NCBI GenBank assembly: GCA_026392115.1 | Contig: JAPLCQ010000011.1 | Span: forward strand, 1-44,891 | Reading direction: 5' to 3' | Length of the DNA: 44,891 nt | Origin: Armatimonadota bacterium | Lineage (GTDB): Bacteria > Armatimonadota > Chthonomonadetes > Chthonomonadales > CAJBBX01 | In this document: positions 1-44,891 of the stretch, one piece after another | Layout: every line of letters starts with the position of its first letter | Position numbering within the stretch: position 1 is the first letter of the stretch | Position numbers and translations under genes: made by a program | Notes under the pieces: model-generated | Seen by the model: only the letters and a program-made list of their open reading frames with translations | Told to the model about the DNA's origin: nothing | Databases searched by the model: none

Positions 1-1986
1 CAGGAACCGGGCGATCACTTCGCGCAGGCCCGCGTCCTGCCCGTTCAGCGGCGTGTCGTCGCCGTTGTCGGGGCTGGTCGGCGTGCTGTCGTTGCGCCAC
101 TCGAAGGGCCCCCACTTCTCTCGGAAGGCGTCCAGCTGGCCCACCATGAAGTCCACCACTTCGGGCTTCGACATGTCCAGCGTGGAGCCGCCCAGCACCC
201 AGTCGGGATGCTCCCGGGCGACCTTCGACTCCGGGTCGACCGTGTACAGGAAGGCGTAGATCAGCTGGCCCATGTCGTGCTTGGCGAGGTACTTGATGGT
301 GGTCGCGAAGTCGGGCCCGTTCCAGTCGCCCGCGCGATCCCACCAACCCCAGTCGCGGTGGTAGACGTCGGCGCCCACGGAGCGCATCAGATCGGCCACG
401 CGGAAGACCTTGCGGAAGGCGCTGTCCCAGTCCGGCTTGCCACCGGTCCATCCGACGCCCGGCTGGCCCCATCCCGTCCCGCGCATCCAGTATCCCAGCA
501 TGCGGATGGCGGGGAACCAGGGCTCACGGGTGAAGTCCCACATATACTCGTATTGCCAGTTGAGGCAGGCGTTTCCGGCGCTGTCCAGGTCGTCGCGGTA
601 GAGGCCCGTGAAGGCTTTGGGCGTCGCCATGGCCTGGCCCGGCGCCAGCGTCTGCGTGTGGCCCGCCAGGCGGAGTTCCAGGTTCATGGAGCCGTCGGCC
701 TGCCGCTCGTAGGAGGATGCCCAGTGGCCGATGGTGTCCCAGCCCACGAAGATCCCGGACTGCGCGGCCCGGTCGTAGATCGCCGCCCAGGGCGCGTAGG
801 TGCTGGAACCCATGCGGAAGCCCGGCGCTCCCACGCCGCCGGGGTTGCCGGTGTTGCAGACGGACCCGGTGAGGCGGATGCGGCCCGCCTTCGGCGCGGT
901 CCAGACCCTAGCCGCGTCCTGCCCCACGTCGGGGTGCTGGTCGCCGGCGCCGACGAAGGGCGTGCCCGTGGCGTTGTCCTTGGCCTTGCGCCACTGCCGC
1001 GGCGTCTCGTAGTAGACCAGATCCACCATGCGGCCGGCCTCCATGTACTGGTAGCGCCAGCCGCCCTTGCCCTGTTCGCCGCTGAACTCCTTGGAGGCGA
1101 CATGCGTCTCGCCATCCGCGTAGGCGATGGTCGGGTCGAAGGCGGTGGTGTCCCAGCCCAGGCCGCCGTTCATGTTCACCAGGAAGAGCACCCTGTCGCC
1201 GGCCTGCACATCAACGCCGATATCGAACGGTGTCCGCACATTGGCGTTGGCCACATACTCCCAGCCCGCGGCGGGCCAGACCTGGCGGTCATTGACGAGG
1301 ATGCGGACGTTCACGCCGTCGCCGGCGTAGAGCGGCTTGGTGGGGTCCACGGTGAAGGCGTCGTAGGAGTCGAACGTGCGTGGCTTGCCCGTCGTCGGCT
1401 TCTCGGTCTTCAGCACCCAGGAGCCGGGCTGGTTCTCGCCACCGGTCATCCAGTGGAAGTCGATCTCGTCGGCGCCGCCGCCCGTGCGCACCGAGGCCGT
1501 CAGGAAGGAGGGATCGATCACCTTCACCGACGCCGCGCCGGCGTTGCGGAAGGCGACCCACTCGCGGACGATGCTGGAACCGGGGTAGATGACCCAGCTC
1601 TTGGTCGCCTCGAGGCCATCCCGCCGCAGCGTGACATCGAGTTGGAGCTCCCCTTGCGACAGCTTGGTCTGCTTGGAACCCGCCAGCTCCCAGCGCCCGT
1701 CGGCGGAGCTGATGCGCCGCTTGCCCGCCGGGTCGCCCAGCGTGAAGACGGGCCGCTCGCCGCCCATCTCGTCCAGACGGCTGGAGCCGGGCTTGCCGCG
1801 CAGCGAGGCCGTGACCAGCCCGCCGTCGCGGAAGGCGATCACGCGCTCCATCTGCGAGGTGCTCAACGTCCAGCGTGACTTCTCCGCCCGTATGGCGGCG
1901 TTCCGACTGCGCATGGTCTGACCTCCTGCCGACGCCCCTGCGACGATCAAGGCGGCAGCGCACACTGCCCAAGCTCGACACCCCAT
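1..1986 (-). CDS. Secreted GH36-like alpha-galactosidase family protein (3' end beyond window)
   Basis: The reading frame is open from an ATG at 1986 down to base 1, giving 662 codons with no stop, so the C-terminus is missing. A GGGAGGAG ribosome site sits 9 bases before the ATG and the first 22 residues form a signal peptide, so the enzyme is probably exported. Residues about 30-430 are beta-rich and precede a TIM-barrel resembling GH36/melibiase: a YRDDLDSAGN segment, then DVYHRDWGWWD near residues 540-548 and EWRND near 629-633, where family members carry catalytic aspartates. GH36 enzymes remove alpha-galactosyl residues from galacto-oligosaccharides or galactomannan. The substrate here is inferred from the fold only. 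It is divergent from the GH42-like gene, with 139 bp between starts. The family call is fairly firm; exact specificity is not. Confidence 0.75.
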   Translation of the reverse strand, partial: MGCRAWAVCAAALIVAGASAGGQTMRSRNAAIRAEKSRWTLSTSQMERVIAFRDGGLVTASLRGKPGSSRLDEMGGERPVFTLGDPAGKRRISSADGRWELAGSKQTKLSQGELQLDVTLRRDGLEATKSWVIYPGSSIVREWVAFRNAGAASVKVIDPSFLTASVRTGGGADEIDFHWMTGGENQPGSWVLKTEKPTTGKPRTFDSYDAFTVDPTKPLYAGDGVNVRILVNDRQVWPAAGWEYVANANVRTPFDIGVDVQAGDRVLFLVNMNGGLGWDTTAFDPTIAYADGETHVASKEFSGEQGKGGWRYQYMEAGRMVDLVYYETPRQWRKAKDNATGTPFVGAGDQHPDVGQDAARVWTAPKAGRIRLTGSVCNTGNPGGVGAPGFRMGSSTYAPWAAIYDRAAQSGIFVGWDTIGHWASSYERQADGSMNLELRLAGHTQTLAPGQAMATPKAFTGLYRDDLDSAGNACLNWQYEYMWDFTREPWFPAIRMLGYWMRGTGWGQPGVGWTGGKPDWDSAFRKVFRVADLMRSVGADVYHRDWGWWDRAGDWNGPDFATTIKYLAKHDMGQLIYAFLYTVDPESKVAREHPDWVLGGSTLDMSKPEVVDFMVGQLDAFREKWGPFEWRNDSTPTSPDNGDDTPLNGQDAGLREVIARFL

Positions 1987-2125
1987 GTGGCTCCGCTCCT
2001 CCCGGCCCTGTTGGGCGCGCACTACGGTTCGGCACGGCAGGGCGGCTCTCCTGCGCCCGGCAGGCCGATCGGCGAGGATCGCAATCCGCGCAGGAGTTCA
2101 GCGACGCCGCGGCCAAACTACGGGC

Positions 2126-5100
2126 ATGATCCCACTCCACCTCATCGCCCTGGCGCTGGCGGCTCCGGCCCCCGCCGCCCTGCCCGTTGCCGACTTCGAG
2201 GCCGGCCTCTGCGGCTGGCGCACCAACGACGCCGGATATGTCTCCAAGGCTTCGCCCGCGCCGACGCTGGTCGGCATCCGCACCGTGCCGGCCGGCTCCG
2301 GACGCTCGCTGGAGGTCCGTTTCAAGGCGGGCCAGGGCTGGGCCAATGCCTACCTCGAGGCGGGCGACCTGGGCTTCGGCTGGGCGCAGCGCAGAGCGGG
2401 TGGCCTCCGCTTCCGGCTTCGCGGGAACGGGCTGACGGCGCGTGTGCAGGTCGGAGTGCAGGCGTGGGCGGGCAGCTTCACGGATCCGGCCTTCTTCGCG
2501 GCGCCCCTGCCGTCGGCGACCGACCGGTGGCAGGTCGTCACCGTGTCGTTTGACGACCTGCAGCGGACCAACGCCGCACGGAAGCTGCGGCTCCCGGAGC
2601 TTATCAGCGTGCAGTTCCACGTTTCGGGCGACCTGCCGGAGGTGACCTTCGAAGTGGACGACATCGAGGTGGTGACCGGCGTCGGCGGCTCGCCGGGCCT
2701 CTGGGAGAACCCCTGGGAGACCGGTGCGCCCAGGCCGCCTGCCTTCGGCCTTCCGCGCATCGGCAACTGGAACTACCCCGGACGCGACGCCCACGCCATG
2801 GCCGAGTGCAAGCGGCTGGGCATCGGCTTTAGCTCCAACGACGACCGCGCCGTGGTGCAGCAGAGCGTCTTCGCGCAGGGCATCGTCACCAACTTCTCCG
2901 TGGGCCGGCCCACGCCCGCGGAGCTCCTGGACGGCCTCAACCTCGCTCCCGGGGACATGGACCAGGACGCGGCGGGCGGCCGCACCGGGGAGGGGATCGA
3001 GAGCTCTGTCTTTCACCCCGGGGTCATCGACCGCTTCTGCCGCTTCGTCTCGGACCGCGTCCGGGCGCGGGCGTCGATGCCCTGGGTGGGCGCGTGCACT
3101 CTCTTTTCGCCGATCAGCATGTACGGCGAGGTCCACTACGCGCCCTCGGCGGCCGGGCGCTTCGCCGTCTTCAGCCGGCCCGCGCAGGAGAACTACCGCA
3201 ACTGGCTGAAGCGCGCCTACGGAAGCGATCCGGCGCGCCTCGCCAAGGCGTGGGGCCGACCCGTGGCCTCGTGGGAGGCAGTGAAACCGCCGGAGGGACC
3301 GACCGCCCCTGCCGGGTCAATCGACAGCCGCACCGAGTGGTCCGACTTCATGCACTGGTACAGCGGCTGGCTGGACGAGGTGACGTGGCGCTCGCTGCAG
3401 GCGGCCCGCAAGGAGACCGACAAGCCGCTGGCCGCCATGATCGGCGGGCCCAAGATCGGCCTGTCGCAGGGCATCGCCCAGGGCAACATCGGCCCCGTGG
3501 TGCGGATGCTCGGCCGCGTGAAGCCCTCCTTCTTCAACGATACCGACTCGCAGACCCTCTTCTCGGGCCGCTACACCCGGGCGGCCTGCTCCCAGTACGG
3601 TGTGAAGCTGATGCTGGAGCACGTGGGCCCGCCCTTCCTGGAGCCCTACCATCAGATCGACATGGTCACCAACGTGCTGGCTTGCGGCGCCGACCTGGCC
3701 CACTTCGCGCACTGGGGCGAGCTGTTCGACGACAAGCACTGGTTTGCCCGCATGTGGCGGGGCCTCATGCCCGAGATCGCCTCGCGCCGCACCAGCCATG
3801 TACGGTCGGATGCGGCCATGTTCCACTCGTTCGTCACCTCCTGGTACCGGCCCGAGCGGGGTAACGGCGACTGCGTGGCGCTCTACGACAGCACCAACAC
3901 CCTCTGGCACGCCGAGAAGGGCTACCCCTCCTGGGGACGCGCGCTGGGCTCTCCCGACGTGGTCGACGACACCATGGTGGAGGACGGCGCGCTTGCCGGT
4001 CGCAGGCTGCTGGTGATCCCCAACACGGGCGTGACGGTCACCACGCGCAAGGCTGCCGACGCCATCGCCCGCTGGGTGCGGAGCGGCGGGACGTTGGTGG
4101 GATACGGCCCGGGCTGCCTCGCGCAGGTGGTGGAGGCTGATCGCTCCCTGCGCGCTAACGCGGGGATGCTGGGCCTGATCCCGGCCTCCAAGTTGGGTTC
4201 CGCGTGGCGCGCGGGCCGGTCAGCCGCCGAGGCCCGGGTGGGCAAGGGGCGGGTCCTGCTCTATCCCTACCCGGCCGACCCCGAGCGGCCCGGCGCCGGG
4301 GGCCTCACCTGCGCCCAGGAGGCGATGCCCGAACTGCGCCGCCTGGTCCGCGAGACGGGGGTGCGCGTCTGGTGCCGCACCGACGCCGACCCGGAGGTCC
4401 AGGTGATGTATGCCGGCCAGGACGCCTCTTCCGGGCGGCGGCTCTTCGTGGCGGACTTCGTGCGCGCCGTGAAGAACGGCCTGCCGGCTCCCATCTACCT
4501 GCGAGACCGTACCGTAAAGGTCGCCTTCCACCCGTCGCTGCGCGGCAAGGCGGAGCTCTTCGGGATCACCGATGCGTTCGTCTCCTGCACGGGCGGCACG
4601 GCGACCTACAAGCCGGAGACCGGCGCGCTTTCGGTGAAGTTCGACCTGCCGCGCGCCCTCACGCTCCGCTTCGGCCCCGCCCGCAACGGCCTGGAGGCCG
4701 CACGCCACCCCATGCTGCTCTGGCAGAACGGCGACCTGACGCTGCGCGGCCCCGACGGCTACGGCGTGCCGCAGACGCAGGAGCCCATCACCGTGGGCGC
4801 CGACGGCTCGCTGACCCCGACATCGGCGCGGGTCCTCTATCTTGTGCACGGCGAGCTTCATCGCCCCAAGTTCGGGCGAGGCCCCACCTTCCGCGTCGCC
4901 CTGGCCAAGCCGGGTGAGTTCGTGGTGCGGGTGAACTCGGTGACGACGGCCGGAGCGCTGCTGACCATCGACCTCGACGGCAAGGAGGTCCTGCGCCGCC
5001 CGCTGCCGGACCGCGACGGGCAGGGCGCCCCCAACGCCGGCGAGTACGCCGAGAGCGTCGCCATACCCCTGCCGCCCGGCGAGCACACGATCCGAGTGGA

Positions 5101-5158
5101 CAACCTCGGCGGCGACTGGATGAGCGTGGACCGGTACGTCTTCCGTGGGTTGCGGTAG
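2126..5158 (+). CDS. Secreted GH42-like beta-galactosidase-family protein
   Basis: This 1010-residue protein starts at 2126, where a hydrophobic signal peptide (MIPLHLIALALAAPAPAALP) begins; the frame is open further upstream but codes there for an arginine-rich stretch unlike a leader. Residues about 20-190 look like a jelly-roll carbohydrate-binding module. Residues about 215-560 are a GH42/GH-A type TIM barrel with candidate catalytic glutamates E335 (in YGEVHY) and E498 (in MLEHVGPP). Residues about 570-760 resemble the GATase-like trimerisation domain of GH42 enzymes, followed by beta-sandwich tails. GH42 members release terminal beta-galactose from oligosaccharides. Substrate cannot be read from sequence. 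It lies between a divergent GH36-like gene and a co-directional GH gene that has its own LacI-controlled promoter. Confidence 0.72.
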   Translation: MIPLHLIALALAAPAPAALPVADFEAGLCGWRTNDAGYVSKASPAPTLVGIRTVPAGSGRSLEVRFKAGQGWANAYLEAGDLGFGWAQRRAGGLRFRLRGNGLTARVQVGVQAWAGSFTDPAFFAAPLPSATDRWQVVTVSFDDLQRTNAARKLRLPELISVQFHVSGDLPEVTFEVDDIEVVTGVGGSPGLWENPWETGAPRPPAFGLPRIGNWNYPGRDAHAMAECKRLGIGFSSNDDRAVVQQSVFAQGIVTNFSVGRPTPAELLDGLNLAPGDMDQDAAGGRTGEGIESSVFHPGVIDRFCRFVSDRVRARASMPWVGACTLFSPISMYGEVHYAPSAAGRFAVFSRPAQENYRNWLKRAYGSDPARLAKAWGRPVASWEAVKPPEGPTAPAGSIDSRTEWSDFMHWYSGWLDEVTWRSLQAARKETDKPLAAMIGGPKIGLSQGIAQGNIGPVVRMLGRVKPSFFNDTDSQTLFSGRYTRAACSQYGVKLMLEHVGPPFLEPYHQIDMVTNVLACGADLAHFAHWGELFDDKHWFARMWRGLMPEIASRRTSHVRSDAAMFHSFVTSWYRPERGNGDCVALYDSTNTLWHAEKGYPSWGRALGSPDVVDDTMVEDGALAGRRLLVIPNTGVTVTTRKAADAIARWVRSGGTLVGYGPGCLAQVVEADRSLRANAGMLGLIPASKLGSAWRAGRSAAEARVGKGRVLLYPYPADPERPGAGGLTCAQEAMPELRRLVRETGVRVWCRTDADPEVQVMYAGQDASSGRRLFVADFVRAVKNGLPAPIYLRDRTVKVAFHPSLRGKAELFGITDAFVSCTGGTATYKPETGALSVKFDLPRALTLRFGPARNGLEAARHPMLLWQNGDLTLRGPDGYGVPQTQEPITVGADGSLTPTSARVLYLVHGELHRPKFGRGPTFRVALAKPGEFVVRVNSVTTAGALLTIDLDGKEVLRRPLPDRDGQGAPNAGEYAESVAIPLPPGEHTIRVDNLGGDWMSVDRYVFRGLR

Positions 5159-5176
5159 GAGGGCCTCGCCCAGGGC

Positions 5177-5205
5177 TTGACCCTCGTCGTCCGCGCGGTC
5201 ATAAT
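5177..5205 (+). promoter_or_regulatory. Sigma-70-type promoter of the DUF5060/GH gene
   Basis: TTGACC at 5177-5182 and CATAAT at 5200-5205 are separated by 17 bases, an ideal housekeeping-sigma layout. The predicted transcription start falls near 5212, inside the LacI-type operator at 5210-5227, so bound repressor would block initiation. Confidence 0.7.
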
Positions 5206-5209
5206 GGCT

Positions 5210-5227
5210 TCATGTAACCGTTTCAAG
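5210..5227 (+). promoter_or_regulatory. LacI-family operator, copy 1
   Basis: TCATGTAACCGTTTCAAG contains the near-palindrome TGTAAC-C-GTTTCA, the typical shape of LacI-family sites. The same 18 bases occur in reverse complement at 10009-10026, next to the LacI-family gene. The site sits just after the -10 box of the promoter at 5177-5205. Confidence 0.8.
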
Positions 5228-5301
5228 GCGCGCGGAGACGGCATTATCTCGGGCTGTCCTCGCGCAGGGAGTGATATGCTGCAGGGAGGCACGATACCGC
5301 G

Positions 5302-7554
5302 ATGCGATCATGGCGCCGTCGGGCGCGCTGGCCACTCGTTCCATGGTCGGCGCTTGCGCTTGTCTGCCTGGCCGCCGGCGGAGTGCCGGCCGATGCGTCC
5401 GTGATCACGCTCAAGAGCGGGATGCCGAGCACAGTCGCCCGGTTCGCCCGAGGGCAGATCACCTTCCTGCTGGATCGCCCATACACCAACCCATACGATC
5501 CCGCGGAGGTGGATGCACGAGCCGTCTTCACGGCGCCGTCCGGTCGGCGGATCGTGGCTCACGCCTACGCATTCCGGCCCTACTCGAAGGCCGACATAGA
5601 GGGCGGTGCGGCCACGGCGGCTCCGCTCGGAGACATGGTCTGGCAGGTGCGCTTCTCGCCGGCCGAGGTGGGGCGCTACCGGGCGGCGCTGGAGGTGGTC
5701 GACTCGACCGGCACAGCGACGCTGGAGCTACCGGGGTTCGAGTGCGTCCCGTCAGGCGATCCCGGGTTCATTCGAGCCGTGGCCGGTCCCAATGGCCGCA
5801 CCGTCTACGAAACAGGCGGTATGTTCCTGCCCATCGGCGAGTGCCTCTGGATGCCCCGGTCGCTGGAGCAGTTCCGCCGGGAGTTCGACCTGTACGCCCA
5901 AAACGGGATGAACTACTTCCGCTTCTTCACCAGCCATGACTCGATGTTCTTCTTCGAGTCCGCCCGCCAACCCACCGGCCAATACGACCAGTTGGCGCTG
6001 AGCCGCCTGGACCGGCTGTTCGAGGAGGCGTCGGCGTGCGGCCTCGCCGTGATGCCCTGCCTGGAGATGTTCGCCGACTTTCGGGTGACACAGCCCTACC
6101 CCTACTGGGACGAGAACCCCTACAACCGCCGCAGCGGCGGCCCCTGCGCGAAGGTGAGCGACTTCTTCACCAGCGCCGACGCCAAGCGGCTCTACAAGAA
6201 TAAGCTGCGCTACTTCGCTGCCCGGTACGGCGCCTACTCGGCCCTCTTCTGCGTCCAGTTGTTCGCGGAGGCCAACTATACCGAGAACTACGATATGGCG
6301 GCGGTTCGGTCATGGCACAAGGAGATGGCCGGGTACCTGCGCTCCATCGATCCATACCGCCATCTGATCTCCACCAGCATGGCGGCCTGGGACTCGCAGG
6401 ACAAAGCGCTCTTCGCGCTGCCCGAACTGGACCTTGTCCTCAACGAGGTCTACAACGCCTGCGACTTCGCGGCCGAGTTGTCGCAGGACAACGCCGAGAT
6501 TCTAAAACGCTACCGCAAGCCCGTGTTCCTGGCGGAGACCGGCATCACCTTCGAGTACTTCGTGGCCAACGATCCAACCGGCGTCCACATCCACAACAGC
6601 ATCTGGGCCAACCCCATGTCGGGTGGCGTAGGCGTTCCCAGCTTCTGGTGGACCTCCTACATCCGGGAGCGGAATCTCCTGCCGCACTTTGGCGCCTTCG
6701 CCCGGTTCATGGCCGGTGAGGACCTCGTGGGACTCCGTCCGGTCGCGCCGCGTGTGACGGTGAAGCGCGACGACAGCGTACACCCGGACCTGATCCTCAC
6801 CTTCCCATACCAGGATCCGCCCGGTGCGAAGGGCCCGCAGACCATCGAGTTGCGCAACGACCGGCACCCGACCGCCGAGATAGCCAATCTGCCGCGCAAC
6901 CTATACGGGCGTACGGGTGCCGATGGTCGCCCGAGCTCGGCGCACAACCCGCTGACACTCGTGACGGACTTTGCCGCCGACGGCGCCCTCAACATCCATC
7001 CGCGCTGGGTGGGGGCGCCCGCCTCCGCCGAAGCTGAGCTTCATGTCACGATCGACGGCGCTCCGGCCAAGGTGATCCGCTACACCGGTTGCGCGATGGA
7101 CGACTGGACGGCTTTCCTGGCGAAGTCGAAGGAAGTCTGCGTGGTGACCAGCGTGCCGGTGAGCAAGGGGCGACACCGCATCGTGCTTGACAACCACGGC
7201 AGCCTGTTCGTCAGCGCGGCGCTGGACCTGACCAACTACCTCAAGAGCAGCGTGCCGAACCTCCGGGTCCTCGGCATGGGCGACTCGCGGCGCGCATTCC
7301 TTTGGCTGCAGAACCGCGACAACACCTGGTGGCGGAACGCCCAGGGCAAGCGACCCCGCAGGCTGGCGGGCGCACAGGTCAACCTGCCCGATATGGAGGC
7401 CGGCGCCTACGAGGTCGAGTGGTGGGATACGTACAGCGGAGCCCCGATCCGCCGCCAACGCCTCAACTGCACCGGCGGCATTCTGCGGATTCCCGTGGAG
7501 CCGCTCGATACCGACACTGCATGCAAGGTTCGGCGCGTGGGCGGGACGCCGTAG
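5302..7554 (+). CDS. Secreted DUF5060/GH5-like glycoside hydrolase
   Basis: The 750-residue product starts with a positively charged signal peptide (about residues 1-32). Residues about 40-150 match the DUF5060-type beta-sandwich often found before GH5/DUF4038-like barrels. The barrel follows, with candidate acid/base E323 in LFAEANY and candidate nucleophile E412 in FLAETG. A C-terminal beta-sandwich region (about 500-750) probably binds sugar. A GGAGG site lies 12 bases before the ATG. Its promoter carries an operator identical to the one beside the LacI-family repressor gene 4 kb away, so it is probably induced with the DUF6785/URO-D genes. It ends 66 bp before a convergent lipoprotein gene, with a strong hairpin between them. 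Exact glycosidic substrate is unknown. Confidence 0.78.
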   Translation: MRSWRRRARWPLVPWSALALVCLAAGGVPADASVITLKSGMPSTVARFARGQITFLLDRPYTNPYDPAEVDARAVFTAPSGRRIVAHAYAFRPYSKADIEGGAATAAPLGDMVWQVRFSPAEVGRYRAALEVVDSTGTATLELPGFECVPSGDPGFIRAVAGPNGRTVYETGGMFLPIGECLWMPRSLEQFRREFDLYAQNGMNYFRFFTSHDSMFFFESARQPTGQYDQLALSRLDRLFEEASACGLAVMPCLEMFADFRVTQPYPYWDENPYNRRSGGPCAKVSDFFTSADAKRLYKNKLRYFAARYGAYSALFCVQLFAEANYTENYDMAAVRSWHKEMAGYLRSIDPYRHLISTSMAAWDSQDKALFALPELDLVLNEVYNACDFAAELSQDNAEILKRYRKPVFLAETGITFEYFVANDPTGVHIHNSIWANPMSGGVGVPSFWWTSYIRERNLLPHFGAFARFMAGEDLVGLRPVAPRVTVKRDDSVHPDLILTFPYQDPPGAKGPQTIELRNDRHPTAEIANLPRNLYGRTGADGRPSSAHNPLTLVTDFAADGALNIHPRWVGAPASAEAELHVTIDGAPAKVIRYTGCAMDDWTAFLAKSKEVCVVTSVPVSKGRHRIVLDNHGSLFVSAALDLTNYLKSSVPNLRVLGMGDSRRAFLWLQNRDNTWWRNAQGKRPRRLAGAQVNLPDMEAGAYEVEWWDTYSGAPIRRQRLNCTGGILRIPVEPLDTDTACKVRRVGGTP

Positions 7555-7568
7555 CCACCCGATGGAAA

Positions 7569-7608
7569 GCCCGAGGGGTCCGCCACACACCGTGACGGAC
7601 CCCCGGGC
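7569..7608. terminator. Bidirectional terminator hairpin between convergent genes
   Basis: The arms GCCCG-A-GGGGTCCG (7569-7582) and CGGACCCC-CGGGC (7596-7608) pair over 13 bp with one bulged A and a 13-base loop. It sits between the stop of the GH gene (7554, +) and the stop of the lipoprotein gene (7621, -). The flanking T-runs are short, so factor help is possible. Confidence 0.7.
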
Positions 7609-7620
7609 GATCAGAAGGCC

Positions 7621-7866
7621 CTATCCTCCAGAGCCGGAGGGGGCCTGTCCGTTCACCTTGTTCTGGAACCCGGCGGGCGGACCCGATGGCCCCCGCATCG
7701 CGCCCGAAGGCGGGCCGCCGGGCTGGCCCGGTCCACGGTACTGCGGCGGCGGGGCCGTCTTTGCCCAGTCCTCCTCTTTGTCGCCGAGCTGCTCCTTCTG
7801 CGTCGAGCACCCGGCCAGCGATATGGCGATGAGGCAGGCGCCCAAGCCCAACTGGAGTGCCCTCAT
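7621..7866 (-). CDS. Small proline/glycine-rich lipoprotein
   Basis: This is an 81-residue protein with a leader ending in the lipobox LAGC, so the cysteine should be lipidated. The mature part is short, charged at first (KEEDWAK) and then rich in Pro and Gly, with no known domain. The start at 7866 is chosen because GAGGAGGA lies 5 bases before it; an ATG at 7881 is also in frame but has no comparable site. It follows the pseudopilin gene after 27 bp on the same strand, so the two are probably co-transcribed. Small lipoproteins of this kind beside DUF1559 pseudopilins are common in this type of genome, but the function is unknown. Confidence 0.7.
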   Translation of the reverse strand: MRALQLGLGACLIAISLAGCSTQKEQLGDKEEDWAKTAPPPQYRGPGQPGGPPSGAMRGPSGPPAGFQNKVNGQAPSGSGG

Positions 7867-7893
7867 TGCTGTCCTCCTCAATCGGCGCTCCCG

Positions 7894-8736
7894 CTACTGG
7901 GTCCGCGTGGCGTCCCACATGTAGAAGAACGGCCCGATGCATCCGCAGTTGTTCTGGGCGTTGGCCTTGACGGTCGTGCGCGGCCTCATCGACTTGGCGT
8001 GTCCGTCAGCGAACGCGAAGTTGCCCATGCCCGAGTGTACGACCGCGATGGCGCCGTCCGAGCTGGGATCCGGCTGCGACCATGTGCCGTCGCCGGTCTG
8101 AATCTGGCCTGGGAGCGACTGGCCGGCGTCCGCGCCGTCGCCGCCGATGAGCACGGCGTTCCACGGGCTGAATGCGCCGTGCATGGGCGGGTTCTCGCCG
8201 TTCAGCCAGGAGCCCGGGGGCATCTTGTGGCGCTCGGCGAACATGATGGTCTCCGCCGACAGGTTCACGCCCGCCAGCGTCTGCGGCGTCATATCGAACC
8301 AGTTGCGGGATGCGTTGATCACCCCGAGGAACTTCCACTGCCAGGTCGGCGCTCCGCAGGTGCCGCCGATGATGCCGTTGGCCACGTAGCTGAACGCCGG
8401 GCCGGACCAGTCCGCCACCTTGTGGTTGTCGCTGGGACAGCGGAAAGCCGCGAAGTTCTTCATGTACGGCTGGGTATGCATGAGCCAGGTCAACTGCCAG
8501 CCCCAGCCGTTGGCGGCCTGCGGCTCGCCTTCGGCGCAGAAGGTCTCGTCGTAATCCTGCGTGTACATGAGGCTGGCCAGAGCCACCTGCTTCATGTTGC
8601 TCAGGCAGGAGGTCTGCCGTGCTTTCTCGCGTGCCTGTGCGAACACAGGGAACAGGATCGCCGCCAGAATGGCGATGATCGCGATAACGACCAGGAGTTC
8701 GATCAGCGTGAAGGCCGACCGTTTGGTGCGCACCAT
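7894..8736 (-). CDS. DUF1559-type pseudopilin with H-X9-DG motif
   Basis: The 280-residue protein has a type IV prepilin leader: a short basic head, then [19 protein letters not shown], with cleavage expected before the phenylalanine. The hydrophobic helix is followed by [14 protein letters not shown] and CLSNMKQ, a signature seen very often in Armatimonadota. Near the C-terminus [12 protein letters not shown] gives the H-X9-DG processing-associated motif. These proteins are thought to be exported by a type II secretion or type IV pilus-like machine and are highly multiplied in such genomes. Their role is not established. GAGGAGGGG lies 8 bases before the ATG. It is 82 bp downstream of the LacI-family gene on the same strand, so read-through is possible. 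Confidence 0.93.
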
Positions 8737-8818
8737 GGTTCTGCCCCTCCTCTGGGTGTGGTTGGTGTGCTGAGTGACGACTGCCGCATTCGGCGCTTGT
8801 CCGGTGCTGTCTTGTGAC

Positions 8819-9952
8819 CTACGGTACCGTTCCCCCCCTTCTGGCGCCTCGCGGTGCGCTGAGGCCCGGCGGCGGCGCAGTGCTGCGACGCCGCACCAGG
8901 ACGCCTGGGAAGATAACCGGCTCCTTGCGGAGTACGGGGCCGCCCTCGATCGCCGTGATGAGCAGTTCCGCGGCCTTGACTCCCATCTCGTGGAACGGCT
9001 GGCGGATCGTGGTGAGCTGGGGCCGGCACCACCGGGCCACGTCGTGGTCGTCGAAGCCCAGGATGGAGACCTCGTCCGGCACCCTGATGTGCAGGCGGTG
9101 GAGGGCCTCCAGCGCGCCGACGGCCACGCCGTCGTTGCCGCAGATGATGGCTGTGGGCCGCGGATCGGCCGTCATCAGTTCGGCGGCGCCTGCTTGCCCG
9201 GACGCATAGGTGTAGTCGCCGGCATACCGCAGCGATGCGTTGGCCTCCAATCCCGCAGAAGCCACCGCCCGGGCGTAGGCGTTCTCGCGGCGGACGGCGC
9301 TCCACTGGGCGGGAGGCCCCGTGATGATCCCAATGTGGCGGTGTCCCAGGTCAATGAGCCACCGAACCGCGTTGTGGAGCGCGGCCTCGTCATCCACGTC
9401 CACTCGCGGGATGTCGATGCCGTCGGGCAGGCTACCCACGAGAGCGACGGGTAGCGCCGCTGTCTGCGCCCACGCCACCAGTGCGCCGTCGCTGTTCGGG
9501 GCGATGAGGGCGGCGGCATCCATGCTCCCGTTGTCGACGCACTGGGCGACCGTCTGCCGGTCGTTGCACTTCAGCGAGACGATCTTGACCTGGTAGTCGG
9601 CTTCACCGGCGAAATCGAGGATGCCGTCCAGCACCTCTACGCAGAAGGCGTTCGCGGTGAAGCGTCCGGTGGTCATCGTCTCCACCACCACGCCCAGCGT
9701 CCGTGTCCGTCTCCGCGCCAGGTTCTGCGCCGTCCGGTTGGGCCTGTAGGAGAGCTCCTCGGCGCTGCGCCGCACGCGTTCCACCGTGGCCGCCGCGTGC
9801 AGCGAGGACTTGCCCTGCAGCACGTGCGAGACCGTGGCCACCGACACGCCGGCGTGCCTGGCCACATCCCGGATGGTGGGGGAGCCTTGCGGCCTCATGG
9901 AGCGCCGTGGACCCGAAGCGTCCGGCTCGGGGCTCGGCGGCGTTGACGCCAT
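8819..9952 (-). CDS. LacI-family transcriptional repressor
   Basis: The 377-residue product has the LacI helix-turn-helix near residues 26-46 ([20 protein letters not shown]), a hinge helix around [10 protein letters not shown], and a periplasmic-binding-protein-like effector domain (about 84-350) with [21 protein letters not shown] near its end, as in sugar-responsive family members. The ATG at 9952 has only a weak AGGA site close by, and an in-frame ATG at 9898 leaves the domain intact, so the start is uncertain by 18 residues. It is divergent from the permease gene. Two identical 18-bp sites of LacI-operator type, one beside this gene and one before the DUF5060/GH gene, are its likely targets. 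Since one site lies in the divergent intergenic region, it may also repress itself. The effector is unknown, presumably a sugar. Confidence 0.92.
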
Positions 9953-10008
9953 CGGTCCTGCAACGTTCGCCTCCTCAAGCGATCAGGGGAAAACCCCTCA
10001 TGCACGGT

Positions 10009-10026
10009 CTTGAAACGGTTACATGA
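10009..10026 (-). promoter_or_regulatory. LacI-family operator, copy 2
   Basis: The reverse complement reads TCATGTAACCGTTTCAAG, identical over 18 bases to the site at 5210-5227. Here it overlaps the -35 box and spacer of the permease promoter. It also lies 57 bp upstream of the divergent repressor gene start. Confidence 0.8.
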
Positions 10027-10038
10027 TCGAAGTATACT
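10010..10038 (+). promoter_or_regulatory. Sigma-70-type promoter of the DUF6785/URO-D genes
   Basis: TTGAAA at 10010-10015 and TATACT at 10033-10038 are spaced by 17 bases. The operator covers the -35 box and much of the spacer. This also argues against the in-frame TTG at 10010 being the start codon of the downstream gene. Confidence 0.7.
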
Positions 10039-10144
10039 GGTCCCGCAGGCATCTGTCAACATGCCGCCGGACGCCCGGTCGACGGGTCAGGCAAAGCTGA
10101 ACGGCAACGGTCAGGGACCCGTTGCGCCAATGGGAGACACGCCG

Positions 10145-12160
10145 ATGTCGCTTGGCGACGATCCGATCAACGAAACTCCGGGGCGAGCCGCCGGGTCGCG
10201 TCCCAACCGCGGCGCGCCGACGGACGGCGCAACGCCTCGGCACACCGGCGGGCCGCTCACGGTTCGCGCCTTCGTCCTCAGCGCGTTGTTCGCTCCCCTC
10301 TGCGTCTACTGGGCGCGGGATCAGGGCGTCGATCGCATCTTCTCGCTCATGATCCCGCCGGTGGCGTTGACGCTGCTGTTGGTGGCCCTCAACGTGCCGC
10401 TTCGGCGCCTCAGCCGCCGGTGGGCGTTCACCCAGACCGAACTGGTGCTCTTCTACGCCATGCAGGCCATCATCTGCGCGGTAGCATCGGAGTGGGTGGA
10501 CAACACCGTCGCCTATGCACACAGCTACGCCCTGTTCGGCGCCGGAAACAGCAGCGTGGAGAAGGGCATCCTCCCTTACGCCAGCGACCGGCTCTTCTTC
10601 CTGAACAAGGTCGGGTTGGACACATACACCGGCGGAGGCAAGCCGCTCTCCTACGCATTGACCCAGCTTCCGCTCTGGGGGCCCAAGATCGCCGCATGGA
10701 CGCTGCTCATGGGCCTGGTCTGCCTGGCCATGCTCTGCATCAACTCGCTCATGCGGGACCAGTGGACCAACCGGGAGCGCCTGTCGTTCCCGACGCTGCA
10801 ACTGCCCATCGCCATCACGCAGGCGGGGGGAGCCGGCCCCATCTGGCGGAGCCGCTGGATGTGGGGCGCTTTCGCCGGCATGTTCGCAATCGACATGCTC
10901 AACGGCCTCTCATTCCTCTACCCATCGATCCCGAGCATCAACGTCCGGTTCATGGGTGACGTCGGCGCCTGGTTCCCCTCGCGCCCATGGAGCGACATCG
11001 GATGGACGCCCATCGCCATCTTCCCCTACCTGTCGGCGATCGGCCTGTTCATGCCGACGGACCTGCTCCTCTCCTGCATAGTCTTCTTCTTTGTGCGGAA
11101 GGGCCAGCAGGTGCTGCTCTCGAGCATGGGCTACGAACAGGGCTACTTCGGGGGAGGAGGTCTGGTTCCCACGCCTCCATACGCGACCGAGCAGTCTTGG
11201 GGCGCGTTCATCGGTCTTGCCGTCATGGCCGTCTGGGTGGCGCGTGGCTACCTGCGGGAGGTCTGGGGCGAGATACGGAACGGCGGGACGACCGATCGCA
11301 GGCTGGTGCCCCACCGCCTTGCGTTCGCCGGGCTCGTGGCATCGGTCTGCGGTCTGGGCGCCTTCGGGGTGCGGTGCGGGCTGCCGTTCGCGTTCGTCAT
11401 CGGCTACAGCGGAGCTTTCCTCGTGTTCAGCGTCGCGCTCACGAAGCTCCGTGCGCAGCTCGGGCCGCCGCTCAACGAGGTGGCGCTGCTTGGCCCCAAC
11501 CAGCTCATCGTGGACTTCCGGGGCACCCACGGCATCCCGGCCCCGATGATCGCCCGGTGGGTCACCATGCTGAACTTCATGAACCGGATCCACCGCACGC
11601 ATCCCATGCCGCACCAGTTGGAAAGCATCAAGCTGGCCGAGCAGCATGGGGTCAGCCAGAGGGCCATGTTCACGGCCATCGCCCTGGCTTCGGTTCTGGG
11701 CATCGCCATGGGCGGCCTATGCCAGGTGATCATCGGCTACAGGTTGGGCGCCACGAACACCGCCTGGGATACGCCGGCCATCATCCAGCAACTCACCGAC
11801 ACGCCGAGGCCGCCCAACCTCGCGGCGATCTGCGCCATCACGCTGGGTTTCGCCGGAGTTCTGGCCCTGGACAGCGTCCGGTTCCACATGCCAGGCTTCC
11901 TGCTGCATCCCGCCGGCTACGCATTGGGCATGAACTTCGGCATCGACTACATCTGGTTTGGACTGATCCTTGTTCTGATCCTGAAGGTCTACGTGCAGCG
12001 CTACTACGGGCTCGGCGGATACGAGCGGCTTCGTATGGCGGCCCTCGGCGTCATCCTCGGCGAGTACGCCGCCGAGACGATCTGGTCGGGGCTTGCCATG
12101 CTGACGCATGCGGCGACCTACACGGTGAGCATCAACGGACGGCTCATCTGGAACCAATGA
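10145..12160 (+). CDS. DUF6785-type polytopic membrane protein, putative transporter
   Basis: From the ATG at 10145 the product is 671 residues. GGGAG lies 8 bases upstream; in-frame starts at 10130 and 10061 are possible. After a polar N-terminal tail of about 40 residues there are roughly 13 hydrophobic segments, beginning with FVLSALFAPLCVYWA and ending near the C-terminus, so it is an integral inner-membrane protein. The pattern, including RWAFTQTELVLFYAM after the second helix, matches proteins annotated as DUF6785/DUF6784 in Armatimonadota, Planctomycetota and Verrucomicrobiota. No biochemical function is established for them. The promoter overlaps a LacI operator and the next gene is a URO-D-family protein 67 bp downstream. 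I infer uptake of a sugar or a related breakdown product. Confidence 0.72.
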   Translation: MSLGDDPINETPGRAAGSRPNRGAPTDGATPRHTGGPLTVRAFVLSALFAPLCVYWARDQGVDRIFSLMIPPVALTLLLVALNVPLRRLSRRWAFTQTELVLFYAMQAIICAVASEWVDNTVAYAHSYALFGAGNSSVEKGILPYASDRLFFLNKVGLDTYTGGGKPLSYALTQLPLWGPKIAAWTLLMGLVCLAMLCINSLMRDQWTNRERLSFPTLQLPIAITQAGGAGPIWRSRWMWGAFAGMFAIDMLNGLSFLYPSIPSINVRFMGDVGAWFPSRPWSDIGWTPIAIFPYLSAIGLFMPTDLLLSCIVFFFVRKGQQVLLSSMGYEQGYFGGGGLVPTPPYATEQSWGAFIGLAVMAVWVARGYLREVWGEIRNGGTTDRRLVPHRLAFAGLVASVCGLGAFGVRCGLPFAFVIGYSGAFLVFSVALTKLRAQLGPPLNEVALLGPNQLIVDFRGTHGIPAPMIARWVTMLNFMNRIHRTHPMPHQLESIKLAEQHGVSQRAMFTAIALASVLGIAMGGLCQVIIGYRLGATNTAWDTPAIIQQLTDTPRPPNLAAICAITLGFAGVLALDSVRFHMPGFLLHPAGYALGMNFGIDYIWFGLILVLILKVYVQRYYGLGGYERLRMAALGVILGEYAAETIWSGLAMLTHAATYTVSINGRLIWNQ

Positions 12161-12161
12161 C

Positions 12162-12177
12162 GCGCCGCCCACGGCGC
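12162..12177 (+). other. Short hairpin between permease and URO-D genes
   Basis: GCGCCG-CCCA-CGGCGC forms a 6-bp stem with a 4-base loop immediately after the permease stop codon. No T-run follows, so it is more likely a stabilising or processing hairpin within the operon than a full terminator. Confidence 0.35.
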
Positions 12178-12227
12178 ATCCGCTACGACGGGCGCCCACC
12201 TCGGCGTCCACAGGAGACCCATACCTA

Positions 12228-13358
12228 ATGACATCCCGTGAGAGGCTGCAGTGCGTGCTGCGAGGGGGTATCCCCGACTGCGTGCCCGTATGCCCCGACA
12301 TTTCGAACATGGTTCCGGCGCGACGCACCGGTAAGCCCTTCTGGGACATCTACCTCTACAACGATCTGCCGCTCATGGACGCGTACATCGATGCCGCCCG
12401 CCACTACGGCTTCGACGCCTTCATGGACCTCTTCCCGCTCACCTTTCCCGAGGAGGCCGCTGGAGCCGAGGGATTGGAGCGCTATATCGTCCGCCGCACG
12501 GAAAGCGCGATCACCACGCGGCTCTGCCGCAAGGAGGGAGGCAAGCGGACCTGGAGCCCCACCGTGGATGTCTTCCCGGTGGCCGATCCGCCCACCCACG
12601 GTGTGGACCCGGCCAAGGTTGGCCTGCCGTCGGTTCCCGAGCGCTTCGAGCCGGTAGAGGGCGTGCGGCCCTTCGACACGGGGCCTGCGGGCTTTCAGCG
12701 GATCAAGCGGCGCATGGGGGATCAGGGCCTGGTGGGCGTTTACGTCACCTACTCGGCCGTTCTCGGCAACCCGGACATGATTTACCACTACCTCGACAAC
12801 CCCGACCTGCATGAGCAGTGGGCCGAAGAGCGCGTGCGGGTCGCCGAGGAGCGCTTCGCCCGTGTGATGGCCATGGAGGAGAAGCCTGACTTCATCTGCG
12901 TGGGAGGCTCAGGCACTCTGGTCTTCCAGACGATGGAGATCTTCCGCCAACTGGCCTTCCCGGCGGTGAAGCGCGTCATCGACCTGGCCACTGAGGCGGG
13001 CCTGCCCACGCACATACATTCCTGCGGCCCGGAACGTGAACTGGTGCGCGTCATGGCCGAGGAGACAAACCTGACCCTCATCGATCCGCTGGAGACGCCG
13101 CCCATGGGCGACTGCGATCTGGCCGAGCTGAAGCGGCTCTGGGGCGGCAAGCTGACGCTGAAGGGCAACCTGCACACGACCGAGGTCATGCTGATGGGCA
13201 GCCCTGAGGACGTGGCCCGAGCCTCGCGCAAGGCGATCGACGACGCGGCCGAGGGCGGGCGGTTCATCCTCTCCACAGGCGACCAGTGCGGACGGGACAC
13301 CCCCGACGCCAACCTGGAGGCGATGATCGAAACCGCCCGCACCTACGGCCGCTACTGA
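12228..13358 (+). CDS. URO-D-family protein, zinc methyltransferase-like (MtaA/CmuA group)
   Basis: This 376-residue protein belongs to the uroporphyrinogen decarboxylase superfamily. It lacks the N-terminal RxPVWxMRQAG signature of true HemE. It does keep what looks like the zinc triad of the corrinoid methyltransferases MtaA, MtbA and CmuA: H264 and C266 in HSCG, and C354 in GDQCG near the C-terminus, followed by TPDANLEAMIE. This favours methyl transfer between a corrinoid protein and an acceptor rather than heme synthesis. AGGAGA lies 11 bases before the ATG. It follows the DUF6785 gene, a pairing that recurs in polysaccharide-degrading lineages, and probably shares its LacI-controlled promoter. 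No corrinoid protein is encoded nearby. Its last 7 bases overlap the convergent GH gene. Confidence 0.8.
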   Translation: MTSRERLQCVLRGGIPDCVPVCPDISNMVPARRTGKPFWDIYLYNDLPLMDAYIDAARHYGFDAFMDLFPLTFPEEAAGAEGLERYIVRRTESAITTRLCRKEGGKRTWSPTVDVFPVADPPTHGVDPAKVGLPSVPERFEPVEGVRPFDTGPAGFQRIKRRMGDQGLVGVYVTYSAVLGNPDMIYHYLDNPDLHEQWAEERVRVAEERFARVMAMEEKPDFICVGGSGTLVFQTMEIFRQLAFPAVKRVIDLATEAGLPTHIHSCGPERELVRVMAEETNLTLIDPLETPPMGDCDLAELKRLWGGKLTLKGNLHTTEVMLMGSPEDVARASRKAIDDAAEGGRFILSTGDQCGRDTPDANLEAMIETARTYGRY

Positions 13359-16300
13359 GCCCTGCGCCGGAGCGTCACCCGCACCACCTCGCCGAAGGGG
13401 GTCCAACCCGCTGCCACCAGGCGGAGCGTGACCCGCGTTTCGCCGGCTTGGCCCGCCGGCAGGACGCCCTTGAAGCGGCCGTCGGCGAGGAAGGGCGTAT
13501 CGGTCGCCAGCGGGATGAGGGCCTTGCCCCCGTCCCAGGTTGCCTCGAGGTAGACGCCGCCGGCCTCCTGTCCCGGGCCTTTCGGGGCCAGCCAGGAGGC
13601 CTCGGCGGTGTTGCCCATTTCGGCCTCGAGCGCCACGTCCTCACCGGCTCGGAGGTCGATCACGGCTCCGTCTCCGGCGTCGCGCCCGCCGATGCGGAGG
13701 CGGTTCAACTCGGCGTTCAGGTACTTGGGCGGGTTGGAGCCGGTGGCGGGCACGTTGCCCACGGCCACCCTCGGCGCGTTGGCCGACGTGGTTCCCGCGG
13801 CCTCGGTGCGGACGCCCGGCGACTTGCCCTGCAGGAACGCGGCAACCCAGGCCGGCGCGGCCTCGGCGTAGAGGCCCGAGAAGCCGGTGGCGTGCTTGTC
13901 ACGGTCCACGGTGATCAGGACGTCGGGCCTGGGCGCCGGACCCAGCCTCCGCATGGCGGGCGCCACGACCTGATAGACCTCGGCCGCCGGGCGCGGCGTG
14001 CCGTCGGGCTGGATAATGCCGAAGTCGCTCTTCTCGTCTACGCGCAGGCCGCCGGGCCACCACCAGCCCGCTGCGCCGTCGGCCCCCGTCTCGCGCACCA
14101 TGGCCAGCGTCTTGCGATAGTAGTCGGCCGACTGCTGCAGGTTCTCGGTCAGGAGGGCGTGGGTGTAGGCCTCCGGGCTCACGCCGTAGAAGAGCGCCGA
14201 CCCGAACTCCGCCCAGTAGACCGGCTTGCCGCCGCTGTAGTAGCGCCCGTAGGCGTTGAGGAAGCCTCCGCTGAGGAAGCCCTTGCGGTCGCCGCCGATG
14301 TTGTAGCCCTCCGGCGACGTGAAGTCCAGGTGCTTGGCGCCGCTGCGGAGGTCCACCGGCAGGTGGCCCTGGGTCCAGAGCGCCCCAAGTCCGCCCCATC
14401 CGCTGCGGGCGCCCATGAGATGCCGCGGGTCGACCTCGCGCACGGCGCGCCGAACCGCTTGGTAGCCGCGCGAGAAATTGTCGTCCCAGAAGCGCCGGTA
14501 CGCGGCGGTGAAGACGCGCCACGGGCCGTCGGTGGTGAGCAGGTCGTCGGCCGGGCCGGTGAGGAGGCCCCCGTCGGTTCGGGGCGCCGCGTAGCTCCAG
14601 TCCTTCTCGGCGGCCGCCTCGCTGCCGTAGCGGTCGGCTACCCAGCGCCGCCACTCGCCGTCGTGCGGTTTCCGCGCCGCGTAGGGCCCCACATGGACCT
14701 CCCAGCCCAGGTCGTAGGCGAAGACGGCGGGGTCGTCGTCCAGTCGTGCGGCGCGGATCATCTCCTGCGCCAGGGCGGGCTGATGCGTCACGGGGTCCAG
14801 GTGGGGCAGGAAGATGTGCGCCTTGATGCCCCGCTTCTCGCACCGGGCCAGGAATTCGGCCAGCGGGCGGGCCTGGTCCAGGCGCCCGTACTGGATGCTC
14901 ACCAGGTTCATGCCCAGCCGCTGCATCTGCGCCAGGTCGCGCTCCACCACGGCGGGGTCGTACTGGTCGGGAGAGAGCCAGTGGAGCCAGTACTCGCCCG
15001 GCTCCTGCCCGGCGGAGTAGAGAGGCCAGTAGTTGATGCCGAGCGCGAACCAGGGCTTGCCGCCGAGCATGAAGCGGCCGCCGGACGCCGTGACCGTGTT
15101 CTTTTCGGTGGCCCTGCCCTGTGTCAACACGCGGAACGGCATGGCGAGGCGGTCCACGTCGGAGCCGTCAGTTCGCAGTGCCACCTCCGCGACGTACTCG
15201 CCCGGCTCCGGCGAACCGACGGAGGCGAGGTCGACGGCCATCGGTTGCACGGTATGCGCGGCCACGGTGACCTTCTGCCGCGTGCGCCGCGGGAGGCCGT
15301 CGGGCCCCCGCACGGAGGCGACGACCGTCACCTGTGCGGGCTTCGAGCCGAGGTTCACCAGCCGGGCGCCCACCGTCACGGGCTCGCCGACGAAGCCGGC
15401 GAAGCTCTCGGCGCCCGCGGACGCCAGGAAGAGCCCGCGGGCCATGCGCCGGGCCATCTCCGCCGCCACGGCGGGATAGGGCGACCCGGCCGCGGCCAGC
15501 GCGGACTGCGACACGCCGAGGAGGGCCCAGACCGAGCCCCGGTACGAACCGTCGAGGTTCAGCAGGAGGTGCGCCGCCGCGCCGCGCCGCTGGCCGGCCG
15601 CCTTGTCCATGGCCCAGAGCACCGGCACGAACCGGGCCGCGGGTGGCCTGAGGCCCAGCCCCGGCGACCGCGAGATGGCGCAGATGACGGGCCAGGCGGC
15701 GCGCAGCCGACGGCCGCGGCCGGCGGGCAGGACCGTGTCGGCTCTGGTCGGGTAGGTCTTGTACGCCGGCGAGAGGGTCTCCAGCAGCGGCGGGTTCAGG
15801 TCCACCGCGCCCACCGGGTCCACGGCGGTCTGGAGGTCGGCCACCCAGTACTCGTGGGCGGTGCCCATCTCCTGGTGCGAGAGGCCGTTGGCCAGGCCGA
15901 AGGTGAACTGCCGGGCGCGCTCGGGGTTCATGCGGTCGCCGTTGCCGCCCCTGCCGCGCGCGGCGCCGTCGGGCCAGAAGGTCATCTCCTCGGCGCGTAT
16001 GGCGTAGCGCGTCCACTTCGGCGCAAGCTTCACGGTGGACATCCAGCGGGTGCCGTCGGCCTCCTTCCACTCGACGAGCAGTTCGGGCGTCTTCGGTCCG
16101 CCCTTTGCCCAGAAGGTGGTCAGCGTGCGCCCGCCGTTGAAGGGGGCATCCAGCGCATGGCTGCCCAGCGTATCCCACGTGTCGAGCTTGGCGACCCGAA
16201 CGTGGACGGCCGTGGCGCCGCCGGGGCCGCCCGGCTCCGTCAGGTATACGGCCTCGCTGCCTGCGGTGCCCGTCACGCGGGTCCAGCGCTTCAGCTCGGC

Positions 16301-16756
16301 CGGATCGAAGCGAACCACGGGCGTCCCCGCGGCCTCGGCCAGCTTGGCCTGCAAGCCCGCCCGGCCGGCCCACTTGCCGCCCACCCGTACGCGCATCTCC
16401 TGGAAGGGTGGACCGGAGAGCGCCAGCAGATGATTGCCGCGATTCAGGAACCGCAGCAGCGGCTCCCGCGCAGGCGCCGGGAACGCCGGCGAATAGGGGA
16501 GCGCCAGCGTGACGCCGGGCCCTCCTTCGGCGTCCAGGGCTGCGGCCAGGCCCTCCGCGCTCGTGTCGCGGCACTGGAGCCCCGCCGCCGTCAGGGCCCG
16601 GCGCAGCGCCGGAACGACGGCCTCGGCGGAGCCCTCGAAGCGTTCGGTGAGCAGGATCACCCGGCCCAGCGGGGGCTCGGCGGCACCGGATGGCGCTGAG
16701 GCTGCCAGCGAGGCCAGCCCGGCAGTGAGGCCCGCGAGAACGATGCACCAGGTCAT
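13352..16756 (-). CDS. Large secreted TIM-barrel glycoside hydrolase
   Basis: The product has 1134 residues with a signal peptide (MTWCIVLAGLTAGLASLAAS). Residues about 30-130 look like a small alpha/beta domain, about 150-300 a beta-sandwich and about 480-575 an Ig-like fold. A GH-A clan barrel begins near residue 590 at FMLGGKPWFALGINYWP. Candidate catalytic glutamates are E686 (in DLGWEVHVGPY) and E850 (in VYWAEFGSA). A beta-sandwich closes the protein. GGAGGAG lies 5 bases before the ATG. The first 67 codons and the upstream region are duplicated at 20811-21087, directly after the PL22 gene. This implies that the gene was once the third cistron of that operon and was separated by the 16834-20810 insertion. 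It could now be transcribed only from its own or island promoters. GH family and substrate are not resolved. Confidence 0.75.
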   Translation of the reverse strand: MTWCIVLAGLTAGLASLAASAPSGAAEPPLGRVILLTERFEGSAEAVVPALRRALTAAGLQCRDTSAEGLAAALDAEGGPGVTLALPYSPAFPAPAREPLLRFLNRGNHLLALSGPPFQEMRVRVGGKWAGRAGLQAKLAEAAGTPVVRFDPAELKRWTRVTGTAGSEAVYLTEPGGPGGATAVHVRVAKLDTWDTLGSHALDAPFNGGRTLTTFWAKGGPKTPELLVEWKEADGTRWMSTVKLAPKWTRYAIRAEEMTFWPDGAARGRGGNGDRMNPERARQFTFGLANGLSHQEMGTAHEYWVADLQTAVDPVGAVDLNPPLLETLSPAYKTYPTRADTVLPAGRGRRLRAAWPVICAISRSPGLGLRPPAARFVPVLWAMDKAAGQRRGAAAHLLLNLDGSYRGSVWALLGVSQSALAAAGSPYPAVAAEMARRMARGLFLASAGAESFAGFVGEPVTVGARLVNLGSKPAQVTVVASVRGPDGLPRRTRQKVTVAAHTVQPMAVDLASVGSPEPGEYVAEVALRTDGSDVDRLAMPFRVLTQGRATEKNTVTASGGRFMLGGKPWFALGINYWPLYSAGQEPGEYWLHWLSPDQYDPAVVERDLAQMQRLGMNLVSIQYGRLDQARPLAEFLARCEKRGIKAHIFLPHLDPVTHQPALAQEMIRAARLDDDPAVFAYDLGWEVHVGPYAARKPHDGEWRRWVADRYGSEAAAEKDWSYAAPRTDGGLLTGPADDLLTTDGPWRVFTAAYRRFWDDNFSRGYQAVRRAVREVDPRHLMGARSGWGGLGALWTQGHLPVDLRSGAKHLDFTSPEGYNIGGDRKGFLSGGFLNAYGRYYSGGKPVYWAEFGSALFYGVSPEAYTHALLTENLQQSADYYRKTLAMVRETGADGAAGWWWPGGLRVDEKSDFGIIQPDGTPRPAAEVYQVVAPAMRRLGPAPRPDVLITVDRDKHATGFSGLYAEAAPAWVAAFLQGKSPGVRTEAAGTTSANAPRVAVGNVPATGSNPPKYLNAELNRLRIGGRDAGDGAVIDLRAGEDVALEAEMGNTAEASWLAPKGPGQEAGGVYLEATWDGGKALIPLATDTPFLADGRFKGVLPAGQAGETRVTLRLVAAGWTPFGEVVRVTLRRRAQ

Positions 16757-16833
16757 GTGGCTCCTCCGGCCGGGCTCATCGCCGGCGGTCCTCCACGGTC
16801 AGCCGCCCGGAGACGGTCAGTTCGCGCGTCTCG
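16557..16833. repeat. 277-bp direct repeat, left copy
   Basis: This segment matches 20811-21087 without gaps: 262 of 277 bases agree, and nine of the fifteen differences fall in one run of 24 bases (the signal-peptide cleavage region of the GH gene). It holds the first 66 codons of the intact GH gene, its ribosome site, and the last 18 codons of the PL22 gene. The two copies bracket the 4-kb island. Confidence 0.92.
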
Positions 16834-16850
16834 CGGCGGCGCGACATTGG

Positions 16851-18443
16851 CTACTCGGCTGGATTATACACACACCGAAACACACAGCTTCTGCAATCAA
16901 ACGTAGTGTCAACACCGTCATATGTCAGAGGCAGTTCATTGCGATAGTAGCACCCCGGATGCTCGAGCGTCCATGAACCGAACGTGCCACCCCTCACAGA
17001 ATGGACCCAACCGGTCTCAGGTCCCGGTGGATTCGAACCCGGCGCCTCGGAGTAGTAGGTCTGACTGAACCAGTCGTTGCACCACTCCAACTGCCGGCCC
17101 AGCATTCCAGCGCAACCATACGGTGAGGTCCGCAGTCGAAGCTCATCTGCTGTGCCCTCCTGCCACTCATTCCCCCATGGATATAGGTACCCGTCCGAGC
17201 CACGAGCCGCCTTCTCCCACTGGGCCTCGGATGGCAGAGCAACTCCAGCCCATTCCGCATACGCTCGCGCCGCATGCCACTCGACCGACGGCATTGGATC
17301 ACTATCGAGCCAGCGTTCAGGGTTCCCAGGCAGATAAAAAGTTCGACCAGTGGCAGCGCAAAATCTCTTGAACTGCAGTATCGAGACGGCTCTTGTGTAT
17401 ATCCAAAAGCCACTTAGGTACACGACTCTCTGCGGCATACAAGAAGGCTTGGCGCACGGATCCGTGTGCCTGGCACCCATTATGAACTGGCCGCTGGGCA
17501 CCCACATTAGCTGCGAACCATCACACGGATTAACCGTATAGTCGCCTATAGAATTTCCAACACCTGGAGGCCAGCCACAGGATGCAGGCGCAGTGGAACC
17601 CGCCTGCGAGATGATAGTTTCCCACGAGCTACGGTGCTGCGTGTCCAACTTTAGGCAACCATCAATAATATGCCCCAGGGGATAGGGAAGAGCGTCACGG
17701 ATGATGGGCAGGCCAGTCGTCAGCGCTGTGTAGTCAGCGACAGAGCTGCAGTCGCACGGAAGGGCCCCAGTCAGGCATTCCAGCAGTACCGCTCCAAGGG
17801 CCCAGACATCGCACAACGGATCGGCCTCACCTGCCTGTAGCTGGGGCGAGCAATACCGGCTGGCACTGCGACTGAGCACCCCGTTGGACCGGTCTAGGCT
17901 GTTCGGTGTGGCTGGCATACCATCCACCATGCCTTTGGCCGCTATTCCGATGTCGGCCAGCTTCCATACACGGCCCGCGCACACGATGCTTGAGGGGGTC
18001 AGGTTACCGTGCACCAACGTCATGTCTGACAGAAATCGGATCGCTTCTGCGATATGCCGCGCAATAATTATAGTCTCCGCGGCCGACAAGTGACCACATC
18101 GAATCAGCTTGCCACGCAAAGTATCGTCAGCAAGTTCAGTCGCTATGTAAAGAAAGACTGGTAGTGTTTGTGAATGGAACTCACCAGCACCGCGAAACGT
18201 TACGATATTGGGATGCGAGACGCCGGCTAGTGCACGGGCTTCGTTCACCACACGGTCGCGCGAATCACCGTCGCGGGGCGAGTACATCCGCAACTCGACA
18301 GGTCCTACGGCGTGCCCATCGACGATCTCGTTTGCCAGGTACCGACAACCGGCGTCGCCCACCGCCGCCGCTCGTCCTGTGATGCGGTACCTACCGCCAA
18401 CGACCAAACCGATCAGGCTCTGTCCGGCTTCTGCTTTGGTCAT
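16851..18443 (-). CDS. Pseudokinase fused to an FGE-like (C-type-lectin-fold) domain, copy 1
   Basis: The product has 530 residues and no signal peptide. Residues about 18-280 follow the protein-kinase fold: GRYRITGR at the start, a likely alpha-C glutamate E68, HGNLTPSSIV at 145-154, DIG at 164-166 and DVWALGAVLLECLTG at 212-226. The HRD aspartate is replaced (HGN at 145-147) and the beta-3 lysine position reads VELRMY, so catalysis is doubtful. Residues about 305-525 are a formylglycine-generating-enzyme-like domain (MWVPSGQFIMG, LPSEAQWEKAARG, YPWGNEW, LEWCNDWF, VRGGTF). The two active-site cysteines of true FGE are not both present, so a ligand-binding lectin-type fold is likelier. GGAG lies 8 bases before the ATG. 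Its paralogue ends 90 bp upstream. Confidence 0.85.
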   Translation of the reverse strand: MTKAEAGQSLIGLVVGGRYRITGRAAAVGDAGCRYLANEIVDGHAVGPVELRMYSPRDGDSRDRVVNEARALAGVSHPNIVTFRGAGEFHSQTLPVFLYIATELADDTLRGKLIRCGHLSAAETIIIARHIAEAIRFLSDMTLVHGNLTPSSIVCAGRVWKLADIGIAAKGMVDGMPATPNSLDRSNGVLSRSASRYCSPQLQAGEADPLCDVWALGAVLLECLTGALPCDCSSVADYTALTTGLPIIRDALPYPLGHIIDGCLKLDTQHRSSWETIISQAGSTAPASCGWPPGVGNSIGDYTVNPCDGSQLMWVPSGQFIMGARHTDPCAKPSCMPQRVVYLSGFWIYTRAVSILQFKRFCAATGRTFYLPGNPERWLDSDPMPSVEWHAARAYAEWAGVALPSEAQWEKAARGSDGYLYPWGNEWQEGTADELRLRTSPYGCAGMLGRQLEWCNDWFSQTYYSEAPGSNPPGPETGWVHSVRGGTFGSWTLEHPGCYYRNELPLTYDGVDTTFDCRSCVFRCVYNPAE

Positions 18444-18533
18444 CTGTCATGCTCCGCGTGCACGCCGAGCGACCAGTTGTGCGCCCACACGCCAGATGCC
18501 GAGGGCCTCAGCGAGAAGAGTGAGCGGTGTCGG

Positions 18534-20165
18534 TCAGCAGGCGCAACGGAAACCAACGTCGTCCCTCCGTTCAGCGGGTTCGCACGGGTATCTGAGCGCT
18601 AGACGCATGTACCTTGAGCCCGCGAATGCCCATACCTCTTGCACAGACTTGAACGCGAGAAATGCCCGTACGTCGGCCTCAGTCGGCGTACTCCACGCCC
18701 CTCCCCTGCACACGCGGAGCCTTCCGGTGTGTGGACCGACCGGATCCAGATCGCGCTGAGATGCGTAGTGCTGATCAGCAAACCAATCAGCGGACCACTC
18801 CCAGACATTGCCAACCAAGTCCACGAAGCCGTGTGCTCCATCACTTACCTGCTGTGCCGTGACGTGCTCTGGGCCTGACCGTTTTATGCGTACTGAGCAG
18901 ATGCACTCGCGCTCCCGCCAAGGATCACCCCAAGGGTACTGGAAACCTCCCGCCCGCCCGCGAGCCGCGTATTCCCACTGAGCCTCCGTAGGCAGCCTGG
19001 CGTGCGCCCACTGGGCGTATGCCGCCGCATCGTGCCACGTTGCGCAGACCATCGGGTACGCATCACCCCATCCCCACGGCGGTGTCAGATCGTCCCAAGG
19101 GAAGCCGTGGCCGGTGGCAGTGCAGAATTGCCGGAACTGGGCGACCGTCACAGGCAACCTGTACATCCAGAATCCGGTCATCCGGGTGCGGCGCTGAGGG
19201 GTCTCACAGGCATATGCACAGGAATCGCTCTCAGGCGAACCCATGAAGAACACCCCCGGGGGGATCCACGCCATATCGGCACCGTCAACAGGGTTCGCCG
19301 TGAAGGTGCGGACATCGGCTGGAGGCAGCGGTGGCCACGTCTGGGACGGCATGACGCGGTACGATGCATAGCTTGTGCAACGACTGTGGGCTCGCCCCTC
19401 GGCTCCAGCAATGCCGTCGTCGTCGATGCCGCAAGCTTGCAGTATCTCTGGCACGCTCCGAGGTGACGCAGGGAGCAGTCGCGGCTCGACCGCGTCCTGC
19501 GGAAGCATCGGCGAATGGCTCAAGCATGCGTCAAGCACATCGCGATGCCCCAACACGTCAATGGCTGGTGTTCTAGCCGCCTCTGTCCGGCTGATCCCCG
19601 ACGCTAGGCCCGGCAGGCTTCGGTCGTTGGCAGCAATGGTCCGCGCAGTTGCGTCTGCCGCGGGCGATGCCCAGCCAAGCGCGAAGCAGTCAAGTTTCCA
19701 CACAGAACCGACGCGCACAATGCTCTGCTCTGTCACGCGGACACGCCGTACAGCCCGAGAGTCAAGATAGGCCTGAGCGGCAGACACATCCTGCGCCAGA
19801 GTACGTGCCTCGCCCTTGGTCAGGCTACCACGATTGCGGAGCAGCGAGGCCAATGAGTGGTCGTACGGCTCTAGTGCAACGAAGACCGCTGCAGTCACGC
19901 GCCCGCCCGCGATCATGCCTGCGCCGCGGTACCGAATCAAGTTGGCATGACTCCATGAGACGATCGCCAGCACGTCGAGCAAGGCGGAGGCGGCGACTGC
20001 TGTGTCTTGACACAGATTGAGCCAGACCACGGCGCGACCAATGACGCCTCCAAACGCCAGTTCATCAGCGGAATATAGCCACTTATGCACACCGGCGTCC
20101 CGGACCGCCGTAAGCCTATACCTACCGTCTAGCACATCACCAACAAACGATTCTGGTAAGACCAT
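18534..20165 (-). CDS. Pseudokinase fused to an FGE-like (C-type-lectin-fold) domain, copy 2
   Basis: The ATG at 20165 (GGGAG 8 bases upstream) is preferred because its product begins just before VGDVLDGRYRL, aligning with copy 1; the frame is open up to an ATG at 20384 but the extra 73 residues look non-coding. The 543-residue product has a strongly degraded kinase region (about 14-245). HRD is replaced by RVR (141-143), no DFG is recognisable after VWKL, and the C-lobe is shortened. Residues about 290-543 are the FGE-like domain, with IPPGVFFMGS, LPTEAQWEYAARG, YPWGDPW, GNVWEWSADWF, CRGGAW and VGFRC. After RGGAW (487-491) the segment to residue 520 is longer than usual and hydrophobic. The FGE cysteine pair is absent, so I infer ligand binding, not formylglycine formation. 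Confidence 0.82.
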   Translation of the reverse strand: MVLPESFVGDVLDGRYRLTAVRDAGVHKWLYSADELAFGGVIGRAVVWLNLCQDTAVAASALLDVLAIVSWSHANLIRYRGAGMIAGGRVTAAVFVALEPYDHSLASLLRNRGSLTKGEARTLAQDVSAAQAYLDSRAVRRVRVTEQSIVRVGSVWKLDCFALGWASPAADATARTIAANDRSLPGLASGISRTEAARTPAIDVLGHRDVLDACLSHSPMLPQDAVEPRLLPASPRSVPEILQACGIDDDGIAGAEGRAHSRCTSYASYRVMPSQTWPPLPPADVRTFTANPVDGADMAWIPPGVFFMGSPESDSCAYACETPQRRTRMTGFWMYRLPVTVAQFRQFCTATGHGFPWDDLTPPWGWGDAYPMVCATWHDAAAYAQWAHARLPTEAQWEYAARGRAGGFQYPWGDPWRERECICSVRIKRSGPEHVTAQQVSDGAHGFVDLVGNVWEWSADWFADQHYASQRDLDPVGPHTGRLRVCRGGAWSTPTEADVRAFLAFKSVQEVWAFAGSRYMRLALRYPCEPAERRDDVGFRCAC

Positions 20166-20810
20166 CAGCTCAGCTCCCGCCCCATTGCGTATATCCGTCA
20201 GGCACCGCCATCGAAGAGGAACCACCGCGCTACCGGCTAGCCGTGTGGCCGAGCGCCATCGACCGGAACCGTTGCCACCGTGCGTTCCGGTGCTCCATGC
20301 GCAGTCGGCGTCCAAGCAAGGAGTCGCGGACGGGAGTGGTGCACGGCAGAGCAGGCGACCCTCAGACCATAGCGATTCTAGCACCGAGTATGCCTGCTAT
20401 TGCTTATGCGCGACGAGTGCATCCGGCCAAGTACAAGGGCCCCAACGCCACCTGAGGCTGATTGCCCCTGTGCCAGCTTAGCAGATGACGGCCTTGGCCA
20501 GTCTGGGTTCACTGTGCACCTTGTCGGCGCGACTGGCCGGACCGATGGGATGGCCGGCGTTCACACATGGCTACAGGAACTGCTCTACCGGAGGGAACTG
20601 CCGATGGGCGGCCTCCGCGCTATGCTTGCCCGGGCCTGTGATGTACAGGCCGAACAGCCATATGGCGACTATCAGCAAGCAACCGCATACCGACACCGGT
20701 GCACATCCCTGTCTAAGGCTCTAAGGCACCTGCGTGCCAACTGCTCAGGGATCGGTTGTCCTGTCTCCACTATGGTCATCCTCCGTCCTCTTGCCCATCT
20801 ACAGAGTCAG
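20166..20810. other. Non-coding stretch upstream of the pseudokinase genes
   Basis: About 645 bp hold no convincing gene on either strand. A plus-strand frame (20400-21263) runs from here through the right repeat and antisense into the PL22 gene, so it is probably chance. I looked for a copy of either gene's 3' end, as a template repeat would be, and found none by eye. The promoter of the two island genes should lie here. Confidence 0.5.
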
Positions 20811-21010
20811 GCGCCCGTGTCGCGGCACTGGAGCCCGGCCGCCGTCAGGGCCCGGCGCAGCACCGGAACGACGGCCTCGGCGGAGCCCTCGAAGCGTTCG
20901 GTGAGCAGGATCACCCGGCCCAGAGGAGACTCCGCCGCCTCGGCAGGCGCTGAGGCCGCCAGCGAGGCCAGCCCGGCAATGAGGCCCGCGAGAACGATGC
21001 ACCAGGTCAT
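20807..21010 (-). pseudogene. Truncated duplicate of the GH gene 5' end
   Basis: From the ATG at 21010 the frame reads as the first 66 or so residues of the GH protein at 13352-16756, with a few substitutions (for example APAEAAESPLGR for APSGAAEPPLGR). It then leaves the repeat and meets TGA at 20807-20809. The ATG lies 19 bp after the PL22 stop codon, preserving the ancestral operon junction. The product would be a signal peptide plus about 40 residues and is unlikely to be functional. Confidence 0.88.
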
Positions 21011-21087
21011 GTGGCTCCTCCGGCCGGGCTCATCGCCGGCGGTCCTCCACGGTCAGCCGCCCGGAGACGGTCAGTTCGCGCATCTCG
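20811..21087. repeat. 277-bp direct repeat, right copy
   Basis: This is the partner of 16557-16833 at a constant offset of 4254 bp. It contains the truncated GH start and the intact 3' end of the PL22 gene. Homology stops sharply at both ends: at 20811 the island begins, and at 21087 only the true PL22 gene continues. Confidence 0.92.
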
Positions 21088-22124
21088 TCGCTCACATGGG
21101 CCAGGTAGGCCTGCGGCACGCCGGTGCGATCAGAGTTGAAGATCACCATGCGCCCGTCGGGGCTGAACTGCGGGTGCGGGTGCGTCATCTGGGCGTGGCC
21201 CTGCGAACTCCGCGGCAGGCAGAGCGCGCGGAAGTGGCCCGTGGGCACGTGGATCAGCTGTAGCCCCTCGTCGGGCCAGTTGGTGTCGGTCACGATCCAG
21301 TCGCTGTCGAGGCTTGCGGCTGAGTGCCAGAAGGTGCGGCCCCGGGCCACAACCGACGGCGTCTCATCGCCCACGCCGATGCGCTGCACCTCCCTGAAGG
21401 GCGGCAGGGCGCACCCCTGCATCTCTGGCTTGCGGCCCAGAAAGGTGCAGTGGGCGAAGTCGTGGCTGGCCGTGAACCGGCCCGCCTGGCGCAGGTCCGC
21501 ATCCAGCAGGAGGTAGTGCTTCACGCCCTGGTGTACCGCAATGGCCAGCAGGCCCGCACCGCCCGGCGAGCAGGAGTGGAGCGAGACGACCCAACCCTCG
21601 TCGGCCTCGTCGACCCGGGCGCCGGCGCCGTCCGTCGCCACGCAGAGGATGCCCAGCGGACGGCTCGGGTCGACCCTGGCCCCGTTCCCCGGCGTCTGTC
21701 CGGCCGTGTAGTAGGTCGATCCGTCCGGCGAGATGAAGCCATGGCCGCCGGTGCAATCTGAACCGTGGCGCAGGACTTCCTCCTCCTGCAGGTCGTCCAT
21801 GCCGATCCGCCAGAGCGCGCCGGGCCGGTTGAAGTAGACGTGCCGCCCGTCCGGCGACATGACGAAGCCCGATGCGTCGTCGCGCTCGGTCATCTGCGTC
21901 AGGTCGGCGCCGTCGGCGTCCACGCGCCAGAGGTCCCACGGCGCCCCGCGCCGCGCCTCGCGCTGGCAGACCAGGATGAGCGTGCGGCTATCCGGCGTGA
22001 AGTTGGTGTTGGCGTACCAGAGGCAGGAGCTGGGCGTGGGGTAGCTGGTGAGCTGGACGATCCGCGCCCCGGTCGCGGCGTCGACGCTCTCCACGCGCTC
22101 GTTCATGCTGAGGCCCTTGGGCAT
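21030..22124 (-). CDS. Oligogalacturonate lyase (PL22-like) beta-propeller
   Basis: The 364-residue protein shows repeated propeller-blade motifs such as FTPDSRTLIL, MSPDGRHVYFN and FSPDGRMVIFNSDRTG. AQMTHPHPQFSPDG supplies Q312, H315 and H317 in the Q-x-x-H-x-H spacing of the metal site of PL22 oligogalacturonide lyases. H267 (WHSAAS) is a candidate fourth ligand. PL22 enzymes cleave unsaturated or saturated digalacturonate by beta-elimination, usually in the cytoplasm, and no signal peptide is present here, in agreement. AAGGAG lies 9 bases before the ATG at 22124. Only 3 bp separate it from the upstream Gfo/Idh/MocA gene, so the two form an operon. The GH gene once followed directly. A generic TolB-like propeller is the alternative if the metal site proves non-functional. 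Confidence 0.82.
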   Translation of the reverse strand: MPKGLSMNERVESVDAATGARIVQLTSYPTPSSCLWYANTNFTPDSRTLILVCQREARRGAPWDLWRVDADGADLTQMTERDDASGFVMSPDGRHVYFNRPGALWRIGMDDLQEEEVLRHGSDCTGGHGFISPDGSTYYTAGQTPGNGARVDPSRPLGILCVATDGAGARVDEADEGWVVSLHSCSPGGAGLLAIAVHQGVKHYLLLDADLRQAGRFTASHDFAHCTFLGRKPEMQGCALPPFREVQRIGVGDETPSVVARGRTFWHSAASLDSDWIVTDTNWPDEGLQLIHVPTGHFRALCLPRSSQGHAQMTHPHPQFSPDGRMVIFNSDRTGVPQAYLAHVSDEMRELTVSGRLTVEDRRR

Positions 22125-22127
22125 GGC

Positions 22128-23159
22128 TCAGGGCTCCTTGCGCGGCGCGGGTAGGCCCATATCGGTGAGGCGGACCGGCTTGCCGCCCGTGGCGGCGGAC
22201 CGTAGCGCGGCGTAGTAGATGGCGGTCTTCTCCAGCATCACGGCATGGGGAACAGGCTCCTCGCCGGTGCGGAAGAACCGCGCCATCTCGTCCAGCAGGC
22301 GCTCGTAGGTCACGTCGAGGCGCACCTCGTCGGCATCGGCCTTGGCGCCGAACAGCTTTACGACGAACGAGTACCACTCCGCGCCGGGACCTATCATCTG
22401 CACCACGCCTCTCGCGGCGCCCACCGCCGACTTTGCAGCGTACTGCACGTAGACCACCACCGGTGCGTCGGCGTTGTTGGCGTCCTGCGGCGAACGGTGC
22501 AGCGAGAGCGCCTGGACCGACTCCACGCCCGTACCCAGCACGCTCACCATGGAGGCGACGGCGTGCGGCAGGTAGAACCCGAGGTGGCTCGACGCACCCG
22601 TGACCGTGAAGAGCCGCAGCCCGCCCAGCGTGGCCAGCTTCTCGCGCGCCGGAGCCGCCTGCCGAGTATGGAAGAGGGCCGATGCCGAGTAGACGCGCGC
22701 GCCATGCGCACCGGCCAGGCGGAGGATCTCCTGGGCGTCGGCTACGCTGCCCGCGAAGGGCCGGTTGAAGAAGAGCCGCTTGCCCGCGCGCAGCATGGGG
22801 CGCGCCAGCTCGAGGTAGGCGCCCGGCGCCTCCTCGGCGACGATGACGCCCGCCGTCCCCTGGCCGGTCTCCTCGGGCCGGGCGACCACCACGGCGCCCA
22901 CCTTCTCGGCCAGCCGCTTGGCCGCCGACAGGTCGCGGTCCCAGACGCGCGCGGGCCGCATGCCGTAGCGCTTGCCGCCGTCGGACGCCAGGATCTCCGA
23001 CCACGCCTTGCCGTGCGTCAGGTCGCCGCATCCGATGACGCCCACCTGCAGGACCTCGTCCTCCTGTCGCCCTTCCATTGCTTCTCCTTCCAGGGGCGCG
23101 GCTCCGGACACCAGCGCCGCTCCCAGAGCCACCGCAGTTCGCCGCGTGATCTCGCCCAT
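22128..23159 (-). CDS. Gfo/Idh/MocA-family protein with Tat-like leader and altered active site
   Basis: The 343-residue product from the ATG at 23159 begins MGEITRRTAVALGAALVSG, a twin-arginine-like leader, so export is possible. AAGGA lies 7 bases before this ATG; an in-frame ATG at 23177 has no clear site. A Rossmann domain follows (VGVIGCGDLTHG, about 39-50). The usual EKP motif of the family, whose lysine takes part in catalysis, reads FNRPF here (N122-R123-P124), and the later catalytic histidine region is not clearly preserved. The protein may bind a nucleotide or sugar without normal dehydrogenase activity. It heads the operon with the PL22 lyase, which suggests a role in uronate or pectin use. 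Its start is divergent from the WlbA-like gene, 114 bp away. Confidence 0.8.
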   Translation of the reverse strand: MGEITRRTAVALGAALVSGAAPLEGEAMEGRQEDEVLQVGVIGCGDLTHGKAWSEILASDGGKRYGMRPARVWDRDLSAAKRLAEKVGAVVVARPEETGQGTAGVIVAEEAPGAYLELARPMLRAGKRLFFNRPFAGSVADAQEILRLAGAHGARVYSASALFHTRQAAPAREKLATLGGLRLFTVTGASSHLGFYLPHAVASMVSVLGTGVESVQALSLHRSPQDANNADAPVVVYVQYAAKSAVGAARGVVQMIGPGAEWYSFVVKLFGAKADADEVRLDVTYERLLDEMARFFRTGEEPVPHAVMLEKTAIYYAALRSAATGGKPVRLTDMGLPAPRKEP

Positions 23160-23273
23160 TGCCCCATCCTTCCGCATGACACCGGTACGATATCCTGAAG
23201 GTTACGGGAAGCGGCGGCCGAATCCTGCGTACAATGGGTTGGGATGCACCAGACAGGGCGCGAGGGGGAGAGA

Positions 23274-24272
23274 ATGGCACAGGCGATCGGCGTGGCGGTG
23301 GTCGGATGCGGCTGGTGGGGTCGCAACCTGGTGCGCAACTGCCGGGAGCTGGGTGCGCTCCGCTGCGTGTGCGACAGCACCGAGACCGGTCGACGTGACG
23401 CCGGGCAACTGGCCCCGGACGTGCCCGTGGTCTCCGTGCTGTCTGAGGCGCTGGAGTGCGGCGTGGACGCGGTGGTCATCGCCACTCCGGCCGAGACGCA
23501 CTTCGAGATCGCCCGGTCGGCGTTGGCGGCCGGTAAGGATGTCTTCGTCGAGAAGCCCATCACGCTGGATCTGGAGCAGGGCGCGTGGCTGGTCCGCGAG
23601 GCCCGGACGAAGGGGCGCATCCTCATGGTGGGCCATGTGCTGGAGTACCATCCCGGTGTCGTGGCACTGGCCGACATGGTGCAGTCCGGCCGCCTGGGGC
23701 GCGTGCAGTACGTCTACTCGCACCGGCTGAGCCTGGGCAAAATCCGCCGCGAGGAGAACGCGCTCTGGAGCTTCGCGCCGCATGACATCGCAGTCATCGT
23801 CCGTCTCATGGGCGGCATGCCCATCCAGGTTACGGCAACCGGGGGCAGCTACGTGCAGCCGAACATCGCCGATGTCACGCTGACGAGCCTGCTCTTCGAC
23901 AACGGCGTCCGCGCCCACATCCACGTCTCATGGCTCCACCCATTCAAGGAACAACGCCTAGTGGTGGTGGGTAGCAAGCGCATGGCCAGCTTCGACGACG
24001 TGGCGAAGAAGCTGGTGCTGTACGACCAGCGCGTCGAGCTGCACGAGGGGATGCCCGTGCCGATCAAGGGCGAGGGCGAACTGGTGGCCTATGCCTCGGA
24101 CGAGCCCCTGCGCCAGGAGATGACGGCCTTCCTGGAGGCCATCCGCACCCGCCGCCCGCCCGTCACCGACGGCGAGAGCGGCCTCCGCGTTCTCCGCGTC
24201 CTCCACGCCGCCCAGCGCTCCCTCATGACCAATGGCGTTCCGGTGGCGCTGTCCATGGAGAGCGCCGTGTAG
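23274..24272 (+). CDS. WlbA-like Gfo/Idh/MocA dehydrogenase (UDP-sugar type)
   Basis: The start at 23274 directly follows a GGGGGAGAGA site; an upstream in-frame ATG at 23244 is less likely. The 332-residue cytoplasmic protein has the NAD-binding VAVVGCGWWGRNLVRN (residues 8-23), an intact E93-K94-P95, GHVLEYHPG, and the stretch SHRLSLGKIRREENALWSF with the following PHDI. This is characteristic of WlbA-type UDP-GlcNAc-3-uronate dehydrogenases in cell-surface polysaccharide synthesis. Unlike its divergent neighbour, its active site looks complete. No other nucleotide-sugar gene surrounds it, so it may be a stray surface-glycan gene or act on another sugar acid. A TACAAT -10-like box lies at 23230-23235 without a convincing -35. 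Confidence 0.82.
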   Translation: MAQAIGVAVVGCGWWGRNLVRNCRELGALRCVCDSTETGRRDAGQLAPDVPVVSVLSEALECGVDAVVIATPAETHFEIARSALAAGKDVFVEKPITLDLEQGAWLVREARTKGRILMVGHVLEYHPGVVALADMVQSGRLGRVQYVYSHRLSLGKIRREENALWSFAPHDIAVIVRLMGGMPIQVTATGGSYVQPNIADVTLTSLLFDNGVRAHIHVSWLHPFKEQRLVVVGSKRMASFDDVAKKLVLYDQRVELHEGMPVPIKGEGELVAYASDEPLRQEMTAFLEAIRTRRPPVTDGESGLRVLRVLHAAQRSLMTNGVPVALSMESAV

Positions 24273-24371
24273 GGTGGCTGTGTGCGGGGTCGGCGCGTGG
24301 CGTACGGCGTCTGGCGTCGATTCGTGGCAGACTCTGATGTCTCTATCCACCCATCGGAGAACCACACCGCC

Positions 24372-25334
24372 ATGCCTACCACGCTCAAGTCTCGCCTGAC
24401 CGCTCTTGCCGGCCTCGTCGCCGTCATCGCACTGACCTCGGGGTGCGTCGCCTTCGGCCTGCCGGGTCAGCCGGCTCCCGGGGTCAAGGTGATCCGCGAC
24501 CTGGCCTATGTCCCCGGCGGTGACGCGGCGCAGGTCTTGGACCTCTACCTGCCCGAGCAGGGCTCCGGCAAGCCGCTGCCCCTGTTCGTCTGGATCCACG
24601 GCGGCGGCTGGATGGGCGGAAGCAAGGATGGCCCCTACGGCCTGGACCTTGTCGGTAGGGGCTATGCCGTGGCCAGCGTGGAGTACCGCTTCAGCCAGAG
24701 GGCGATCTTCCCGGCTCAGATTCAGGACTGCCAGGCGGCCATCCGCTGGCTTCGCGCCAACAGCAAGGTGTACAACCTGGACCCGAAGCATATCGCGGTA
24801 GGCGGCGCCTCGGCGGGCGGGCACCTCGTGGCCCTTCTGGGAACTGCGGGCGGCAAGCGGGCCTTCGCGCCCGTGGGCGGCAACGAGAAGCAGTCCGACC
24901 GGGTGCAGGCGGTGCTCGACCTCTTCGGCCCGTCCGACTTCAGCGCCGTCATGAGCCAGGCTGCGGCCGACCCGACCAAGAACGTCTTCAACTTCAACCA
25001 CGGCGACCCCTATTCCCTGCTGATCGGCGTGCCGCTCGGCTCGGACAAGGCCAAGGAGCTTGCGGTCAGCCCGATCCACTATGTGACCAAGGACAACCCT
25101 CCCTTCCTCGTGCTGCACGGCACGGCCGACAGCCTGGTCCCCTTCGCGCAGAGCGTCGAGTTGTGCGACGCTCTCCACAAGGTCAGGGCCGAGGCGATCC
25201 TGCAGCGGTTCACGGGCGCAGGCCACGGCGGCCCCGCGTTCGACCAGCCGTCGGTGCGCAAGCTGGTGCGGGACTTCCTGGACAAGCGCCTGCGGGGCGT
25301 TGACGTGAGGGTCGAGGCGATCCCCGGCACGTAG
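24372..25334 (+). CDS. Alpha/beta-hydrolase esterase lipoprotein
   Basis: The start at 24372 gives a leader ending in LTSGC, a lipobox, so the 320-residue enzyme is probably anchored outside the cytoplasmic membrane. GGAGA lies 11 bases upstream. The esterase/lipase fold is clear: HGGG oxyanion motif at 76-79, nucleophile S147 in GASAGG, D253 in HGTADS and H285 in GAGHGG. Such enzymes, often annotated as carboxylesterases or BD-FAE-like, remove acyl groups. Beside pectin and hemicellulose enzymes a deacetylase or feruloyl esterase role is plausible but not shown. The next GH5-like gene begins 10 bp after its stop, so both are probably in one operon. Confidence 0.88.
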   Translation: MPTTLKSRLTALAGLVAVIALTSGCVAFGLPGQPAPGVKVIRDLAYVPGGDAAQVLDLYLPEQGSGKPLPLFVWIHGGGWMGGSKDGPYGLDLVGRGYAVASVEYRFSQRAIFPAQIQDCQAAIRWLRANSKVYNLDPKHIAVGGASAGGHLVALLGTAGGKRAFAPVGGNEKQSDRVQAVLDLFGPSDFSAVMSQAAADPTKNVFNFNHGDPYSLLIGVPLGSDKAKELAVSPIHYVTKDNPPFLVLHGTADSLVPFAQSVELCDALHKVRAEAILQRFTGAGHGGPAFDQPSVRKLVRDFLDKRLRGVDVRVEAIPGT

Positions 25335-25344
25335 AGGAGTACTC

Positions 25345-26910
25345 ATGAAGTCAACACTGCCGACCGCGATTGTTCTTTGTGCTGCATCGGCCTCTGCCCT
25401 TCTGGGCGCGCCGGCCCCGCCAACCCGGGGAGGTGTCGTGCTCACGGACGGGTTCGAGGCCGCCGGCGCGCTGCAGGATTGGCCCGGCGGCGGCGCACTG
25501 GATGCGGGCTTCCAGAGCAAGCAGTCGCTACGCGTCGAACGCGTGGCCTCAGGTTCGTCCATGGTTCGGCGCACGGTGCCCGTCGAGCGGCTCAGGGGCT
25601 ACGTGATCCGCGTGTCGGGTGTGGTCCGCGCCGAAGGCGTCTCGGACCGGCCGCAGCCGTGGAACGGTGTGAAGCTCATGCTGCCCATCACCTCCCCCGG
25701 CGGCACGCTCTACCCGCAGGCGAAGATCGGCGTCGGAACGTTCGGCTGGAAGCCCGTCAGCTTCATCATCCGGGTGCCGTCGGACGCGGCTGCGGCGGTC
25801 CTCCACCTCGGGCTGGAGGAGGTGTCCGGCAAGGTCTGGTTCGACGATATCCGCGTCACCGTCGTCCGCCCGCCTGCTCCACCCGCTCCCCGCGTCGCGC
25901 CCGCCAGGCCGTTCCGGGGCCACAGCCTGCCGCGCCTCCGCGGGGCCATGGTCAGCCCAGGCATCGACGCCGACGGCCTCCGCACATTCGGCAAGGAGTG
26001 GAACGCCAACGTTATCCGCTGGCAGCTGATCCGCTCCAACTCGCAGGCGGCCACGCAGACCACCTACGACCAGTGGCTCGATGCCGCGCTGGCCGGGCTC
26101 GATGCCGCGCTGCCCCAGTGCCGCAGGAACGGCCTGCTGGTGGTGGTGGACCTCCATTCCCCGCCCGGCGGCGCCGCAAATCAGGGCGGCTACGCCGCCG
26201 CCGACGCGGACCTCTTCTCCGACAAGCGCTGCCAGGAGCAGTTCGTGGAGGTCTGGCGCCGGATCGCCCGGCGCTACAAGGGTGTCGCGGGCATCTGGGG
26301 CTTCGACCTGGCCAACGAGCCCATCGAGGAGACCCTGGCCGAGGACGCCGACGACTGGCACGACCTGGCCGAGCGGGCGGGCAAGGCCGTGCGCGCCGTC
26401 GACCCGAGCCGGACGCTCATCGTCGAGTGCGCGGCGGGCGGCGGTCCGGGCGGGTTCGACGGCATGGAGCCTCTGGACCTGCCCAACGTGGTCTACAGCG
26501 TCCATATGTACCTGCCGCACGCATTCACGCACCAGGGCGTCTTCGGCCCGAGCCCGGAGATTCGCTACCCGGGCGTGGTGGACGGAGTGAAGTGGGACAA
26601 GGCGCAGATGGAAATCGCGCTGAAGCCCGTGGTGGAGTTCCAGCGCAAGTACGGGGTCCACATCTATGCCGGTGAGTTCAGCGCCATCCGCTGGGCTCCG
26701 GACGACAGCGCCTACCGCTATCTCCGCGACCTGATCGACCTGTTCGAGGCCTACGGCTGGGACTGGACCTACCACGCCTTCCGCGAGTGGGACGGCTGGA
26801 GCATTGAGCACGGCGCCGACCGCAAGGACAACGCTCCGGCAAAGACGCCGACCAGCCGCCAGACCCTCCTGCGCTCCTGGTACGCGAGGAATAGGAAGCC
26901 GGGGCTGTAG
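25345..26910 (+). CDS. Secreted GH5-like endoglycanase with N-terminal beta-sandwich
   Basis: This 521-residue protein has a signal peptide (about 1-22). Residues about 28-175 are a beta-sandwich carbohydrate-binding-like module ending in KVWFDDIRVTVV. A proline-rich linker follows, then a GH5 cellulase-type barrel from about residue 195. E325 in DLANEP is the expected acid/base and E444 in YAGEFSA the expected nucleophile. DLHSPPGG and HMYLPHAFTHQG are other typical GH5 strand-end motifs. GAGGAG lies just before the ATG. GH5 enzymes cut beta-1,4-glucan, mannan or xyloglucan; the substrate is not determined. It is 10 bp from the esterase gene, which suggests joint action on a decorated polysaccharide. 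Confidence 0.88.
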   Translation: MKSTLPTAIVLCAASASALLGAPAPPTRGGVVLTDGFEAAGALQDWPGGGALDAGFQSKQSLRVERVASGSSMVRRTVPVERLRGYVIRVSGVVRAEGVSDRPQPWNGVKLMLPITSPGGTLYPQAKIGVGTFGWKPVSFIIRVPSDAAAAVLHLGLEEVSGKVWFDDIRVTVVRPPAPPAPRVAPARPFRGHSLPRLRGAMVSPGIDADGLRTFGKEWNANVIRWQLIRSNSQAATQTTYDQWLDAALAGLDAALPQCRRNGLLVVVDLHSPPGGAANQGGYAAADADLFSDKRCQEQFVEVWRRIARRYKGVAGIWGFDLANEPIEETLAEDADDWHDLAERAGKAVRAVDPSRTLIVECAAGGGPGGFDGMEPLDLPNVVYSVHMYLPHAFTHQGVFGPSPEIRYPGVVDGVKWDKAQMEIALKPVVEFQRKYGVHIYAGEFSAIRWAPDDSAYRYLRDLIDLFEAYGWDWTYHAFREWDGWSIEHGADRKDNAPAKTPTSRQTLLRSWYARNRKPGL

Positions 26911-26993
26911 GCGGTCAGGACACGCCCGCGTCGCTCCCGTCGTATGCAGGGCTGTGGGGCGCCTGAAGATGATCGGCGCCGAGGAGGTTTGCG

Positions 26994-29318
26994 ATGATGC
27001 TCTGGGTGCAGGCGCTCTGCCTGGGGGCGCTGGCGGTGGGTGCGACAGCCTTGGCGGACTCCCCGCCGCCGGGAAAGGCCGAGAAGCCGCACCGCTGGAA
27101 GCCGGTGGCCGACGAGGTCTACCTTCAGGAGACGGTGACACGCATTCCGACGGCCAAGCCCGCCACCGCGGCCCTCTGTGCCGGGGGCATGGCCTACGCG
27201 GTGATCGACGGGGTCCTGAACTCGGTCGATGGCGTTGCCTTGAAGGCGGCGCCCGGAGCCCCGGTCGGCATCACCCGGCTCTGCGCGCTGGACGGCGTCG
27301 TCTGGGCCGCCGCCGCCGATGGGGCCTATAGGCTCCCGGGCAAAACATGGCAGCGCGTGGGGCAGGGCGCCTTCGTCGACTTCTGCCTGCACGACGGCGC
27401 CGTGCTGGCTGCCACCCGCGACGAGCTATACCGCTTCGACGGCGCCAAGCTCGTCAGCGCCACACCGGCGGGCGGCTACCTCTCCGACGATATCACGCTG
27501 GTGATGGATGACTTCAGCCAGGTCATCGCCGACCCGGTGCAGATCGGACCCATCAGCCGCATCGCCTCCTTCGCGGGCGTCGTCTACCTGCTGCGCGGCG
27601 GGTCGCCGGCGCTCATCGAGGGCAAGACGCTCATCCGCAGCGTGGCCGATTGGGGTTCCCTCCCCGCCGACGCCCGCGACATGCTGGCCACGGGCAGCTC
27701 CGTCACTTTCGCCACCGCGAAGGGGCTCGGCGTCCTCCGAGGCATGAGCCTGACGCAGGTGCGCGGCGCCGACGGCCTGCCGGTGGAGGATGCCACCTGC
27801 CTGGCCGAGGGCGTCGACGGCGACCTGTGGATCGGCACCACCCGCGGGGCCGTCCGGCGCGTGGGCCGCGACTTCCACTACTTCGGCGCGGGCAACTGGC
27901 TGCCCGGCGACCACGTCAACGGCATCAGCGCCGATGGGGACCGCGTGCTGATCGCCACCGACGGCGGCGTTTCGCTGCTCCGGTATGAGCCCTACACGCT
28001 GGCCAAGAAGGCGGCGCACTTCGAGCGCGAACTGGACGCCTGGGGCTTCAAGCGGCTCGGCTTCGTCAACAGCCTGGGCTGGGGCGGCGAGGCCGACGGC
28101 TGGATTCGCGGCATCAGTGACAACGACGGCGGCAACGCCGCAAGCTACCTGGCCGCCATGTGCTACAAGTACGCGGTCACGGGCGATGAGAAGGCGCGGC
28201 AGGCGGCGGCCGACACCTTCGACGCGCTGGTCTGGCTGGGCGACATCACGGGCAAGCCGGGCTTCATCGCGCGGTCGGTCTGGTCGGTGGCGGGCGACAA
28301 AGGAGAGCGCTCCAATCGGGGTTCCGGCGGCCTGCCGGCCAAGTGGTACCCCACCGCCGACGGCAAGTTCCTCTGGAAGGGCGACACCTCCAGCGACGAA
28401 GTGAACGGTCACTTCTATGGCGTCACCCTCTACCATGACCTGGTTGCCAAGGGCAAGGAGAAGGTCCGCGCCGCCGAGCACCTGGCCCGCATCTCCAAGC
28501 ACCTCCTCGACCACGGCTGGGTGCTGGAGGACATGGACGGCAAGCCCACGCGTTGGGGCCGCTGGGACCCAGACTACCTGCTCAAGCCCTACGGCTCCGA
28601 CGCACGCGGCCTCAACGGCATGGAGGCCCAGACCTACATGACCACCGCCCTGGCGCAGACCGGCCGCCGCGAGTTCGCCGAGGGCCTGCGGCAGACCGTG
28701 AAGTGGCGCTACCAGACCTACACCGTGCGACAGCGCGTCACCTTCCCGCCGGACCTGCCGGCCCCGTGGGACGACGAGCTGGCCTTCCGCTGCTACGTGC
28801 CCCTGCTCACCTACGCCACCGACCCGGAGCTCAAGGCCATCTACCGCCGCAGCCTCGACCGGACGTGGGAGATTCTCCGCGTGCAGCGCCTACCCTTCTT
28901 CAACTTCCACTACGGCGGCCTCACCGGGAACGACTGCGACGAGCAGGAAGCCGCGGCAACACTGCGCGAGACGCCGTTGGACGTGGTCAGCTACAGCTAC
29001 CACAACTCGCACCGGCTCGACCTGGCGCCCGGCAAGGAACACACCTCCTTCGGCGGCGCCGCGCGGGGTCTCTCGCCGCGCGAGGGCTCGCCCGAACTGG
29101 GATCGGGCTCGGCCCTGAGCCTCGACGGCGGCTCCGGCGGCCGAGGCGCCTTCCCGCCCACCGGCTGGCTCGAGGGCTACTGGATGGGCCGCTACTACGG
29201 TATGCTCCAGGCGCCCACCACCCGCGACAAAGCCGCCACCACGCTCCCGCCGCGCGACCCCTCCCTGCGAGGCGCCGCCCCCTACAGCGGCCCCGAGCGC
29301 CCCAAGGAGCGCGGATAG
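26994..29318 (+). CDS. Secreted beta-propeller plus alpha-helical protein of unknown function
   Basis: The 774-residue protein has a signal peptide (about 1-22); GAGGAGG lies 7 bases before the ATG, and a second ATG follows at once. Residues about 45-335 read as propeller blades, with WIGTTRGAVRRVG and LIATDGGVSLL resembling the two-component-regulator (sensor) propeller repeat. Residues about 345-700 are mostly alpha-helical, like an alpha/alpha toroid, with WGRWDPDYLL, GLNGMEAQTYM and NFHYGGLTGNDCDEQ. Many toroid folds belong to polysaccharide lyases or glycosidases, so an enzyme is possible. I do not recognise a catalytic motif and assign no activity. It is followed by hairpins and its own downstream gene. 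Confidence 0.6.
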   Translation: MMLWVQALCLGALAVGATALADSPPPGKAEKPHRWKPVADEVYLQETVTRIPTAKPATAALCAGGMAYAVIDGVLNSVDGVALKAAPGAPVGITRLCALDGVVWAAAADGAYRLPGKTWQRVGQGAFVDFCLHDGAVLAATRDELYRFDGAKLVSATPAGGYLSDDITLVMDDFSQVIADPVQIGPISRIASFAGVVYLLRGGSPALIEGKTLIRSVADWGSLPADARDMLATGSSVTFATAKGLGVLRGMSLTQVRGADGLPVEDATCLAEGVDGDLWIGTTRGAVRRVGRDFHYFGAGNWLPGDHVNGISADGDRVLIATDGGVSLLRYEPYTLAKKAAHFERELDAWGFKRLGFVNSLGWGGEADGWIRGISDNDGGNAASYLAAMCYKYAVTGDEKARQAAADTFDALVWLGDITGKPGFIARSVWSVAGDKGERSNRGSGGLPAKWYPTADGKFLWKGDTSSDEVNGHFYGVTLYHDLVAKGKEKVRAAEHLARISKHLLDHGWVLEDMDGKPTRWGRWDPDYLLKPYGSDARGLNGMEAQTYMTTALAQTGRREFAEGLRQTVKWRYQTYTVRQRVTFPPDLPAPWDDELAFRCYVPLLTYATDPELKAIYRRSLDRTWEILRVQRLPFFNFHYGGLTGNDCDEQEAAATLRETPLDVVSYSYHNSHRLDLAPGKEHTSFGGAARGLSPREGSPELGSGSALSLDGGSGGRGAFPPTGWLEGYWMGRYYGMLQAPTTRDKAATTLPPRDPSLRGAAPYSGPERPKERG

Positions 29319-29329
29319 CCGCGTAAGCC

Positions 29330-29360
29330 CCGCGCGACACGCGGCGCCCCGGGCGGTTTT
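29330..29360 (+). terminator. Possible intrinsic terminator after the propeller gene
   Basis: CCGCG-CGACA-CGCGG (29330-29344) is followed by CGCC-CCG-GGCG (29345-29355) and then GTTTT. The stems are short but the T-run is correctly placed. A third hairpin, CGCGG-ATAG-CCGCG, overlaps the stop codon at 29310-29323. Confidence 0.4.
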
Positions 29361-29418
29361 GGGGTTATCCTATGGCATCACGCGGCAGGTTGCCGCACTG
29401 CCGACCGGAGGCGCCGCG

Positions 29419-31557
29419 ATGTTGCGATGGATCGTCCTGATGCTGGTGGGCCTGGCTGCCTGCTCCGCGCCGGGGGCCGGGGCGCAGTTGATCGTCCGCA
29501 GCCTCCTGCCCGACGCCAACGTGGCCCGCGCACGCCGCACGGTGACGCTGACGGCGCTCGTCGAGAACGCCTCGCCGACGACGGCGAGCGTGCGGGTCGC
29601 CCTGACGGCCCCGCGCGGCGTGGCGGTGGCACCGGCCGCGACCCAGACGGTGCGGATCGCGGCGGCCGACACGGCGCGCGTCGCCTGGCGCGTCAATGCC
29701 TCGCAGCCTGGCGAGCAGCGCTTCGGCGTGGCCGCCGGAGCCGCCAAGGCCGAGCTGAAGCTCCTATTCCTCCCCGCACTGGCGGCGCGCAAGCAGGCCT
29801 ACATCCCGACGCCGAAGCCCGTCAAGACCACCATGCTGATCGGCGCCCACAACTGCCCGCTCTGGGAGGCCGACCGGCCCGGCATGTGGGCCAACATCCT
29901 GAAGCACCCCGAGCGCACTCCCGCGCTCGGCTTCTATGCGCAGGAGAACCCCGAGGTGGCCGACTGGGAGACCAAGTGGGCCGTGGAGCACGGCGTCTCC
30001 TTCTTCATCTACTGCTGGTACCGCGACGGCCAGGGCGGCCCGGTGAAGATGAACTTCGGCTCCGCCATCCACGACTCGCTCTTCAAGTCCCGCTTCCGCA
30101 GCAAGATGAAGTACACGATCATGTGGGAGAACCAGTCGCGCGGGCAGGCCGGCGTCTCCAGCGAGCAGGACCTGATGCAGAACCTGCTCCCCTTCTGGAT
30201 GGAGAACTACTTCAAGGACCCCGGCTACCTGAAGGTGGACAACAAGCCGGTCCTCTACATCTACCGGCCGGAGTTCCTCGTGGACGATCTGGGCGGCATC
30301 GGGCAGGTTCGGGCCGCCTTCGACAGAATGCGCGACGCCTGCCGCGCGGCGGGCTTCGATGGCCTCTACCTGCTGGGCGAGTACCGCGGCCTCGACCCCT
30401 TGCACCTGACGCTGCTGAAGTCGCTGGGCCTCGACTACGTGTTCGCCTACTGCTGGTACGTGCCCAACAACCCCACACCGCAGCAGTCCATCGACACGCA
30501 GATGGGCTACCTCCGCAAGACGCAGGAGCTGGGCATCCTGCCGCAGGTGCCCACCGTCTCGCAGGCCTGGAGCGGCTGGGCCGACGAGGGGACCATCTGG
30601 AAGATTCCGCCGAAGGACTTCGGTCGCCTCCTGACGCAGGCCCGCGACTTCGCCCAGACGCTCCCCAAGGAGGAGCTGGGCAGCCGCATGCTTCTGCTGG
30701 ACAACTGGAACGAGTGGGGCGAAGGGCACTACATCGCACCCTACCGCGAGTACGGCTTCGGCTACCTCGACGCCGTGCGGGACGTCTTCGCTCCGGGCGC
30801 CGGGCCGCACCAGGACCTGCTGCCCGAGGACATCGGAATGGGCCCCTACGACAAGCCGTACAAGGCGATCAGGGCCCGCGAGGAGGCGGCTCGCAAGGCG
30901 GCCTCCAAGCTCGTCCGCAAGCCGGGCTGGGACGAGCCGGGCCTGGCGGCGTGGTGGTCATTCGATGAGCCCGCCGGCGCCGACGCCCTGCTGGACTCCT
31001 CGGGCCACCGGCTGGGCGGGCAGCTGGTCAAGGCCAAGCGTGCACCGGGCATCGCCGGTAGCGCTATGGTCTGCTCCGGCGGCTGGGGTCTGATCCCGCC
31101 GTCGCCGTCGCTCTCGTTCACCGAGGGGCTGACGATCAGCTGCTGGGTCAAGTCCGCCGAGGGCGGGCAGGGCAACACCTGGGTGGTCAACCGCGTCTAC
31201 TCCGGCGGCACCGACACGGGCTACCGGTTGGGCGTGGTGGACGGCAAGCCCTGCTTCGAGGTGCCGCTCACCAGCTTCAGCCACCACCTCAGCGCCCAGC
31301 AGGACCTGCCCACGGGTCGCTGGACGCACCTGGCGGGCACGTTCGACGGCAAGGTGATGCGTCTGTACGTCGACGGCGTTGAGGCCGCCGCAATGGAGCG
31401 CCCCGGCCCCGCCAAGGCCAACGACTTCCACATCTGCCTGGGCAACTACGAAGTGGACCACAAGGCCTACTTCCGCGGCCTGCTCGACGAAGTGAAGCTC
31501 TACAGCCGCGCCCTGACCGCGGAGGAGGTGCGCAAGCATGCGGGCCAGTACCGGTAG
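29419..31557 (+). CDS. Secreted WbsX/GH99-like protein with C-terminal LamG domain
   Basis: From the ATG at 29419 (GGAGG 7 bases upstream) the product is 712 residues with a leader MLRWIVLMLVGLAACSAPGA; a cysteine in it may also allow lipidation. Residues about 20-120 look Ig-like. Residues about 125-480 match the WbsX/GH99-type barrel, with AHNCPLW, FFIYCWYRDG, VLYIYRPE and DNWNEWGEG containing E432. Residues about 505-705 are a concanavalin-like LamG domain beginning GLAAWWSFDE and closing with LLDEVKLYSRALTAEEV. WbsX-like proteins are classed near GH71/GH99 endo-acting enzymes, although some were first labelled glycosyltransferases. With a signal peptide and a LamG lectin domain, a secreted hydrolase is likelier. 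It overlaps the next gene by 20 bases. Confidence 0.8.
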   Translation: MLRWIVLMLVGLAACSAPGAGAQLIVRSLLPDANVARARRTVTLTALVENASPTTASVRVALTAPRGVAVAPAATQTVRIAAADTARVAWRVNASQPGEQRFGVAAGAAKAELKLLFLPALAARKQAYIPTPKPVKTTMLIGAHNCPLWEADRPGMWANILKHPERTPALGFYAQENPEVADWETKWAVEHGVSFFIYCWYRDGQGGPVKMNFGSAIHDSLFKSRFRSKMKYTIMWENQSRGQAGVSSEQDLMQNLLPFWMENYFKDPGYLKVDNKPVLYIYRPEFLVDDLGGIGQVRAAFDRMRDACRAAGFDGLYLLGEYRGLDPLHLTLLKSLGLDYVFAYCWYVPNNPTPQQSIDTQMGYLRKTQELGILPQVPTVSQAWSGWADEGTIWKIPPKDFGRLLTQARDFAQTLPKEELGSRMLLLDNWNEWGEGHYIAPYREYGFGYLDAVRDVFAPGAGPHQDLLPEDIGMGPYDKPYKAIRAREEAARKAASKLVRKPGWDEPGLAAWWSFDEPAGADALLDSSGHRLGGQLVKAKRAPGIAGSAMVCSGGWGLIPPSPSLSFTEGLTISCWVKSAEGGQGNTWVVNRVYSGGTDTGYRLGVVDGKPCFEVPLTSFSHHLSAQQDLPTGRWTHLAGTFDGKVMRLYVDGVEAAAMERPGPAKANDFHICLGNYEVDHKAYFRGLLDEVKLYSRALTAEEVRKHAGQYR

Positions 31558-31969
31558 GCTCCTTGCGGCTGCCCTGGCCGTGATACTCGGGCTATGCGGC
31601 TGCCCGGCCCGCAAGGCGCACGACGAGCATAACCATGGGAGCGCGAGCGCCAGCCCGGCGCGCAAAGGCCCGGTGACCTACGCGGAACTGGGCGTGCAGC
31701 CCTACCCCGGCTCCAAGCCGTGGGGCAAGCAGCCCTCCATGCGGTTCGTCCACGACGACGTGCAGGCCTGTACGCTCATGTGCCGCGCCATAACCGCCAT
31801 GGCCGACATGGAGCGCCACTTCACTAGCCAGCTCACTGACGTGGTGCGCACTCCCACATCGGATGGCTGCAAGCTCAAGGGCCGCAACCGAGCCAAGCAG
31901 GAGACGACGGTGCAACTACTGGACGAGCGCGGCAAGGCCACGCGCGCCGCCATCACTGTGATCTTCTGA
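31538..31969 (+). CDS. Small lipoprotein of unknown function
   Basis: The 143-residue protein begins inside the last codons of the WbsX-like gene, with GGAGGAGG 9 bases before its ATG, so translation is probably coupled. The leader ends at LGLCGC, a lipobox. The mature part has a His/Ser-rich linker and a small alpha/beta domain that opens with LGVQPYPGSKPWGKQPSMRF, followed by a helix and two strands ending TVQLLDERGKATRAAITVIF. I do not recognise the family. Being tied to a secreted carbohydrate-active gene, it may help in surface attachment, but that is a guess. Confidence 0.7.
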   Translation: MRASTGRLLAAALAVILGLCGCPARKAHDEHNHGSASASPARKGPVTYAELGVQPYPGSKPWGKQPSMRFVHDDVQACTLMCRAITAMADMERHFTSQLTDVVRTPTSDGCKLKGRNRAKQETTVQLLDERGKATRAAITVIF

Positions 31970-32123
31970 GGCTACAGACGGCGTGCCTGGATGGGGCTTG
32001 CCGGGAGACGCCGCCGCTTCATGGAACTCGCCAAGCGCACGGGTGGATCGTGCGGCCGTCCGTCTGCGCATGCGGTAAGGCCCGGCCATGTCGCCTGATC
32101 AGGGCCAAAGGATGGAGACCCAA

Positions 32124-34538
32124 ATGCCTGCACGTCGCGCCCGTTACGCCGCTTGCCTCCTCGTCGCACTGGCAGGGCCAGCCCTCGGCGCGGGAGCCGA
32201 CAAGGCGCCCGCTACCCCGTGGTGGGACCGGTTTCCCACGCTGTACCAGACGGGCGACGTGGCCCGCGCCGCACGCTCCCACGCTTCGGCCATGCTCTGT
32301 GGCGCCGCGGACGACCCCGCCTGGGGCCTCTTCGGCCAGCGGCAGCGCATCGCAACCTCCCGGGCGCAGATCGCTGACGCACACAAGCGCGGCATCAAGG
32401 CCCTCTCGTGGTTCGAGGGGTTCGGTACCGCCGGCCTCTGCTACATCGGCGAGGTGCGCCGCGATGCCCAGGGACGCCTGATCAAGACCAAGGAAGACCC
32501 CGACCTGACGCGCCTCTTCCACCTCCATTGGGACTGGCAGACCACCACGGGCGAGGGCGAGGTGGTCTGGGTGGGAGCCCACAACACGTTCGACGACGAC
32601 GCCTTCGCCCGGCCCTACACGCGCACCCATCCGCGCTACGGCATGCCGCCCATGCGCTACCCCGACGGCCGCATCGCATCCGGCGCCACCGACCCCGCCG
32701 ACCCGCGCACGCACCGCGTCTACGATGCGGCGTGCTCCAAGGACGTGCTGGGCCGCGTCTTCTTCGAGTACGAGTACAACGACGCTCTGAACCGGATCCA
32801 GCCCGCCACGGGCAAGCCGCTGGGGCCTCTGCGCGGCCTGGTGCAGGCCTCGGAGGCGCCCTCGGGCGTGCCGGACCCGGGCTTCACGCCCGAGCAGTGG
32901 CGCGCCATGAAGCGGCCCCGCTACGCCGGAGCCGTCTGCCCCGGCAAGGACTCGGCCTGTCCGAGCTGGATCGACTACGCCCGCGGCTCGGTCCGCGCCG
33001 CGCTGGACGCCGGCATTGACGGGCTCTGGGTCGACAACTGGTCGCCGTGGGACAGCTTCAACGCCAAGCCGCTGCTCAAGGCGTTTGGCGACTGGTCGGT
33101 GGAAGGCTTCCGCCGGCGCAAGGGCGTCGATATCCGCGCTTACCTGCAGCAGAGGTTGCGCGAGCTGGGCGGCGACCCGACCAACATGGACGACCCGAAG
33201 TGGTCCGACCCCCGATGGCGCGACGACCCCGTCTGGCGCGCCTACCTGGTCTACAAGCGGCGCACGGGTGCGTCAGCGCTTTCCGCCATGTACCGTACGC
33301 TGAAGCGCGAAGCCGCTGCGGTCGGCAAGCCCGATTTCCTGGTCAGCGGCAACGATATCCCCGGCTACTCGCTGGGTTGGGTCCGGGGCGACCTTGACAT
33401 GGTCAGCACCGAACTCACCTGGGGATGGTCTCTCACCGGCGGCCCGCGCGGGCTGATGCCGCCGCCGCTGGGCAGCTATGTGCCGGTCTACCGCCTTGCT
33501 CGGGAACACGCCAAGAGCCGTTTCGTGAACCTCTGGATGTATGGCCCCGATGAGGCGAAGAAGAGGCCGGGCATCGCCAACGTCTGCTACTACCAGGGCC
33601 TCGCCTCACACGCGCTGCCGATGCCGCTGCCCGGCGCAACCATAGGGACCGATGGGGCGGACGCCGCCTTCTTCGGCTTCGTGCGCCGAGCCGCCCCGCT
33701 CTTCGGCGACCGGCGGCCCGTGGAGCAGGTGGGCCTCTACTACTCCTCGTCGTCGCAGCTCATGGAGATGCTGCCCGGCGGCTTCCGCGACCACGGCGAC
33801 CAGCCGCACAGCTTCTCGTTCTACGGGTGGGGCGCCGCGCTCACCATGCTGCACCTCCCGTGGCGGGCCCTGCCCGAGTGGAAGGTAACCGACCGCGAAC
33901 TGCGCGGCCTGAAGGCCCTCATCATCCCCAGCGCCGAGGTCTTCCCGCGCGAAGACCTGCCCGCGCTCAAGCGGTGGGTGCAGCGCGGCGGTCGGTTGCT
34001 CATCGCCGGCAACTGCGGGCTGCGGTTCGGCGAAGGCGCCGACTTCGCCCGCGCCCCCGCCGGGGGTACGCTGGCGTCGCTGGCCGGCGCCATGGGTGAC
34101 GGCTCCGTGCTGCGCGTGGCCGACGATCCCGCCCGCCCCTTCTACTCCGCCGACAAGGCGAGGCCCACGCTGCTTCCCGGCCTCCAGGCGTTGCTGGCAC
34201 GGGCCGGCCTCGCGGCGAGCGGCCTCGCGCTTGCCTCGGCGGACGCTCCCTGGACCGTGGGTCTGACGCCCTACCGATCCAGCGGGCGCCTCTTCGTCGA
34301 TGTGAACAACACGGACATCGCCCTGCCGTCCGACCGGATCACCCCGGCGCCGCCGGTCACCTTCACCGTGCAGCTTCCGCCCGACCTGCGGGGCAAGCGG
34401 CTCCGGGCGCGCGTGATCTCGCCCCAGGTCCCGACCCCCGAGGCCCGTCTGCGCGTATCGGGTGCGTCGGCCACCGTGGCGCTGGGGTCTGTCCAGTGTT
34501 ACGCTTCCGTGATCCTCGAGGCCGACCCGGTGCGGTAA
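32124..34538 (+). CDS. Secreted GH-like TIM-barrel protein with GATase-like domain
   Basis: The start at 32124 is chosen because GGAGA lies 5 bases upstream and the product opens with a signal peptide (MPARRARYAACLLVALAG); in-frame ATGs at 32112 and 32088 exist. The 804-residue protein has a barrel-like region (about 20-470) with KALSWFEGFG, AALDAGIDGLWVDNWSPWDSFN and ELTWGWSLTGG, resembling the loosely defined GHL families and GH42-type barrels. Residues about 530-650 (GLKALIIPSAEVFPREDLPALKRWV then GGRLLIAGN) look like the GATase-like domain of beta-galactosidases. The C-terminus is a beta-sandwich. Catalytic residues were not assigned with confidence. The secretion signal and neighbourhood suggest another polysaccharide-active enzyme. 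Confidence 0.62.
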   Translation: MPARRARYAACLLVALAGPALGAGADKAPATPWWDRFPTLYQTGDVARAARSHASAMLCGAADDPAWGLFGQRQRIATSRAQIADAHKRGIKALSWFEGFGTAGLCYIGEVRRDAQGRLIKTKEDPDLTRLFHLHWDWQTTTGEGEVVWVGAHNTFDDDAFARPYTRTHPRYGMPPMRYPDGRIASGATDPADPRTHRVYDAACSKDVLGRVFFEYEYNDALNRIQPATGKPLGPLRGLVQASEAPSGVPDPGFTPEQWRAMKRPRYAGAVCPGKDSACPSWIDYARGSVRAALDAGIDGLWVDNWSPWDSFNAKPLLKAFGDWSVEGFRRRKGVDIRAYLQQRLRELGGDPTNMDDPKWSDPRWRDDPVWRAYLVYKRRTGASALSAMYRTLKREAAAVGKPDFLVSGNDIPGYSLGWVRGDLDMVSTELTWGWSLTGGPRGLMPPPLGSYVPVYRLAREHAKSRFVNLWMYGPDEAKKRPGIANVCYYQGLASHALPMPLPGATIGTDGADAAFFGFVRRAAPLFGDRRPVEQVGLYYSSSSQLMEMLPGGFRDHGDQPHSFSFYGWGAALTMLHLPWRALPEWKVTDRELRGLKALIIPSAEVFPREDLPALKRWVQRGGRLLIAGNCGLRFGEGADFARAPAGGTLASLAGAMGDGSVLRVADDPARPFYSADKARPTLLPGLQALLARAGLAASGLALASADAPWTVGLTPYRSSGRLFVDVNNTDIALPSDRITPAPPVTFTVQLPPDLRGKRLRARVISPQVPTPEARLRVSGASATVALGSVQCYASVILEADPVR

Positions 34539-34690
34539 CAGCCGTGGCGGCGTCGTGCAGGCGCGCGTCGGATGGTGCGGACATGCCCGAGAAGGCACGG
34601 ATGCGTCTCCCTGACGTGCTACGCTTCAGCTATACCTGGCAGGGGACCGCGCCGGTTGGTTCCGCACAGACCCATTGAGGAGGCAAAACC

Positions 34691-35908
34691 ATGAGGACAC
34701 TTAGGGCGCTTGCCTGCGCCTTGCTGATGCTGCCGCTCGTGCCGCTGCCCGCCCGTGCCGACGGCCCCGGCTCCGCGTCCGATACTACTCCCACGCAGCT
34801 GCGGATAGCGTTCGGCGAGGACCCCCGACACACCATGCGTGTGGTGTGGCAGACCCGCACCGCCGTGGATGCCCCGGTCGTAGAGTACGGCGCCGGCGGG
34901 AAGCTGAGCGTGCGCATCCCCGCGCGGCGCGTCTCCTATCCCTATGAGACCGGAGCGATCTGGGAGGCGACGCTCACGGCTCTGCAGCCCGGCATGGTCT
35001 ATGGCTATCGGGTAGGCGACCCTGTGGGCGGCTTCAGCGAGGCGGCCTCATTCCGAACCGCGCCGGACAAGCCCGAGGACTTCACCTTCACCGCCTTCGG
35101 CGATCAGGGCTCGACGCCGGCCGCCCGGCAGAACATGACCAACGTGCTCAACGACGCCCCGGCCTTCCACCTGCTGGTGGGTGACCTCTCCTACGCCAAC
35201 GGCGTCCACTCGCGTTGGGACGACTACCTCAAGTTGAACGAGCCGCTCACCCGTGGAGTGCCCTTCATGGCTGTTCCAGGCAACCACGAGAACGAGAAGC
35301 TCCTGGTAACCAAGCAGCCCATCGGCTATGCCGCCTACCTGGCCCGGTATGCCCTGCCCGGCGAGGAGAGCTACTACGTCTTTGACTACGGCGCGGCCCG
35401 CTTCGTGGGCGTAGACACCGTCAACCTGCGCCAGCGGGAGCAGCAGGAGTGGCTCGAGGAGACCCTGGCCGACGCTCGGCGCGACCGGCGGGTGAAGTGG
35501 CTCATCGTCTTCCAGCACTACCCGCTCTACGGCTCCACCCGCGGGCGCGGCGACAACGGCGACCTCATCAAGATGCAGCAGCCCCTCTTCGACCGGTACA
35601 AGGTCGATCTGGTGATCTGCGGCCACGACCACGTCTACGAGCGCCAGTACCCCATGCGCGGCGGCAAGGCCGTGAGCCCGAGCCTGACCGACTACACGCA
35701 GGGGATCGGGACCCTCTACGTTATCGTCGGAGGCGGTGGCATCTCTCTCTACGACTTCGCGCCGAGGAAGCCCGTCGACTGCGCCATCCGCGAGAGGACC
35801 TACTGCCGTCTGCGCGTACGCGTACCGGTGGAGGGTCCGTTGGTGGCAGAGGCGCTCCGCCTGGACGGTAGCCTGATCGAGAAGTTCGAGATTCGCCCGG
35901 TCCGGTAG
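34691..35908 (+). CDS. Secreted purple acid phosphatase-type metallophosphoesterase
   Basis: The 405-residue product starts after GAGGAGG and has a signal peptide (about 1-24). Residues about 34-120 form a fibronectin-like N-terminal domain, as in purple acid phosphatases. The metallophosphatase core carries the full ligand set: D138 (FGDQGS), D165 and Y168 (GDLSYANG), N198-H199-E200 (GNHE), H276 (FQHYPLY), H312 and H314 (GHDHVYE). The tyrosine in GDLSY is the one that gives purple acid phosphatases their colour through iron binding. It should release phosphate from organic esters outside the cell. It is the one clear phosphate-scavenging gene among carbohydrate genes; no PHO-type box was identified. 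Confidence 0.9.
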   Translation: MRTLRALACALLMLPLVPLPARADGPGSASDTTPTQLRIAFGEDPRHTMRVVWQTRTAVDAPVVEYGAGGKLSVRIPARRVSYPYETGAIWEATLTALQPGMVYGYRVGDPVGGFSEAASFRTAPDKPEDFTFTAFGDQGSTPAARQNMTNVLNDAPAFHLLVGDLSYANGVHSRWDDYLKLNEPLTRGVPFMAVPGNHENEKLLVTKQPIGYAAYLARYALPGEESYYVFDYGAARFVGVDTVNLRQREQQEWLEETLADARRDRRVKWLIVFQHYPLYGSTRGRGDNGDLIKMQQPLFDRYKVDLVICGHDHVYERQYPMRGGKAVSPSLTDYTQGIGTLYVIVGGGGISLYDFAPRKPVDCAIRERTYCRLRVRVPVEGPLVAEALRLDGSLIEKFEIRPVR

Positions 35909-36036
35909 AATCTCGGTGGATTCCATGCCTGTTTGAACCCGGCTTGGGCCATCGGGCGTACAATAGGAACATGGAGACGGGAGTACCGGGGTAATCACAC
36001 GCTACCCCCCCCCCTCCTTGCAATAGGAGGTAATAG

Positions 36037-38187
36037 ATGCGTTTCCAAAGATGTATCGGCGCGGCGCTGTTTGCCGCGCTCTGCCTGGGCGGCCTGGCGG
36101 CGCGCTCCGGCGCGCAGACGCAGTTCTGGGGTTGGGGTTACGGCGGCGGACTCGGGCTTGGCCCGGGCGCCCCGAACCAGTGGGTCCCGGCCCGCATCCC
36201 TGTGAACAACGTGGAGTCTGTGACGTCAGGGCTGTCGAGCCCGACGATCGTGCGCACCACCGACGGCAGGTACTACGGCTGGGGCGCCAACAACTACGGC
36301 CAACTGGCCCTGCCACCGTCGGACCCGGTTCAGATCCCCACCGAGCTGCCGCTGAGCCAGTTCAGCCGCGTCCTCGTTAACAACGGCGCGTCGTTCGGCG
36401 TCACGCCGGACGGTCTCGTCTATGCCTGGGGCTACAACGGCTGCGGGCAACTGGGCCAGGGCGACGCCAAGAGCCGCCCGACGCCTACCCTGGTGCCGCT
36501 CGCCGGCCCGGTGGCGGCATTCTGGGCCAAGAACAGCGGCGCGTTCGCCAAGCTCACCGATGGCCGGCTCTTCGCCTGGGGCTACTGCGTCACGGGCGCC
36601 CTCGGCGTCGGCATCGACGGCTACGCGAACTCGCCCATGGAGGTGCCGCTTGCAGGCGTGGTGGCGATCACGGGGTTCTACCGCGAGAGCTACATGGTCA
36701 CCGACTCGGGCGACCTCTACGCCTGCGGCGAGAACAACCTCGGCCAACTGGGTCTGGGCGACAGGGTGAACCGGCTGACGCCGACCCGAGTGCCGCTTAC
36801 CGGCGTCATCCAGGTCGCCCCGGCCGACGGCAGCGCCCTGGTCGTGACCGCGGACGGTTCGGTACACGGCATGGGCGCCAACGACGATTACGCCCTGGGT
36901 CTGGGGACCGACCGGACGTGGCGCGTGAGTCCTGTCGCTTTGCCGATTTCGGGCGTGACGCAGGTCTCAAAGGGAGGGGGCTGGGCCGTGGCTCGCCGCG
37001 TAGACGGTTCGGTCTACGTTTGGGGTTCGAATGGGGGAGGCCAGCTTGGGCTGGGTGATACGACGGCCCGGCCTACGCCCACGCTCCTGGCCGGCATCCC
37101 GCCCATTGCCTGGGTCTCGGCCTCGTGGGAGACCGGCTTTGCCATGACCGCCGACCACCGCCTCTTCGCCTGGGGAGGCGACACGACCGAGAGCCCCAGG
37201 CTTGGGCTGGGCCAGGGAAGGTTCCGCAACGTGCCCGAACAGGTGGCGCTGGGGGGTATCCAGGCGTTCTACGGTGACTATGAGCACACCTATGTCTGCG
37301 TGACGCCGGGCCTCGAGACCAAGCTCTACTGCCCGGACCGCAGCCAGACCATCACCGAATCGGTGGCGCTCAAGGGATACCTTTACCGAAAGCAGGACAG
37401 CGTGCCGATCGCTGCGAAGCCGCTGGTCTTCCGCATCGACGGCGCCGTGGTGGGAACCGCCGACACCGACGCCGGCGGGCAGGCCGTGCTCAACTGGACC
37501 GTCACGGCCGGGGCCGCCACGCGGAGCCTCACCGTGGCCTACGACGGCAACGTCGACACCAACGCCTGCCGTGCCGCCGCCGTGATGGCCTGCAAGAGCT
37601 ACGCGACGAAGACCTACATGCCGGACAGGGCCGGCAAGATCGCCACCGCGGCCGCGCTCAAGGGCTATCTCTTCTTCACCGACAACAAGCCCATCCGGGG
37701 CAAGACGCTGGAGCTTTCGGTGGACGGCTCTGTCGTAGGCTCTGCCGTGACCGACGTCAACGGGCAGGCGGTGGTCTGGTGGACCATCCCCGAGGGAGCC
37801 GGCGCGGGCCAGCGCCCGCTGAAGGCCGCGTGGGTCGGCAACGCCGGCTACACCGCCTCCTCCGGCGCGGCCAAGCTTACGGTCTCCAAGGCGCCGGCGT
37901 ACCTGTGGCTGGCGTCCCGTTCCATCGCCGCCGGATCGGCCTGCTACCTCCGCGCCTACCTGCGCCGCCTGCCGGACTACGTCTGGTTGCCCGGCAAGGA
38001 AGTGGCCTTCACGCTGGACGGGACCGAAGTGGGCCGGGCCGCCACCACTCCCGGCGGATGCTCTTCGGTGCTGTACAACGCGCCGATCAGCATGACGGTG
38101 GGCGCGCACCCGCTGGTAGCGGCGTTCGCGGGAGACGGCGCCTACGAGCCGGACAGCGATACCGGAGCGCTGACAGTGGTGCCGTAG
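36037..38187 (+). CDS. Secreted RCC1-repeat propeller with C-terminal Ig-like domains
   Basis: The 716-residue protein has a signal peptide (about 1-28) and AGGAGG 7 bases before the ATG. Residues about 30-425 hold about seven RCC1-type blades with repeats of the form YAWGYNGCGQLGQGD, YACGENNLGQLGLGD and YVWGSNGGGQLGLGD. Residues about 428-716 contain three bacterial Ig-like repeats; the first two share KTYMPDR/KLYCPDR, LKGYL and VVG-x-A-x-TD-x-x-GQAV motifs. Such propellers usually mediate protein or ligand binding, and the Ig repeats probably act as a stalk. No catalytic motif is seen. A TACAAT -10-like box (35959-35964) with TTGAAC 20 bases upstream may be its promoter, at poor spacing. 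A phased inverted repeat follows the gene. Confidence 0.85.
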   Translation: MRFQRCIGAALFAALCLGGLAARSGAQTQFWGWGYGGGLGLGPGAPNQWVPARIPVNNVESVTSGLSSPTIVRTTDGRYYGWGANNYGQLALPPSDPVQIPTELPLSQFSRVLVNNGASFGVTPDGLVYAWGYNGCGQLGQGDAKSRPTPTLVPLAGPVAAFWAKNSGAFAKLTDGRLFAWGYCVTGALGVGIDGYANSPMEVPLAGVVAITGFYRESYMVTDSGDLYACGENNLGQLGLGDRVNRLTPTRVPLTGVIQVAPADGSALVVTADGSVHGMGANDDYALGLGTDRTWRVSPVALPISGVTQVSKGGGWAVARRVDGSVYVWGSNGGGQLGLGDTTARPTPTLLAGIPPIAWVSASWETGFAMTADHRLFAWGGDTTESPRLGLGQGRFRNVPEQVALGGIQAFYGDYEHTYVCVTPGLETKLYCPDRSQTITESVALKGYLYRKQDSVPIAAKPLVFRIDGAVVGTADTDAGGQAVLNWTVTAGAATRSLTVAYDGNVDTNACRAAAVMACKSYATKTYMPDRAGKIATAAALKGYLFFTDNKPIRGKTLELSVDGSVVGSAVTDVNGQAVVWWTIPEGAGAGQRPLKAAWVGNAGYTASSGAAKLTVSKAPAYLWLASRSIAAGSACYLRAYLRRLPDYVWLPGKEVAFTLDGTEVGRAATTPGGCSSVLYNAPISMTVGAHPLVAAFAGDGAYEPDSDTGALTVVP

Positions 38188-38193
38188 CACCGG

Positions 38194-38276
38194 CACGGAC
38201 GGACACGGACGAGCACGGACGGCCGACAGGCGGTTGGCTGTCCGTGTAAGTCCGTGCGTGTCCGTGCAAGTCCGTG
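38194..38276. repeat. 10-bp-phased CACGGAC / GTCCGTG inverted repeat cluster
   Basis: CACGGAC occurs at 38194, 38204 and 38214, and its reverse complement GTCCGTG at 38240, 38250, 38260 and 38270, all in steps of exactly 10 bp. The centre is closed by GACAG (38225-38229) and CTGTC (38238-38242). The two arrays can fold into one long imperfect hairpin. Placed directly after the RCC1 gene, it may act as a terminator or be a member of a dispersed intergenic repeat family. Confidence 0.8.
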
Positions 38277-38325
38277 CTCGTTCGTGTGGCCCCGGCGGTA
38301 CACTTGCCCTTGGGAGAGCGCTACC

Positions 38326-40635
38326 ATGGGCATGGGCGTCGTTCGGGGGCTTCTTGGCGCTTTGGGGCTGGCCGCTGCGGTGACGTGCCTGGCGGCGGGG
38401 CCGGCGCCGGTTCGGCCTGCCGCGCGGCGGCTGCCTGCGCTGGCGTGGCAGGAGCGCTCCGACTGGCTGAACGTGCGCAGGGCCTCGTCGCCAGTGGCCG
38501 CGGGCGACGGCGTGGCCGACGACACCGCCGCGCTGCAGGACGGCCTGGACCGCCTGTCCGCCGCCCGGCGCGAGGGCGGGCCTTCGGGCGGCGTCTCCAC
38601 CCTCTTCCTTCCGGCGGGGACCTACCGCATCACACGCACGCTCACGCTGACCGGGCCCATCGTCGGCGCGGCGATCATCGGATGCGGGCGGGACACGCGG
38701 CTGGTCTGGGACGGCGAGCCGGGCGGTAAGATGCTGCACCTCAACGGCGTCTGCTACTGCACCTTCGAGGGGCTGGAGCTGGATGGGCGCGGACGGGCCG
38801 CCGTGGGCTTCTGGTACAAGTCCGACAAACGCTTCCAGACCGAAGTGACACATCGACACATGGCGTTCCACGGCTTCACCGATGCGGGGCTGCTCAACGA
38901 CCCGACGCGGGCCCAGGCCCTGGCCGAGACCACCTTCGAGAACTGCCTCTTCGTGCGGTGCCGGCGCGGCGTGGCCTTCCCGCAGTTCAACGACTACGAC
39001 TACACCTTCGACGGCTGCGAGTTCGTTCAGTGCGACATCGGCGTCGAGTGCGTCCAGGGCAACTTCTATGTGCGCAACTGCCACTTCGAGCAGAGCCGCA
39101 CGGCCGACATCCAGGACCACTCCGAGCATGGCAGCTCCGTGCGGCGGTGTACCTCCAGCGGCTCGCGGGTCTTCATCAGCCGCACGTCGTCGGTGGCTCC
39201 GCTGACGGTGCAGGACTGCCGCGTCGACGGCTGGACCAACCCCTCAGGAGCCCTGCTGCTCTCGCGGCCTCCGGTGATGCTCTTCGACTGCATCTTCACC
39301 AACCCGCCCCGCGATGCCCGAGGCCAGGGGCTGCCGCCCGTGCGGGCTCACAGCGACGGCCAGCGCATCCTCACCGCGGGCAACGCGGCGCCCGGCGCGG
39401 CGAGCCTCTTCCAGTCCTCGGCGAAGCCCATGGTCTACGCCATCCCCGCAGGCGGGCCGGGCGGCGTGACGCGATCGGCAGCACAGAGCTTCTTCCGCGA
39501 CACGGCGCGCATCCCCGGCCGCGTGCTCGACGCCAAACGTACCTTCGGCGCCGCCGGCGACGGCAAGGCCGACGACACCGCCGCGATCCAGCGGGCCATC
39601 GACGCCGCCGCGGCCGCGTCGGGCCGGGCCATCGCCTACCTGCCCGCCGGCGACTACGTGGTGACGCGGACGCTTCGCATCACGGGCCGCGACTTCTTCG
39701 TGGGAGGCAGCGGATGGGCCACGCGGCTCATTTGGAAGGGCCCCGACGGTGGAACCATGCTGGAGGTCCGCGACCCGCGCCGCGTTACGCTGGAGAACCT
39801 GATGGTGGGGAGCCACGACGCCGGGTCTATGAGCAACCGGATCGACATCCGGCAGGTGGGCGCGGGTCGGCCCTCGCACATGACCTACGACAACGTCTCG
39901 GTCTACGGCATGTACCAGAAGCAGCCCTTCCGCAAGGGGCTCTGGTTCACCGGGCTGGGGTCGGGCGACGTGGTGGTCATGCCGCACGTGCAGGGCAATC
40001 TGCGCTTCGTGGAGTGCGCCCGAGCCACGGTGCTGGCGAACTGCAGCTACGAGGGCTCGGTGGTCGTGGAGGGCATGGGGCGCATCCGCGACGGCCTGCT
40101 GGGTTTCCAGACCCGGCTCGCCACGGTAGTGGACTACGGCCTCTACCTGCGCGACAGCCAGAGCATCGTCATGAGCGACTTCTACGTGGAGCAGTCCGAC
40201 AACGGCTACCGGCTGGAGGGTTCCCCCGGCGACCCGCCCGGCCGCGCCACGATGCAGGGCGCCAAGGTGCAGTTCACGGTGCCGGACGGCGACCCCAACC
40301 AGTGCGCCACGTTCGACGTGCGCGGCTACCGGGGCAACGTCTTCTTCGGCCCGGACCAGTTCTACATCGAGCCCAAGGCCAAGCGCATCCGGCAGCAGGG
40401 CGCCGGCCCGGTGGACCTCTACCTGATGGGCTGCGTCTGGTACGACAACAAGCCCCAGGTCGAGATGGGCCCCGACGCCCGCCTCTACATCATCGGCAAC
40501 GAGGCCATGGGCATGGACAAGGTCCAGTACGCCGCCGAAGACCGCCTGCCGCCCACCAACCTGCTTCCGCTAGCCGCGGCGGTAGCCGACCTGCGGCGCC
40601 TGGGCGCAGCCGATGCGCGGTGGAACCATCCGTAG
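38326..40635 (+). CDS. Secreted double pectate-lyase-like (right-handed beta-helix) protein
   Basis: The start at 38326 has GGGAGAG 7 bases upstream and a signal peptide (about 1-24); the frame upstream runs through the phased repeat and is not coding. The 769-residue protein carries two Pectate_lyase_3-like modules. Each opens with the hallmark DG-x-ADDTAA-(L/I)Q followed by a FLPAGTYRIT or YLPAGDYVVT strand, near residues 60-110 and 405-455. Between and after them are the repeating short strands of a beta-helix (for example TFENCLFVRCRRGVAF). Such folds occur in pectate lyases, polygalacturonases and alginate epimerases, as well as in adhesins. No catalytic set was fixed. With the PL22 lyase nearby, a pectin-directed role is reasonable. 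Confidence 0.8.
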   Translation: MGMGVVRGLLGALGLAAAVTCLAAGPAPVRPAARRLPALAWQERSDWLNVRRASSPVAAGDGVADDTAALQDGLDRLSAARREGGPSGGVSTLFLPAGTYRITRTLTLTGPIVGAAIIGCGRDTRLVWDGEPGGKMLHLNGVCYCTFEGLELDGRGRAAVGFWYKSDKRFQTEVTHRHMAFHGFTDAGLLNDPTRAQALAETTFENCLFVRCRRGVAFPQFNDYDYTFDGCEFVQCDIGVECVQGNFYVRNCHFEQSRTADIQDHSEHGSSVRRCTSSGSRVFISRTSSVAPLTVQDCRVDGWTNPSGALLLSRPPVMLFDCIFTNPPRDARGQGLPPVRAHSDGQRILTAGNAAPGAASLFQSSAKPMVYAIPAGGPGGVTRSAAQSFFRDTARIPGRVLDAKRTFGAAGDGKADDTAAIQRAIDAAAAASGRAIAYLPAGDYVVTRTLRITGRDFFVGGSGWATRLIWKGPDGGTMLEVRDPRRVTLENLMVGSHDAGSMSNRIDIRQVGAGRPSHMTYDNVSVYGMYQKQPFRKGLWFTGLGSGDVVVMPHVQGNLRFVECARATVLANCSYEGSVVVEGMGRIRDGLLGFQTRLATVVDYGLYLRDSQSIVMSDFYVEQSDNGYRLEGSPGDPPGRATMQGAKVQFTVPDGDPNQCATFDVRGYRGNVFFGPDQFYIEPKAKRIRQQGAGPVDLYLMGCVWYDNKPQVEMGPDARLYIIGNEAMGMDKVQYAAEDRLPPTNLLPLAAAVADLRRLGAADARWNHP

Positions 40636-40690
40636 GCGGCGGAGGCAAGGGGGGCTCTTCCGGGCGCCATAGTCCTCTCACAGGCGCACC

Positions 40691-41233
40691 TCAGCAAGGG
40701 CCTGTGCAGCCGGATGGGAGCCGTAGTCCACGGAGCGTCTCCAGGTACTCCTCGAGCGATTTGGGTGGGTTGCGGAGTGATGACCAGTGGTTCCGGACAC
40801 CGCGTACGAACCGCGACTGGTCGCGCCGCATCAGGTTGACCAAGAAGGCATCCGGATGCAGCGCCCGGAGCCCATTGGGTGCAAGAGCCCGCGACGGGAA
40901 GTCCCGCAGGTTGAAGGTGATGATCGCCGAAGCTCTCGCCTCAATCGCCGCGGCCAGGACGTGACGGTCATCGGCATCGGGAAGACATAGAGCCGGGATG
41001 TGCTCGTGATGGCCTGTCACAAGGCTCTCCGGAGCGACCGCGTCCATCAGACTGCGGGTCCGCGTGAGCTGGGCCAGCGTGATGTCGGGGCGATCAGCGA
41101 GGACGTTCCGCATCCACTCCGCATGAATCTCGTCCGTCCATCGTGGCTCGTAGCATTTCGCAGCCGCTAGCCACATGAGCAGATCACGTAGAGAGGGAGG
41201 ATAGAGTACGCAGGCGTCAAGTACAGCGATCAC
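40691..41233 (-). CDS. PIN-domain toxin (VapC-like RNase)
   Basis: The 180-residue protein begins MIAVLDACVLYP, with D6 as the first PIN acidic residue, then E35/E39, the LPDADDRHVLAAAIEA motif (D86, D88, D89) and ITFNLRDFP with D111. This layout is that of PIN_3-type ribonucleases, Mg-dependent nucleases that act as toxins by cutting tRNA or other RNA. Its ATG overlaps the stop of the antitoxin gene by 4 bases, so the pair is translationally coupled. The length and acidic set look intact, so the module is probably functional. The target RNA cannot be predicted. It ends 55 bp from the convergent pectate-lyase-like gene. Confidence 0.85.
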   Translation of the reverse strand: MIAVLDACVLYPPSLRDLLMWLAAAKCYEPRWTDEIHAEWMRNVLADRPDITLAQLTRTRSLMDAVAPESLVTGHHEHIPALCLPDADDRHVLAAAIEARASAIITFNLRDFPSRALAPNGLRALHPDAFLVNLMRRDQSRFVRGVRNHWSSLRNPPKSLEEYLETLRGLRLPSGCTGPC

Positions 41234-41697
41234 CGGTAGAGGCCCAGAAGCTCCGTCTCCGCGACCATCTCGCGTACCACGGCCTCGCGCCGAGCGACTT
41301 CCCGCTCTTCGGCTTCGCGGTACCGAAGCACATCATCCATACGGATGCGTCGCCTGTTGCCCACCTTCCGGTATGGGATCAGGCCCTTCTCCAGCAGTTC
41401 CTCAATCAAGTATGGGCGGGAGACCCCCAGGACACCGGCCGCCTGCTGTGTCGTGAGCTCCTTGCCGATCGATGTCACGGCGACCCCATTGCCCTGGCCC
41501 ATCGCCCGCAGCACACGCACCAGCGCATGCGTCACGGATAGGGGAAGGGCCAGGTCAACCGCCTTGCCGTCCTGAGAGGTAACGCGCAGGTTTGCCGTGC
41601 TGCCGGGTGACAACATGCGCGACAGCGGCTCGACGCAGCTGAGCGCCTGCTGGGCGTCCGACTCCGTCGTGGTGATGGGGCCTGCAATCGTCGGCAT
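41230..41697 (-). CDS. HTH (excisionase-type) antitoxin partner of the PIN toxin
   Basis: The 155-residue protein has a MerR/Xis-type helix-turn-helix at about 80-130: LTTQQAAGVLGVSRPYLIEELL then GLIPYRKVGNRRRIRMDDVLRYRE, as in DNA-binding antitoxins of PIN toxins. The first 75 residues are a separate small domain. The acidic helical tail (EEREVARREAVVREMVAETELL) probably binds the toxin. AAGGGAGA precedes the ATG. As in other type II systems it is expected to bind its own promoter; an inverted repeat lies 32 bases upstream. Confidence 0.85.
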   Translation of the reverse strand: MPTIAGPITTTESDAQQALSCVEPLSRMLSPGSTANLRVTSQDGKAVDLALPLSVTHALVRVLRAMGQGNGVAVTSIGKELTTQQAAGVLGVSRPYLIEELLEKGLIPYRKVGNRRRIRMDDVLRYREAEEREVARREAVVREMVAETELLGLYR

Positions 41698-41728
41698 TCC
41701 TTGCGTCTCCCTTTGGGCGGCTCACCAT

Positions 41729-41739
41729 GTGTATACCAC
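41729..41739 (-). promoter_or_regulatory. Possible autoregulatory site and -10 box of the toxin-antitoxin operon
   Basis: GTGTATACCAC is almost a perfect inverted repeat around GTATAC and includes a TATACA-like -10 in the minus direction, 32 bases before the antitoxin ATG. No clear -35 was found. The rest of 41698-41924 shows nothing else recognisable. Confidence 0.3.
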
Positions 41740-41924
41740 GTATTCGCAGCAGGCGCAGCACCCGATGCAGCCGCGCCGGGTTCCTGGGGCGCGGGATCCG
41801 GCCACGCGCGGTTGTCGCGTTGCGCCCGTGCGAGTGTGCACTGCCGGCGCTGGGCCCCTACCGGGCGCCTCACCCCGGCGCGACAGGCCGATTCACCGCG
41901 TGGCTGCGGCTTTCCAGCGCCCTG

Positions 41925-44405
41925 TCATCGCTGTCCCCGCTCGATGGCGTAGCTCTGGCCGGCTTGCGTCTCGAAGCTGATGGTTCCCTCGGCCTCGGCC
42001 TTGATCGGGACGGTGGCGCCGGTGCTGTCGGTTACCTTGGTTGCGCCGTCCCACGCCGGGTAGAGCCGGCATGGGCCGCCGGCCTCGCTCTTCACCTGCC
42101 ACGCGGCCACCTTGTCGCCCTCCCACGAGGCGCTCACCAGGAAGGCTCCCTCGGCTCTCAGGTCGCGGAAGCTCGCCTTGACGTCGCGCGGCCAGCCGGG
42201 GAATATGCGCAGGATGCCGTCCCAGCTCTGGAGCATCATCTCCTGGAGCGGGGCCATGGTCGCCAGCTCCTCGCCGAAGACCCAGGTCTGGTAGGCCATG
42301 CTGCTTCGCGCGAAGATCATCCCGTTGAGGTGGGCCGCCTGCAGCGCCTTGCGGTACTCGGGGTAGTCGCGCTCCGGGACCCAGCTGCCGTCGCGCAGGG
42401 CGGTCAGGGCGCTGCCGGGGTGCGCCAGCCACCAGGAGCCGAAGCGGCCCACCACCGGCGACGGGCCGGCGGCCGGTTCGGCGTCGCGGCGCACGTAAGG
42501 CTTGCCGACGCCGAACTGCGGCGGGCTGACGTCCTGGCACCACTTCGCCAGGCCGGTCAGCGCCGGGTTGTACTTCACGGCGAAGTACTCGCGGCTGTCC
42601 GGCGCCATCTTGTCCAGCCGCTCCTGCCACTCGGCGCGAAGCCGGGCGTCCACTCCCAGCTCCTGCGCGGCCCGGATGGCCGTGCGCAGGCAGTAGCGGA
42701 GGTGCTGGAGGACTTGCGGCTGGTCATGGTAGTCCTCCGGTTTGCCCGTCCAGGCCTTCTCCTCCTCGATGGAGGGGTAGGCGTGGTAGAGGCCGTCCGG
42801 CCCCTTGCGCAAGAAGTCGCCGCAGAAGAGGGCAAGCTCCTTGATGGCCGGGTACCCCCTTGTCCGGAGCCAGGCCTTGTCCATGGTGAAGCGGTAGCGC
42901 AACCAGAAGGGCTGGGCCGCCCATCCCGTCATGTAGGCCATGCGGCAGAGCGGGCCGGCCCCATAGACGTCGTCGGTGGCGTGGATCGGGTAGCTGGTGA
43001 GCTGAATGAACGCGCCGCGGCAGTGGTAGTACTTGTCGGCGATGATCCGGCCCATCTGCATCGTATGGTTCAGCGCCACGAAGCAGGCGTCGCCGGTATC
43101 GATCTGGTTGGCCTCGTAGCTACCCCAGAATGGCGCCTGGAAGTTGTAGTTCCAGTGGTAATCGCCATGCCACACCGAGTAGTCGCCAATGAGCTGCGTC
43201 AGGTAGAGGCCGGGCGGTGTCTTGCCCGCGCGGTAGCAGCAGCGCCGGATGTGGAGGTTCGCGTACCACTGGTTCTCCAGCACCGGGTCGTCGATCGATA
43301 CGCTGGACCGGGCCCAGAACTGCCGCCCGGCCGCCAGCGTCTCCTCGCGCCAGCGCCGCATGGCGGCCGCGGGGTCTGCGCCGAGGGCCTCGACCAGCCT
43401 CCGGCACTCGGCCGCCGGGCCGCCGGGATCGCTGGTGGTGGGCACGGCGATCGACAGCCAGCCCTCGGTGGCCTTGGGTTCGGGCGTGATCGCGATCCGG
43501 GCTTCGCGGACGGGCGTCATATCGACGGCTTCGGCCTTGCCCTTGTCGATGGTCGGGACCAGCCAGTACTGGAACCCGTCCTTGAACGTGGGCTCCGCGG
43601 GAAGGGCCTGCTCGATGAAGAGCTGAGTCCCTGCCGGCGCCGGGGTCCCGCGGCGCACGGCCGGCGGGGGCAGGGGCGTGTTCCTCGGCGAGGCGTAGAG
43701 ATCCCGATAGATGCCGTTGCGCGTGTCCGCCACCAGCCTGGCCGCGTACTCCTCCAGCTTCGGGTCGGCCCACCGAACCAGCGAGAGCCAGACAGGGCAC
43801 TCCTTCATTTGCCAGTGGACCACCAGGGTGTTGCGATCCGGGTGGACGAATGACTCGACCTTGAGCTCACGGCCCCCGGGCCATGTGTAGGTGATCTCGT
43901 GCCGAGCCTCCTCGATCACGAGCCGCTGCTTGATGGAGACGTTGACGAGGTCGGCATCGTCCGGCAGTTGCAGGATCAGCTCGCCCGCCGGCTTGGGGCA
44001 TGGGGTGGCCCGACGGGAGTAGCTTGGCGCGTCGACGCTGATCTCTTTGAGGCGCTTGGGGGTGGTCTTGGCGTTCTGGGCGGTGATGGTCGCACCGTAG
44101 TCGGCCTTCCACTTCTCCTGGTCGATGCCCCGGCGCAGCTCCTCGATGTCCAACGGTTTCGGGTCGTCGCTGTTGTCCCAGCGGCGGTCCCACACATCGC
44201 TCTTGCCGAGGCGCCAGATGAGCCGGTCGGCGGTCTGGTAGACGCTCGCCGACAGGTCGCCGTTTCCGAGCAGCAGGCCCTCATCGAGCGTCAGCAGCCG
44301 CTGGTTGGTCTCCAGGACGTGGAGCTTGCCGGGAGCGGCTTGGGGGTGTGCCGCCACGACTGGGACCAGCAGGAGGGCGGCGAGCAGTGCGATGGCGTGT
44401 TCCAT
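41925..44405 (-). CDS. Secreted GH95-like alpha-L-fucosidase family protein
   Basis: The 826-residue product has a signal peptide (MEHAIALLAALLLVPVVAA) and GGAG 5 bases before the ATG. The N-terminal beta domain contains LLLGNGDLSASVYQTADRLIWRLGKSDVWDRR, like the GNGRLGAMVFG region of GH95. The (alpha/alpha)6 barrel (about 360-740) has GDYHWNYNFQAPFWGSYEAN, where GH95 enzymes carry the conserved Asn pair, and LQSWDGILRIFPGWP, close to the family's LLQSHDGEI-LLPALP motif. A beta-sandwich closes the chain. GH95 enzymes remove alpha-1,2-fucose or alpha-galactose from xyloglucan and other glycans. Several catalytic-region residues differ from reference members, so specificity is open. The upstream gene ends 34 bp before it, so they are probably co-transcribed. 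Confidence 0.75.
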   Translation of the reverse strand: MEHAIALLAALLLVPVVAAHPQAAPGKLHVLETNQRLLTLDEGLLLGNGDLSASVYQTADRLIWRLGKSDVWDRRWDNSDDPKPLDIEELRRGIDQEKWKADYGATITAQNAKTTPKRLKEISVDAPSYSRRATPCPKPAGELILQLPDDADLVNVSIKQRLVIEEARHEITYTWPGGRELKVESFVHPDRNTLVVHWQMKECPVWLSLVRWADPKLEEYAARLVADTRNGIYRDLYASPRNTPLPPPAVRRGTPAPAGTQLFIEQALPAEPTFKDGFQYWLVPTIDKGKAEAVDMTPVREARIAITPEPKATEGWLSIAVPTTSDPGGPAAECRRLVEALGADPAAAMRRWREETLAAGRQFWARSSVSIDDPVLENQWYANLHIRRCCYRAGKTPPGLYLTQLIGDYSVWHGDYHWNYNFQAPFWGSYEANQIDTGDACFVALNHTMQMGRIIADKYYHCRGAFIQLTSYPIHATDDVYGAGPLCRMAYMTGWAAQPFWLRYRFTMDKAWLRTRGYPAIKELALFCGDFLRKGPDGLYHAYPSIEEEKAWTGKPEDYHDQPQVLQHLRYCLRTAIRAAQELGVDARLRAEWQERLDKMAPDSREYFAVKYNPALTGLAKWCQDVSPPQFGVGKPYVRRDAEPAAGPSPVVGRFGSWWLAHPGSALTALRDGSWVPERDYPEYRKALQAAHLNGMIFARSSMAYQTWVFGEELATMAPLQEMMLQSWDGILRIFPGWPRDVKASFRDLRAEGAFLVSASWEGDKVAAWQVKSEAGGPCRLYPAWDGATKVTDSTGATVPIKAEAEGTISFETQAGQSYAIERGQR

Positions 44406-44439
44406 GCTGGCTCCTTTCGGGCGTGGCCTCAGGCGGGAC

Positions 44440-44891
44440 TCATCTCACCGGCGGCCGCTGCCGCAGCCTGGCGATGTACTCCCTGGTCATGTCCCAGTAG
44501 AGCGAGGTCGTCGGCTTGCCATCGGGCCCGGTCCACTTCTCCTGGGTCTCGTCGAGGCCACTCGTGTCAGTAGTCCAGACGGCGGACTCCTCGAGGTAGT
44601 CGTTGAACGCCTGGATCATGACGATCAGCGGGCGCGGGCTGTCCAGTACACGCTCCCAGCACCGGCGGTAGAAGTCACCGCCCTGGCGCGGCTCCACCTC
44701 GTTGGGACGGTGGACATTGAACCCGGGCTCCACCAGCTCAACCTCGGGATGGAGGAGGGCGCCCTGGTGCAGCGGCAGTGGCCAGCCGTACTCGCCGGGC
44801 TCCGCGTAGCCGGTGAGGGTCCGCTGCTGGAAGCGGCTACCGTAGGTCTTGTCGCCCGTGTAGGCGTCCCACTCGGTCTTCAGCTCCCGCA
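44440..44891 (-). CDS. 3' end of a GH-like secreted protein (5' end beyond window)
   Basis: The frame is open from the right window edge to the TGA at 44440, giving about 149 C-terminal residues. The visible part has a segment DSPRPLIVMIQAFNDYLEESAVWTTDTSGLDETQEKW, followed by SLYWDMTREYIARLR at the end. A strand plus FN-[DE]-[YW]-x-E is typical of the last catalytic strand in GH99/WbsX-like and DUF5010-like barrels, so a related glycoside hydrolase is likely. I cannot place it in a family from the tail alone. It lies 34 bp upstream of the GH95-like gene. Confidence 0.55.
   Translation of the reverse strand, partial: RELKTEWDAYTGDKTYGSRFQQRTLTGYAEPGEYGWPLPLHQGALLHPEVELVEPGFNVHRPNEVEPRQGGDFYRRCWERVLDSPRPLIVMIQAFNDYLEESAVWTTDTSGLDETQEKWTGPDGKPTTSLYWDMTREYIARLRQRPPVR

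Follow-up and report, generated by a model that had tools for sequence, protein, structure and literature searches.

The window analysed here, that is, the whole stretch of DNA under study, is the entire contig C163 (44,891 bp) of G000, a MAG of 5.72 Mb in 181 contigs from a freshwater bacterium of the phylum Armatimonadota. It was compared with the genomes of two other species of the same genus, namely G001, an uncultured Chthonomonas sp. MAG of lake origin, and G002. An ancestral run of three genes on the minus strand begins with a GFO/IDH/MocA gene (22128..23177; PF01408), which is followed by an intact gene for an oligogalacturonate-lyase-like protein (PL22; 21030..22124; PF14583; 92% identity in G001) and, beyond an island of 3,977 bp (16834..20810), by an intact GH-like gene of 1134 aa (13352..16756; 91% identity in G001, 86% in G002), for which a Pfam search yielded no match. 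A search of the window for tRNAs and structured RNAs found none.

The island is bracketed by two copies of a direct repeat (16557..16833 and 20811..21087), which are identical at 262 of 277 positions (94.6%) in an ungapped alignment, exactly as reported in a preliminary description of the locus; the longest exact run common to both copies is 102 bp. The left edge of the repeat is fuzzy, with clear homology to the uninterrupted site in G001 beginning at 16562 and 20816, respectively. The left copy is made up of 200 bp at the start of the intact GH gene, the gap that separates GH from PL22, and a dead 58-bp remnant of the PL22 3' end; in the right copy, the same gap lies between the 3' end belonging to the intact PL22 gene and a dead remnant of the GH 5' end. 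Each copy thus carries the end of the other gene, and both genes survive, because the start of GH falls within the left copy and the end of PL22 within the right copy. The gene positions thus agree with the earlier observation that each copy is attached to one intact gene.

The site is uninterrupted in a related species

Positions 5932–16833 of the window align to positions 1–10902 of locus L043 in G001 (93.1% identity), and positions 20816–30135 align to positions 10631–19952 of the same locus (91.4%). Since the two alignments overlap by 272 bp, the duplicated segment is present only once in G001 (L043 10631–10902). At this orthologous site, the insert is absent, the target is single, and MocA, PL22, and GH form an uninterrupted run, as checked for the GH start and for a PL22 frame of 1095 bp that has no internal stops. 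The island is likewise absent from G002, where most of the PL22 gene has been deleted.

Because the island is missing from the other two species of the genus and the site in G001 is uninterrupted, the island is most simply explained as an insertion in the lineage of G000, with a target duplication that spared both flanking genes. At the level of aligned sequences, the comparison shows that a low-GC segment of 3,977 bp entered the PL22–GH junction and that 272–277 bp of the target now lie on both sides. The preliminary description had claimed that GH and PL22 were once neighbors and that the island had split a three-gene operon, and it had proposed an inspection of this junction in related genomes; the intact arrangement in G001 supports both claims. 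It had also considered the contrary case, an island carried by all close relatives, which does not apply to G001 and G002.

Composition and gene content of the island

The GC content of the island (60.9%) is lower than that of the rest of the genome (69.3 ± 2.1% in 1000 equally sized windows from other parts of G000, none of which is as low), in line with the earlier remark on lower-GC DNA between the copies. The GC3 values of the island genes are 0.60–0.66 vs. 0.84–0.92 in the other genes measured. Two genes were recognised, both located on the minus strand like those of the operon. The first (16851..18443, 530 aa) encodes a kinase fold that lacks the usual catalytic residues (PF00069) together with an FGE-sulfatase domain (PF03781). 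The second (18534..20165, 543 aa) is a paralogue of the first by sequence (31% identity over ~500 aa), with a degenerate kinase domain and an FGE-sulfatase domain. Both look like pseudokinases, because the HRD and DFG motifs of the first are altered to HGN and DIG (by eye) and the second is even more degenerate. The right end of the island (20166..20810) harbors a frame on the plus strand (20400–20816) for which no relatives were found.

DNA searches with the island in 61 genomes returned nothing beyond short conserved motifs, and searches with its proteins in 291 genomes of the phylum returned no match at E 1e-60. There was no match to the island in plasmid DNA and no close relative of either gene among the proteins of plasmids, phages, and IMG/VR; an origin from a plasmid or phage was rejected on these grounds. 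A check for transposases and recombinases recognised only the two pseudokinase–FGE genes, and a comparison of the two ends of the island revealed no inverted repeat, which accords with the earlier view that no transposase is needed.

FGE domains are common targets of diversity-generating retroelements (DGRs). G000 carries a DGR on contig C13, whose template repeat is matched by genes on C13, C114, and C26. Against this template, the scores of the two island genes barely reach or exceed the shuffled level (over ≤42 nt); the genes are therefore not current targets of the DGR, and retargeting was rejected.

Similar islands occur at unrelated sites

A scan of 1.85 Mb of G000 (~32%) for direct repeats of ≥35 bp that are ≥84% identical and 0.7–16 kb apart gave 35 pairs, many of them in tandem genes or inside a single gene. 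Besides the island in the window, four islands were confirmed at unrelated sites, each flanked by a duplication of 55–198 bp whose segment is single at the empty site of a congener. The island on C29 encodes a C5-methylase, a 260-aa ORF, and Vsr, resembling a restriction-modification (R-M) system; its duplication of ~95 bp (overlap 94–96 bp) includes the 3' end of a fumarylacetoacetate-hydrolase gene, and the site is empty in G001 and G002. The island on C47 carries a gene for a KaiC-like ATPase and is flanked by a 198-bp duplication that includes the 3' end of a gene encoding 915 aa; the site is empty in G002, and the island is present in G001 (98.8% identity over 5.5 kb). The island on C7 encodes a PIN-domain protein and a 96-aa partner, by appearance a toxin-antitoxin pair, with a duplication of 55 bp; the site is empty in G001, and in G002 the insert is present with a duplicated flank that is longer. 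The island on C134 carries a DUF2971 gene between repeats of 65–69 bp in G000 (overlap of 48 bp in G001), and its site is empty in G001.

A SocA/Panacea gene on C1 represents a probable fifth further case, with a duplication of 70 bp in G000 and at least 158 bp in G002, where the island is also flanked by two copies; it is absent from G001. An R-M system on C20 (C5 methylase and NgoMIV-type endonuclease), flanked by a weak 46-bp repeat, is a tentative sixth, since conservation of the repeat at the empty G002 site is poor. Other pairs in G000 (L098, L138, L173, and L071) were set aside as gene-internal repeats or tandem paralogues and not counted as insertions. A search around the FGE loci of G001 and G002 yielded just two repeat pairs that enclose DNA of lower GC; neither has the structure seen in the window, and the pair at L163 lies in a tandem FGE array.

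The duplications differ from site to site in both sequence and length (277, 198, ~95, 55, and 48–69 bp), and no shared motif is visible at the ends of the inserts. An element that integrates site-specifically, through a long att site at the ends of genes, would account for direct repeats around an island, for whole flanking genes, and for the observation that most of the sites take in the 3' end of a gene. Such an integration is nevertheless highly improbable, as the island has no recognised recombinase gene, no two sites agree in target or in duplication length, and the ends have no motif in common.

The recurrence at unrelated loci also bears on the possibility of an assembly artefact, which the preliminary description had regarded as the main rival. 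The assembler might have joined sequences of two different strains, or of the chromosome and a free circular molecule, inside the repeat; the contig stems from a MAG, and the exact run of 102 bp in the copies exceeds low k values. The dataset containing G001 was generated with 150-bp reads and assembled with the default settings of MEGAHIT (PMC8121793). However, duplications of the same kind flank islands at unrelated sites, the C47 island was recovered in the separate assembly of G001 at 98.8% rather than 100% identity, and the SocA island has two copies also in the separate assembly of G002. Moreover, both insert junctions must exist in the data. An artefact is therefore very unlikely. A strain chimera was likewise rejected; there is no step in divergence at the island, and the flanks vary from 1.2 to 15.6%.

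Source of the duplicated DNA

In the window, seven substitutions are shared by both copies at positions where the two outgroups agree against them. Recipient-specific substitutions common to both copies are found also on C29 (5), C47 (13), C7 (5), and C134 (5). Because such substitutions are shared in all five confirmed cases, the duplicated segment is, as judged from these alignments, derived from the recipient's own lineage and site. The two copies in the window match G001 at 249 and 247 of 277 positions and G002 at 234 and 235 positions, and their derived changes (at sites where G001 and G002 agree) are evenly split (5 and 5).

The copies differ at none of 93 positions on C29, at 15 of 277 in the window, and at 15 of 198 on C47, the island that is shared with G001; this divergence fits different ages of insertion. 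On C47, 10 of the 14 changes that could be polarised fall into the dead copy. In the window, nine of the 15 mismatches are concentrated within 24 bp (16668–16691; P ~1.5e-5 under uniform placement), as the preliminary description had observed. This clustering exceeds the pattern between species (9/15 between the copies vs. 7/42 between G001 and G002; Fisher P 0.003), and plain mutation after the insertion does not account for it well. The clustered mismatches fall into a fast-evolving signal-peptide region. They could stem from an exchange with the allele of another strain, from a circle of a related strain, or from uneven gene conversion; the cluster is real and only partly explained.

The preliminary description had attributed the entire structure to a single crossover with a circle that carried a short homologous segment. 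In such a Campbell-type integration, the circle would already have carried the PL22–GH segment, having been excised, for example, from an earlier insertion in another strain. Such a circle would produce an identical final structure, the mismatch cluster does resemble two alleles, a comparable route has been proposed for transposed genes of Arabidopsis (PMC2869330), and the genus evidently recombines, with the divergence between G000 and G001 ranging from 1.2% to 15.6% across 500-bp windows. However, a prior event would be required to load the segment onto the circle, and a separate matching circle would have to be assumed for every unrelated island and site. Searches bearing on a donor circle gave no plasmid match, no relative of either island gene in IMG/VR, and no match beyond short motifs in 61 genomes. 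Together with the identity of the C29 copies (93/93), the recipient-lineage substitutions shared by both copies in all five confirmed cases, and the equal distance of the two window copies from G001 and from G002, the unrelated cargoes and sites render a circle with a diverged segment unlikely. A foreign allele on the circle is disfavored; a circle from the same species, e.g., from an earlier insertion, could explain the mismatch cluster.

Possible mechanism of insertion

Taken together, the structure of the locus is probably best explained by an insertion whose target duplication was made from the recipient's own DNA in the course of the insertion, a process that would be recurrent in G000. 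The duplication might arise, for example, from a pair of nicks or stalled forks, separated by tens to hundreds of bases, that are filled in and linked up with a fragment that has been captured, or alternatively from a back-jumping template switch. The duplication would not be the work of a transposase or of a fixed att site; neither is indicated, because the insert ends lack a visible motif and the lengths of the duplications differ. The copies would subsequently diverge and sometimes be homogenised, and recombination between them could delete the insert, so that the empty site is formed again. Excision of this kind would explain why the inserts on C7 and C1 are present in G002 and absent from G001.

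Target duplications of transposons are usually ~2–14 bp long, with a length that is specific for the element, which also has terminal repeats. The island resembles a transposon in that its target is directly duplicated but lacks both the short, element-specific duplication and the terminal repeats. It resembles a Campbell-type insertion-duplication in that the target segment lies on both sides and the genes are preserved; that route, however, depends on a circle that already bears a homologous segment, and none was found for the island. The transposed genes of Arabidopsis are likewise surrounded by direct repeats that are single at the empty site of the relative (PMC2869330). In that case, the authors favor excision of a circle and its re-insertion by homology, with some of the repeats found at the parent site, whereas the island in the window has no known parent site. 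Their model is close to the idea put forward in the preliminary description.

The closest parallel in bacteria concerns R-M systems. According to a review that cites Nobusato et al. 2000, some of them insert with long, variable target duplications on the order of 100 bp (PMC3874152); the pattern has been described for Helicobacter pylori (PMC1643837) and was restated in a study where the movement shown in the laboratory was instead linked to insertion sequences (PMC3031569). The island shares with this class the small size of the module, the empty site in a relative, the long, variable, direct duplication, and the lack of a visible transposase. It differs in its host (Armatimonadota), in the length of the duplication (277 bp), and in its cargo, a pseudokinase–FGE pair; the other islands of G000 carry Vsr and a methylase, PIN, KaiC-like, or DUF2971 genes. 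A length beyond the order of 100 bp and a cargo other than R-M count against the assignment. R-M cargo is frequent in the class but not required (PMC3874152, PMC1643837); it is absent from the island in the window, and the C29 island encodes a C5-methylase and Vsr. The island is best regarded as a new and long representative of insertion with long target duplication, in a genome in which such insertions recur.

Implications

How R-M systems, toxin-antitoxin systems, and similar modules that lack a transposase enter genomes is an open question, and insertion with long target duplication is a known yet poorly understood form of gene movement. Of the 19 papers in the searched open-access library in which the term "long target duplication" occurs, those that use it for bacteria deal mostly with H. 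pylori or R-M genes. The genus studied here offers five insertions with duplications of 48–277 bp and empty sites in congeners; the mechanism is therefore open to comparison by the age series of the copies, the junction sequences, and the types of cargo. The locus also cautions against taking a pair of diverged direct repeats that surround an island as a sure sign of two parental alleles or of an assembly error. It is possible, if on balance doubtful, that self-contained, transposase-less conflict modules (R-M, toxin-antitoxin, and others) frequently enter genomes by insertion with long target duplication, as a general route rather than a peculiarity of Helicobacter or of R-M systems, and that the pseudokinase–FGE pair may be an unrecognised module of this kind.

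Island boundaries and gene remnants

The island that separates the PL22 and GH genes carries at its right end an open reading frame with protein-like sequence (20400-20816 of the window, forward strand), which may represent a gene truncated by the island's end; no relatives of this frame were found among 151 genomes or in plasmids. The left copy of the duplicated target at the probable SocA/Panacea insertion is only 70 bp long in the genome under study (L087, contig C1), whereas its counterpart in G002, a MAG of a second species of the genus (L239, contig C117), spans 158 bp or more, as if the shorter copy had been trimmed after insertion. In G002, PL22 itself persists only as remnants of its two ends (L044, contig C206, near 12361-12369), with about 950 bp missing between them and a 9-bp overlap of the two alignments at the junction.

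A diversity-generating retroelement

Contig C13 encodes a diversity-generating retroelement (L070, 3960-4093, 4528-5625, and 5628-5759), consisting of a reverse transcriptase and a template repeat that contains 34 A. Variable repeats differ from the template mainly at A, both in a gene near the retroelement (15 of 34 vs. 2 of 97) and in a gene on contig C114 (16 of 34 vs. 1 of 97). Its remote targets comprise four genes on C114 (L071) and extend to C26 (L074).

Possible exchange between related species

The 5.5-kb segment that includes the KaiC-like island (L190, contig C47, 4701-10175) shares 98.8% identity with its counterpart in G001, a MAG of a third species (L210, contig C8), whereas identity around the window is about 91-93%, which may reflect a recent exchange or a binning mix-up. 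Within the window, divergence from G001 falls to 1.2-1.4% at 11432-11931 and 12433-12932 but reaches 8-15% in adjoining intervals, a juxtaposition that suggests recombination between the two species.

Follow-up and report, generated by a model that had tools for sequence, protein, structure and literature searches.

The window is the whole stretch of 44,891 nucleotides that was analysed, and its own genome (G000) is 98.6% complete. Two neighbouring genes on its minus strand, P0002 upstream and P0001 following after a spacing of 90 bp, lie in a low-GC insert between two copies of a direct repeat:

18534..20165, minus strand: P0002, first gene of the pair, ATG start, 543-aa pseudokinase and FGE-like (lectin-fold) protein
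16851..18443, minus strand: P0001, second gene of the pair, ATG start, 530-aa pseudokinase and FGE-like protein
16834..20810, no strand: low-GC insert of 3,977 bp with the pair and ~645 bp of upstream DNA
16557..16833, no strand: left copy of the 277-bp direct repeat, formed by the 3' tail of gene C and the 5' start of gene D, 95% to the right copy
20811..21087, no strand: right copy of the 277-bp direct repeat, 95% to the left copy
21030-22124: gene C, oligogalacturonate-lyase-like according to Pfam
13352-16756: gene D, no Pfam match

An SD-like motif is located 8 nt 5' of each start codon (GGGAG at 20174-20178 for P0002 and GGAG at 18452-18455 for P0001). According to Pfam and the structure models, both proteins are single chains with the kinase at the N-terminus and the FGE-like domain at the C-terminus:

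19434..20144, minus strand: P0002 kinase-like domain; Gly loop, β3 Lys, HRD and DFG gone, residues from ~160 onward poorly modelled
17604..18416, minus strand: P0001 kinase-like domain with VELR, HGN and DIG; 7/18 catalytic and 31/43 structural positions retained
18537..19304, minus strand: P0002 FGE-like domain; PF03781 E 5.5e-41, 43/53 near-invariant core positions, Foldseek FGE E 3.4e-19
16854..17546, minus strand: P0001 FGE-like domain; PF03781 E 2e-27, 44/53 near-invariant core positions
18537..18698, minus strand: P0002 post-RGG segment, the site of the variable region in proteins diversified by diversity-generating retroelements (DGR); template not found
16854..16985, minus strand: P0001 post-RGG segment; template not found

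The fusion of a kinase fold to an FGE-like domain in both genes, as proposed by the first-pass annotation, was confirmed by PF03781 in both proteins and by PF00069 in P0001 (E 1.1e-17). The kinase of P0002 has no Pfam match and was recognised by phmmer against two intact relatives (E 1.6e-28 for the kinase of G001, and 2e-27) together with its modelled N-lobe. Three features were absent from that annotation: the insertion flanked by direct repeats, the status of the pair as an orphan of a multi-gene system of known type, and the finding that it is not a DGR target.

Within the window, the insert stands out by a GC content of 0.609, compared to a mean of 0.690 (sd 0.013, minimum 0.662) for other stretches of 3,977 bp. 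GC at the third codon position is 0.61 and 0.66 in the pair versus 0.86 to 0.92 in four neighbouring genes, and the values for the three codon positions are flat in P0001 (0.60/0.54/0.61) when compared to gene D (0.72/0.55/0.92). The repeat is the junction of genes C and D. It is found as an uninterrupted, full-length single copy in both same-genus genomes searched, namely at G001:C117:31429-31701 (90%) and at G002:C206:24933-25209 (84%), and the insert is absent at the corresponding place in both. In G001 both flanks of this copy continue in line; beside the G002 copy, gene C is largely absent. Divergence is 5.4% between the two repeat copies and ~10% between either copy and G001, so the insertion seems to postdate the split from G001. 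The composition and the long branches (see below) of the pair, by contrast, look older than the insertion. The pair was probably acquired with a short segment of foreign DNA, and the duplication might have arisen when a circle that contained the 277-bp stretch integrated by a single crossover. The ~645 bp upstream of the pair have no recognised content and no other match in their own genome below E 0.29; the best match elsewhere in 41 genomes reaches 2.4e-4 over 36 bp. A structured RNA in the insert was rejected, as no Rfam match was obtained there. A virus or plasmid origin of the pair is possible; no close relative was found in the phage, plasmid and IMG/VR searches, in which 0/12 and 0/295 matching phage or plasmid records cover 80% of P0001 and two IMG/VR scans gave no relative of the pair. 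Under random change at 2.7%, with indels ignored, both frames stayed free of stop codons in 4.3% of the trials (P 0.043), so the open frames are weak evidence for selection since the insertion.

For the kinase halves, nine kinases of relatives were used as reference. Their alignment contains 61 near-invariant columns, i.e., 18 catalytic positions, which we picked from general knowledge of the Hanks motifs, and 43 structural positions. The reference kinases themselves retain 51 to 61 of the columns filled (54 are filled in one partial row); the catalytic Asp and the β3 Lys are present in 9/9, and one of the nine is slightly off type with HLD and DFT. Where the relatives have VAVK, HRD and DFG, P0001 has VELR, HGN and DIG and P0002 has VVWL, RVR and CFA. 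The changes in P0001 comprise the first glycine of the Gly loop (to Ala), β3 K to R, HRD to HGN, K149T, N152S and DFG to DIG; the αC Glu, the Asp and Gly of the DFG motif and two Gly-loop glycines are retained. In P0002, β3 K is changed to W, αC E to D, HRD to RVR and DFG to CFA. Among the β3 Lys, the HRD Asp and the DFG Asp, two of three are lost in P0001 and all three in P0002. The first-pass annotation had described both genes as lacking the HRD aspartate and the second as lacking a DFG as well, which is borne out by these motifs. In total, P0001 retains 38/61 and P0002 23/61 of the near-invariant columns, and in both kinase halves the catalytic positions are lost preferentially (P0001: 7/18 versus 31/43 other positions, Fisher p 0.021; P0002: 2/18 versus 21/43, Fisher p 0.008). 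No substitute lysine or aspartate was found in the aligned motif columns of the sequence alignment. From the loss of motifs, both kinases are predicted to be dead, in support of the earlier expectation that neither is catalytic. Sequencing error as the origin of the pseudokinases was rejected, because the nearest relatives with intact HRD/DFG are only ~20-39% identical. In PADLOC, numerous models of defence kinases are hit by P0001, with PD-T4-6 as the best (9.5e-24); we read this as probable generic kinase similarity. P0002 has no match.

The FGE-like halves share the fold of the formylglycine-generating enzyme and are better preserved, although both are at the lower end of the family: the 39 other rows of the alignment retain a mean of 50.1/53 core positions (range 41-53), and only 2/39 retain 44 or fewer. 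In both proteins, a larger share of the near-invariant positions is retained in the FGE-like fold than in the kinase (P0001: 44/53 versus 38/61, p 0.021; P0002: 43/53 versus 23/61, p 3.5e-6). P0002 also resembles the Treponema variable protein 2y3c, whose structure has been solved (match at E 3.6e-9). As had been noticed at first reading, the two copies diverge most after the RGG motif, where 5/33 aligned columns are identical, versus 77/185 in the FGE core. This difference is ordinary, because the segment is more variable throughout the family (mean pairwise identity 31% versus 52% in the core; 41 rows, 820 pairs). The catalytic cysteine pair of true FGE, which we take to be positioned shortly after RGG, is missing in both proteins as claimed before, because the ~25 residues after RGG contain one Cys in P0001 and none in P0002. 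FGE-like binding domains normally lack the FGE cysteines, hence their absence is no evidence for a special pair.

For the structure models, 17 kinase and 90 FGE stretches were listed, with overlapping window copies counted, and 50 rows were used. The AF2 models reached a mean pLDDT of 79.2 for P0001 and 78.0 for P0002, with pTM values of 0.58 and 0.56, at which the placement of the domains relative to each other is unreliable. P0001 shows a confident bilobal kinase fold (Foldseek hits PknA/PknB, best E 2.7e-14, target TM up to 0.79), and both its kinase and its FGE fold were matched in the PDB. In P0002, the N-lobe and the FGE fold are confident; over residues ~160-280, i.e., most of the C-lobe, the pLDDT is mostly 28-54, but the C-lobe of kinase-only rows is partly misplaced in the underlying alignments, which may depress the confidence there. 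The initial statement that both folds are kept therefore stands for the P0001 kinase and for both FGE folds, and fails for most of the P0002 C-lobe.

In a search of 291 genomes of the phylum (E<=1e-42), no orthologue of the pair was found among the best four to five candidates per genome; of these candidates, only P0002 and two genes of G008 span both domains. Conservation of the pair can therefore not be claimed. Genus-wide orthologues were not found either. In the 41 genomes, P0002 and two G008 genes are likewise the matches (E<=1e-20) that cover most of both P0001 domains, and one match in G001 (residues 117-324) reaches beyond the kinase into the first part of the FGE domain. A GTDB scan with P0001 gave 23 loci, whose best segments are all within the FGE half.

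In G008, G009 and G001, the related kinases are accompanied by genes for a Clp-type AAA_2 ATPase, a PP2C phosphatase, a vWA protein and a coiled protein; the operons of G008 and G001 also encode a radical SAM NrdG-like protein. These genes were annotated with Pfam and NCBIfam on the G001 copies and in the other genomes by reading the translations. In G008, two kinase-FGE paralogues flank the core genes of the operon, and in G034 the AAA+ gene and a kinase are found on one contig. The Clp-like AAA+ gene is present in 4/41 genomes (E<=1e-60), and in 4/4 carriers a relative of the P0001 kinase is on the same contig. The window's own genome contains no such AAA+ gene at E<=1e-60, and none of the eight window neighbours scanned matches AAA+ or vWA; a complete conflict operon in the window was rejected on these grounds. 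In a tree of 13 kinase rows, P0001 and P0002 group with the operon kinases of G001 and G009 (87/89, not strong). Both are on very long branches (2.52 and 4.24; median 0.7), so the placement of their kinase halves nearest to these operon kinases may serve as a lead, not as proof. The FGE branches are long as well (1.5 and 1.45; median 0.45). Such branches would fit relaxed constraint as well as a new function.

The genome contains a DGR locus on contig C13, comprising vWA, PP2C and kinase-like ORFs, an FGE-fold target, an Avd-like frame, an RT and a template repeat (TR). The target has an in-frame TAA and the Avd-like frame an in-frame TAG, after which NCBIfam DivGenRetAVD scores 62.7 bits (below the cut-off of 80); the best NCBIfam match of the RT is group II RT (132 bits, below cut-off). 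Variable regions (VRs) with A-biased mismatches number at least five, on C13, C114 (three) and C26, for example one with mismatches at 14/31 A versus 1/86 other positions (p 7e-9). L010 and L006 were counted once, because score, counts and contig place coincide. The VR on C116 is weaker (18/30 A versus 22/80 other positions), a clear signal is absent from L025, L029 and L011, and L034 of G001 is a copy with hardly any mutations (0/31 A, 2/85 others). With the five VRs that were positive in this genome serving as control, P0001 and P0002 gave only 27- and 56-column alignments with the TR; the scores of their 3' ends were 50 and 45.5 and the shuffle maxima 41.5 and 52. When searched against their own genome, the post-RGG DNA of P0001 found itself alone below E 5 and that of P0002 itself alone below E 0.9. 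Both proteins thus have the lectin-fold C-terminus with a terminal variable segment of a DGR variable protein, without its A-biased mismatches to a template. The pair was rejected as a DGR target, as neither 3' end has a template, and is not diversified by the genome's DGR.

Several known systems resemble the pair in part. Among cyanobacterial DGR targets, passages in PMC7517822 name kinase-like as the commonest functional domain, fused to CLec, and propose the lectin domain as a ligand sensor controlling the kinase. According to the same passages, these proteins carry Hanks motifs I-IX and are DGR-diversified or paralogues of such proteins, whereas the kinases of our pair are predicted to be dead and have no template. 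DGR-diversified lectin domains have been proposed as antigen sensors (part of PMC10907252). For the vWA-MoxR (VMAP) ternary conflict systems, sections of Kaur et al. 2020 (PMC7159879) report vWA and AAA+ proteins with FGS/lectin domains as well as kinases with disrupted catalytic residues. In contrast to these, the ATPase of the operon related to the pair is of the Clp-type AAA_2 kind, accompanied by PP2C and an NrdG-like radical SAM protein, and the pair stands alone. In the Clp-like operons of G001, G008 and G009, which have the closest kinase halves, the motifs are intact; their AAA+ core gene was not found here. A limited look at the open-access literature gave no description of a Clp-type AAA+/vWA/PP2C/radical-SAM operon. 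Chlamydial Ser/Thr kinases with a NirV/DUF323 (FGE-like) C-terminus, described in 2005 (part of PMC1262709), are alike by description and have the same domain order. In Mycobacterium, MviN is a pseudokinase scaffold which forms dimers and whose protein also contains a carbohydrate-binding domain; it is a different protein and acts via a phosphorylated tail and FhaA (part of PMC12599244). The terms formylglycine, sulfatase and lectin are absent from the main-text part of this 2025 review of bacterial pseudokinase families.

The reading we favour, with a confidence just short of an even chance, is that P0001 and P0002 are orphan, horizontally inserted kinase-lectin sensor paralogues. Their kinase halves would be derived from the regulatory kinases of the Clp-type AAA+/vWA/PP2C/kinase operon and would have lost catalysis, while the FGE-like fold would have been kept under tighter constraint. 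The computed basis is the insert with its 277-bp flanking duplication, the relation to the operon kinases, the catalytic-biased loss and the lack of diversification by the DGR. The lectin-like domain might bind a ligand via its post-RGG face, and the kinase fold might relay this by protein-protein contact (as a dimer or by docking on another kinase or phosphatase target) instead of phosphorylation. The proteins would then form a ligand-sensing pair with the kinase as scaffold, as suggested at first reading.

The main and strong rival is decay, which we rate as a serious though less than probable explanation: the genes may be relics of sensor kinases which lost their operon and have no present function. 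This would agree with the missing AAA+ gene in a nearly complete genome, the long branches of both domains, the low model confidence of the P0002 C-lobe, the absence of the insert in two congeners and the flat codon-position GC. Against decay, the losses are not uniform and cluster at catalytic positions, the FGE core is largely retained, and two reading frames (530 and 543 codons), each preceded by an SD-like motif, are still open, the stop-codon argument being weak.

The pair could be a mobile two-gene cassette of dead kinase-lectin receptors, independent of the parent AAA+/vWA/PP2C operon and of the DGR, for instance a paired receptor or a dominant-negative decoy tuning kinase-lectin defence signalling; we consider this improbable. 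It is quite unlikely that the proteins are dominant-negative decoys, i.e., inactive copies that engage a partner or a ligand of an active kinase-vWA-AAA+ defence system, whether this belongs to the host or to an invader. Inactive enzyme decoys have been proposed for such systems, and catalytic residues are reportedly disrupted in most VMAP ternary kinase domains (part of PMC7159879); the pair also sits in an acquired insert; against this, the genome has no cognate active system as judged by the AAA+ gene, and the phage, plasmid and IMG/VR searches described above gave no relative. That P0001 still binds nucleotide, or phosphorylates slowly via an atypical route, is very unlikely. It has kept the αC Glu, the DFG Asp and Gly, two Gly-loop glycines and the full modelled fold, and some pseudokinases with β3 K changed to R still bind ATP (review, part of PMC12599244), but the HRD Asp, the following Lys and Asn and the β3 Lys are all changed together. 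Finally, current targeting of the pair by the genome's DGR is hardly credible: the element and its VRs exist and the fold and the position of the variable segment are the same, but the TR alignments cover at most 27 or 56 columns and no other repeat was found in the genome.

Kinase-lectin fusions have been put forward, mostly as a proposal, as antigen sensors of bacterial conflict systems. A connection of these kinases with a Clp-type AAA+/vWA/PP2C/radical-SAM operon is also documented here. If the favoured reading of an orphan receptor pair is true, a stand-alone pair with dead kinases would separate binding from phosphorylation, and it would show whether such sensors work, or act as decoys, outside their operons.

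The insert that carries the pseudokinase and FGE-like gene pair (P0001 and P0002) is flanked by a long direct repeat, and the same genome (G000) holds a diversity-generating retroelement (DGR) and further lectin-fold genes. The features considered were:

Window 16557-16833 and 20811-21087: flanking direct repeat, 277 bp
G000, contig C13, 1-6180: DGR locus (L066)
G000, contig C114, ~800-8000 (cluster) and contig C26, ~54000 (one gene): lectin-fold genes L010, L006, L004, L007 and L023
Loci L065, L062 and L060 of relatives: operon of Clp-type AAA_2 ATPase, vWA, PP2C, MSGTPKY-type protein and kinases

The repeat is well above the usual length of target duplications, and the orphan start of gene D is located within its right copy. 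In the congener G002 (contig C206, near 24933-25209, L081), the bulk of gene C (window ~21160-22113) is absent beside the uninterrupted junction.

In the operon of the relatives, some kinases carry FGE or Sel1-like repeats and others do not. The MSGTPKY-type protein gave no match in a Pfam search, and an NrdG-like radical SAM protein is encoded in L065 and L060.

At the DGR locus, vWA, PP2C and a kinase-like ORF precede the lectin-fold target. Both this target and the frame resembling the accessory protein Avd contain an in-frame stop, and the variable region exceeds the template repeat by 2 nt. Despite these stops and the length mismatch, the template is matched by other variable regions of the genome. 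Most of the lectin-fold genes on C114 and C26 end C-terminally in GFRCVSPE, and the mismatches of most of them to the C13 template are A-biased. These genes are remote targets of a single DGR with its template on C13.
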